Part shown: in pieces, positions 1 to 43,523 of the stretch
Position numbering within the stretch: position 1 is the first letter of the stretch
Layout: the number at the start of each line of letters is the position of its first letter
Origin: Salinisphaera japonica YTM-1
Lineage (GTDB): Bacteria; Pseudomonadota; Gammaproteobacteria; Nevskiales; Salinisphaeraceae
DNA: 43,523 nt
Reading direction: 5' to 3'
Assembly: GCF_003788585.1 (NCBI RefSeq)
Contig: NZ_AYKG01000025.1
Span: 1 to 43,523 of the forward strand
Translations under genes and position numbers: made by a program
Notes under the pieces: generated by a model
Told to the model about the DNA's origin: nothing
What the model saw: only the letters and a program-made list of their open reading frames with translations
Databases searched by the model: none

Positions 1-232
1 TATCAGCCTCAGATCGCTCGGTGAGCCGCTTGGTTTCAGTCGGGCGAGATGGTATCTAGCGGCCAGCCGATGGTCGATACAGCGTTTTTGTTCAATGCAT
101 TACCCCTTGCCCGACGTTCAGCGGGCTCACGTAAGATAACGCCGAACGGCCACGGTTTGCCGGGGTGTGTGCCGGCGCGACATCACGCCGGTCACGCGCG
201 GCCGCCAATACGCAACACACGGGAGACAACGC
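1..232. other. Window edge and leader of the TerC-like gene
   Basis: I see no credible gene here. A weak candidate promoter for the downstream gene has TTGCCC at 107-112 and TAAGAT at 132-137, but the 19-base spacer is long. TerC/Alx genes are often preceded by a yybP-ykoY manganese riboswitch; the conserved GGGGAGUA core of that element is not visible, so none is called. Confidence 0.35.
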
Positions 233-1207
233 ATGGATGTACCGATTTGGGTCTGGGGGGCGACGATTGCCGGCATCCTGGCGCTGCTGGTCTTCGATTT
301 CTTTGCTCATGTGCGCACCCCGCACGAGCCCTCGCTCAAAGAGGCCGGCGGCTGGTCGATCTTCTATGTGGTCATCGCCCTGATCTTTGGCGCCGGGCTG
401 TGGGCGGTCTGGGGCCATGATCACGGCATCGAGTACTTCGCCGGCTATGTCACCGAAAAAAGCCTGTCGGTCGATAATCTGTTCGTGTTCGTGATCATCA
501 TGGCCTCGTTCGATGTGCCCAAGGCCTATCAGCAGAAAGTGCTGCTGGTGGGCGTGGTCATCGCCCTCATCCTGCGCACGATCTTCATCGCTCTCGGTGC
601 CGCGGCAATCGAGAACTTCTCGTGGGTGTTCTATATCTTCGGGCTGTTTCTCATCTATACCGCGTATAGCCTGGCCAGCGCCTCACACGACGAGGAAGAA
701 GAATACGAGCCCAATTTCCTGGTCAAGGCCGCCCAGAAATATCTGCCGGCCACCGATGAATATGATGGCAACAAGCTGACCACCAAGATCAACGGCAAGC
801 GTCTGATCACGCCCATGCTGATCGTGATGATCGCCATCGGCGCCACCGATATCCTGTTTGCCCTGGACTCGATCCCGGCGATCTACGGCCTGACCCGCGA
901 ACCGTTCATCGTGTTCACGGCCAACGCCTTCGCCCTGCTGGGCCTGATCCAGCTCTACTTCCTGCTGGGCGGCCTGTTGAATCGGCTGGTCTATCTATCG
1001 TTCGGCCTGGCCGTCATTCTGGGCTTCATCGGTATCAAGCTGATCATCCACGCGCTGCATACCAACGAGCTGCCCTTCATCAACGGCGGCCAACACGTCG
1101 AGCTCGTGCCGGAAATCCCCATCTGGCTGTCGCTGAGCGTCATCCTGGGCATTCTGGTGATCACCACCGTGGCGAGCCTCATGAGCAGCCACTCGAAAGC
1201 CGGCTAG
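233..1207 (+). CDS. TerC/Alx-family integral membrane protein
   Basis: This is a 324-residue polytopic inner-membrane protein of the TerC/Alx family, whose members are linked to manganese export and metallation of exported proteins, or to tellurite resistance. Family signatures are SLSVDNLFVFVIIM near residues 75-90 and TDILFALDSIPAIYGLT near 205-220, with acidic residues inside membrane helices. A charged cytoplasmic stretch (DEEEEYEP) lies in the middle. I chose the ATG at 233 because GGGAG lies 8-12 bases upstream; the frame stays open upstream but without a better start. The gene stands alone and is followed by a strong hairpin at 1215. The membrane family is certain; the transported ion is inferred from the family. 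Confidence 0.93.
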   Translation: MDVPIWVWGATIAGILALLVFDFFAHVRTPHEPSLKEAGGWSIFYVVIALIFGAGLWAVWGHDHGIEYFAGYVTEKSLSVDNLFVFVIIMASFDVPKAYQQKVLLVGVVIALILRTIFIALGAAAIENFSWVFYIFGLFLIYTAYSLASASHDEEEEYEPNFLVKAAQKYLPATDEYDGNKLTTKINGKRLITPMLIVMIAIGATDILFALDSIPAIYGLTREPFIVFTANAFALLGLIQLYFLLGGLLNRLVYLSFGLAVILGFIGIKLIIHALHTNELPFINGGQHVELVPEIPIWLSLSVILGILVITTVASLMSSHSKAG

Positions 1208-1214
1208 CGGTCAT

Positions 1215-1241
1215 GCCCCGGCCGGCACGCACGGCCGGGGC
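1215..1241. terminator. Hairpin between terC-like gene and gdhA
   Basis: A perfect 10-bp GC stem (GCCCCGGCCG and its complement) with a 7-base loop lies 8 bases after the TerC-like stop and is followed by GTCTTGTTC. It sits between convergent genes and could end transcription from both sides. The T-tract is weak. Confidence 0.6.
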
Positions 1242-1288
1242 GTCTTGTTCACGGATCAGCCCAGCGCCTCGAAGGCTTGCCCGCGCGC

Positions 1289-2545
1289 TCAGGTCTCGCC
1301 TTGGAAGAACGCACTCGTGCCACGGGCCTGGGCGGCCTTGTCGATTGTCTCCAGGGCAATGACATAGGCCGCGGTGCGATGCGCCGCACCAAGCGCCTCG
1401 GCCCGGTCGGCGACCGCCTTGGTGGCCTCGACCATGCGCTTTTCCAGCCGCTCGGCCACGGTATCGGCGTCCCAGTACCAGGCCTGGCGGTTCTGGACCC
1501 ACTCGAAGTAGGACACGGTCACCCCGCCGGCGTTGGCCAGGATATCCGGCAGCACGATCACATCGTTGTCGGCCAGCGTCCGGTCGGCTTCGGCCGCCAC
1601 CGGGCCGTTGGCGATTTCGACGATCACGCCGGCACGCACCTGATCGGCGTTGTCGTCGGTGATGACCGATTCCAGCGCTGCCGGGGCCAGAATATCGACG
1701 TCGAGGGTGATCAGATCGGCGTTGCTGATCTGATCGCCTTCGGCGGCCGTCACCGAGCCGTGCTCGGTCTTGGCTTTTTCTACCGCGTCCAGATCCAGGC
1801 CGTTTTCGTTGTGGATTCCGCCGGAGGAGTCACTGACGGCCACCACGGTATAACCGGCCTCAGCGGCCAGGCGAGCAAACCGCACGCCGGCATTGCCAAA
1901 GCCTTGAACAGCCACCGTCGTGCCCTCGGCCTCGCGCTCCCAGCGCGCCATCATGGTCTTCAACACATGAAACGCCCCGCCGCCGGTGGCTGTGGTGCGC
2001 CCGGCAGAGCCGCCCACTTCGACCGGCTTGCCGGTGATGACATCCGGCCGGTGGGCCCGGGTGATGATGCGGTATTGATCGGCCATCCAGCCCATCACCC
2101 GCGGGTTGGTATTCACATCCGGGGCCGGAATATCGGTATCCGGACCGATGAAATCCGCCACCTGATCGATATAGGCGCGCGACAGGCGCTCCATCTCGGC
2201 CGGCGAGAGATTCTTCGGGTCCACCGAGATACCGCCCTTGGCGCCGCCGAAGGGCAGGCCCATGACCGCGCATTTGGTGGTCATCCAGAAGGCCAGCGTC
2301 GTGGTTTCATCCACGTTGACGTCCGGATGAAAACGAATACCGCCCTTGGCCGGGCCAAGCGTGCTGTCGTAACGCACGCGATAACCGGCATACAGGCCAA
2401 ACGAGCCGTCGTCGCGGCGTAGCGGCACACTGACCTTGAGCGCGGCATCCGGCTGGGCCAGACCCTGGGCAATATCCTCGGAAATATCGACATGCTCGAG
2501 CGCGGCCTCGATCCGCGCGCTGGCACCGTCAAACAAGCTGGGCAT
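1289..2545 (-). CDS. gdhA: Glutamate dehydrogenase (Glu/Leu/Phe/Val dehydrogenase family)
   Basis: The 418-residue protein interconverts glutamate and 2-oxoglutarate plus ammonia using NAD(P). The substrate-side motif PFGGAKGGI near residues 95-105 holds the conserved lysine, and a Rossmann motif QGFGNAG lies near 215, followed by VAVSDSSGG at the end of the second strand of that fold. The length fits the small hexameric enzymes rather than the large NAD-specific ones. The ATG is preceded by AAGGG. The gene is divergent from the TSUP permease across about 105 bases. Cofactor preference cannot be read safely; the acidic D in SDSSG hints at NAD. Confidence 0.95.
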   Translation of the reverse strand: MPSLFDGASARIEAALEHVDISEDIAQGLAQPDAALKVSVPLRRDDGSFGLYAGYRVRYDSTLGPAKGGIRFHPDVNVDETTTLAFWMTTKCAVMGLPFGGAKGGISVDPKNLSPAEMERLSRAYIDQVADFIGPDTDIPAPDVNTNPRVMGWMADQYRIITRAHRPDVITGKPVEVGGSAGRTTATGGGAFHVLKTMMARWEREAEGTTVAVQGFGNAGVRFARLAAEAGYTVVAVSDSSGGIHNENGLDLDAVEKAKTEHGSVTAAEGDQISNADLITLDVDILAPAALESVITDDNADQVRAGVIVEIANGPVAAEADRTLADNDVIVLPDILANAGGVTVSYFEWVQNRQAWYWDADTVAERLEKRMVEATKAVADRAEALGAAHRTAAYVIALETIDKAAQARGTSAFFQGET

Positions 2546-2650
2546 GGGGTAATCCCTTAACCGTTAAATCGTTGGCGTTGATGTTGGACTGACCGCGCTC
2601 GCCTGAAAACCGTATATTCCCGAATACACAATGTTTTTCCCAAGGCCCGG

Positions 2651-3397
2651 ATGATCGATCTATTGCTCTTGATGCTGGCCGCGCTCGCCGCCGGGGCGAT
2701 CAACGCCCTGGCCGGCGGCGGCAGCTTCATCACCCTGCCGGCGCTGATTTTCTATGGCCTGCCGCCCACCGTGGCCAATGCCACCAGCGCCACGGCGGTC
2801 TTACCGGGCTACGCGGCCACGCTGTGGCGGCTGAAAGCCGATGTGGCCCCGCCGGCGGGTATCGCCCTGCCGGTGATGATCGCCCTGGCGGCCGCGGGTG
2901 GCATCAGCGGCGCGTTGTTGCTACTGGCCACGGGTGATGCGTTGTTTTCGGCCATCGTGCCCTGGCTGATGCTGGTCGCCCTGGGCGTGTTCGTGGCCGG
3001 CCCGTGGCTGAAGAAAGCGACCGCCCGTATCACCATCAGCCGCTGGGTGGCGGTGCCCGCGGTCTATCTGACCTGTGTCTACGGCGGTTATTTCAACGGC
3101 GGCGTGGGCATCATCATGATCGCGGTACTGGGGCTGCTGGGCCAGACACGGCTCATGACCTCGGTGGCCATGAAGGCAGTGATGTCGGCCACGCTGACGT
3201 TGATATCGGTATCGACCTATGCGGCCTTCGGCCTCGTACAGTGGCCGATCGCCGGGCTCATGGCGCTAGGCGCGATCACCGGCGGCTGGGGCGGGGCGGC
3301 TCTTGGCCACGTCATCGCCCCGAAATGGCACCGGGCCGGCATCATCGTGATCGCAGCGGCCATGACGCTGGCGCTGTTCATGCGCGGGGCCGGTTAG
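2651..3397 (+). CDS. TSUP-family (TauE/SafE) membrane permease
   Basis: This 248-residue hydrophobic protein has about eight membrane segments and belongs to the sulfite exporter TauE/SafE (TSUP) family. The N-terminal repeat begins with the typical AGAINALAGGGSFITLPAL motif (residues 14-33) followed by ANATSATAV, and a second half-repeat holds YGGYFNGGVGIIM (about 139-151). Family members move sulfite, sulfoacetate or other organosulfur anions; nothing nearby identifies the substrate. Only a weak AAGG precedes the ATG. An SDR gene follows after 61 bases. Confidence 0.92.
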   Translation: MIDLLLLMLAALAAGAINALAGGGSFITLPALIFYGLPPTVANATSATAVLPGYAATLWRLKADVAPPAGIALPVMIALAAAGGISGALLLLATGDALFSAIVPWLMLVALGVFVAGPWLKKATARITISRWVAVPAVYLTCVYGGYFNGGVGIIMIAVLGLLGQTRLMTSVAMKAVMSATLTLISVSTYAAFGLVQWPIAGLMALGAITGGWGGAALGHVIAPKWHRAGIIVIAAAMTLALFMRGAG

Positions 3398-3458
3398 CTG
3401 GCCAGGCCTGCACGCCTGACTTAGGCTAGGTCTATAGTCTCTTTGGCAGGAGTCAGGT

Positions 3459-4208
3459 ATGGATCCAGTCATGATCGTCACCGGCGGCAGCCGCGGTATC
3501 GGCGCCGCCACATCCTTGATGGCGGCCAAGTACGGCTACGCCGTGGCCGTGAACTATCGCAGCAACCGCGAGGCCGCCGATCGTGTGGTCGCGGCGATCG
3601 AAAAAGACGGCGGCCGGGCGATCGCCGTGGCCGCCGACATGGCCGTCGAGGACGACGTCGTGGCCTTGTTCAAAACAGTCGACGACCAGCTCGGGCCGGT
3701 GACTTGTCTGGTCAATAACGCCGGCATCGTGGATGACCCGGCCCCGGTGGCCGAAATGAGTGCCGAGCGCGTATCCCGCATGATGGCGGTCAACGTGGTC
3801 GGGCCGTTCATTGCCGCGCGTGAGGCCATCAAACGCATGTCGACCAAGGACGGCGGCGCCGGCGGCAATATCGTGAATATCTCGTCGGCTGCTGCCCACG
3901 GCGGTGGGGGCGGCGGCGCCGGTACGTATGTCGATTACGGTGCCTCCAAGGGGGCGATCGATACCTTTACCGAAGGCTTGTGTCGTGAGGTGGCCGCCGA
4001 GGGCATCCGCGTGAACGCGGTTCGCCCCGGCGTGGTCGATACCGAGATTCATGCCAGCGGCGGCCTGCCGGACAAGCCCAAGGAAGCCCCGGCCGGTATC
4101 CCGCTGGGCCGGATCGGCGCGCCGGAGGACATCGCTGAGGCGATTCTGTATCTGGCCCGCGCCGAATTCACGACGGGCGCCCTGCTCGACGTGGACGGCG
4201 GCGTCTGA
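3459..4208 (+). CDS. SDR-family NAD(P)-dependent oxidoreductase
   Basis: This is a classical short-chain dehydrogenase of 249 residues. Visible are the TGGSRGIGAA dinucleotide-binding glycine motif at about residues 8-17, NNAG near 87, and the catalytic YGASK (Tyr-x-x-x-Lys), with the usual C-terminal ending LLDVDGG. It resembles glucose-1-dehydrogenase or FabG-like enzymes; the substrate cannot be inferred. A glycine-rich insertion (GGGGGGAG) precedes the catalytic Tyr. The start has GGAG 8 bases upstream. The next gene begins 4 bases after its stop. Confidence 0.93.
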   Translation: MDPVMIVTGGSRGIGAATSLMAAKYGYAVAVNYRSNREAADRVVAAIEKDGGRAIAVAADMAVEDDVVALFKTVDDQLGPVTCLVNNAGIVDDPAPVAEMSAERVSRMMAVNVVGPFIAAREAIKRMSTKDGGAGGNIVNISSAAAHGGGGGGAGTYVDYGASKGAIDTFTEGLCREVAAEGIRVNAVRPGVVDTEIHASGGLPDKPKEAPAGIPLGRIGAPEDIAEAILYLARAEFTTGALLDVDGGV

Positions 4209-4212
4209 ATCG

Positions 4213-5223
4213 GTGCGCTGGCCTGCGGGCATCAGCTGCGGCCTGGCCGGTGCGATCATCGCACTGGCCGGCTGTAGTAGTCCGCCGGCCGCCACGACCG
4301 GCCAGGCCGAGATACCGCCGCCGCCCCCAGCCACCGATTATTGTGCCAAGGCCCCGGTCCACGCGTTGTCCTGTATCGCGGCCAGCGATACCCTGGCCGT
4401 GGCCCTGCACAACACCACCGTCGGGCTGGCCCCGGCCGTGGCGATCGATACCGAGCACCTGAGTGCGACTCTCATCCCGCGCACGCCGGGCACGCCCGTT
4501 GTGCTCGATGATCTGTCGCAGTTCGTCGTGCGCGTGCATACCGGCACTGTACGGCTTGCTACCGCCACCCTGGCCGCGCTTGTCGAACAGCGTTTTGCCA
4601 ATGACGACGCGGCGATACGTCGTCTGCGCCTGTCCCAGCGCGGGGATCGGATCGTGCTGGACGGCCAGTTCCGGCGCCGGGGCTGGGTACCGTTTCATCT
4701 GGTGGGCGATCTGACGCGCCTCGACGACACGCATCTGGCCCTCACCCCGAGCCGAATGAGCGTCGACGGGCAATCCGCGATGGCCTTAATGCGTGCCGCC
4801 CATCTGGCGCTGGCCGATATCATCACCCTGGATACGCCGGCCTTCACCGTGCACGGCAACCGAATCATCGTGGATATCACGGCCCTGCTGCCCGCCCCGA
4901 CGATTGATCTGGCCATCAAACATGCCGATCTGGACGCCGACGGCCTGCGGCTGGTCTTTGACGACGGCCAGCGCTTGCCCGAGATCTTGCCGGCCCGCCC
5001 GGCCGATTCTTATGTGCTGTTGCACGGCGGCCGGCTGGCGATCGGGCCGCTGCATACCGATGACCCACGGATTCAGCTCGAGGCCACGGCCCCGGGTACC
5101 GAGCTGGCCCTATCGCTGCCCGGCTATCGACGACAGCTCGCCAAGGGCACGATTGAGCTGATGCGCCAGCCCGCGCGCGCCACCTTCATTGCCCGCCTCG
5201 GCGCCTACGAGACCACCCGATGA
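4213..5223 (+). CDS. Predicted lipoprotein, first of a tandem paralogous pair
   Basis: I place the start at GTG 4213, 4 bases after the SDR stop. This gives a short signal peptide ending in a lipobox (IALAGC, then SSPPA), so the mature protein is a lipoprotein of about 315 residues with a proline-rich tether (IPPPPPATDYC). The rest is beta-rich, without a known catalytic motif. It aligns by eye with the next gene over most of its length: the VALHNTTV, LSATLIPRTPG, VDGQSAM and HADLDADGLRL blocks each have a counterpart. The alternation of strands with short ligand-like loops is reminiscent of LmeA/DUF2993 lipid-binding proteins, which is only a guess. Its stop overlaps the next start (ATGA). 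Confidence 0.75.
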   Translation: MRWPAGISCGLAGAIIALAGCSSPPAATTGQAEIPPPPPATDYCAKAPVHALSCIAASDTLAVALHNTTVGLAPAVAIDTEHLSATLIPRTPGTPVVLDDLSQFVVRVHTGTVRLATATLAALVEQRFANDDAAIRRLRLSQRGDRIVLDGQFRRRGWVPFHLVGDLTRLDDTHLALTPSRMSVDGQSAMALMRAAHLALADIITLDTPAFTVHGNRIIVDITALLPAPTIDLAIKHADLDADGLRLVFDDGQRLPEILPARPADSYVLLHGGRLAIGPLHTDDPRIQLEATAPGTELALSLPGYRRQLAKGTIELMRQPARATFIARLGAYETTR

Positions 5224-6176
5224 GGCCGGGCCTACGCGGGATTGTCATCGTGCTCGGTCTGTTGGCCGCCACGGCGGTTTGGCCCGATGAGCGCGCCGCG
5301 GATGCTCGCGTTGCGGTGCGTGCCCACAACGTGGATATCCTGGTCAGCGACACGATCAGCGCGCACCTGATCGATCTTACCGCTGAGCTTGTGCCCCGCC
5401 CCGGTCATCCGCTCGTTGATCTCGAAGACGGCGGCTCTTTCTCGATACGTGTCACCGCCGGCTGTGCCCGGCTGTCTGCGGATCAGCTCACCCGGCTGTT
5501 CAACGATCGCATCCTGAACTACGAGCCGCGCGCGCTGAACGACGTGCATTTCATACCCGAAGACGGGGCCATGCAGGTCAGCGGCGGCGTACGGCTCTGG
5601 CATCGCGTGCCGCCCTTTTGGTTGGCCTTCAGTGCGACCACCGATGCCGGCGTCGACGACGACGGGTTGATCCGTCTGACCGTGCGCGACGAACATCTCC
5701 TGGGCTTGCCGGTGGGCGGCCTGCTGGACCTGGCGCATACGCCGCTGGATGCGTTATTGACGGTCGAGGCCCCCGGCGCACGCGTGGCGGGCGACACCGT
5801 GATCATCGATACCCGTGCTGTCCTGCCCGGCCCGGCCATCGACAGCCGGCCGGTTTCGGCGCGCCTGAGCGCGGCCGGCCTGACGGTCTGTTTCAAGGGG
5901 GATGCAACAACAGGCGCGCCGGCCTTGCCGGCCGATCTGGATGTGCCGGGCAGCTATCTGTGGGTCCAAGGGCCGCGGCTTGCCGCACTCGGCCAGGAGA
6001 TCGCCCCGGCCCGGCTGCTGGTCGCCCCTACCGGCAAAACCAATGATCCGATGTTGTTCCGTCTGGTGAAAAGCCGTGATCAGATCGCGGCCGGGCATAT
6101 CGAACTGGGTATCGACGGGCGCATGATCATCCGGCCCGGGCCGGCGCAGCCCGACACGCCCGGCCAGGATCGCTAA
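5220..6176 (+). CDS. Exported protein, second of a tandem paralogous pair
   Basis: The product is 318 residues with an N-terminal hydrophobic signal (IVIVLGLLAATAV) but no lipobox, so it is probably periplasmic or membrane-tethered. It is translationally coupled to the preceding lipoprotein and is its paralogue: VRAHNVDILVS, LIDLTAELVPRPG, QLTRLFNDRIL, DGAMQVSGGV, VIIDTRAVLPGPAI and LSAAGLTVCF line up with equivalent stretches. Function is unknown. The shared sterol- or lipid-carrier-like look is inference. The converging DUF4282 gene overlaps its 3' end by 4 bases. Confidence 0.75.
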   Translation: MRPGLRGIVIVLGLLAATAVWPDERAADARVAVRAHNVDILVSDTISAHLIDLTAELVPRPGHPLVDLEDGGSFSIRVTAGCARLSADQLTRLFNDRILNYEPRALNDVHFIPEDGAMQVSGGVRLWHRVPPFWLAFSATTDAGVDDDGLIRLTVRDEHLLGLPVGGLLDLAHTPLDALLTVEAPGARVAGDTVIIDTRAVLPGPAIDSRPVSARLSAAGLTVCFKGDATTGAPALPADLDVPGSYLWVQGPRLAALGQEIAPARLLVAPTGKTNDPMLFRLVKSRDQIAAGHIELGIDGRMIIRPGPAQPDTPGQDR

Positions 6177-6652
6177 CGCGGCTTCTTCTCCCCGCCCTTG
6201 CGCCAGAACGCCAGCCGCGGGAACTCTTGCTGGATGGCCTCGATACGACGATCCACCGATTCGACGTTGTAATCCACGCGCCCGAGGATCTGATCGGCCT
6301 CGCGCAGCTCGCGCACCACCTCGCCCAAGCGCGACTCCATGGCGTGCAGCTCGGCGTTGATACGAAACACCGCCAGCACGAACTCCAGCATCACTCGCAG
6401 GCCCACCACCAGGGTGAGAAACATCGCCGGGCCCAGCAGGAACAGCCAGATCGCCCCGGCGATCCACGACAGCAGCGCAGCCCAAACGATGACGGCAACG
6501 GTGGCCAGCGCGGCTACGCCGATACCAAAGCGATAGATCACCGGCACCATGTCCGCGGCTAGAAACCCAGAAAACCGGGTATCGAACAAAGCGCCGATCA
6601 GGCGTGGCTTGAACCCGGTTGCCCGAGTCTTCGAATCGGAGTCATCGGCCAT
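6173..6652 (-). CDS. DUF4282 membrane protein
   Basis: A small 159-residue inner-membrane protein with two hydrophobic segments (GIGVAALATVAVIVWAALLSWIAGAIW and LLGPAMFLTLVVGLRVMLEFVLAVF) that fit the DUF4282 family, followed by a heptad-like, probably coiled-coil C-terminal tail (HAMESRLGEVVRELREADQ) with a basic end. I chose the ATG at 6652, which has AAGGG 6 bases upstream; a TTG 24 bases further upstream would be the longer alternative. Role unknown. Confidence 0.8.
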   Translation of the reverse strand: MADDSDSKTRATGFKPRLIGALFDTRFSGFLAADMVPVIYRFGIGVAALATVAVIVWAALLSWIAGAIWLFLLGPAMFLTLVVGLRVMLEFVLAVFRINAELHAMESRLGEVVRELREADQILGRVDYNVESVDRRIEAIQQEFPRLAFWRKGGEKKPR

Positions 6653-6808
6653 GAGAGCCCTTGGTAACGCAGACAAGTCTTTAACTGGATACTACCGGTG
6701 TTGGGCAATCAAGCCAGCGCATCGTGAAATGCGCCGTCACCCGGCGCTGGTCATCGGCGCGGCTCTGGCTCAAGCTGGCTGTCTGTCGTCGTGTTTTACA
6801 GGGTTGCC

Positions 6809-7579
6809 ATGCGCGCTTGTTTATTGATCGTTTGCCTGTTCGGCCTGTGTATCCCGGGCCTGGCGTACGCCGCCGACTGGCCCGCGCCAATCCAGAGCCT
6901 GACCGAACAGGGCATCACCGTGGTCAAGAAGATCGATGCTCCCAAAGGCATGACCGGCTACGCCGCCAAGGCTGGGCAGACGCCCGTGGCCCTGTATCTC
7001 ACGCCGGACGGCAAGCACGTCATCGTGGGCACACTACTGGATGAAAACAGCAAGAATCTGAGCCGCGCCCCGCTGCTGTCGATCGCCGATGCCAGGCCGG
7101 GCCTGCCCAGGGACACTTGGCAACAGTTGAAGCAGTCCGACTGGATCGCCGACGGGCCGGATAATGCCCCGCGTACGGTCTATGTCATCACGGACCCGAA
7201 CTGCCCCTACTGTCATCGCTTTTACGAGTCTTCCCGGCCCTGGGTGAAAGCCGGCAAGGTCCAGCTGCGCCATATCCCGGTGGGCGTGATCCGCCCCTCC
7301 AGCCCGGCCAAGGCCGCGGCTCTGCTGGCCGCCGATGACCCGAGCGCGGCGTACCGGGCGCATGAAGACAACTATGAATCCGGCGGCATCAAGCCGATGA
7401 CCGATGTACCGGCAGACCTGCGGCAAAAGATTTCGGCCAACGGTGCCCTGATGAAGCGTCTGGGCATCCGCGGCACGCCCGGCATCATCTACAAGAACGC
7501 CGACGACAAGATCACGATTTTTCAGGGCGCGGCACGTAATAAAAAGCTCGTCGAGGTACTCGGCCCCAAACCGAAATAG
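6809..7579 (+). CDS. dsbG: DsbC/DsbG-like thiol:disulfide interchange protein
   Basis: This is a periplasmic thioredoxin-fold protein of 256 residues. A signal peptide (MRACLLIVCLFGLCIPGLAYA) is followed by a dimerisation-type N-terminal region and a thioredoxin domain with the redox motif CPYC (in DPNCPYCHRF) and a cis-proline loop RGTPGII. CPYC is the DsbG-type motif (DsbC usually has CGYC), so it probably reduces sulfenylated or misoxidised cysteines in exported proteins. The ATG at 6809 is preceded by CAGGG; a GTG 18 bases upstream is possible but would spoil the signal peptide. Confidence 0.88.
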   Translation: MRACLLIVCLFGLCIPGLAYAADWPAPIQSLTEQGITVVKKIDAPKGMTGYAAKAGQTPVALYLTPDGKHVIVGTLLDENSKNLSRAPLLSIADARPGLPRDTWQQLKQSDWIADGPDNAPRTVYVITDPNCPYCHRFYESSRPWVKAGKVQLRHIPVGVIRPSSPAKAAALLAADDPSAAYRAHEDNYESGGIKPMTDVPADLRQKISANGALMKRLGIRGTPGIIYKNADDKITIFQGAARNKKLVEVLGPKPK

Positions 7580-7648
7580 ACCGGCCGCGTTTGTTATAGC
7601 CCGCCGCGGATGTGCTACATCATGCGCTGCTTAATGAAGGACGAAGTC

Positions 7649-10435
7649 ATGGAAAAGACGATCCGCGTACTGGCCATCGGCGCGTTGTCCCTGGCCGCAA
7701 CGGCCGTTTACGGCGCCGATGACACAAGCCAAGCGGCCTCGCCGAGCCAGACGCCCCCCGAGGCCAACGCCGCACCGCAGCGTGACGCAGGGCCGAAGAC
7801 ACCGGCCGCGCTGGCCGACGGCACCGATATCGCCGCGATCAACGGCGACACCGTGGTCAAGAAGACCCTGGCCAACGGGTTGCAGATCGTGGTCGTCCCG
7901 GATCATCTGGCGCCCGTGGCCACGACGATGCTGACCTACAAGGTCGGCTCGCGCGAGGCCGATACGGCCTTCCCCGGCACCGCCCATGCCCTGGAACACA
8001 TGATGTTTCGTGGCACGAAAGATCTTTCGGCCGCCCAGATCGCCGCCATCGGCGCCGCCCTGGGCGGCCAGGTGAATGCCTTCACCACCAACGATGCCAC
8101 GAGTTATTACTTCACCATGCCCTCGCAGTTCGCGGATGTGGCCCTGCGCCTGCACGCCGAACGCATGAAAGGAATCCTCGCGAGCAAAGCCGACTGGAAA
8201 CAGGAACGCGGCGCGATCGAGCAGGAAGTCAACGCTGCCATGTCGTCACCGATCCAGGTGGCCATCAAGCGCATGCGCGCCCAGCTTTATACGGATACGC
8301 CGTATTCACACGATGCGCTGGGCACGCGTGAGTCGTTCGACAAGACCACGGCCAAGCGTCTGCAGTCGTTCTATGACACCTGGTATACACCGTCCAACGC
8401 CACGCTGGTTGTCACCGGCGACGTTGAACCTGATGCCATCGTCGACAAGGCCAGGACACTGTTCGGCGATATCCAGTCGCACGACGTGCCCAAGCGTGCG
8501 CCGGTCGAGCCGGAAAAACTGGATGCCAAGACCATCCGCATGCCCACCGACGCCGGCTATGGCTATGCGATTCTGGGGTTTCGTGCGCCGGGCACGCGCG
8601 AGGTGGCGGCCAACGCCACCAGCGAGGTGTTGGCCAAAGTGCTCAACAACCCACGCGGGCCGCTCTATACCGAAATGGTGGCCTCCGGCAAGAGCCTGGC
8701 CGCGCAGTTCGGCACGCTGCCCGCGGCTGAGGCCGGGCTGGGCGTGAGCTATGTGGTGTTCCCCAAAGGCGCCGATGCCGACGGGCTGGTCAAGCAGATG
8801 CGCGGCATTCTGAAAGGTATCGCCAAGGACGGCATATCGGCCGATCAGATCGCCGCCGCCAAGCGCTCGCTGATCACCGAAGATGTGGCCGAGCGCGACT
8901 CGATCCATGGTCTTGCCATGCGCTGGTCCTCGGCCGTGGCCGTCAACGGCCTGGCTTCCCCGGCGCAGTCACTGGCGGCGATCAAGAACGTCTCGGCCGA
9001 TGACGTCAACGCGATGCTCAAACATGTGATTCAGCCGGATCAAAGCGTGCTGGCCGTGCTTACGCCCGAAGGCTCGGGCGCGCCGAAATCCGGCGGTGGC
9101 TTTGGCGGGGCCGAATCGTTCAGCCCCGAGAACGTCGACGACGTGAGCCTGCCCGACTGGGCGGCCAAACCGCTGTCCGAGATCATCGCCCCCGAGCAGT
9201 CCATCAAACCGGTCGATACCCGGCTGGACAACGGCCTGCGCCTGATCACCGTGCCCTCGGATTCGGTACACGCCGTGCATGTCTATGGGCATATCCGCAA
9301 CACGCCGGACCTGCAGCAGCCCGAGAACAAGACCGGCGTGGATGACGTACTGGCCCAGATGCTTGAGTACGGCACCACCAAGCATGACCGCAAGGCTTAT
9401 CAAGCCGCGCTCGATGCCATCGGCGCCAGCGCCACGGCCGGTACGGATTTCAGCTTGACCGTGCTGCCCGAGCATTTCGCCACCGGCCTGTCACTCCTGG
9501 CCGAGAACGAGCTCTTGCCGGCGCTGCCCAAAGCCGCGTTCAAGCCGATCCAGCAGCGCGCGGCCGCCACCACGGCCGGCCTGATCGCCAGCCCTGATTT
9601 CAAATCCAGCCAGGCACTGGCCCGTGGTCTGTTTCCCAAGGACGACCCGAGCCTGCGTCATGCCACCCCCGAATCGATCACCGGTCTGAGCCATGACGAC
9701 GTCACGGCTTACTACAAGCGCGTGTTCCGGCCGGACATGACCACGCTCGTGGTCGTGGGCAACGTCGACCCGGCAGATGTGAAAACAGCCGTGAAGAAAC
9801 GCTTTGGCGACTGGCACGCCCCCGACGACACGGCCGAGGTTGATCTGCCGCCGGTGGCGCCCAACAAGTCCTCGCGTCATCATGTGCCCGACGATGCCCA
9901 GACCCAGGACACCGTGCATCTGGCCGAAACGCTGGGCCTGACGACCACCGACGGCGATTATCGTGCGCTCAAGATGGCCAATCAGGTGCTCACCGGCGGC
10001 ACGTTCGCCAGCCGTCTGTATCGCCAGCTTCGTGTGGAGCGTGGCCTGGTCTATTACGTCAGCTCCGGCTTCAACACCTCGCGCACCCGTACCCGGCTGG
10101 TCTTTCGCTACGGCTCGGATCCGGACAAGGTCGATGAGGCCGAGCGCCTGATCCGTCGTGCCCTGGTACAGATGGCCAAGACGCCCATATCCGACACCGA
10201 GCTGCATCGTGCCCAGGCCGGCCTGATCCGCCAGATTCCCTTGAACGAGGCCAGCGCCAGCGCAATCGGCTATGGCCTGCTGTCCCGCGTCGAACTCGAC
10301 CAGCCGCTAGATACGCCCTATCGCGCAGCCCGGGTCTACAAGAATCTGGACGCCGAGGCGATACAGGCCGCGGTCAAGAAATGGATCCGCCCGGATGACT
10401 TGGTGCGCGTGGTCCAAGGCCCGGCACCGGAGTGA
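7649..10435 (+). CDS. M16-family zinc protease (two tandem lobes), exported
   Basis: A 928-residue periplasmic pitrilysin/insulinase-family protein. The signal peptide (MEKTIRVLAIGALSLAATAVYG) is followed by a Pro/Ala linker and the first M16 lobe with the inverted zinc motif HALEH (HxxEH) near residue 112, plus the downstream glutamate region ERGAIEQEV. The second lobe (from about residue 525) lacks HxxEH (it reads DDVLAQMLEYG), as expected for the inactive partner lobe. RLYRQLRVERGLVYYVSS is the typical substrate-clamp region of the family. ATG 7649 was chosen for GAAGGA upstream and the clean signal peptide. Substrate unknown. Confidence 0.93.
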   Translation: MEKTIRVLAIGALSLAATAVYGADDTSQAASPSQTPPEANAAPQRDAGPKTPAALADGTDIAAINGDTVVKKTLANGLQIVVVPDHLAPVATTMLTYKVGSREADTAFPGTAHALEHMMFRGTKDLSAAQIAAIGAALGGQVNAFTTNDATSYYFTMPSQFADVALRLHAERMKGILASKADWKQERGAIEQEVNAAMSSPIQVAIKRMRAQLYTDTPYSHDALGTRESFDKTTAKRLQSFYDTWYTPSNATLVVTGDVEPDAIVDKARTLFGDIQSHDVPKRAPVEPEKLDAKTIRMPTDAGYGYAILGFRAPGTREVAANATSEVLAKVLNNPRGPLYTEMVASGKSLAAQFGTLPAAEAGLGVSYVVFPKGADADGLVKQMRGILKGIAKDGISADQIAAAKRSLITEDVAERDSIHGLAMRWSSAVAVNGLASPAQSLAAIKNVSADDVNAMLKHVIQPDQSVLAVLTPEGSGAPKSGGGFGGAESFSPENVDDVSLPDWAAKPLSEIIAPEQSIKPVDTRLDNGLRLITVPSDSVHAVHVYGHIRNTPDLQQPENKTGVDDVLAQMLEYGTTKHDRKAYQAALDAIGASATAGTDFSLTVLPEHFATGLSLLAENELLPALPKAAFKPIQQRAAATTAGLIASPDFKSSQALARGLFPKDDPSLRHATPESITGLSHDDVTAYYKRVFRPDMTTLVVVGNVDPADVKTAVKKRFGDWHAPDDTAEVDLPPVAPNKSSRHHVPDDAQTQDTVHLAETLGLTTTDGDYRALKMANQVLTGGTFASRLYRQLRVERGLVYYVSSGFNTSRTRTRLVFRYGSDPDKVDEAERLIRRALVQMAKTPISDTELHRAQAGLIRQIPLNEASASAIGYGLLSRVELDQPLDTPYRAARVYKNLDAEAIQAAVKKWIRPDDLVRVVQGPAPE

Positions 10436-10446
10436 ATACGCGTCAT

Positions 10447-10472
10447 CGGGCACGCCGCTGGCGGCGTGCCCG
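10447..10472. terminator. GC-rich hairpin after the M16 protease gene
   Basis: A near-perfect inverted repeat (GGGCACGCCGC and its complement with a TG centre) starts 12 bases after the protease stop. It has no T-run after it, so it may act as a transcript-end stabiliser or a factor-assisted terminator. Confidence 0.45.
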
Positions 10473-10505
10473 GATGCAGCGCGGGGCTGCGCCTATAGTC
10501 GTGTT

Positions 10506-10546
10506 GTCAAAGTGGTTTTTGACGCTAGCCTGTCAATGCGTATCTC
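10506..10546 (+). promoter_or_regulatory. Candidate lut promoter with overlapping operator
   Basis: An inverted repeat GTCAAA-N6-TTTGAC (10506-10523) overlaps a possible -35 TTGACG (10519-10524), with TATCTC 16 bases later as a possible -10. A third half-site, TGTCAA, lies at 10531. Its position just before lutABC suggests control by a lactate-responsive GntR-type repressor; no regulator gene is in the window. Confidence 0.4.
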
Positions 10547-10561
10547 GCTAGAGCATCTTTC

Positions 10562-11305
10562 ATGACCATCGGCCTGTTCATTCCCTGCTTCATCGATGCG
10601 TTCTATCCCAAGGTGGGTATCGCCACGCTCGAGCTGCTGGAGCGGCTGGGCTGTGAGGTGGATTATCCGTTTGACCAGACCTGTTGCGGCCAGCCCATGG
10701 TCAATGCCGGCTGCCACCCCGAGGCCGCGGCCACCGAGCAACTTTTTGTAGACAACTTCGCCAAATACGATGTGATCGTGGCCCCCAGCGGCTCTTGTAT
10801 CCATCAGATCCGCGACAACCTGACCGCAATCGAACAGACGCCGGCGGTCAAGCACGTCCGCGAGAACAGCTACGAGCTGGTGGAATATCTGCACGATGTG
10901 CTGGGCGTACGCGAGTTTCCCTGGGCGAAGTTCCCGCACCGCGTGGGCTATCACGACTCCTGTAACACGCTGCGTAATCTGGGCCACGGCCAACCCAGCG
11001 AGCTACGCGGCGGGTATTTTTCCAAGCCGCGGACGCTGCTGGAAGCCGTTGACGGTATCGAGCTCGTCACCCCGGACCGCCCCGACGAGTGCTGTGGCTT
11101 TGGCGGCACGTTTTCGGTCACCGAGCCCGAAGTCTCGGGCCGAATGGGCCATGACAAGGTGGCCGATCACGGCCGCGCGGGTGCTGCGTACATCGTCTCG
11201 GCCGATACGTCCTGTCTGATGCATCAACAAGGCTGTGCCAAGCGCATCGGCGCGCCGGTGGCCTTCAAGCATATCGCTGAAATCCTGAATGGAGATACGG
11301 CATGA
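10562..11305 (+). CDS. lutA: Lactate utilisation protein LutA (Fe-S subunit, LldE)
   Basis: This 247-residue CCG-domain iron-sulfur protein is one subunit of the LutABC L-lactate dehydrogenase complex, which oxidises lactate to pyruvate on the cytoplasmic side. Two cysteine-rich CCG motifs are clear: TCCGQP (about residue 40) and ECCGFGGTF (about 178), with further Cys at DSCNTL and TSCLMHQQGC. Its stop overlaps the lutB start (ATGA), so lutA-lutB-lutC is one translationally coupled operon. Confidence 0.95.
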   Translation: MTIGLFIPCFIDAFYPKVGIATLELLERLGCEVDYPFDQTCCGQPMVNAGCHPEAAATEQLFVDNFAKYDVIVAPSGSCIHQIRDNLTAIEQTPAVKHVRENSYELVEYLHDVLGVREFPWAKFPHRVGYHDSCNTLRNLGHGQPSELRGGYFSKPRTLLEAVDGIELVTPDRPDECCGFGGTFSVTEPEVSGRMGHDKVADHGRAGAAYIVSADTSCLMHQQGCAKRIGAPVAFKHIAEILNGDTA

Positions 11306-12786
11306 GCACGCCTGATCCGGTCAAGAGCCAGAACACGCCCAAGGCCGCCAAGGAGGCCGCCCCGCGCCCGGAAAAAGCCGGCCCGGGCGAGCGCCAGGAT
11401 CATCGCAAGGCCGCCAAGCAGTTTCTGGAGTCGCCCGAACATGCCGCCTCGCATGACACCCGCGTCTGGGCCATGCGCCAACGCCGCGACGCCACGATGG
11501 AAGGCGTCGAAGAGTGGGAGGAACTGCGCGATCTGGCCAGCCAGATCAAGACCCATGCGCTGACCCATCTGGATGAATACCTCGAACAGTTCGCCGACAA
11601 CGCCGCGGCCAACGGCGTGCATGTCCACTGGGCCGGGGACGCCGCCGATCACAACCGTATCGTCCACGAGATCTTCAAGGATCACGGCGTCAAGAAGGTG
11701 ATCAAGTCCAAATCCATGCTCATGGAGGAGTGCGGGTTCCGTCATTACATGGAAGGCGTGGGCATCGATATCGTCGAGACCGATCTGGGCGAGCGTATCC
11801 AGCAGCTCGATGCCGAAGACCCCAGCCACGTGGTCGTGCCCTCGGTGCACAAGATGCGCTCGGACGTGGCCAAGGTCTTTTCCGAAACCATCGGCTCGGA
11901 TCCCGACAACGACGATGCCTATTACCTGACCGAACAACAGCGCCAACACACCCGCCCGCTGATCCTGGACGCCGACGCGGGCATGACGGGCGCCAACTTC
12001 GCCGCGGCCGAAACCGGCGGCTTCGTGGTCTGTACCAACGAGGGCAACGCGGATCTCTCGGCCAACGTGCCTAACCTGCACGTGGCATCCATCGGCATCG
12101 AGAAAATCGTGCCGACACTTTCAGACATGGGCGTGTTCATCCGCCTGCTGTCGCGCTCTGCGCTGGGCTCGCCCATCACCCAGTACACCTCGCATTTCCG
12201 CGCGCCCAAGGAAGGCGGCGAGATGCATATCGTGCTGGTCGATAACGGTCGTTCGAAGCGGCTGGGCGAGGACAAGTTCTGGTCGTCGCTAAAATGTATT
12301 CGCTGCGGGGCCTGCATGAACACCTGCCCGGTGTTTCGGCGCTCGGGCGGCCTGTCTTACGGGGCGACCTATACCGGCCCGCTGGGCCTCATCCTCGATC
12401 CCTCGATCGATGCCTATCGTTACTCCAACCTGCCGTTTGCCTCCACGCTCAACGGCAGCTGTACCAACGTCTGCCCGGTCAAGATCAATATCCACGAGCA
12501 AATCTTCGAATGGCGCCGCGTACTGGCCGAGGACGACCAGATCCCCTGGACCAAGCGCAAGAGCCTGGCCGCCGCCGGCGATGTGCTGGCCAGCCCCAAG
12601 GCGTATCGCACGGCCGTGAAATCCGCCCACAGCGCGCTGAAATATCTGCCCGACTGGACCATCTACAACAAGCTCAACGCCTGGGGCCAGGTGCGTGATT
12701 TCCCGGACGTACCGGCCGAGGGCACCTTCCACGACTGGTATCGCAAGCATCGCCTGAACAACAGCGACACCGCAGGAGAGGGCTGA
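11302..12786 (+). CDS. lutB: Lactate utilisation protein LutB (ferredoxin-type subunit, LldF)
   Basis: The product of 494 residues carries the LUD domain followed by two 4Fe-4S motifs, CIRCGACMNTCPVFRR and CTNVCPVKINIHEQI, as in LutB/YkgF, the electron-transferring subunit of the lactate dehydrogenase complex. The first 40 residues form a charged Lys/Ala/Pro-rich extension that may be unfolded. It overlaps lutA by 4 bases and lutC by 1 base (TGATG). Confidence 0.95.
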   Translation: MSTPDPVKSQNTPKAAKEAAPRPEKAGPGERQDHRKAAKQFLESPEHAASHDTRVWAMRQRRDATMEGVEEWEELRDLASQIKTHALTHLDEYLEQFADNAAANGVHVHWAGDAADHNRIVHEIFKDHGVKKVIKSKSMLMEECGFRHYMEGVGIDIVETDLGERIQQLDAEDPSHVVVPSVHKMRSDVAKVFSETIGSDPDNDDAYYLTEQQRQHTRPLILDADAGMTGANFAAAETGGFVVCTNEGNADLSANVPNLHVASIGIEKIVPTLSDMGVFIRLLSRSALGSPITQYTSHFRAPKEGGEMHIVLVDNGRSKRLGEDKFWSSLKCIRCGACMNTCPVFRRSGGLSYGATYTGPLGLILDPSIDAYRYSNLPFASTLNGSCTNVCPVKINIHEQIFEWRRVLAEDDQIPWTKRKSLAAAGDVLASPKAYRTAVKSAHSALKYLPDWTIYNKLNAWGQVRDFPDVPAEGTFHDWYRKHRLNNSDTAGEG

Positions 12787-13394
12787 TGCGCGGTCGTAAC
12801 GAAATACTGGCCGATATTCGTCGCAACAAGCCGGCTTTCGCGGCAGCGGCGCCCACGGTGCCCGCCTACGACGACGCCTACCCGAGTGATACCGATAGCC
12901 TGATCGCTCGTTTTATCGAGGTGCTGGAAAAAATGGGCGGCACCTGGGCCGAACCCAAGGTCGATGAAACGCTGGACGCCACCATGCGCCGCGTGCTGGC
13001 CGAGCGCCTGCCAGACAACGCCATCATCGCCTCGACCGTGCCCGAAATCGCCGGCAACCGCCGGGTCCGTCGCGACGATGACCCGCACACCCTGCACGAC
13101 GTCGATGCCGCCGTGCTGCGGGCCCGCTTCGGCATCGCCGAAACCGGCAGCGTGTGCTTCACCGAGCGCGAGCTGATCGTCAACGCCATCGGCTATCTGG
13201 CCCAGCATCTCGTCGTGTTACTCGACCCGGCCCAGATCATCACCAACATGCACCGCGCCTACGCCCGCGATGACTACAAGCAGGCGGCCTACACCGTGTT
13301 CCATACCGGCCCATCGGCCACAGCCGATATCGAGGGCGTGCTGGTCCGCGGGGCGCAGGGGGTGCGATCGCTGACGGTCATTCCGGTAGGCTAG
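12786..13394 (+). CDS. lutC: Lactate utilisation protein LutC (LUD domain, LldG)
   Basis: This 202-residue protein is the LUD-domain subunit of LutABC. It begins with the characteristic R-x-E-I-L-x-x-I-R stretch and ends with VLVRGAQGVRSLTVIPVG, matching the GVHGP-RSL-type motif near the C-terminus of the family (here GAQG rather than GVHG). The start overlaps the lutB stop. With lutAB it completes the L-lactate oxidation module. Confidence 0.93.
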   Translation: MRGRNEILADIRRNKPAFAAAAPTVPAYDDAYPSDTDSLIARFIEVLEKMGGTWAEPKVDETLDATMRRVLAERLPDNAIIASTVPEIAGNRRVRRDDDPHTLHDVDAAVLRARFGIAETGSVCFTERELIVNAIGYLAQHLVVLLDPAQIITNMHRAYARDDYKQAAYTVFHTGPSATADIEGVLVRGAQGVRSLTVIPVG

Positions 13395-13418
13395 ATCGAG
13401 CTGAAATCGGGGGAAGCC

Positions 13419-14450
13419 ATGTCGTCGTCCGCAACCGCACCGACCTTGGAAGACAACGCTCAAAGTTTGCTTTTTTTCGAGTCCGGTGACGACACGATTG
13501 AGGTCCGGCTCGATACGACGAGCGAAACCGTCTGGCTGACCCAGCGCCAGATGGCCGATGTGTTCGACACGACGCCGGAAAACGTTCTGATGCACCTGCA
13601 GAATGTCTTCAACGACGTGGAACTGGACGAGGAGGCAACTACTAAGAATTTCTTAGTAGTTCGAACCGAGGGGCAAAGACAGGTCCGCCGTCGGCTGAAA
13701 CACTACAACCTCGACGCCATCATCTCGGTCGGCTACCGCGTCAACTCGCGCCGCGCGGTGCAGTTTCGTCAATGGGCCACCCGTATCCTGCGCGAGCATC
13801 TGCTCCAGGGCTGGACACTGGCTCGTCAGCGTTTCGAGGCCAACGCCGACGAGCTCGACGCAGCCATGACACTGCTTCGCAAGACCGCCCAGAGCCCGGC
13901 ACTCGATACCCAGGCCAGCCGTGGCCTGATCGATATCGCGGCCCGCTATGCTCAGACGTTTCTTCTGCTGCAACGCTACGACGAAGGCCTGCTGACCGAG
14001 CCACATGCCCAGACCGGCGGTGAGCTACCAAGCCTCGATGCCGCCCGTAGCGCACTGGCCGGCCTGAAAGCGGATCTGATCGAGCGCGGCGAGGCCACCG
14101 AGCTTTTTGCCCGCGAACGCGGCGATGGCCTCGACGCCCTGGTGGCCAATCTCGACCAGAGCGTATTCGGCGAGCCCGCCTACCCCTCGATTGAGGCGAA
14201 AGCGGCGCATCTGCTCTATTTCGTTATCAAGAACCACCCGTTCGCTGATGGCAACAAACGCAGCGCCGCGTTTTTGTTCGTGGATTTTCTTTATCGCAAC
14301 GAGCGGCTGATCAACGCCGACGGGGAGGCCATCATTAACGACGTCGGCCTGGCCGCCCTCACGCTGCTGGTCGCCGAGTCTGAGCCCAGCGCCAAGGACA
14401 CGATGATTCGGCTGGTGATGAACATGTTGGCGCCCGCACCGGCCAATTGA
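13419..14450 (+). CDS. RhuM virulence-domain protein fused to a Fic/Doc domain
   Basis: A 343-residue fusion. Residues about 15-150 match the RhuM (virulence protein) domain: ETVWLTQRQMADVFDTT, NFLVVRTEGQRQVRR and AIISVGYRVNSRRAVQFRQWA. The C-terminal part (about 220-335) is a Fic/Doc domain with HPFADGNKRSAAFLFVDFL. The motif lacks the second Arg of classical Fic (Ala follows), so it is closer to Doc, which phosphorylates rather than AMPylates; the actual reaction is not determinable here. The N-terminal part is probably DNA-binding. GGGGGAA precedes the ATG, 24 bases after lutC. It converges on parE with a 1-base gap. Confidence 0.88.
   Translation: MSSSATAPTLEDNAQSLLFFESGDDTIEVRLDTTSETVWLTQRQMADVFDTTPENVLMHLQNVFNDVELDEEATTKNFLVVRTEGQRQVRRRLKHYNLDAIISVGYRVNSRRAVQFRQWATRILREHLLQGWTLARQRFEANADELDAAMTLLRKTAQSPALDTQASRGLIDIAARYAQTFLLLQRYDEGLLTEPHAQTGGELPSLDAARSALAGLKADLIERGEATELFARERGDGLDALVANLDQSVFGEPAYPSIEAKAAHLLYFVIKNHPFADGNKRSAAFLFVDFLYRNERLINADGEAIINDVGLAALTLLVAESEPSAKDTMIRLVMNMLAPAPAN
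13637..13661. repeat. 25-bp perfect palindrome inside the RhuM coding region
   Basis: Arms AACTACTAAGAA and TTCTTAGTAGTT flank a single T. It lies in the codons for TTKNFLVV and is conspicuously AT-rich against its surroundings. Confidence 0.85.
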
Positions 14451-14451
14451 G

Positions 14452-14763
14452 TCAAGCCGAACCGGTCTCGTCAAATCGCTGCAGATCGCGACTGGTGTGC
14501 AATACGCGCACAACACGCAAGGTGTCCTCGTCTTTGATGCGATAAAACAAGAGATGCTGGCCAACAAGGCGTGATCTCAATGCGGGCCGAATCTCGTCTC
14601 TTGCTTGCCCAAGCCTTGGATTGGCAATGAGCGCTTCGAGCTGACGCTCAATCTGTGCAAGATATCGCTGCGTCTGCGCGCGACCGAATCGTTGCATCGT
14701 GTACTCGATGAGCCCTTCAATATCGTTATCCGCCGCCTGGGATAATTCGTAACGTATGGCCAC
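14452..14763 (-). CDS. parE: RelE/ParE-family toxin
   Basis: A 103-residue RelE/ParE superfamily toxin. It shows the LSQAADNDIEGLIEYTMQRFG start, LEALIANPRLGQARDEIRPALRS middle and a YRIKDEDTLRVVRVLHTSRD core typical of ParE. ParE members poison gyrase; RelE members cleave mRNA. The neighbouring ParD-type antitoxin argues for ParE. It begins 2 bases after the antitoxin stop, so the two are cotranscribed. Confidence 0.92.
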   Translation of the reverse strand: MAIRYELSQAADNDIEGLIEYTMQRFGRAQTQRYLAQIERQLEALIANPRLGQARDEIRPALRSRLVGQHLLFYRIKDEDTLRVVRVLHTSRDLQRFDETGSA

Positions 14764-14765
14764 TA

Positions 14766-14996
14766 TTAATAGTCAGCTACCGAATGCGCAGCAGCGATAT
14801 CCTGCACGCTACGCCCGCTGGTAGCGCCGTCCCAACCGGCCTCGATTTGAGCGCGTAAATCGTTGATGACCATCTGGCGATATTGTCGGTGCAGGCGCAG
14901 CGCTTCGCGCACGACTTCACTGGCGTTACGGTAATCACCCGAGGCAACTTGTGCCGCGATGTAATCGGACTGTTGATCTGTAAAACTGATGTTCAT
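14766..14996 (-). CDS. parD: ParD-like ribbon-helix-helix antitoxin
   Basis: The 76-residue product has an N-terminal ribbon-helix-helix DNA-binding part (MNISFTDQQSDYIAAQVASG, then YRNASEVVREALRL) and a C-terminal toxin-binding tail. I chose the ATG at 14996, because MNIS is the usual ParD-type beginning; an in-frame start at 15044 would add 16 residues and run through the palindrome upstream. No strong ribosome site is visible for either. Confidence 0.9.
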   Translation of the reverse strand: MNISFTDQQSDYIAAQVASGDYRNASEVVREALRLHRQYRQMVINDLRAQIEAGWDGATSGRSVQDIAAAHSVADY

Positions 14997-15024
14997 GGCA
15001 ACAACGATCCGTTGGTCAGTGTCC

Positions 15025-15047
15025 TTTATGGCCATTTTAGCCATAAA
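15025..15047. promoter_or_regulatory. Candidate parDE operator
   Basis: A perfect inverted repeat, TTTATGGC-N7-GCCATAAA, lies about 30 bases upstream of the ParD start. ParD-type antitoxins repress their own operons by binding such repeats, so this is a reasonable autoregulatory site. Confidence 0.5.
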
Positions 15048-15119
15048 CCGACATTACAAGCATAGCGACTCGCCACCTGATTGTTCGTCTCAAATCCGAT
15101 CACGAGGCCCCAACGCGTC

Positions 15120-15878
15120 ATGCCCACTATCGATCTCAACGCCGACATCGGCGAATCCTTTGGCCGCTGGCAGCTCGGCGACGATGCCGCCATTTTCGAA
15201 TCCGTCACCAGCGCCAATATCGCCTGTGGGTTTCATGCCGGAGATGCCTCGACGATTGCCGCGACCTGTCGCGCCGCCGTTGCGGCCGGCGTGACGATCG
15301 GCGCGCATGTCGCCTATCGCGATCTGGCGGGTTTCGGGCGACGCTTCGTGGATTGCTCCCCGCGCGAGCTGGCCGATGATGTGCTCTATCAGCTGGGCGC
15401 GCTGGAGGCCTTTGCCCGCGCGGCCGGCGCGCGTATCGCCTATGTCAAACCCCACGGCGCGCTGTATCACGCGATGGTCGATCACGACGGCCACGCCAGT
15501 GCCGTGGTCGAGGCGATGCGGGTTTTCGGACAGGACTTGCCGATTCTGGCCCTGCCAGGTGCCGCCGTGCTGGCCCACGCCGACAAACACGGCATACGCG
15601 GCGTGGCCGAGGCCTTTGCTGACCGGGCCTACAACGCCGACGGCACGCTGGTGTCGCGCCGTGAGGCCGGGGCCATGATCGAAGATGACGCCACGATCAT
15701 CGCCAACATGATCCACCTGGCCCGCCACGGCGAGATCATCGCCCGCGATGGCACGCGGGTGTCGGTTACCGCAGAAAGCATTTGCGTGCACGGCGATAGC
15801 GCCGGCGCGGTGGCCACCGCGCGCAGCCTGCGCGCGGCACTCGCCGAGGCGGCCGTCGAGATCACGGCGTTCGCATGA
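15120..15878 (+). CDS. pxpA: 5-oxoprolinase subunit A (LamB/YcsF family)
   Basis: A 252-residue cytoplasmic protein of the LamB/YcsF family, subunit A of the bacterial ATP-dependent 5-oxoprolinase (PxpABC), which opens pyroglutamate to glutamate. It starts with the family hallmark DLNADIGESFG and continues with SANIACGFHAGD, GAHVAYRDLAGFGRR and YVKPHGALYH. I chose ATG 15120 because the family begins just before DLNAD; the longer frame has no support. The stop overlaps the next start by 4 bases. Confidence 0.95.
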   Translation: MPTIDLNADIGESFGRWQLGDDAAIFESVTSANIACGFHAGDASTIAATCRAAVAAGVTIGAHVAYRDLAGFGRRFVDCSPRELADDVLYQLGALEAFARAAGARIAYVKPHGALYHAMVDHDGHASAVVEAMRVFGQDLPILALPGAAVLAHADKHGIRGVAEAFADRAYNADGTLVSRREAGAMIEDDATIIANMIHLARHGEIIARDGTRVSVTAESICVHGDSAGAVATARSLRAALAEAAVEITAFA

Positions 15879-17497
15879 CACCCACGGAGATACGCTGGGC
15901 CGGCGATCACGCCCGGCTGCTGGTCTGCGAATCGCTGGACGCCGTGCTGGCCGTCAACGCTTATCTAACGGCCCAGCCTCTAGCCGGGCAGACCGATCTT
16001 GTGCCTGCCGCGACCACGCTGCTGGTGTCTTTCGATACCGCAGGGCATGCCCGAGAGGCCGGCGAAACACTCGTGCAGATTGATGCACCGCCGGTCACAC
16101 AAAATGCCGGGCGCGATATCACGATCGACGTGGTCTACGACGGCGCCGATCTGGCCGATGTGGCCGAGCACACCGGGCTGTCGATTGACGCCGTGATCGC
16201 CGCGCATACCGGCCAACGCTGGCGTGCGGCGTTTGGCGGCTTCGCACCGGGTTTTTTCTACATGATCGGCGAGAACACGCAACTACGGGTGCCACGCCGC
16301 GCGTCACCGCGTACCCGTGTGCCGGCCGGCGCGGTCGGCCTGGCGGGGATGTTCTCGGCGGTCTATCCCAAAGCCTCACCCGGCGGTTGGCAGCTTATCG
16401 GGCGCACCGATGCCCGGCTGTGGGATCTGGCCCGCGAGCGCCCGGCCCTGCTGCAACCCGGCGATATGATTCGCTATCGCGCGGTTGAGGCGCTGACCGT
16501 CGATGACCCGGCCGCCGACAAGATAGCCGCCGCCGAAAACACACCATCAAGAACGCCCACCGCGCTGGAGATCATCTCGCCCGGCCCGCAATCGTTGGTT
16601 CAGGATCTGGGCCGTCCCGGCCATGCCCATATCGGCGTGTCGGCCTCGGGCGCGGCCGACCGGGCCGCGGCCCGACAGGCCAACCGGCTCGTCGGCAATT
16701 CACCCGAGAAAGCGCTGATCGAAACATTACAAGGCGGGCTGGCCGTACGCGCCCACGGGGATACGGTCATCGCCCTGTCCGGCGCCCCCGGCCAGCCATC
16801 GATCGACAGCCCGCGCGGCAACCGCTACCCACGGCCGGGCCAGCCATTCGCCCTGCACGACAGCGAGACATTGCGTCTGGCCCCGCCCGCGGCGGGCTTG
16901 CGCACCTATCTGGCGGTGCGCGGCGGGCTGGCGATCACGCCGGTTCTGGGCAGCCGGGCCCGTGACACGCTGGCCGGGCTCGGGCCGGCTCCGCTAGCCG
17001 CCGGCGACCGGCTGGCGATCGCGCCGCCCCGGCCAGGTCAGGCCGTGGGCCAACCGGAGCCGGCGACGTTCACCCCTGCCGATGGCCCGGCCACGCTGGG
17101 CATCGTGCTTGGCCCACGAGAGGACTGGTTCGACGCGGCCAGCCGTCGGCGTCTGCTCGACACCACCTGGCAGATCAGCCCGGACTCGGATCGTGTCGGC
17201 CTACGGCTTGTGCCGGCTGACGACAATGCCGCATCGACCCCGCCGCTAACACGTGCCATCGATGACGAGTTACCCAGCGAAGGCTGTGTGCCCGGCGCCC
17301 TGCAGGTGCCGCCCGCCGGCGCGCCCATTCTGTTCCTGCGCGATCACCCGGTCACCGGTGGCTACCCGGTCATCGCCGTGGTCGTGCGGGCTGATATCGA
17401 CCGGGCCGCCCAGCTCGCACCGGGTGATCGTCTGTGTTTCATCGCGATTGACCCGGCAACTGATCCTGCCGCCGAAGACGACGAGGCCGCGCCATGA
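15875..17497 (+). CDS. pxpBC: Fused 5-oxoprolinase subunits B and C (PxpB-PxpC; KipI-KipA)
   Basis: A 540-residue fusion. Residues 1 to about 215 are PxpB/KipI (allophanate hydrolase subunit 1 type) with [30 protein letters not shown] and GGWQLIGRT. Residues about 228-530 are PxpC/KipA with [33 protein letters not shown] and the late [17 protein letters not shown] and [12 protein letters not shown] motifs. With PxpA this makes the 5-oxoprolinase. The two subunits are usually separate genes, so this is a true fusion with a short linker. The gene overlaps both neighbours by 4 bases. The urea carboxylase carboxyltransferase region is built from the same two domain types. Confidence 0.94.
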
Positions 17498-19233
17498 ATA
17501 CCGTGCTCATCGCCAATCGCGGCGAAATCGCCGTGCGCATCATCCGCGCGGTACGCGACATGGGGCTGGCCAGCGTGGCGGTTTATGCCGATAGCGATGC
17601 CGATGCGCTACATGTACGCCTGGCCGACACGGCCTATGCGCTGGACGGCACGGCCAGCGACGAGACGTATCTAGACGGCGACAAGCTCATCGCGATCGCC
17701 CAGCGCGCGGGCGCTGATGCGGTGCACCCGGGCTACGGCTTTCTCTCTGAAAACGCGGATTTCGCCCGTGCGGTCATCGCGGCCGGGCTGACCTGGATCG
17801 GCCCGTCGCCCGAGGCCATCGAAGCCCTGGGCAACAAGCTCACCGCGCGCGAGATCGCCACACGCGTCGGCGCGCCGCTGGCCCCCGGCACGCATGAACC
17901 GGTCGAAAACGCGGCGGCCGTCGAAGCATTTGCCGAAGAGCACGGCCTGCCGATCATCATCAAGGCCGCCCACGGCGGCGGCGGGCGCGGCATGAAGATC
18001 GTGCATGAAGCACGTGATATCGCCGATGCCTTTGATTCCGCCGTGCGCGAGGCCAAGGCCGCCTTCGGCCGCGGCGAATGCTTTGTAGAGCGGTTTCTCC
18101 ACACCCCGCGCCACGTCGAGGCGCAGATCCTCGCCGATGCCCACGGCCACATCATCGTAGCCGGCACGCGCGACTGCTCGTTGCAGCGGCGTAATCAAAA
18201 GCTCGTCGAAGAAGCACCGGCCCCGTTTCTCACCGACGACCAGCGCCAGCGTATCCACGACTCGGCGAAGGCCATCTGTCGCGAGGCCGGCTATACCAGT
18301 GCGGCCACCGTGGAATATCTCGTCGCCCCCGACGGGCTGATCTCGTTCTTGGAGGTCAATACACGCCTCCAGGTCGAGCACCCTGTTACCGAGGCGACGA
18401 GCGGGCTCGATATCGTCGCCGAACAGCTCCGTATCGCCGATGGCTTGCCGCTTAGCGTCACGCACGACCCGCCGGCCACCGGCCACGCCATCGAGTTCCG
18501 GCTGAACGCCGAAGACCCGGCCCGCGGCTTTCTGCCGTTTCCCGGCACCATCACACGCTTCGAGGCCCCCACGGGGCCCGGCATTCGCGTGGACAGCGGT
18601 ATCGCCTCTGGCGGGCAGGTGCCCGAACACTTCGACTCGCTCATCGCCAAGCTCATCGTGCACGGCGCCACTCGTGCGCAAGCCATACGCCGTGCCCGCA
18701 GCGCCCTGGCCGAGCTGGCCATCGAAGGCGTGCCCACGGTCGCGCCCTTTCATCAGGCCGTGCTCGACGAACCGGCCTTCGTGGATGAGTCTGCGTTCGC
18801 GGTCCATACCCACTGGATCGAGACCGCATTCAGCCAAACACTAGCGGCCTCGCCGTATCTGGCCCAGGCCACACCGGATGATAGGCGCCAACGCTTCACC
18901 ATCGAGCTCGACGGCAAAGCCGTACAGCTGGGCCTGCCGGCCCGCCTGTTCGCGGCAGCCCATGACGCAAACAGCAATAGCGTCGGCGCGGCAACCTCAG
19001 CCGATGACAACGAGGCCGAGACAAGCGCCATCGTTGCCTCGATCAACGGCCGGCTCGTCAAATGGCAGGTCGAAGACAGTACCGATATTGCCGAAGGCGA
19101 CACCGTGGCCGTGCTCGAAGCCATGAAGATGGAAACCGAAGTCACGGCCCACCGCGCCGGGCGTATCACCTGCGGCAGCCAGGCCGCAGGTGATACGGTC
19201 GCCCAAGGCGACATCCTTGGCCGAATCGACTGA
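17494..19233 (+). CDS. Biotin carboxylase fused to biotin carrier domain (AccC-AccB type)
   Basis: The 579-residue protein has a biotin carboxylase module (about 1-450): N-terminal [21 protein letters not shown]-grasp glycine loop HGGGGRGMK near 160, and [14 protein letters not shown] with its catalytic Arg/Glu. A biotinyl domain follows (about 505-579) with EAMKMET, Lys545 being the biotin site. No carboxyltransferase gene is nearby; instead the gene is coupled to pxpA-pxpBC. This points to an ATP- and biotin-dependent step in the 5-oxoproline operon, or to a urea-carboxylase-like enzyme split over genes. A normal acyl-CoA carboxylase alpha subunit is less likely from the context. Confidence 0.93.
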
Positions 19234-19449
19234 TTACCGCTTATCGCGCAGCGCGGGCGTCTGCGCACCTGGTGTGAAAACGAATACTTTCTCGCGCCGC
19301 GCACGCAAGTTACTGTCTCGCCACCGGGTTTAGGTATTCCCAGGCAAACGTCCGCCACAGCGCTATTGCGCTCTCCAAACAATATTTTCTAGGTTGAAGC
19401 TGCGCCGCGTGGGAGCGGCCGAAATCAACCTGAACACATTGGGGGACCC

Positions 19450-19716
19450 ATGAAGAAACTACTGCTTGCACTCGCCGTCGCCTTGACGCTCATCTCCGGC
19501 GCGGCCGCCGCGGCTATCAACGTCAACACCGCCGGTGCCGACGAACTGGCTCAGCTCGACGGTATCGGCGAAGTCAAAGCCGCCGCCATCGTCGAAGACC
19601 GCGAAGCCAACGGCGACTACACCGCGCTCAACGATATGACCCGCGTGACTGGCATCGGCAACAAGACCGTCGACGGCCTGCGTGAAGAGGCCACGGTCAG
19701 CGATTCGGCCGAGTAG
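19450..19716 (+). CDS. comEA: Small exported ComEA-like helix-hairpin-helix protein
   Basis: An 88-residue protein with a signal peptide (MKKLLLALAVALTLISGAAAAA) and a ComEA-type tandem helix-hairpin-helix domain: INVNTAGADELAQLDGIG and MTRVTGIGNKTVDGL. Periplasmic proteins of this kind bind double-stranded DNA and help natural transformation. It is preceded by a strong GGGGGA ribosome site and stands alone. Confidence 0.9.
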   Translation: MKKLLLALAVALTLISGAAAAAINVNTAGADELAQLDGIGEVKAAAIVEDREANGDYTALNDMTRVTGIGNKTVDGLREEATVSDSAE

Positions 19717-19738
19717 ATCGAACGGCGCTAAATCTCAA

Positions 19739-19774
19739 GAACCGAATGCACCGCTAATATGGTGTATTCGGTTC
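19739..19774. terminator. Bidirectional hairpin between comEA-like gene and its convergent neighbour
   Basis: A 14-bp stem (GAACCGAATGCACC against GGTGTATTCGGTTC, one G-U pair) with an 8-base loop sits between two converging genes. It is AT-richer than its surroundings and suits a shared terminator, though no long T-run follows. Confidence 0.55.
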
Positions 19775-19778
19775 GCGA

Positions 19779-20438
19779 TCAGCCGATCGCCTGCGACAGA
19801 TCCCGCCCGCCAATGGATAGCGAGGCTGTCTTGATCGCACCGTGTTGGCCCGAGGCCGGCCCGATGGTCTCGATGTCGCCGTGCGTATCAAAGATCACGC
19901 AGGCCCCCGGCTCGTAGAAGAATCGATAGACCGTGATATCGCCCCAGAACTCGAGCCGTCCGGCATGACTGCGGTAATGGGCGACGACGATGTCTCGGGC
20001 TTGATGAATCTGGCCTACGGCCGACAGATCGCGTAGACCACGCGGCAGATGGATCCGTCGCTGGCACTCAAGCATGGCCAGAACGAACAAAGGCTGCGCA
20101 CTACGTCGAAAATTCGTGTCCACCGCAATATAGGGCGCGAACGTACGCCGGTGCGCCGCGGTTGTTTCCATCGCCCTGAGCCCGGCCTCGTAATCGGACG
20201 CCAACATACCCAGCGCCTCACATAGCGCACGCACGAATCCACGAGCGTCGTAACGAAAATCGAAACCACCGGCCTCCAGGCCCAACAGATCATCGGCCAG
20301 TACGGCACGCAGGCGTGCCCGGCGCTCGGCAGTGACGCGTCGATACCCCATCGCCTGCAACAGCGCGTCCCCACTTCGACCGGCCGCAGCCACGCGGATA
20401 CAGCGACGCAGATTGGCAACATCATCTCGGCAGGTCAT
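19779..20438 (-). CDS. Hypothetical protein, unrecognised
   Basis: I do not recognise this 219-residue protein. It is Arg-rich, with a Cys-containing N-terminus (MTCRDDVANLRRCIRV) and probably helical in its first half; the second half looks like a mixed alpha/beta domain (IAVDTNFRRSAQPLF, ECQRRIHLP, EFWGDITVYRFFYEPGACVIFDTHG). No signal peptide or membrane helix. I chose ATG 20438 because GAGGG lies 6-10 bases upstream; a longer in-frame start at 20474 exists. It lies at the left edge of the accessory island, and one copy of the island 21-bp operator is centred about 70 bases upstream. Confidence 0.65.
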   Translation of the reverse strand: MTCRDDVANLRRCIRVAAAGRSGDALLQAMGYRRVTAERRARLRAVLADDLLGLEAGGFDFRYDARGFVRALCEALGMLASDYEAGLRAMETTAAHRRTFAPYIAVDTNFRRSAQPLFVLAMLECQRRIHLPRGLRDLSAVGQIHQARDIVVAHYRSHAGRLEFWGDITVYRFFYEPGACVIFDTHGDIETIGPASGQHGAIKTASLSIGGRDLSQAIG

Positions 20439-20495
20439 ACAACGCCCTCGATGCAAGTAACCGTTTTGTCTCAATACATTGATTGAGCCATCGCG

Positions 20496-20516
20496 GTGCG
20501 ACGAATCGTGTCGTAT
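20496..20516 (+). promoter_or_regulatory. Island operator, copy 1
   Basis: This 21-bp site matches the copy at 23896 at 18 of 21 positions (TGCGAC, then AATCGTGTCG, shared). It lies between the unknown minus-strand gene (start 20438) and the decayed helicase fragment. No good -35 is visible here, so the site could be active for the minus gene or be a relic. Confidence 0.6.
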
Positions 20517-20617
20517 CCAATCGCCGGACCACCGTAAAACCTGACCTTGCGCTCAACGTGGACTTGGCCGGCGAGCACTGCTTGACTGGCCGTGGGGTAG
20601 TAAAGGGGAATAACGAT

Positions 20618-20878
20618 GTGGCACAACTCATATCTCGCCACACCCACGGCGCGCTGCGCTTTGACAGTGTGCTGCGCTTCAAGGGCGGTCAGGCGCCGGC
20701 GGTGATTCTGATCGACGTGGAGGCCGCCGTCTGGGCACACGGCACAACCACGCCGGTGCTCTACTGCGGCATGACACGGGCCAGCCTGCGACTGGACCTG
20801 TTCGTGGCGGCCGACAGCCCGATCGCCGGCCCCCTACGTCGCGCCGAGCCCGTCGACGCGCTGATAGACAGCGCGTAG
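20618..20878 (+). pseudogene. C-terminal fragment of a UvrD/Rep-like superfamily I helicase
   Basis: About 86 codons resemble only the last part of a superfamily I DNA helicase: HTHGALRFDSVLRFKGGQAPAVILIDVE corresponds to the motif V region in which an RFKG-Q/E-A-P-stretch is usual, and VLYCGMTRASLRLDL to motif VI (LYVAMTRA-R). Nothing upstream encodes Walker A, Walker B or motifs III-IV, so this is a truncated remnant. A ribosome site (AAGGGGAA) and ATG/GTG precede it, so a small peptide could still be made. It sits next to another decayed gene. Confidence 0.6.
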
Positions 20879-20927
20879 CGATCGCGCCTGCCGATGATCG
20901 GCAATTGTTTGCGGCCGGCACCAGCCA

Positions 20928-21437
20928 TCAAGGCGATTGCGTGATGAGAACCGCCGAAACCGTCGTCGGACCCGATTCATCAAGCGTGACATCGGTCGCG
21001 ATCATCTCAATATCGTCCGCATCGATGAAATCGTCCATCGCGCCGATCAATGACTGAAACTCCAAAATACCAATACCGTGGCCACGCACGACACAGCGCA
21101 GGCCACGAACACGCGGGCCGGTCGCGGCATCGCACGGCTCAAACGACCGGACACGACCGTCGACGCTGCCTCCAGCGGCATGCCGGCCGACAGCACAACG
21201 TGGGCGAACAGTACAGTCGACGCGTGGCAGAGCACGCGACGATTATCTGCCAGATCCACGCCGACGAGCCCGCCGCAGACATGTCTCGGTACACGTTTTC
21301 CCAAAGCGTATCGAGCTGCGCGACAAGCGCCACCCGCCAATCAGGCACCACACTCTCTTGGTAGGCGCCCAGGCTGCCAAAGCTGATCTATCGTCATCGC
21401 CAATCGCTGTGTTCGGGTATACAAACGCGAACGCCAT
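20928..21437 (-). pseudogene. Frameshifted hypothetical gene
   Basis: Protein-like sequence continues on the minus strand but hops frames about three times. Pieces in order: MAFAFVYPNTAIGDDD from 21437; SLGAYQESVVPDWRVALVAQ and DTLWENVYRDMSAAG; VGVDLADNRRV; then a long open stretch with LPRVDCTVRPRCAVG, GLRCVVRGHGIGILEFQSL, GAMDDFIDADDIEMIATDVT and SAVLITQSP ending at TGA 20928-20930. The last piece looks like a real acidic C-terminus. I do not recognise the family. Either a decaying gene or several assembly errors could explain the pattern. Confidence 0.4.
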
Positions 21438-21533
21438 CTCTGGATCGATCGCAGCGCGTTAAAAGCAGGCGTGATCTCGTTGCCTGGGCCGATACGCCGC
21501 CATGAAACGGCAACAGGCCTTGGCCGTATAAAA

Positions 21534-21575
21534 CCGCAAGTAAAGGCCGGCATGAAAGCCGGCCTATACTTGCGG
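21534..21575 (-). terminator. Strong hairpin terminator of the PKD lipoprotein gene
   Basis: An 18-bp stem with one mismatch (inner arms AGGCCGGC and GCCGGCCT, outer arms CCGCAAGTA and TACTTGCGG) and a 6-base loop lies about 20 bases past the stop. On the minus strand it is followed by TTTTAT. A smaller hairpin (GATAGCGG-N4-CCGCTATC) sits between it and the stop codon. Confidence 0.75.
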
Positions 21576-21593
21576 ATAGCGGAACACCGCTAT

Positions 21594-23831
21594 CTAGTTA
21601 CAGGCTGCCTGATAATTGGCCACGAAAGTATCCCCGGTTTCGGCGATCTCAAACGCATAACGCACGCCGATCTGGCGCCCCCGTGTGGGTGTGATGTCCA
21701 GACTGAAGGTGACGCTCTGCCCGGCACGAATGGTCTGGCCATCGCGCAGCCCGCCAAAGCTGGGCGTGCCCCCGGCCGCACTCGTGCTACTCGTCTTAAC
21801 CGCTTCTAGGTTGCGGATCGTGAAGTCGCCGTTGGTGGCCGTGAGGCGATATACGCCAAGCTCGCAAAAGGCAGCTGTCGTGCGAGTCGCGCTTGCACCG
21901 CTCACCTGATACGGCAGGTTGCGACTCTCAAAGCCGTCGAAAACATCATCTTCAGCCAACTGAATATCCGGCGTAACGGCGGTGACACGAACCGTATCCG
22001 TGGCGTCCTCGCCCTGACCGTCGGAGACTGTTAGCCGTACGACATAATCACCGCCGGCATCAGGCGTGAACGACGGATTGGCCGTGTCTGCATCCGTAAG
22101 CGAGCCCGCGGCCGCGGCCGGGCGGGACTGGAATGACCATTCATAGCTCAACGCATCGTTATCAGCGTCCTGGCTGGCCGTGCCGTCCAGGTTGACGCGC
22201 TCGCCGGTCACCACTTGGCGATCGTTGCCCGCATCGGCTGTCGGCGCGCTGTTGGGCGTCGCCGCGGTGATTTGAACGCGATCGGCCTGGCTGTCCAGTT
22301 CCCCGTCGTTGACCACCAGCTCAAAGACATAGACCCCGTCAACGTCCGGTGTGAATGCGGCCTGAGCCATCGCTGCGTTCACCAGCGCTGTCTCGCTGGC
22401 CGGCGGCATACTGACCACGTGCCAGTCGTAGCTCAGCATGTCGTCGTTGGCGTCCGAGCTGGTCGAGCCGTCCAGCGTGACCATCACGCCGGTTTTAACG
22501 CTGTCGTCGGCCCCTGCGTCCGCGACCGGTGCCACGTTGGCCTCAGCCGCGGTGACGGTCACGGTCTCGGCAGCGCTATCAGCCTGGCCGTCGTTCACGA
22601 CCAGGCGCAGGACATAATCGCCGGCCGCATCCGGCGTGAAGTTCGGCGATACGCTGTTGCCACCCACCAGATCGACCTGGCTATCGTCAGGCATCGACGT
22701 AAAGACCCAGTCGTAGGTCAACATGTCGCCATCGGCATCGTCGCTGTTGCTGGCATCCAGTGATACCGCATCACCCACGGTGACTTGTTCATCGTCACCG
22801 GCGGCAGCCGTTGGGCGTGCATTGGCCTGGGCCGCCGTGATCGCGACCGTGTCGGGCGCGCTGTCGGCCTCACCGTCGCTTGTGACCAGCTGCACGACAT
22901 AATCACCGGCCACATCCGGCGTGAACTCGGGCGCGACCGTGTCGGTGGCCGACAGGCTGGCATCGGCCCCGTCCGGACGCGACACGAACGACCAGGCATA
23001 CGATAGCGGGTCGCCGTCGGCATCACGGCTGTCGCTGCCGTCTAGGGCCACCGGCTCACCGGCCACTACATCCCGATCGGCGCCGGCATCGGCCACCGGC
23101 GCACTGTTGGCCGCGGCCACCGTCACGGTCACCGAATCGGCTTCGCTGTCCAGATTGGCGTCGTTGACGGTCAATGCGGCCGTGTATGTACCGGCCACGT
23201 CGGGCGTGAACATGGGCTGCACCGTATCGGCGCCGGCCAGTGTCGCCGTGCTCGCATCCGGGCGTGTCGTCAACGTCCAGGCATAGGTCAGCGTATCCGC
23301 ATCGGCATCGCTGCTGGCACTGCCGTCGAGCGTCACCGATTGGCCGGCGGTCGCGTTGATGTCGTCGCCGGCGTTGGCCACCGGCGCGCTGTTGGCCGTG
23401 GCGGCGGTGACGATGACGCTATCGGCCTCGCTTTCAGCCGCGCCGTCGTCCACGACCAGCCTGGCTTCGTAACGCCCGGCCTGGTCCGCCGTGAATGTCG
23501 GTTTGGCCGCCTCCGTATCAGATAGCGTGGCCTGGCTATCAGCGGGCGTGGTCAGCGTCCAGGCGTAATCCAGCATGTCATCGTCGGCGTCCCGGCTGGC
23601 CGAGCCGTCGAGCGTGACCGTGGCGCCGGTCTTCACGTTCTGCGCGGTGCCGGCCACGGCCACCGGCGGTGTGTTGTCGGCCGGCGCAGACGGTGCCGTC
23701 GTGTCCGGGACACTGGCCGCGTCATCGCCATCGTTATCGTCATCGCCACAGCCCGTCACCAGCAGGCCGGCCACAAGTGCGGCACAAACGCCGCCATAAA
23801 AACCGTTTCGGCTTGTTTGTCTTAACGTCAT
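21594..23831 (-). CDS. Surface lipoprotein with six PKD-like repeats
   Basis: A 745-residue lipoprotein. The signal peptide ends in the lipobox LVTGC and is followed by an acidic tether (GDDDNDGDD). Residues about 53-621 are six tandem PKD/Ig-like domains of about 95 residues, each running from N-x-x-P-x-A-x-A-G through LDGS-x-S-x-DAD-D-L-Y-W to a closing D-x-V-x-ITA. The last 124 residues form a separate domain with two cysteines (FCELGVY, and AAC at the end) that may form a disulfide, plus GLRDGQTIRAGQSVTFSLDI. Such proteins work as adhesins or carbohydrate-binding stalks. The start has a GGGGGA ribosome site. It is divergent from the WYL regulator and shares its operator region. Confidence 0.88.
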   Translation of the reverse strand: MTLRQTSRNGFYGGVCAALVAGLLVTGCGDDDNDGDDAASVPDTTAPSAPADNTPPVAVAGTAQNVKTGATVTLDGSASRDADDDMLDYAWTLTTPADSQATLSDTEAAKPTFTADQAGRYEARLVVDDGAAESEADSVIVTAATANSAPVANAGDDINATAGQSVTLDGSASSDADADTLTYAWTLTTRPDASTATLAGADTVQPMFTPDVAGTYTAALTVNDANLDSEADSVTVTVAAANSAPVADAGADRDVVAGEPVALDGSDSRDADGDPLSYAWSFVSRPDGADASLSATDTVAPEFTPDVAGDYVVQLVTSDGEADSAPDTVAITAAQANARPTAAAGDDEQVTVGDAVSLDASNSDDADGDMLTYDWVFTSMPDDSQVDLVGGNSVSPNFTPDAAGDYVLRLVVNDGQADSAAETVTVTAAEANVAPVADAGADDSVKTGVMVTLDGSTSSDANDDMLSYDWHVVSMPPASETALVNAAMAQAAFTPDVDGVYVFELVVNDGELDSQADRVQITAATPNSAPTADAGNDRQVVTGERVNLDGTASQDADNDALSYEWSFQSRPAAAAGSLTDADTANPSFTPDAGGDYVVRLTVSDGQGEDATDTVRVTAVTPDIQLAEDDVFDGFESRNLPYQVSGASATRTTAAFCELGVYRLTATNGDFTIRNLEAVKTSSTSAAGGTPSFGGLRDGQTIRAGQSVTFSLDITPTRGRQIGVRYAFEIAETGDTFVANYQAACN
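21969..23675 (-). repeat. Six tandem coding repeats of about 285 bp
   Basis: The six PKD-like domains are visible as about 95-residue units repeated end to end. Units differ at many positions, so they are old duplicates, but short stretches (for example FTPDVAG-Y, ADSVTVT, SPVADAG-type starts) recur almost unchanged. Confidence 0.85.
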
Positions 23832-23895
23832 GAGTTCCCCCTTCAAGAATGAAATGCGTGCCTGCCGAAGCTGACCATGACACTCTTGCGGTGAC

Positions 23896-23916
23896 ATGCG
23901 ACAAATCGTGTCGCAT
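23896..23916 (+). promoter_or_regulatory. Island operator, copy 2, inside the WYL-gene promoter
   Basis: A perfect inverted repeat: ATGCGACA, centre AATCG, TGTCGCAT. It fills the 17-base spacer of a good plus-strand promoter candidate, GTGACA at 23891-23896 (5 of 6 to the -35 consensus) and CATAAA at 23914-23919 (4 of 6 to the -10). A repressor bound here would block the promoter, which reads toward the WYL regulator gene. It is also 65 bases upstream of the divergent PKD lipoprotein start. Confidence 0.75.
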
Positions 23917-24096
23917 AAAAGACAATCTCCATCACGCGGCTGTCGTGGCGTTGCGCCGACTCGCGCGCCGAGGCTTGTCACATCCTCGCCCCAACGCCTT
24001 TGCACTGCGCTCGCAGTGCTTTTGGACACCGCCGGCCGACAACCCGGTACACGCGATGCGACGCTGGCTGTCGAAACCAAAAGGACCATCCAAACC

Positions 24097-25137
24097 ATGA
24101 CGGACACCGTTTTCCGGCAGTGGACCATGCTGCGACATATCCCTCGCGCGCCGCAGCGTGTCACGACCAGCGCCCTCGTCACTCGCCTGGCCGACGAGGG
24201 CTTTGGCGTCACCCCGCGCACCGTGGAGCGGGACCTCGACAAACTGGCCACGTTGTTCGGTTACACCTGCGACACCGAAGGCCGCACGAATCACTGGTAC
24301 TGGCCAAAAAATTTCGGCGCCGTCGAGATCCCGGGCCTGGAGCCCAACACCGCACTCGCCTTCCGGCTGGCCGAGCAGCACCTATCGCGTCTGTTACCGC
24401 CGGCGACGCTCGATCTGCTTACCCCTTACTTCGAGCGTGCCCGTAACGTGCTGGACGCCGACAGCCAAAAACCGCTGACCCACTGGCAGAACAAGATCCG
24501 CGTCATCGGCCACGGCCCACAGCTGGCGGCGCCGACGCTGGACACCGACATCCAGCGCACCATGTATGACGCCCTGCTCCACGAGCGCCGGGTGACCGTC
24601 GACTACGCCCCGCGAAGCGACGACGCCGGCCGTATCAAACAGTACGAATTCAGCCCGCTGGGTCTGGTCTCCCGCGATGGCATGCTCTATCTCGTGGGCC
24701 CGCTGTGGGAATACGACAACGTCGTGCAACTGGCCCTGCATCGCGTGAAAACCCTCGAGCCGGTGGACAAATCGGTCTACCGCCCGGCCGATTTCAACCT
24801 CGACGATTACATCCACGCCGAGGGCGGCTTCAATTATCCGACGGGCGAAGGCACCGTCGAGCTCGTTCTACATGCCAACGAGGCGACTGGCGCCCATCTG
24901 GCCGAGCGCCCGATCAGCGACGACCAGACCATCACCGGCCGGGCGAACAGCGTGGAGATTCGCGCCTCGGTGCTGGATACCGATGCCTTGATGTGGTGGC
25001 TACTGGGGCTGGGCGACGGGATCGAGGTACTCAAACCCGAGCGCCTGCGACGGCGAATCATCGATACCTTGGAGACCACGCTTGCCCAGTACTCGCCGAC
25101 GACCGATGCCGGGGAAAACGCCTCGAATGGATCGTGA
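24097..25137 (+). CDS. WYL-domain transcriptional regulator
   Basis: The 346-residue protein has an N-terminal winged helix-turn-helix (TTSALVTRLADEGFGVTPRTVERDLDKL, residues about 25-52), a WYL domain (about 155-225; DYAPRSDDAGRIKQYEFSPLGLV, then GMLYLVGPLW, with YLV in place of WYL) and a C-terminal WCX-type extension. Proteins of this architecture (BrxR, CapW and relatives) are repressors that sense nucleic-acid damage or infection in defence islands. ATG 24097 has AAGGA upstream with a long spacing. The 21-bp inverted repeat in its own promoter, and two more in the island, are its likely binding sites by inference. Confidence 0.9.
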   Translation: MTDTVFRQWTMLRHIPRAPQRVTTSALVTRLADEGFGVTPRTVERDLDKLATLFGYTCDTEGRTNHWYWPKNFGAVEIPGLEPNTALAFRLAEQHLSRLLPPATLDLLTPYFERARNVLDADSQKPLTHWQNKIRVIGHGPQLAAPTLDTDIQRTMYDALLHERRVTVDYAPRSDDAGRIKQYEFSPLGLVSRDGMLYLVGPLWEYDNVVQLALHRVKTLEPVDKSVYRPADFNLDDYIHAEGGFNYPTGEGTVELVLHANEATGAHLAERPISDDQTITGRANSVEIRASVLDTDALMWWLLGLGDGIEVLKPERLRRRIIDTLETTLAQYSPTTDAGENASNGS

Positions 25138-25202
25138 GGGCCGCCACGGATCGCCGACGAATCAATGATGCGCCGGTCCAGACGTGATGATACAACCCGT
25201 CG

Positions 25203-26228
25203 TTATGACATCGCATCATGCTGGGATGAACAACGCGCGATCATCTCGGGCATCGGGGCCTCGACAACGTCGCCATCGACCCATAACACCTCACGAAACG
25301 ACCGAAACTCGACGTAGACATCCGCGCCGGCGTATCGCTTCACCTCACCGGCCAGAGCCAACCCGCGACGATCCAGGGCGTCGAAATCCGGCCGCGGCCC
25401 GCCGTCGTGGGCGTGATCGAATTCCACGTCTTCCTTGAAACAGCTCCACTGTTCCAGCGCGTCAACGACAGACGCGGGAATGCCGTAGTCCTCGAACTTG
25501 ACCCCGCGACCCGTACGCAGCGCGCCGCCCGGGTAGTCGATCGGCCAGAGGCCTGCCGAGCTTGGTACCGAACAGACCTTTAACAAAAGCGCGTAGCGAT
25601 CGAGATAGCGTCGTTCCATGAAACGCCATACGGCCGGGCTGTCGGCGGGATCCAGCCGATCAAAGAACGCGCTGCCGGGCCTGGCAACGTGCCGATACAG
25701 CCACTGGCGATACAGATCGAATCGCGCGCTGCCCTGCATTGCCTGGATATACGCCGGCGTGTCATGCCGATGATCGAAGCGCTCGCGCCGCTCGGCCGGG
25801 CTCATGCGAGACGCTGATCCTGTCGCAGGAGGGCTGACACCCAGGCGGCGCTCCCGGTCGAGCCCGCGTGCACTTCGCAACCCGCCCGGCAACGCCACGA
25901 TGAGGCGCCGCCCCATGCCGCGATCGAAATCGATCATATGCTCGAGCCGCGCGCCCGGCTCCGGCGACAAATTGGTTGCCACGACCGTGCCATAGCCAAA
26001 CTTCGGATGATGAACGCTGTCTCCCGGCTCGAATTCCGGATACAGATGCGCCCCCTCTTCGGGCGAACAGAACGCCCGCGTGCCGATCACATCGCGATAC
26101 GTCCCGTCTGCAAACTCAACGTGATGACGATCCAGATCGTAGCCGGGGTCACGCGTTCGTGTGATGCCTCGCACAACGCCGTGCCCGAAGAATCGGTGAT
26201 AGATCGATTGGCCACACTCGAGAATCAC
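25203..26228 (-). CDS. Tandem Tudor/KOW-like protein coupled to a GIY-YIG nuclease
   Basis: A 341-residue protein starting with GTG that overlaps the stop of the GIY-YIG gene (GTGA). The N-terminal 110 residues hold two small beta-barrel repeats: GQSIYHRFFGHGVVRGI with HHVEFADGTYRDV, and PGDSVHHPKFGYGTVVAT with HMIDFDRGMGRRLIV. The second closely resembles the C-terminal Tudor domain of UvrD/PcrA helicases (GDRVxHPKFGxG), which contacts RNA polymerase. The remaining 200 residues are unknown, mainly helical with a conserved-looking centre (FMERRYLDRYALLLKV, PIDYPGGAL, EDYGIPASVVDALEQW) and an alpha/beta end. I infer a nucleic-acid or polymerase-linked partner of the nuclease. Confidence 0.75.
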   Translation of the reverse strand: MILECGQSIYHRFFGHGVVRGITRTRDPGYDLDRHHVEFADGTYRDVIGTRAFCSPEEGAHLYPEFEPGDSVHHPKFGYGTVVATNLSPEPGARLEHMIDFDRGMGRRLIVALPGGLRSARGLDRERRLGVSPPATGSASRMSPAERRERFDHRHDTPAYIQAMQGSARFDLYRQWLYRHVARPGSAFFDRLDPADSPAVWRFMERRYLDRYALLLKVCSVPSSAGLWPIDYPGGALRTGRGVKFEDYGIPASVVDALEQWSCFKEDVEFDHAHDGGPRPDFDALDRRGLALAGEVKRYAGADVYVEFRSFREVLWVDGDVVEAPMPEMIARCSSQHDAMS

Positions 26229-27127
26229 GCCACACCGGCGCGCGCATCCTGGAGCGACTTCAAAGTACGACCGGCCCGGTCTTTCCAGCAGATCCGCCCG
26301 TTCGCACTCCCGCCCACCAGTACGCCGGCCGCCAGCGACGGGGAACTGAACCGGAAATCCTGCGTGAAGCGCAGCGCGTGTTCATCCGTGACAAGCACGC
26401 CGCGATCGACCAGTTGTTGTCGCATATCCCGCATATGGTCATGGATCGAATCGACTTCTGCCGCCCGGGCGAGCGCCCCTTCGAGCACAACAAAGCCGTC
26501 TGCGACTTCCCGCCCTCGACCTTCACCGCCACGCTCGGCCAGATACAACATGGGCGGCTCGTCGCGGCTTGTGTCGGCGGCGGCGTGCGCTCTGGCCTGG
26601 CCAGATGCCGCCGCAAACGCATCAATGCCCAGCAATGGAAAGATCAGCCGCATTTCATCCAAGAACCATTCCGCGTCCGCGCGGTCCGGTTCCGATAGCG
26701 GCGGCGGCGTCGGCTTGTTGCCGTTCTCCAGCAGCCACTGATTCGCCTGGCGCGCGAGTTGCAGCAGTCGCGCCTCCAGATAACGCACGTGGGCCTTGTT
26801 CAGCCCCTCGTTCGTGCTGGTGAACGCCACAACCCGCGTCCAGAACTCCTTGCCCGCCACATGCTGCTTGAGCCGCTCGCCCAACGTATCGGCTTCGCCG
26901 ACATACAACATCGGCGCGCCGTCTTCTGCCGTGCCAACAAGTACATAAACGCCCGGTTGCCCCAGCTCCGGGCGCGCCAACGCCCGTTCGATTTCAGAAC
27001 GGCTGACGACGACCGCTCGGCCGGTCCAGTTGGACTTATCGATCAACCGCAGGCCGTCCGGCGTGCCGTCCGCCAGAAAGATACGAATCGACGTCGGTCT
27101 TGAATCATTCACGATGCTTGCCCCCAT
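26225..27127 (-). CDS. GIY-YIG nuclease with C-terminal DUF4357
   Basis: The 300-residue protein has a GIY-YIG-type domain near residues 60-165: the variant motifs GVYVLVG and LYVGEAD, then ERLKQH with the catalytic Arg, and YLEARLL with the metal-binding Glu. At the C-terminus is DUF4357 (GVLVGGSANGRICWKDRAGRTLKSLQD). Such proteins are widespread in accessory islands and probably cut DNA; their targets are unknown. I chose ATG 27127; a GTG 9 bases upstream is equally possible, and neither has a clear ribosome site. It is first in a two-gene operon, divergent from hsdM. Confidence 0.88.
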   Translation of the reverse strand: MGASIVNDSRPTSIRIFLADGTPDGLRLIDKSNWTGRAVVVSRSEIERALARPELGQPGVYVLVGTAEDGAPMLYVGEADTLGERLKQHVAGKEFWTRVVAFTSTNEGLNKAHVRYLEARLLQLARQANQWLLENGNKPTPPPLSEPDRADAEWFLDEMRLIFPLLGIDAFAAASGQARAHAAADTSRDEPPMLYLAERGGEGRGREVADGFVVLEGALARAAEVDSIHDHMRDMRQQLVDRGVLVTDEHALRFTQDFRFSSPSLAAGVLVGGSANGRICWKDRAGRTLKSLQDARAGVA

Positions 27128-27145
27128 CCGCCGCACGCGAGAACA

Positions 27146-27195
27146 ACGTGTATAGCAGACAGGTCATTTCCATACACGTCGCCTGCAACATGTAT
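27146..27195. promoter_or_regulatory. Inverted and direct repeats in the nuclease-hsdM divergent region
   Basis: Three 8-base half-sites: ACGTGTAT (27146), ATACACGT (27172, a perfect inverted copy) and ACATGTAT (27188). The last two form ATACACGT-N8-ACATGTAT. The first and third are each followed by AG then AGAC-like sequence, forming direct repeats. They lie between divergent promoters and could bind a dimeric controller of the restriction operon or the nuclease. Confidence 0.5.
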
Positions 27196-27317
27196 AGAAA
27201 AGACCGATAAGCGAACACGCCGCAGCTCGTTAATCACGCGCCGCGCACATCGTCAGTCACGCTACGTGCCGGTAGACTGCCGGCTTTCGTTTATCGCTTG
27301 TCCAGGCTGCTCCACGC

Positions 27318-28769
27318 ATGTTTGAAAACGCCTTCAACAACATCGACAAGGCCCTGCGCAACGACGAAGGCATGGCCACCGAGCTGGATTATGCCGAGCA
27401 GACGTCGTGGCTGCTGTTTCTCAAATACATTGCCGATCGCGAGCCCGAGCGCGAGGACGAGGCGCTGTTCGAAGGCCGTGACTACTACCCCGTGCTGGAA
27501 AAGAAGTTCCGCTGGGAAAACTGGGCCGCGCCGAAGGATCTGGCCGGCAACTTCGACCATCAGACCGGCCGCATCGGCAAAGACCTGATTGCCTTCGTCA
27601 ACGACGAGCTGTTCCCCTACCTGCAGACATTTCGTAACAGCGCGACCGGCGTGGACACGCTGGAATACAAGATCGGCGAGATCTTTTCCGAGATCATCAG
27701 CAAGTTCCGCTCGGGCTATGCCCTGCGCGATGCCATCGAGATCATCGACACCTTGACCTTCAACAGCCAGCAGGCCAAGCACGAGCTCTCGGATCTGTAC
27801 GAAACGCGTATCCGTCGCATGGGCAACGCCGGGCGCAACGGCGGCGAGTACTACACGCCCCGCCCGCTTATTCGCGCCATGATCCGTGTAGTAGACCCCA
27901 AGCTGGGCGAGACGGTCTATGACGGCGCCTGCGGATCGGCCGGCTTCTTATGCGAAGCCTTCGACTATCTCAAACGCGACGATCTCTCGACCGGCGACTG
28001 GCACACGCTTCAGCACAAGACTTTTTTCGGGCAGGAGAAGAAATCGCTGGCGTATGTCATCGGCATCATGAACATGATCCTGCACGGCATCGAAACGCCG
28101 GCTATCCGCCATGCCAACACGCTGGGCGAGAACGTGCTGGAAATCCGCGAGGCCGACCGGCACGACGTGGTGCTGGCCAACCCGCCGTTTGGCGGCGGCG
28201 AGCGCAAGGAAGTACAGCACAACTTCCCCATCAAGACCGGCGAAACGGCTTATCTGTTCCTGCAGCACTTCATCCGCAAGCTACGCGCCGGCGGGCGCGG
28301 GGCCGTGGTCATCAAGAACACCTTCCTGTCGAACACCGACAACGCCAGCGTCGCCCTGCGCCAGGAACTGCTGGAAACCTGCCACCTGCACACCGTGCTC
28401 GACTGCCCCGGCGGCACCTTCCAGGGCGCGGGTGTGAAAACCGTCGTGCTGTTCTTCGACAAGGGCGAGCCGACCCGCGATATCTGGTACTACCAGCTCG
28501 ACCCCGGGCGTTCGCTCGGCAAGACCAACCCGCTGAACGACAACGACCTGGCCGAGTTCATCGAATTACAACCGCGCAAGGCCGATAGCAGCCAGAGCTG
28601 GACCGTCGCCGTCGACGATATTGACCCGGCGACCTGGGATCTATCGGTCAAAAACCCTAATGTGCCCGAAGAAGCACCGCTACGCAGCCCGGCCGAAATC
28701 ATCGACGACATGCTGGCGCGGGATGCCGAAACCGCGCGGATTCTGGAAGAGATTCGGGGGATGTTGTGA
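27318..28769 (+). CDS. hsdM: Type I restriction-modification N6-adenine methyltransferase HsdM
   Basis: The 483-residue modification subunit methylates adenine within the asymmetric sequence chosen by HsdS. The N-terminal helical domain begins MFENAFNNIDKALRNDEG and ends near the TRRMGNAGRNGGEYYTPR-type junction; S-adenosylmethionine motif I is YDGACGSAGFL and catalytic motif IV is NPPFGG at Asn288. Its stop overlaps the hsdS GTG start by 4 bases, tying M and S production. GC-rich codon use matches the chromosome. Confidence 0.97.
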   Translation: MFENAFNNIDKALRNDEGMATELDYAEQTSWLLFLKYIADREPEREDEALFEGRDYYPVLEKKFRWENWAAPKDLAGNFDHQTGRIGKDLIAFVNDELFPYLQTFRNSATGVDTLEYKIGEIFSEIISKFRSGYALRDAIEIIDTLTFNSQQAKHELSDLYETRIRRMGNAGRNGGEYYTPRPLIRAMIRVVDPKLGETVYDGACGSAGFLCEAFDYLKRDDLSTGDWHTLQHKTFFGQEKKSLAYVIGIMNMILHGIETPAIRHANTLGENVLEIREADRHDVVLANPPFGGGERKEVQHNFPIKTGETAYLFLQHFIRKLRAGGRGAVVIKNTFLSNTDNASVALRQELLETCHLHTVLDCPGGTFQGAGVKTVVLFFDKGEPTRDIWYYQLDPGRSLGKTNPLNDNDLAEFIELQPRKADSSQSWTVAVDDIDPATWDLSVKNPNVPEEAPLRSPAEIIDDMLARDAETARILEEIRGML

Positions 28770-30010
28770 GCTCTCAAGCTGACCTTTTGTACGGATCAAG
28801 AGCGAAGTGGCCGAAGGTGCAGCTCGCCGACGTTGCCCAAGTCGTCAACGGCGGAACGCCGAAATCCAAAGTTCAGGATTATTGGGGCGGCGATGTTCAG
28901 TGGCTTACTCCAAAAGAAATGGGCGGCATGGCGGGTCGCCATATCGCTGCGACTGAACGAACCATTACCGAGACAGGATTGGCGAAATCGTCAGCTCGGC
29001 TCGTGCCAGCAAACTCTTTGATCCTGTCGACGCGCGCACCTATCGGTCACCTAGCTGTCAACGATGTTGAGATGGCCTTCAACCAAGGCTGTCGAGGTAT
29101 TGTGCCAAGCGCTGATCTCGATATCGGATTTCTCTACTACTTCCTTTTTGCTAACCGGCAACAGCTAAACGACCTCGGCACGGGAACGACATTCAAAGAA
29201 CTGTCAGCGACCAATCTAAAAACGTTCCAACTACCGTTGCCAAGGCTAGACGAGCAGAAGCGAATCGTTGCGGTGCTCGATCAGGCCTTCGCCGCGCTCG
29301 ACCGCGCTCGCGCTCATGAGCTCGAAAACCTCGGAAATTCGGCAGCTTTGCTCGAGTCGTTTGTCGAATCGCAACTCGATCAGTCGGAAGGCCGCATAGC
29401 GACCCTTCAGCAGCTTCTTGACGACGGGTCAATTAAAAGTCACCTCGACGGGAATCACGGCAGCGACTACCCTCGAAAAGACGAGTTTGTATCTTCCGGC
29501 GTGCCATATATTTCCGCGAACTGCATCATAGATGGCCAAATAGACTTTAACCGTGCCAAATATCTTTCTGAAAAGCGCGCAGCAAAACTGAGAAAAGGCG
29601 TAGCGCATGATGAGGATGTTATCTTTGCGCATAATGCTTCGGTCGGTCCGGTAGCAATACTTCGCACTTGCGAAACTAAGGTCATTCTCGGCACCTCAGT
29701 TACTTACTATCGTTGTGACCCGAACCAAATAGATCCTGAGTTTCTTGCACACGAGATGCGCGGAACGCAATTTCGAAGACAGTACGAGGCCGTGATGAAG
29801 CAAGCGACCAGAAATCAGGTGCCAATTACCGCCCAACGGAAGTTGAGTCATACGATTCCAAATATAGAGCGACAGAAATTTATAGCCGCAGCTTGTTCGA
29901 AAGTAGCAGATCGAACTAGACAGCTTTCTAAACAATACGATCAAAATCTCCGTGGGATCGATCAGTTACGGCAAACATTGTTAGAAAAAACGTTCGCAGG
30001 CGAACTTTAA
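28766..30010 (+). CDS. hsdS: Type I restriction-modification specificity subunit HsdS
   Basis: The 414-residue protein carries two target-recognition domains, each followed by a conserved helix: TRD1 (about 15-165; WPKVQLADVAQVVNGGTPK, ending FQLPLPRLDEQKRIVAVLDQAFAALDRA) and TRD2 (about 210-385; ending NIERQKFIAAACSKVADRT, then LRQTLLEKTFAGEL). It sets the DNA target for both methylation and cleavage. The second half of the gene is clearly AT-richer than hsdM and hsdR, as expected when recognition domains are acquired by recombination. Confidence 0.95.
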   Translation: MSSQADLLYGSRAKWPKVQLADVAQVVNGGTPKSKVQDYWGGDVQWLTPKEMGGMAGRHIAATERTITETGLAKSSARLVPANSLILSTRAPIGHLAVNDVEMAFNQGCRGIVPSADLDIGFLYYFLFANRQQLNDLGTGTTFKELSATNLKTFQLPLPRLDEQKRIVAVLDQAFAALDRARAHELENLGNSAALLESFVESQLDQSEGRIATLQQLLDDGSIKSHLDGNHGSDYPRKDEFVSSGVPYISANCIIDGQIDFNRAKYLSEKRAAKLRKGVAHDEDVIFAHNASVGPVAILRTCETKVILGTSVTYYRCDPNQIDPEFLAHEMRGTQFRRQYEAVMKQATRNQVPITAQRKLSHTIPNIERQKFIAAACSKVADRTRQLSKQYDQNLRGIDQLRQTLLEKTFAGEL

Positions 30011-30023
30011 TAACGCCAACACG

Positions 30024-32369
30024 ATGAAAGAAACCGAAGCCGACACCCGCGCCAATCGTATCGACTCCGTTCTTCGTGACGCGGGTTGGGATGGCACGGG
30101 CGGTTCGCAGGTTTCGCGTGAATACGTCATCGCCCAGGGCCGCATCACACAGGCCGGGCGGATCAATACGTTGACGGCCGATTACGTGCTGAGCCGGCAG
30201 GGCCGACATCTGGCGGTTATCGAGGCCAAGCGGGCCGGGCTGGGGTATACGGACGGACTGGCGCAGGCCAAGGAATACGCACGACGGCTCAAGGCGCGGT
30301 TTGCCTATGCCACCAACGGCCATCGCTGGTACGGCGTGGATATGGTGACCGGCGCGGAGGGCGATATCGGCTTGCCGTTTCCCTCGCCTACTGCGCTCTG
30401 GAACCGGTGTTTTACCCAAGACAACGACTGGCGCGAGCGCTTTGGCGCGGTGCCGTTTCATACCGCGGGCGGCAAGTGGCAGCCGCGTTATTACCAGCAC
30501 AACGCGATCACGGCCGTGCTGGAGGCGATCGCCCAAGGCCGTGACCGCATGTTGCTGACGTTGGCCACCGGCACGGGTAAGACGGGCATCGCCTTCCAAA
30601 TCGCATGGACGTTGTTTCAGGCAAGCTGGAATCTGTCGGGCCAGCCCACGCGGCGGCCGCGGATTCTGTTTCTGGCAGATCGCAATTTTCTGGCCGATCA
30701 GGCATTCAACGCGTTTTCGGCCTTCGATGCGGATGCGCTGTGTCGTATCAATCCGGCAGAGATTCGCAAGCAGGGCAAGTTGCCGAAGAACGCGAGCGTG
30801 TTCTTCACGATCTTTCAGACCTTCATGACAGAAGGGAAGACACCGGGCGAGCGTGAGTTCACGTTTGAGGGCTACCCGGCGGATTTCTTCGATTTCATCA
30901 TCATCGACGAGTGCCACCGGGGCGGCGCGCGGGATGAAAGCGCCTGGCGCGAGATCCTCAAGCACTTCGCCCCGGCCGTACAGCTGGGCCTGACGGCCAC
31001 GCCCAAGCGCGATGCCAACGCCGATACCTATGCCTACTTCGGCGAGCCGCTGTATACCTACGCGCTCAAGGACGGCATCAACGATGGCTATCTCACGCCG
31101 TTCAAGGTGCGCCAGTTGGCAAGCACGCTGGATACTTATTCGTTCTCGGGCGAGGACGAGGTGCTGGCCGGCGAGATCGATTACGACCGGCTGTATACCG
31201 AGAGCGACTTCAATACGAAGATCGAGATCGAGGACCGCGAGAGGAGCCGCGTGGAACGCTTCATGGCCGAGATCGACCAGCGCCAGAAGACACTGGTGTT
31301 CTGTGCCACCCAGGCCCATGCCGCACGGGTGCGGGATTTCATCAATCAGGTGAAAACCAGCACCGCCACAGACTATTGCGTACGGGTGACGGCCGCCGAC
31401 GGGGCCCGCGGCGAGCAGTTTCTGCGCCAGTTTCAGGACAACGAAAAGACGCTGCCGACGATTCTGACCACGTCGCAGAAGCTCTCGACCGGCGTGGACG
31501 CGCTCAACGTACGCAACATCGTGCTGATGCGCCCGATCCGCTCGATGATCGAGTTCAAGCAGATCATCGGGCGCGGTACGCGGGTCTTCGACGGCAAGTA
31601 TTTCTTTACGGTCTACGACTTCGTAAAGGCCCACGAACACTTCCGCGACCCGGAATGGGACGGCGAGCCGGAGCCGCCTGAAGTGCCAGCGCCAAAGCCC
31701 GCGCCTTATCCCGACGCGCCGGAACCTAGCGGGGATGGCGTGAGAGATGGCGACCACCTGCCGGGCGATGATGATGACAAACCGCCGGAAAAAATCATCG
31801 TGATACTGGCCGACGGCAAGGCGCGGCGTATCCAGTACCTGACGACCACCAGCTACTGGTCGCACGACGGCACGCCGATCACCGCCGAGCAGTTCATGGC
31901 GCAGTTGTTTGGCGACTTGTCCGGCCTGGTCGATTCCGAAGAGCAGCTGCGCGCGATCTGGAGCGATCCGGAGCAGCGCACGGCCTTCATCGACCGGCTG
32001 GCCGAAATGGATTACGACCACGAGCGCCTGGCCGACATGCGGCGGCTGATCGACGCGCCGGACAGCGATATCTTCGACGTACTGGCGTACGTGCGTTTCA
32101 CGCTCGCGCCGCTGGCCCGCCGCGAACGCGCTCAGCACGCGCGTGAAACCGGCCTGGCCGGCTACGAACCAGAGATGCGTGAATTTCTCGATTACATACT
32201 GCAGGCGTACGAGGCACGCGGCGTCGACGAACTGGCACCGGCACGGATCGGTAATTTCCTGCAGATCCGCTACGGCGGTATGCAGGATGCCAAGCGCCGG
32301 CTTGGTTCAGCCCAGGACATACGCGGGGCCTTCTTCGATATCCAGAGCTATCTGTTCCGTGACGCTTGA
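30024..32369 (+). CDS. hsdR: Type I restriction endonuclease subunit HsdR (EcoEI-like)
   Basis: The 781-residue motor and nuclease subunit. An N-terminal PD-(D/E)xK nuclease domain shows ADYVLSRQGRHLAVIEAKRAG (the ExK pair). Helicase motifs follow: Walker A TGTGKT near residue 183, DECH box at about 295 (DECHRGG), TATPK, and motif VI-like QIIGRGTRV. The C-terminal region matches the EcoEI-type extension. It is smaller than EcoKI HsdR, as EcoEI-like subunits usually are. The next gene starts inside its 3' end. Confidence 0.96.
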   Translation: MKETEADTRANRIDSVLRDAGWDGTGGSQVSREYVIAQGRITQAGRINTLTADYVLSRQGRHLAVIEAKRAGLGYTDGLAQAKEYARRLKARFAYATNGHRWYGVDMVTGAEGDIGLPFPSPTALWNRCFTQDNDWRERFGAVPFHTAGGKWQPRYYQHNAITAVLEAIAQGRDRMLLTLATGTGKTGIAFQIAWTLFQASWNLSGQPTRRPRILFLADRNFLADQAFNAFSAFDADALCRINPAEIRKQGKLPKNASVFFTIFQTFMTEGKTPGEREFTFEGYPADFFDFIIIDECHRGGARDESAWREILKHFAPAVQLGLTATPKRDANADTYAYFGEPLYTYALKDGINDGYLTPFKVRQLASTLDTYSFSGEDEVLAGEIDYDRLYTESDFNTKIEIEDRERSRVERFMAEIDQRQKTLVFCATQAHAARVRDFINQVKTSTATDYCVRVTAADGARGEQFLRQFQDNEKTLPTILTTSQKLSTGVDALNVRNIVLMRPIRSMIEFKQIIGRGTRVFDGKYFFTVYDFVKAHEHFRDPEWDGEPEPPEVPAPKPAPYPDAPEPSGDGVRDGDHLPGDDDDKPPEKIIVILADGKARRIQYLTTTSYWSHDGTPITAEQFMAQLFGDLSGLVDSEEQLRAIWSDPEQRTAFIDRLAEMDYDHERLADMRRLIDAPDSDIFDVLAYVRFTLAPLARRERAQHARETGLAGYEPEMREFLDYILQAYEARGVDELAPARIGNFLQIRYGGMQDAKRRLGSAQDIRGAFFDIQSYLFRDA

Positions 32370-33093
32370 GATCACCGAGGTCAGGCGGCGCTCGGAACAC
32401 GGCATGACCCGGCCATTCATTTGTCGCGGCGATGACGGCGCGGTTTATTTCGTCAAGGGACGAGATGCGGGCAAGGCCGCTTTGATCCGCGAATGGATCT
32501 GCGGCTGTCTTGGTCGAACGCTTGGCTTGCCCATCGCATCGTTCGATATCGCATGGGTGCCGGGGGAGCTCATAGCGGGGCCCGCCAGCCTTGAGCTAGA
32601 CGATCTTGGCGACGGGCCGGTATTCGCTTCGCGCGAACGCCGCGTAAGTGAGCTCACGCTGCAGTCCGCCGCGGAAATCCCGCCGGCGTTAAGACGCGAC
32701 GTGCTTGTTTTCGATTGGTGGGTCAAGAACGGCGATCGTTCTCTCACTGAAAGAGGTGGCAATCCCAATCTTTTCTGGGCCCCCGACAGTAAAGAGTTGG
32801 TGATCATTGATCACAACGTGGCGCTGGATGACACACTCATGCGCGATGAGTTTCTAGCTGACCACGTATTCCGCGATGAAGCAGAAACAGTGTTCAATGA
32901 CTTGGCCATGCGCGCCGAGTACACTGCACGTCTAGAATCAGCGATAATGCAATTGGACGCAGCGACTGCGGCCATACCCGCGCAATGGCGCTATCATGAC
33001 GCTGATGAACTCGACTCCGTCGCATTCGATTGGGTCGCGATGAAAACGCTTTTGAGCGCTTTTCGAACCGAGGGTTTCTGGGCGATCCGATGA
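32359..33093 (+). CDS. HipA-like kinase-fold protein
   Basis: A 244-residue protein of the short HipA-like family. Starting at GTG 32359 it overlaps hsdR by 11 bases. Kinase-like features: YFVKGRD (the ATP-binding lysine strand), NGDRS at residues 124-128 (catalytic loop Asp), then GGNPNLFW and LVIIDHNVALD, matching the DFG-like metal-binding Asp region. It is much shorter than HipA (about 440 residues) and has no HipB beside it; the neighbour is a DUF3037 protein, a partner seen with this subfamily. Likely a serine/threonine kinase of unknown target. Confidence 0.8.
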   Translation: MTLEITEVRRRSEHGMTRPFICRGDDGAVYFVKGRDAGKAALIREWICGCLGRTLGLPIASFDIAWVPGELIAGPASLELDDLGDGPVFASRERRVSELTLQSAAEIPPALRRDVLVFDWWVKNGDRSLTERGGNPNLFWAPDSKELVIIDHNVALDDTLMRDEFLADHVFRDEAETVFNDLAMRAEYTARLESAIMQLDAATAAIPAQWRYHDADELDSVAFDWVAMKTLLSAFRTEGFWAIR

Positions 33094-33923
33094 GCCGCAC
33101 TCTTTGCCAATACGCGATCGTGCGTTTCGCGCCGTTTCTTGAGACGGGCGAGTTTGCGAACGTGGGTATTATCCTGCTGGCGGCGGATCAATCTTATTTC
33201 GGGTTCGAGATCGAGACCCAGCGCTACAAGCGCGTAACGAATTTCTTTGACGATATGGACAGTCGTTTATATCGCCAGACCGTCAGAGAACTCGGACTCG
33301 AGCTTGAACGAATTCAGACGCTGATCGCACGCCAGAAAAACACGTCTGCTTCTGATCGGGTGGACGCCCAAGCACTGTTCGATGAGCTCATCCGAGCGCG
33401 CGAAAGTATCGTGCGCTTTAGCCAACCTGGCGTGGTGCTGGCCGAAGACCCCGCACAACAACTGAACACGTTGCATCGCTATTACGTACGCCGAAGTTTT
33501 GTGACCCCCGAACATCGCGAAACCGCACTGGCGCGCGGCATCGGCCAGTGGCTGAGAGACGTCAATATCAGCGAACGCTTCACGCCGGCTCGTCTGGGCA
33601 ACGAAGAATTCGAAACGCCGAAGCTTCCATTCGTTGAGCAGCGGAACGGCAAAGCGGTCAAGGCTGTAAAACCGCTCAGCCTGGATCAAACAACGCCGAT
33701 CGCTATTCTCGAACACGCCGACAGATGGAAGTTTCGTATAGCTGGCTTGCGTAAACGTGGGCTGTTTGATGGTCGTTTTCTATTCGCTATCGACGGTCCT
33801 TCCGGTAACGACAAACGCGCCAAAGCGTTCGAGGAGGCGCGCGGCTTGCTGACGGATATCGAAGCGAACGTGGTCGACTATAAAGACCGAGAAGGCGTTA
33901 TCGACTTTGCTTTAGAGGCATGA
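33090..33923 (+). CDS. DUF3037 protein coupled to HipA-like kinase
   Basis: A 277-residue protein starting ATG 33090, with ATGA overlap of the kinase stop. The N-terminal part (CQYAIVRFAPFLETGEFANVGIILLA) is the signature of DUF3037. The middle is charged and helical, and the C-terminal part (KFRIAGLRKRGLFDGRFLFAIDG) looks like a second small domain. No catalytic motif is seen. Tight coupling suggests it binds or is modified by the HipA-like protein. It ends the five-gene hsdM-S-R-kinase-DUF3037 operon. Confidence 0.8.
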   Translation: MSRTLCQYAIVRFAPFLETGEFANVGIILLAADQSYFGFEIETQRYKRVTNFFDDMDSRLYRQTVRELGLELERIQTLIARQKNTSASDRVDAQALFDELIRARESIVRFSQPGVVLAEDPAQQLNTLHRYYVRRSFVTPEHRETALARGIGQWLRDVNISERFTPARLGNEEFETPKLPFVEQRNGKAVKAVKPLSLDQTTPIAILEHADRWKFRIAGLRKRGLFDGRFLFAIDGPSGNDKRAKAFEEARGLLTDIEANVVDYKDREGVIDFALEA

Positions 33924-33943
33924 TGGCCCAGGGGCTCGGGCCA
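33924..33943 (+). terminator. Short hairpin at the end of the hsd operon
   Basis: TGGCCC-N8-GGGCCA starts directly after the DUF3037 stop. The stem is only 6 bp and lacks a T-run, so the termination role is tentative. Confidence 0.3.
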
Positions 33944-33967
33944 CCGACTGCACCGGTAGGTTGACCA

Positions 33968-34277
33968 TCAGTTCAACCGCTCAACCCCACCGGCAGACTT
34001 TGGCACGGATATAGAACGAAGCCAGCCTTGATCGGCCAATTTTTCGAAATGCTCGATCAGACGGCCATTGAAACAAACCGGTGCCCTGTGCATTACGCTT
34101 TCAGTTATCAGCAGCGTCCGCGGGGTTCGACTGGTGTGGCATGGTCACTGACCCCGTTACGTCCAAATCCGATAGGGCCCGCGTGCTCCGGTTGGCCAGC
34201 CGGGCCTGGGGCAAACCGGCGTCCTGCCTGGCTTGCCGAACAAGACAGCCGAAGCTGCCCGCGCCTGCGACAAGCAT
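33968..34277 (-). pseudogene. Remnant of an Xre/HipB-like regulator
   Basis: From ATG 34277 on the minus strand, one frame encodes SFGCLVRQARQDAGLPQARLA followed by STRALSDLD, close to the start of HipB-type Xre helix-turn-helix proteins (GxLVRxARxxxGLTQAxLA, then FLSDLExGKP). The pattern then fails. From about 34145 another frame stays open (RTLLITESVMHRAPVCFNG, RLIEHFEKLADQGWLRSI, SVPKSAGGVERLN) to TGA 33968. The sequence thus looks like a frameshifted or rearranged small gene, perhaps a HipB relative lost from an old toxin-antitoxin locus. It fills most of the 560-base gap between the hsd operon and the AAA+ gene. Confidence 0.45.
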
Positions 34278-34280
34278 CAA

Positions 34281-34298
34281 TATTCCCGATCGGGAATA
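34281..34298. promoter_or_regulatory. Perfect 18-bp palindrome before the Xre remnant
   Basis: TATTCCCGATCGGGAATA lies 4 bases upstream of the remnant regulator start. Xre/HipB proteins bind such palindromes to control themselves, so this is probably the orphaned operator. Confidence 0.6.
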
Positions 34299-34393
34299 AG
34301 TAGCCAATAGTTCTGTTCGACGATAATTCGAGGCGGCACTTCTTCGCATTAGTTCAGCGTTGACTATCCCGCGCGCACACGCCAGGCCGCCCC

Positions 34394-34442
34394 TTGGCCA
34401 GTAGCGCGGGCCATTGCATAACAACGACACGATGTGTCGCAT
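34394..34442 (+). promoter_or_regulatory. Candidate promoter and island operator, copy 3, of the AAA+ gene
   Basis: TTGGCC (34394-34399) and CATAAC (34417-34422) form a weak sigma70-type promoter with a 17-base spacer. Directly after it, 34422-34442 read on the minus strand is the island operator (ATGCGACA, centre CATCG, TGTCGTTG), 17 of 21 identical to the site at 23896. Operator placement over the transcription start suits a repressor. Confidence 0.65.
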
Positions 34443-34483
34443 TGGCGGTGTCTAGTACGTCTCCCTGCCCTGTGGAGACCGCC

Positions 34484-36637
34484 ATGTCTGCAATTGCGCA
34501 TGTTCCGAGTGATCGCCCCGTGCTCAGCCTTCAGCGGAACCAGGCGCTGGCGGTGCGGCTTCTGGACACAACGGCCGCGCTCGGCCAGCTGCCGTACCGA
34601 CGTGTCCTGGATGACGATGAGCCGGTGGCCATGCTGCTGGGCACTGCCCGCCACGGCGCGTTGGTTGATGCGCTGACGGGCGATATGTCGCCAGACGATC
34701 GGCATGCGTTTCGACAAGGCGGCGTTGCACTGGCGGGGTGGCAGCGGCGTGTCTTTCGAAATGCGCTCGGTGATTTTGCAGCCTCGCAGCGTCTGGGCGA
34801 GCCAATACCGCACGATGCGCTTTCGGCCAACCTGGCCGAACTGGGCCGCTTGTTATCGCTCACGCCGCCCGCGCTTGATCTGCTGGATATCGGCATTCGA
34901 AGTGGCAGCGATGAGATGTTGCTCAAGATTCGATCGCCCTTTATTCAGCACGGCCTGGAAAAGAGTGCCCTGGATTTTCAGCATCTTCTCGAGCGGCTGC
35001 TTGGGTGCGACTTGAGCGAGGTACAAGCGCTGATCTACCCCCGCGGCCAGCTGGTCTATAGCGGGCTGATCAACCCGCGCGATGATCCGAAAGAGCTCGA
35101 CGACCTGAATCTGTCGATGGATCTGGCCAGCGCGCTTCTGACACCACGCTTCGACTTCGAGCGGGTTTTTGCGCCGTTTTTCAACAAGGCACCCTCAAGC
35201 CGGCTTACGCTGCACGATTACGATTGGCTCGGCGGGGTCATCGATCTGGCGCGGCGGCTTCTGGCCGGCACCGGTTGCGCCGGCATTCGGCCACCGCAGT
35301 TGCTATTGCACGGCATGACCGGCACCGGCAAGTCCGAGCTTGCGCGCGTGTTGGCCGCCGCCGTCGGCGCAGACGCCTTCGCCATTGCGGACGGCAACCT
35401 GAAAGGCGAGCCGTATGAAAGAGCTGATCGCCTGCGGGCGGCGAAAATCGCGCACAGTGCACTGGCCGACCATGCCCGTGCGCTGCTTGTTTTCGATGAA
35501 GCTGAAGCGGTCTTAACCCCGGCCCCGTCGCTGACAGAGCCGGAAAAACGCCAGAAAGGCTGGCTCAACGAGTTTCTGGAGCGCGCGCGGCTGCCGTGTA
35601 TCTGGATCGCCAACGGTATCGGCAGCGTTGATGCCGCGTATCTGCGCCGTTTTGATTTGGTGATCGACGTGACCGTGCCGCCATGCACAGCACGGCGGCG
35701 CATAGCCGCGGACGCACTCGGCCCGTTTTCGTTGTGCGATACATTTTTAGACCGGGTGGCCGAACAGCCGTCGATCACGCCGGCAGAGCTTGCCCGAACA
35801 CGAGATGCGTTGTATGCGCTTGGCGACCAGGCACAACCGGCGGAAGACGCCGCGCTCGTGCTGGCCAACGGCAGCCGTGGCGTGGCCCGCCAAGCGCTTG
35901 ATCCGCGCCCCGGCTATCGCTTGCCTGCTTTCGACATCGACTGCATCAACTGCGAGCTCGATCTATCGCAGCTGCTTGACTCGTTGCGGCGGCTCGACGA
36001 GGCGCGGCTGTGTTTTCACGGCCCGCCGGGCACCGGCAAGACCGCCCTGGCCCGCCACATCGCCTACCGGCTGGATCGCGAGCTGGTCACCGTACAGGCC
36101 TCCGACTGGTTGAGCCCATGGGTAGGCCAGACCGAGCAACGCATTCGGCAAAGCTTTAACGAAGCCGCACGTCAGCGCCGCGTACTGCTGATTGACGAGG
36201 CCGACACCTTCCTGCGCGATCGGCAGCTGGGCACACAGTCCTGGGAAACCAGCCACGTGAATGAATTGCTCAAATGCCTCGAAGACGCCCGCTCAATCGT
36301 TATCTTTGCAACCAATGCGTTTGAAACGCTCGATCCGGCGGCGTTGCGACGCTTTGATGTAAAAACCGCGCTCAAACCAATGCGCGCCGACCAGCGCCGC
36401 CGAATGTTGCGTGTCGTGCTGTCAGGAAATAAGTGCGACACGAATCTGTCGAAGCGCGCCGCGGCACGAATTGACGGCCTGCAGGAGGTCACCGGCGGCG
36501 ATTATGCGGCCGCACTTCGACACGTATGGATCACCGGTGGCGAACTCAACCGCGACACACTGATTGACGCGTTGGCCCGGGAAGTAGACGCACGAGCGCT
36601 TAATCACCGCCATTCGCATATCGGATTTATTGGTTGA
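34484..36637 (+). CDS. Double AAA+ ATPase, unrecognised family
   Basis: The 717-residue protein has an unknown helical N-terminal region (1 to about 250), then two AAA+ modules. Module 1: Walker A GMTGTGKS (about 277), Walker B LLVFDEAEAV (about 335), sensor IWIANG and LRRFD. Module 2: GPPGTGKT (about 513), VLLIDEADTF (about 567), IVIFATN and ALRRFD. Both look active, giving a CDC48/FtsH-like two-ring layout without the usual N-domain or protease. No peptidase motif is present. ATG 34484 follows GGAGA by 6 bases. It is probably cotranscribed, or at least coregulated, with the large membrane protein 253 bases downstream. Role inferred only: remodelling of a protein or membrane complex. Confidence 0.8.
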   Translation: MSAIAHVPSDRPVLSLQRNQALAVRLLDTTAALGQLPYRRVLDDDEPVAMLLGTARHGALVDALTGDMSPDDRHAFRQGGVALAGWQRRVFRNALGDFAASQRLGEPIPHDALSANLAELGRLLSLTPPALDLLDIGIRSGSDEMLLKIRSPFIQHGLEKSALDFQHLLERLLGCDLSEVQALIYPRGQLVYSGLINPRDDPKELDDLNLSMDLASALLTPRFDFERVFAPFFNKAPSSRLTLHDYDWLGGVIDLARRLLAGTGCAGIRPPQLLLHGMTGTGKSELARVLAAAVGADAFAIADGNLKGEPYERADRLRAAKIAHSALADHARALLVFDEAEAVLTPAPSLTEPEKRQKGWLNEFLERARLPCIWIANGIGSVDAAYLRRFDLVIDVTVPPCTARRRIAADALGPFSLCDTFLDRVAEQPSITPAELARTRDALYALGDQAQPAEDAALVLANGSRGVARQALDPRPGYRLPAFDIDCINCELDLSQLLDSLRRLDEARLCFHGPPGTGKTALARHIAYRLDRELVTVQASDWLSPWVGQTEQRIRQSFNEAARQRRVLLIDEADTFLRDRQLGTQSWETSHVNELLKCLEDARSIVIFATNAFETLDPAALRRFDVKTALKPMRADQRRRMLRVVLSGNKCDTNLSKRAAARIDGLQEVTGGDYAAALRHVWITGGELNRDTLIDALAREVDARALNHRHSHIGFIG

Positions 36638-36890
36638 TCGCTTGGCTTAACGGGCAGAACACGGCTATATCGGCGGTCGCCGCGTTTACTGCGGTGCGGA
36701 TGCAGAGAAAGTCTCGATCCGTTTTGCGAAACTCGAACACGCGATGACAAAGTATCAGCGCATTCTGTGACAAACTCGCCAGGCCGGTCTGGAACGGCAT
36801 GACTTCAAGCGGGGCGGCTTGGTCAGGCCAACGCGTGTCGACATTATTTTGATGTTGACGCGAGGCTGATTGTTAGACACAGGGGGGGAC
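36638..36890 (+). promoter_or_regulatory. Leader between the AAA+ and membrane-protein genes
   Basis: No intact gene is visible; one short readable stretch (RRVYCGADAEKVSIRFAKLEH) ends in a stop at about 36770 and may be a gene scrap. An imperfect inverted repeat GTGTCGACAT-N6-GATGTTGAC lies near 36834-36859. TTGGTC (36819) with CATTAT (36842) is a weak promoter candidate. A strong ribosome site, AGGGGGGGA, precedes ATG 36891. Confidence 0.35.
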
Positions 36891-39080
36891 ATGAGCACCG
36901 ATATACAAACGGGGGCGCAAGAAAAGCCGCCGCAGACGCCATTAAGCGTTTCCAACGATGGAACGGACGAGGATCGCGTATGTGAGCGCACCGCCACATG
37001 GGTACAGAAAGGCCCGCGCATCGGCGTCTATCTTTTCTGGTTGGCCCTGGCGCTACTAGCCCTGCACGTGACTGCTTATATCGGTGCGATTGGAAATCGG
37101 TTCGTTGTCGGCGCCGTTCTTACTGCGCTTTGGCTCCCGATGACGTACTTTTTGTATTGGCGCGCCATTTCGAGGCGAATAATACGATGGCATGTCCTGA
37201 AAGAAGGCTCGCCGGTAAAAAACCGATTGCGCGGCCGGTTCTTACCGCTTGCTTTGTCAGCGATATTCTCGGCCGCGGCGGCTTTAGCGCTCTTCGTTTT
37301 TGCGAGCCAAGGAGTAAGCCTGTCGAACCGTGTGGCACTGGTTCTTGCGGTCCTCTTATGGGTATTCATCGAACCCACCACCACGCGCGTCGTAGAACGA
37401 AATACCAAAGTCTATGCAGCGCCATACTTTGCCAAGCGCCTCACGTACTGGACTGTCGTCGGTGCCGTAAGTCTTGGATTGCTGCTAGTCGGCTTTTTTG
37501 AGCCACACCCGGATCTTACGAATTTGACCGCACGCGAGGCTTTCGTTTTCGGCCAGTCTCAAGCAATCGGGCAGTTTGAGTGGATACGCTTCCTGGCTGG
37601 CCTATCCAACGGCCTGGATTATGTTTGTATTTGGATCGCTCAAACGATGTCGCTGGTGCAAGACAACCTAGGTCTGACGCTCGGCGCCTGGATAGTTTTG
37701 CTCTTCAAAATGCTGGCGTTCGTCATATCTGCCCTGCTTTTGATTCAAGCAGCCAGCGTTTGGGCGACGCAACGTGCGACGTCTCGAGATCACAAGAGCG
37801 ATGCGCGGGCTAGCGTGTCACAACATCTGATCAATGCGGCTAGCTGCCTGGTAGCCGCCGCCTTGATGTTCGGATTCATTTGGGATCAGGCCGTCGCTAA
37901 CCCATGGGGTTGGATGACCGGTCAGACGATAACGTTCTCGATGTCGGGAAAGGTCTATCAACTATCGCCCAAGGATCTCGAAGCCTCCTTGGCGATGGCG
38001 CAGGCTAAAACCACTATCACCCAAAATCGTGCTCTCGGAGAACTGACCGATCAAACAAATCAGCGTATCGACGACGTTTTCGACGCAGCAATCAAGCGTG
38101 TGCCGGAGTATGCGGATCAGCACTTTTCTATGTCTGGAAAGTTTACGGCTGTCGCATCGGCCCTTCCGCAGGTGAGTGCGAAAACAGCTGAATCGATACT
38201 TTTCCCAACCGTAGGTCTCGATGCACAGCTCCAATCAATCGAGCAGGGCTACGTCAATCAGCTTGATTTTGAACGATTCGCGCAGGCCAGCAACTGGTCG
38301 CGCAACCTACGACAATCTCTGGAGCGTTTCGAATCCCACGCGCTTCGTAATAACTCGCGGCCCGTGCAGCCGTTTAGCCCAGAGACCATCGTCGCGAAAA
38401 GCCAGATCGACGATTTGCTGGGCAGAACCCGCGCATTGACAGAGTTCGCCGTCTCTTCAGGTTTTGCAGTGGCAGTGACAGGCGGCTCAGTTATTTCTCG
38501 TCGGAAAGTAGCCGCTGAAAAAACGCCCCCCAACAATGGCAAGAAAGCAGTCAAAAAAGTAAAACCCAAGAACAAGTTTTCGATGAAAACCGCTTGGTCA
38601 AAAATGCTTGCTTCGGGGAAACAGGCAAGTAAAAGTTTGTGGTCCAACGCCAAGAGCTGGGGAACCGCCACAAAAACACTGCTGACCAAAGACGGAATTA
38701 AAGCGGCCGGCAGCAGTATCAAATCGCTGCCCGGAGCCGCCTTGAAACTCAAAAAATATGCGCCGGCGATTGGGCGCTTTGCAGCTAAACGGGCGCCTCG
38801 CTTAGCAGTCAGCCCCGGATGCGGGCCAGCGGCCATCCCGTGTGCCATTGTCATTTTCGCAAGCACAGAGGCGGTCGCATGGTACGGGGCTACTCGCCTC
38901 GACAAATACCAGAACCAAGATGCACTCGAAGCCAAGATGATCGCAAGATTAAATCGTTCGCGTGAATCGTTGAAGCGGGTTTATGCAGCGAGGAGCCAGT
39001 CGGCGCTAGAGCCAAACATCGACGCGCTGACTGCGCGTGTTGGACGCGCGGTAATGCCGGTTGAGTATTTTATAAATTAA
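36891..39080 (+). CDS. Large polytopic membrane protein partnered with the AAA+ ATPase
   Basis: I do not recognise this 729-residue protein. After a polar 38-residue tail come about seven predicted membrane helices between residues 45 and 330 (for example VYLFWLALALLALHVTAYI, LPLALSAIFSAAAALALFVF, WTVVGAVSLGLLLVGFF, IVLLFKMLAFVISALLLI). A soluble helical region of about 180 residues follows, then a very basic Lys/Ser/Ala stretch (about 540-650; KKAVKKVKPKNKF, SKMLASGKQASKSLWSNAKSWG), one further hydrophobic segment (CGPAAIPCAIVIFASTEAVAWY), and a helical tail. AT content is above the window average, a sign of transfer. The position after the AAA+ gene suggests an ATPase-driven membrane system. 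Confidence 0.7.
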   Translation: MSTDIQTGAQEKPPQTPLSVSNDGTDEDRVCERTATWVQKGPRIGVYLFWLALALLALHVTAYIGAIGNRFVVGAVLTALWLPMTYFLYWRAISRRIIRWHVLKEGSPVKNRLRGRFLPLALSAIFSAAAALALFVFASQGVSLSNRVALVLAVLLWVFIEPTTTRVVERNTKVYAAPYFAKRLTYWTVVGAVSLGLLLVGFFEPHPDLTNLTAREAFVFGQSQAIGQFEWIRFLAGLSNGLDYVCIWIAQTMSLVQDNLGLTLGAWIVLLFKMLAFVISALLLIQAASVWATQRATSRDHKSDARASVSQHLINAASCLVAAALMFGFIWDQAVANPWGWMTGQTITFSMSGKVYQLSPKDLEASLAMAQAKTTITQNRALGELTDQTNQRIDDVFDAAIKRVPEYADQHFSMSGKFTAVASALPQVSAKTAESILFPTVGLDAQLQSIEQGYVNQLDFERFAQASNWSRNLRQSLERFESHALRNNSRPVQPFSPETIVAKSQIDDLLGRTRALTEFAVSSGFAVAVTGGSVISRRKVAAEKTPPNNGKKAVKKVKPKNKFSMKTAWSKMLASGKQASKSLWSNAKSWGTATKTLLTKDGIKAAGSSIKSLPGAALKLKKYAPAIGRFAAKRAPRLAVSPGCGPAAIPCAIVIFASTEAVAWYGATRLDKYQNQDALEAKMIARLNRSRESLKRVYAARSQSALEPNIDALTARVGRAVMPVEYFIN

Positions 39081-39095
39081 AGAGCACGTATAGCG

Positions 39096-39133
39096 AAATT
39101 GCCCGGTCGGCAGCCGCTAGATCAGGCAATTTT
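39096..39133. repeat. Inverted repeat downstream of the membrane-protein gene
   Basis: AAATTGCC (39096-39103) and GGCAATTT (39125-39132) are perfect inverted copies with 21 bases between. It could be a terminator with a large loop or the scar of a mobile-element end. The rest of 39081-39241 shows nothing I can name. Confidence 0.35.
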
Positions 39134-39241
39134 CCGGTGTCTGTGTGGCGCTGACTTACGGCTGAAAATTAGCGTATTGCTCTGGCTGGTCGACCGGGCC
39201 ACGATTCGATTGGCGGCCTGGCGGGCGACCGCGCGGCCGGC

Positions 39242-39580
39242 TCACTCGATTTGCTTGAGCGCTTCAATTAACTGGGGCAAATCCGTCTGCACAATACTCC
39301 AGATCGTATCGTTGTCGATGCCAAGATAGCCGTGAATCAGTTGATTACGTGTTGCGATGATCAGCCGCCACGGCACGTCTGGATACTGTGTTCGGACATC
39401 CGCCGGTACATGTGTTGCGGCTTCGCCAATCAACTCGAGATTGCGTAGCGTCGCGTCGTACACAAGATTGTTCGCAATGAACGTTTCTTGGCTTAAGCCA
39501 GTGGTATAAGTACCGGCTCTTTCGGCAAAGCCGATCATGTCGCTCACATAGAATCGCCATTCGCGGTGGTTACTCGACAC
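39242..39580 (-). CDS. hepT: HepT-family (DUF86) toxin
   Basis: This 112-residue HEPN-fold RNase toxin carries the RX4HXY motif as RNQLIHGY (about residues 78-85), where Arg and His form the catalytic pair and Tyr is the residue AMPylated by MntA in studied systems. NNLVYDATLRNLELIGEA is typical of the family. GTG start; its first 11 bases overlap the end of mntA, so the pair is coupled. Confidence 0.93.
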   Translation of the reverse strand: MSSNHREWRFYVSDMIGFAERAGTYTTGLSQETFIANNLVYDATLRNLELIGEAATHVPADVRTQYPDVPWRLIIATRNQLIHGYLGIDNDTIWSIVQTDLPQLIEALKQIE

Positions 39581-39875
39581 GGATCGCTTCGTTTTCGATC
39601 AAAGGCTTCAGCTCTGGTCGTAACGCCTTGTCGGTTACAAGATCGACCCGGCAGCCAAGCAAGTCTTCGAGATAGAACTGCACGCCAAAATATCGTTTCG
39701 ACGTGGCAGGCCCGTCGAACGATACGAGAACGTCAACGTCGCTACCGGCTTTTGCCTCGTTGCGCGCGGTCGAGCCGAAACAAGCCAGATCGCGCACATC
39801 AAATTCCCGCATCAAAAACGGCTTGTGCGCCAGAAGCAGTTTGAGGAGCTTGTCTCGCTGTAATTGGTTAGACAT
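39570..39875 (-). CDS. mntA: MntA-family minimal nucleotidyltransferase antitoxin
   Basis: A 101-residue nucleotidyltransferase with the complete signature GS-X10-DXD (GSTARNEAKAGSDVDVLV). MntA-type antitoxins inactivate HepT by AMPylating its Tyr. I chose ATG 39875, with GGAAA 7 bases upstream; an in-frame TTG at 39890 is less likely. It is promoter-proximal to hepT and marks the right edge of the accessory island. Confidence 0.94.
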   Translation of the reverse strand: MSNQLQRDKLLKLLLAHKPFLMREFDVRDLACFGSTARNEAKAGSDVDVLVSFDGPATSKRYFGVQFYLEDLLGCRVDLVTDKALRPELKPLIENEAIRVE

Positions 39876-39960
39876 GGATATTTCCGACAAGAGCCAGAAT
39901 CGCTAGGCGGCTTTTAACAATTCTTGGTCAGAAAATGTACATGAATTGGCAACTCGATCG

Positions 39961-41700
39961 TTACCAGTTCAACGTCTCAAACCCACCCTCAACCTTCTTG
40001 TTCTGGCTCGATTCGTCCAGGGCCACGCCGTTGGCGGCGTCGTCGGCGTCGATGACGCCGGCGGCGGGGTCTTTGGCGATGCCGTTGACGACGGGGTGTT
40101 CGCGGAAGTATTCCTCGAAGCGCATTTTGGCGTCTTCACCGAACAGGATTTCGCAGGCTTCCATGAGGCCGTCGGATTTCTGGATGGTTTCCTGGCGCGA
40201 AACGAGGCTAATCTTGGAGCGCCGGCGCAGGAAGTCTTCGAGCTTGGTGATCATCTCGCGGCGGGCGGCCTGGCGGACTTCGGCACGGATATATTCGGTG
40301 CCTTCGATGAGGATTTCGGCCTGGCGCGGGTCTTCGCGGATGTTTTCCAGGATACCGATGGCATGGCCGGCGTAACGGCGCCAGAGCCGTGTGGATAACG
40401 GCTCGGAGGCGGTGGCGTCGGTGTAGTCGTCGAGGCTCATCAGGCGGGCCTGATGGAAGAACTCGTCGCGCACGGTGTCGGAAGGCTCGCCGTACCAGCG
40501 ATACCGCGGGAAGCGGATGTTGATGCTCATTTCCTTGACGAGATCGGTGATTTCGTCGCCGACGTTGACGCAGTCGGTGAGCTTGCCGCCGAAGATGCTG
40601 ATGAAGCCCTGATCGATATCGGAATCGATCTCGTGCTTGCGCGACAGCTGCAGGAAGTCACGATCCTTGCCGCCGGTGTTCTCCACGGCCAGCGGGCGTA
40701 CACCGCAGCGGGTGGCGATGATGTCGTCACGATCCAGCGGCTTGTCGAGCGTGAGCCGGGCGTTGATGTTGTCGAGCACGAAGTCGATGTCGTCGTCGGT
40801 GATGGCGGCATGCGGATCTTCGGTGCGGGTATCGGTAGTGCCCACGCAGGTGCGGTTGCCCATGGGGATCGAGAAGAACAGGCGCCCGTCCTCGTCGAAG
40901 AAGGCCAGCACGCGCTTGTTCGGCGTGAGCTGGTCAACGATGAGATGGATACCCTTGGACAGCACGTGGCTGTGCTCGGTTTTTTCCTCGGTGAGCTTGT
41001 TGTATTGATCGGCCAGCGGGCCACAGGCGTTGACCAGTGTCTTGGTCTTGACGGTGAAGCTGCGCCCGGTCATCTGATCGGTGAGTTCGACGTGCCAGAG
41101 GCCGTCGCGGCGCTCGGCCCCGGTGGATTTCACATAGTTGACCGCCGAGCAGCCGCTGTTCATGGCCAGGCGCACGAAGTTCCACACGAAACGCGCGTCG
41201 TTGTCGTGCAGGAAGGCATCGGAATACTCGAAGCTGCCGGTGGCCTGCTTCGTATCGATGACCGGCTCTTCTTTATTGACCTGTTTGAGCGAGGGCAACC
41301 GCGGGAGTCGCGTGAAGCAGTTGCCGAACAGCCAGTAGATCCACGTGCCGGCCCATAGCATCAGCGGATGCCAGCGGAAACCCTTGGTGATGGTGGTCAG
41401 AAACCGAATTTCCTGCACCGTGGAGGGGTAATGCCGGATCAGGTGGTTGCGCGAGACACATAGCTCGCGCACCAGTTTGAAGTCGTAGGACTCCATGTAC
41501 TTGATGCCGCCCCAGATGAGGTTGGATGACCACATGCTGGTCATGCCGGCGAAGTCGCCCTGGTCGATGAGCGCGGTCTTCACGCCCTTGCCCGACAGGG
41601 CGGCGGCCGATACGGCCCCGTTGATGCCACCGCCCACGATCAGGGTGTCGTACACCTCACCTTCGGCGAGTTTCTCGATATTGCTTTCTCTGAGCTGCAT
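39961..41700 (-). CDS. glpD: FAD-dependent glycerol-3-phosphate dehydrogenase
   Basis: The 579-residue membrane-associated flavoenzyme oxidises glycerol-3-phosphate to dihydroxyacetone phosphate, passing electrons to quinone. The N-terminal FAD motif is LIVGGGINGAVSAAALSGKG, followed by WSSNLIWGGIKYMES, which resembles the GlpD substrate loop. The middle carries FFSIPMGNRTCVGTTDT, and FGGKLTD lies near the end of the FAD domain; the C-terminal DAO domain follows. The last 40 residues are an acidic, lineage-specific tail. No glpK or glpF neighbours are in the window. Confidence 0.95.
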   Translation of the reverse strand: MQLRESNIEKLAEGEVYDTLIVGGGINGAVSAAALSGKGVKTALIDQGDFAGMTSMWSSNLIWGGIKYMESYDFKLVRELCVSRNHLIRHYPSTVQEIRFLTTITKGFRWHPLMLWAGTWIYWLFGNCFTRLPRLPSLKQVNKEEPVIDTKQATGSFEYSDAFLHDNDARFVWNFVRLAMNSGCSAVNYVKSTGAERRDGLWHVELTDQMTGRSFTVKTKTLVNACGPLADQYNKLTEEKTEHSHVLSKGIHLIVDQLTPNKRVLAFFDEDGRLFFSIPMGNRTCVGTTDTRTEDPHAAITDDDIDFVLDNINARLTLDKPLDRDDIIATRCGVRPLAVENTGGKDRDFLQLSRKHEIDSDIDQGFISIFGGKLTDCVNVGDEITDLVKEMSINIRFPRYRWYGEPSDTVRDEFFHQARLMSLDDYTDATASEPLSTRLWRRYAGHAIGILENIREDPRQAEILIEGTEYIRAEVRQAARREMITKLEDFLRRRSKISLVSRQETIQKSDGLMEACEILFGEDAKMRFEEYFREHPVVNGIAKDPAAGVIDADDAANGVALDESSQNKKVEGGFETLNW

Positions 41701-41879
41701 CGTCGTTGTCCTGATCGTTAACGTGTGCCCGGGGGGCCGCGCCGGTTGCGTCCGCGACGCACCGGAACCGGTTCCAGATCTTTATCTAAACCTGCGCCCG
41801 AAAACCCTAGTCTACAACCCGTCATTCGTTAGTCGTAGGCCACTGGTAATTACGCACGCCAACTGCCCCGGGTTGCAAG

Positions 41880-42452
41880 TCAGCCGGTGGCGGCGCGAAT
41901 CCAGCGGGCGACGGCTTGATTGCGCGTGTCCTGTACCCCGTAGCGATAGGATTCTTCGGCGGCACTTGCCCAATCGCGCTCGTGCAGGGCCGCGCGCAGG
42001 CGGCGATATTCAAGCAGGCCGGGCCGCCCGAGGTTGAAGGCCAGATCCAGCAGGCCATAGCGCACGCTGGCCGGGTAATCATCAAAGCGGGTGTCGTAGG
42101 CGCGGGCGTCATCGCGGGCGGTATCGACCCGCGCGGCCAGTTCATCGTTCAAGGCCGCCAGCGAGGCCACCAGATCGGTATAGGGCAGGTATTCGCTGGG
42201 TGGATAGCGTGCGGGCGGTGCGCCTGCCACGCGGTCGTAATCATCGCGCACTGCGGCATCGGTGGCCGGCGCGCCGGTCTGGCGCTGCGTGAACCCCAGA
42301 CCGGCTGCCACGGCCGCATCGGCACTGGCCAGTAGCAGGCCGGTGCCGATGGTCACGTTGGCGCGCGTGTCCAGGTACATATGCCGGGCAAAGCCTTCAA
42401 AGACCTTGAGTTGCTCGAGAAAGCCGGCCTCGGTGGTCACGATCTGGCTCAT
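41880..42452 (-). CDS. T4-type lysozyme (GH24-like), cytoplasmic form
   Basis: A 190-residue muramidase. The T4-lysozyme catalytic triad E-8x-D-5x-T is present exactly: Glu19 (VFEG), Asp28 (YLDT) and Thr34 (TIGTG). A conserved-looking stretch, VRYGLLDLAFNLGRPGL, follows. There is no signal peptide, so the protein must be released by lysis or by another secretion route. No holin, spanin or other phage gene is adjacent. It overlaps the preceding gene by 4 bases and ends a three-gene cassette. Confidence 0.85.
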   Translation of the reverse strand: MSQIVTTEAGFLEQLKVFEGFARHMYLDTRANVTIGTGLLLASADAAVAAGLGFTQRQTGAPATDAAVRDDYDRVAGAPPARYPPSEYLPYTDLVASLAALNDELAARVDTARDDARAYDTRFDDYPASVRYGLLDLAFNLGRPGLLEYRRLRAALHERDWASAAEESYRYGVQDTRNQAVARWIRAATG

Positions 42453-43060
42453 TCGGTCTCTCCTGCAACACGCATGACGAGCGGCCCGTCGCGGTAGCGC
42501 GAGCTGCCGATACGCAGTTTATCGCCCTGCAGGGTGACCGCAGCGGTATCCCGATCGCCCATGGGAATCCGCCGGGTGACGGAAACAAACGTCTGGCGCG
42601 AGAGGTGGCGCCCGGCCGCGCCGTAAGCCTGGCGCGTGTCCAGGCGTACGAACAGGACGGATTTGAACACGGCCGAGCCGCCGGTCGGCGCGCGCTCGGT
42701 CTCCAGCACGAAGGTGTCGTGGGCACAGCCCACCACGTGATAGGCATAGTGCGTGTCGGGCATATCAGCCACGACTTGCCCGCGCGGGCCAAGCTGGGTC
42801 TTGGCGGCGTATTCGTTGCTGTGCCGGGCCGCGGAGAGGTTGATCTCCGTGACGATGGACGGCGAGCGATCACTGATGAACGGCTCGAACGCCGCGATGA
42901 CCTGGGCGCTCACCGGTGCGCCGTCGAACATAAAGGCACGCTCACAGCCCTCGGCCGCCTTGGCGCCGCCCGCGCTCAATGCCCATGCCGTGTTCGTCAC
43001 GACCAGGCCCGCCAGGATCGCGACCATCGCGGAAAACACGCGCGTGCTGCTCATTCTCAT
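42449..43060 (-). CDS. Exported protein of unknown function between two wall hydrolases
   Basis: A 203-residue protein with a signal peptide (STRVFSAMVAILAGLVVTNTAWA) and no recognised domain. Two pairs of mature cysteines or near-cysteines (GCERAF, VVGCAHD) may form a disulfide. Both its start and stop overlap neighbours by 4 bases, so it is cotranslated with the M23 peptidase and the lysozyme. A wall-hydrolase inhibitor or chaperone role is possible but not shown by the sequence. Confidence 0.7.
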   Translation of the reverse strand: MRMSSTRVFSAMVAILAGLVVTNTAWALSAGGAKAAEGCERAFMFDGAPVSAQVIAAFEPFISDRSPSIVTEINLSAARHSNEYAAKTQLGPRGQVVADMPDTHYAYHVVGCAHDTFVLETERAPTGGSAVFKSVLFVRLDTRQAYGAAGRHLSRQTFVSVTRRIPMGDRDTAAVTLQGDKLRIGSSRYRDGPLVMRVAGETE

Positions 43061-43523
43061 CGCGCTAATACCTGTTCCGGATCGATACGCACGTCATACC
43101 ACGTCATCCCCCAATGCAGGTGCGCCCCGGTCGCGCGGCCGGAGGCGCCAACCGCGCCAAGCCGCTGTCCCTGATCAATCGTTTCCCCCACGGCCACGTC
43201 GATACGCGACAAGTGCAAGAAGTTCGAGCCGATGCCGTGCCCGTGATCGATAAGTACCGTACCACCGGTAAGATAAAGATCCGGCTCGGCGAAGACCACG
43301 CGCCCGGCCGCCGGGGCGACGACCGGCGTGCCGGCACCGGCAGCGATATCCATGCCGCTATGGGCCGATCCGGGTGTGCCGTTATAAATACGCTGTGCGC
43401 CAAAGTGCCCGCTGACCCGCCCCGGCGCCGGGCGGATGAAATGCTCGGCAAAGCCTAGGGTCTGTTGAGGTTTCATACGAGTCCGCGCCAAGCGCTGTTT
43501 TGCGGCAAGACGAGGCGTAGCCC
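43057..43523 (-). CDS. M23-family metallopeptidase, 5' end beyond window
   Basis: The visible 155 residues include the complete M23 zinc endopeptidase fold: HSGMD (HxxxD), FLHLSRIDV, and HLHWG (HxH), with VSGHFGAQRIYNG just before. It cuts peptide crossbridges of peptidoglycan. The frame stays open to the window edge (residues ATPRLAAKQRLARTRMK before the first ATG), so the gene very likely starts outside and the N-terminal part, probably with a signal peptide, is missing here. Confidence 0.88.
   Translation of the reverse strand, partial: ATPRLAAKQRLARTRMKPQQTLGFAEHFIRPAPGRVSGHFGAQRIYNGTPGSAHSGMDIAAGAGTPVVAPAAGRVVFAEPDLYLTGGTVLIDHGHGIGSNFLHLSRIDVAVGETIDQGQRLGAVGASGRATGAHLHWGMTWYDVRIDPEQVLAR

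Follow-up and report, generated by a model that had tools for sequence, protein, structure and literature searches.

DriD of Caulobacter crescentus and the mycobacterial PafBC are WYL activators triggered by single-stranded DNA (ssDNA) (PMC12340889, PMC11804915, PMC10693628), and PafBC, like SiwR in the same bacteria, activates DNA-damage genes (PMC11804915, PMC10693628). DriD recognizes the consensus ATACGAC-N7-GTCGTAT. Its sites lie at one distance from the -10 element, with the -35 position at the site centre and 1–2 of the 6 bases of the -35 matched, and the box at the driD gene drives the divergent operon, not driD itself (PMC12340889). The targets reported are didA, bapE, recJ, dnaG, and CCNA_03891/01149 (PMC12340889). 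PafBC requires a pair of arginines for ssDNA binding (PMC11804915, PMC10693628).

Other WYL regulators adjoin defence systems. BrxR and CapW, of about 290 aa, are repressors with palindromic boxes: both BrxR sites have a 5-bp spacer, the site of the Acinetobacter protein overlaps a -35, the E. fergusonii protein has two boxes within one island, and the CapW boxes overlap the -10 (PMC9122601, PMC9122589, PMC9122588). A review mentions an unstudied WYL protein adjoining ddmDE in Vibrio cholerae.

How does the present locus compare? It lies in a window of 43,523 nucleotides, the whole stretch analysed, from Salinisphaera japonica YTM-1 (Table 1). Its regulator carries Pfam WYL and WCX domains above cut-off and an N-terminal winged-helix fold in the AlphaFold model (pLDDT 89, pTM 0.65), which is the architecture of a WYL transcription factor. 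Judged by profile and predicted fold, its nearest relatives are DriD and PafBC, ahead of CapW and BrxR. A profile built from 35 homologues matches DriD at 1.4e-19 and PafBC at 1.6e-18, with CapW at 0.0016 and BrxR at 0.02 and 0.23; Foldseek, queried with the model, places DriD first (8.5e-16, TM 0.45 over the whole chain), then PafBC (8.4e-13), ssDNA-bound CapW (8.3e-10), and BrxR (2.1e-8). VIA-align hardly separates them (Z of 13.0 for DriD, 12.1 for CapW, 11.8 for BrxR, and 11.6 for PafBC).

Like DriD, the protein is a wHTH-WYL-WCX regulator of comparable length, and both boxes contain CGAC-N7-GTCG (PMC12340889), the window box differing from the DriD consensus at 2 positions. The window box can be placed on the printed driD promoter with 2 mismatches, and ACAATC, 8 bp on, resembles a -10; for the bapE promoter no placement on the window box was achieved. 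However, identity to DriD is only about 20%, the reported DriD targets are not a defence island (PMC12340889), and one ssDNA-contact arginine is replaced in the window protein. With equivalence taken from the DriD alignment, the second arginine of the PafBC-type pair is present in 35 of 35 family members and the first is alanine in 30 of 35. Because of this alanine, an ssDNA ligand is a guess, and because the arginine pair is a feature of DriD-type activators, the protein is filed as DriD-like and not as a DriD.

Resemblances to the remaining systems are looser. The site of SiwR is an imperfect palindrome of 19 bp that lies upstream of a -10, whereas PafBC is a heterodimer with a -26 motif (PMC11804915, PMC10693628). 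A WYL regulator beside defence genes and a palindromic box recall BrxR and CapW, the 5-bp spacer recalls BrxR, and several boxes in one island recall E. fergusonii; in contrast, those proteins are repressors and weaker profile matches, and Acinetobacter BrxR has another box sequence (PMC9122601, PMC9122589, PMC9122588). RptR offers a further parallel, a local regulator that governs, through palindromes, a defence island carrying type I restriction, but it is an unrelated 79-residue repressor with three 6-bp palindromes (PMC12255303).

Table 1. Features of the window, in positions of the whole stretch.
Feature	Position	Strand	Remarks
Gene, possible O2 target	19779..20438	-	58 bp from O2
O2, candidate operator	20496..20516	.	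58 bp ahead of minus-strand gene 19779-20438
PKD-repeat lipoprotein-like gene	21594..23831	-	divergent from WYL gene; possible O1 target
GTGACA-N17-CATAAA promoter toward WYL gene	23891..23919	+	spacer filled by O1; direct reading
O1, perfect operator (candidate)	23896..23916	.	between WYL gene (+) and PKD lipoprotein gene (-)
Candidate degenerate second operator of WYL gene	24057..24075	.	2 mismatches; 21 bp before start
WYL regulator, wHTH-WYL-WCX, 346 aa	24097..25137	+	profiles and model
O3, candidate operator	34422..34442	.	42 bp ahead of AAA+ gene
-10-like TCTAGT	34451..34456	+	at 9 bp from O3, top-scoring among 45 offsets; without -35
AAA+ protein, two AAA modules, distant IetA similarity	34484..36637	+	conserved predicted target
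Membrane protein gene behind AAA+ gene	36891..39080	+	possible co-target

The box in the window and at WYL genes

The original prediction, made from the letters alone, placed a 21-bp operator at three intergenic sites, and this bears out: O1 is a perfect inverted repeat, O2 agrees with it at 18 of 21 positions, and O3, by direct reading in minus orientation, at 17 of 21, with its core at 34423-34441 minus. “Intergenic” is fair too, as O2 overlaps a decayed ORF only in its leading part, and the UvrD_C_2 similarity of this ORF sets in at residue 59. A scan of the genome (3,262,569 bases) with the core pattern of the three sites, as had been proposed, returned 3 exact matches, all in the window, a specificity that is partly circular in that the pattern was built from O1–O3 themselves. 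Mismatched matches numbered 0 at one, 3 at two, and 29 at three mismatches, against 11 at up to three mismatches for the reversed pattern. O1–O3 are genuine and window-specific.

The symmetric box TGCGACA-N5-TGTCGCA, at up to two mismatches, occurs at 26 places in the genome (17 for the reversed pattern), and 5 of them fall within the window, which makes up 1.3% of the genome and would by length hold 0.35 (P 2e-5). Beyond O1–O3, these are 24057-24075, likely a degenerate second operator of the WYL gene that the first reading missed, and 24268, within the WYL gene and probably due to chance. Genome-wide counts were discarded as stand-alone proof: matches at up to one mismatch occur in 54 of 100 genomes (the organism's own included), and reversed controls are often of similar size. 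Since this makes such counts weak proof, the analysis turned to loci tied to a WYL gene.

The regulator belongs to a subfamily that is widespread in proteobacteria, and 66 WYL homologues were scanned over the 200 bp upstream of their starts, a number that excludes the window's own protein, the weak or broken matches L040–L063, and plasmid matches beyond the five fetched. The box precedes 9 of them at up to one mismatch, 14 at up to two, and 19 at up to three; for 100 boxes with shuffled arms, the maxima were 1, 1, and 3 of 66. When spacers of 0–12 bp were tried, matches at up to two mismatches appeared with 5 bp only. At that threshold and distance the other 52 of the 66 have no box, and closeness is no guide: a 59%-identical homologue has two boxes upstream, a 60%-identical one none. 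Identities to the window's protein go down to about 30%, so that what is conserved is the site, not recently shared DNA. In one genome (G444), the WYL gene stands behind an AAA+ gene in an apparent operon to which the boxes belong, and in another (G166) the box has drifted in sequence yet is still a repeat. The alignments of the family (A1 and A2) omit proteins with an in-frame stop. Taken with the shuffled arms and the 5 of 26 genome places, the upstream counts uphold the proposal that the box is an operator of this WYL subfamily, concentrated in the island, and from sequence comparison we consider the link between box and WYL protein highly probable.

The AAA+ gene and other candidate targets

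In the surroundings of 20 WYL genes (551 kb, window excluded), 11 loci contain 21 further boxes at up to two mismatches, where 60 arm shuffles averaged 2.2 and never exceeded 8; at up to one mismatch there were 10, against a shuffled mean of 0.17 and a maximum of 2. These loci were partly selected because boxes were present, which makes 14/66 the fairer upstream figure. For example, a box stands ahead of a recC-recB-recD-like operon (G369). In G019 a box precedes an AAA+ gene, behind which come a PD-(D/E)XK protein and a UvrD-type helicase, and in G444 a box separates a ZacABC operon from an AAA+-WYL pair; on a Marinobacter plasmid, a box lies near a metallophosphoesterase and a cytosine methylase. 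A scan of viral contigs gave no WYL relative.

That the AAA+ gene, 10 kb away, belongs to the WYL box had also been predicted, and both co-occurrence and boxes speak for it. Of 368 class-wide genomes, the organism's own excluded, 22 have AAA+ homologues, 31 have WYL homologues, and 14 have both (P 8e-12, with phylogeny ignored and both searches taken as drawing on the same 369 genomes). Among the 17 AAA+ loci of WYL genomes, 6 have a box at up to two mismatches ahead of the AAA+ gene, vs. 0 of 15 elsewhere (Fisher p 0.019). This count uses 32 loci, six fragments or start-less loci being omitted; one of the 15 offered 35 scannable bases only, G045 was counted as non-WYL despite a weak WYL match (6.9e-8), and four of the six positive loci (G019, G444, G289, and G121) were already known from the WYL loci. 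Boxes at seven AAA+ loci without a WYL homologue were rejected, as these 2–3-mismatch matches sat inside ORFs. The AAA+ and WYL genes are adjacent in several genomes; in the window they are 10 kb and a restriction operon apart, with the box kept. As far as sequence can tell, the AAA+ gene is a well-supported recurrent target of the box.

The AAA+ protein scored 99 bits with the NCBIfam model IteA_antiphage, below its curated cut-off of 510, and its PADLOC IetA match (1.5e-32) covers one AAA module only. IetS, the partner of IetA, is a subtilase; profile searches gave no family match for the gene behind the AAA+ gene, and a search of 99 other genomes and the plasmid collection turned up no relative of its product, the membrane protein.

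Ahead of the restriction operon there is no box within three mismatches. Gene 19779-20438 is a possible target of O2; its one relative among 13 congeners has no box there at up to three mismatches. The UvrD_C_2 fragment to the right of 20496 was rejected as the O2 target, there being no -10 at 8–9 bp on that side.

Promoter geometry and mode of action

A sigma-70 -10 hexamer was scored at every offset from the box, on either side of it. The score peaks at 9 bp (mean -1.72 vs. -4.68, sd 0.43, elsewhere; z 6.9), a peak matched by 0 of 300 shuffles. As this offset had first been spotted by eye in the same loci, a held-out test was run on 43 loci, partly scanned upstream before but never for a -10, of which 17 provided 42 site-directions. 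Scores above 3 occurred there 8 times at offset 8 and 7 times at offset 9, vs. 0–4 times elsewhere; offset 9 alone reached z 2.8, and offset 8 was equally strong. When the two offsets are joined, scores above 2 are found in 25 of 72 site-directions of the first set (mean 5.4 and maximum 10 for other pairs) and in 19 of 42 held-out ones (mean 3.8, maximum 8). A -35 score above zero was obtained at 3 of 44, and if a 17-bp spacer is assumed, the -35 position coincides with the centre of the box. A fixed distance from box to -10, a -35 position inside the box, and a poor -35 are likewise features of DriD sites (PMC12340889). Gene starts follow the box in 13 of 25 cases with such a -10 vs. 13 of 47 without (p 0.07), and in 11 of 19 vs. 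7 of 23 held-out cases (p 0.12), neither difference being significant.

Within the window, the promoter around O1 is present as first described. Toward the WYL gene O1 has no -10 at 9 bp; toward the PKD gene there is a weak -10-like AAGAGT at that distance, and O2 has a weak CTCAAT, also at 9 bp, toward gene 19779-20438. Among boxes at WYL genes, raw counts show the -10 directed away from the gene at 7 of 19 and toward it at 3 of 19.

What kind of regulator would use such sites? We put at roughly 70% the probability that the protein is a DriD-like activator of a multi-operon defence and repair regulon, probably combined with self-repression, a reading built on sequence, model, and analogy. A WYL dimer would bind ATGCGACA-N5-TGTCGCAT, for which conservation gives indirect support. 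Where it serves a target such as the AAA+ gene, the box would cover the -35 position of the promoter, with a lone -10 lying 8–9 bp downstream, and the protein most likely recruits RNA polymerase in the manner of DriD, as architecture and homology suggest. At its own gene, where the box fills a complete promoter, binding should shut the gene off. Going by the family, the trigger is most likely a nucleic-acid signal, read out by the WYL domain, that reports phage attack or DNA damage. The regulon of the window would comprise the AAA+ gene, gene 19779-20438, and the PKD gene, with the membrane gene downstream of the AAA+ gene as a possible further member and the restriction operon outside.

The original prediction was instead of a repressor acting on both the WYL gene and the AAA+ module, as BrxR and CapW do on defence operons (PMC9122601, PMC9122589, PMC9122588); such a repressor would be released on ligand binding. 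Self-repression is supported in part, as it fits O1 filling a good promoter. For the AAA+ gene repression is less likely than activation, and filing the protein there as a BrxR/CapW-type repressor is not supported. DriD and PafBC are nearer by profile and fold, BrxR and CapW being weaker in both the profile and Foldseek, and the -10 lies 8–9 bp past the box, almost never with a -35; for these reasons the repressor reading is the less likely one. A repressor needs neither that fixed distance nor an absent -35, and the CapW boxes sit over the -10. Nevertheless, the Acinetobacter BrxR site lies over a -35 and belongs to a repressor, so that promoter geometry alone is no proof; the 5-bp spacer common to both BrxR sites and the second box of E. 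fergusonii BrxR in its island also favour this alternative. On balance, we hold full repression, though the leading alternative, to be unlikely.

Could the box be real and yet serve chiefly a different cellular regulator, with the WYL gene as one of its targets? The 52 of 66 WYL homologues without a close box would agree with this, but boxes cluster in WYL loci, none of the 15 AAA+ genes is boxed at up to two mismatches where no WYL homologue was detected, 5 of the 26 places in the organism's own genome fall in the window's 1.3%, and the box is similar to that of another WYL protein, DriD; a separate regulator of this kind is very improbable. Least credible of all is that the three repeats are recombination sites, remnants of mobile elements, or chance. 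O2 does adjoin a decayed helicase fragment, and O3 is oriented opposite, but homology is limited to the box, in many genomes it precedes genes at a constant spacing from a promoter element, and chance is excluded by the perfect repeat and the shuffled-arm controls.

Meaning for defence islands

The DriD-like activator may be part of something broader. It is an evenly balanced proposition that this WYL family constitutes an SOS-like immunity switch, in which one box and one regulator would govern a regulon of the defence and DNA-end-processing operons gathered in an island, triggered by a nucleic-acid mark of infection and with the regulator's own gene damped. The operon types in the regulon so proposed are AAA+, RecBCD-like and AddAB-like nuclease-helicases, Zac, and restriction.

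A readable box, TGCGACA-N5-TGTCGCA, with a -10 placed 8–9 bp beyond it, allows membership of a defence regulon to be proposed from the DNA alone, also for genes without a known defence match. In the open-licence full-text literature surveyed, the characterised WYL proteins of defence islands are repressors, from which an activator would differ. If the activator reading is true, defence islands would be under positive control of the DNA-damage type besides the known repression, and the joint switch-on of separate immune systems would become directly testable.

Genes neighbouring the WYL regulator and its proposed AAA+ target

Behind the gene of the WYL regulator (24097-25137) lie two minus-strand genes. 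A DUF4357 domain is encoded by that at 26225-27136, for which the defence candidate PDC-S14 gave a match of 7e-106. Further on, the HipA_2 kinase-like/DUF3037 gene pair overlaps the end of the HsdR-like gene. Relatives of the membrane protein encoded behind the AAA+ gene were sought in 99 other genomes and a plasmid collection, and none was found.

Features of the window and of loci from other genomes
Feature	Location	Strand	Remark
Two genes behind WYL gene	window 25203-27136	minus
HipA_2 kinase-like and DUF3037 genes	window 32143-33923		match to candidate defence pair PDC-M66A/B
Membrane protein gene, 730 residues	window 36891-39080		behind AAA+ gene
Decayed helicase C-terminus, UvrD_C_2	window 20483-20878		adjoins O2
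Broken WYL gene, two boxes retained	L076:7537-8175 (G016)
recC-recB-recD-like operon with box	L144:3317-12694 (G369)		box 50 bp upstream

Boxes at a broken and a possibly truncated WYL gene

The two operator boxes at the broken WYL gene of G016 are spaced by 56 bp, as at the intact one of G006. In G234 (L140, around 18979), a second perfect box precedes a short reading frame, whose initial residues resemble by eye the start of a WYL protein; this frame is possibly a truncated WYL paralogue.

Boxes at helicase genes

In G369, the recC-recB-recD-like operon and its box stand 15.7 kb away from a WYL gene, with GATACT 9 bp beyond the box. Because RecBCD-like and UvrD-type helicase genes in relatives have boxes upstream, O2, the box copy at 20496-20516, may once have served a helicase target that has since been lost.
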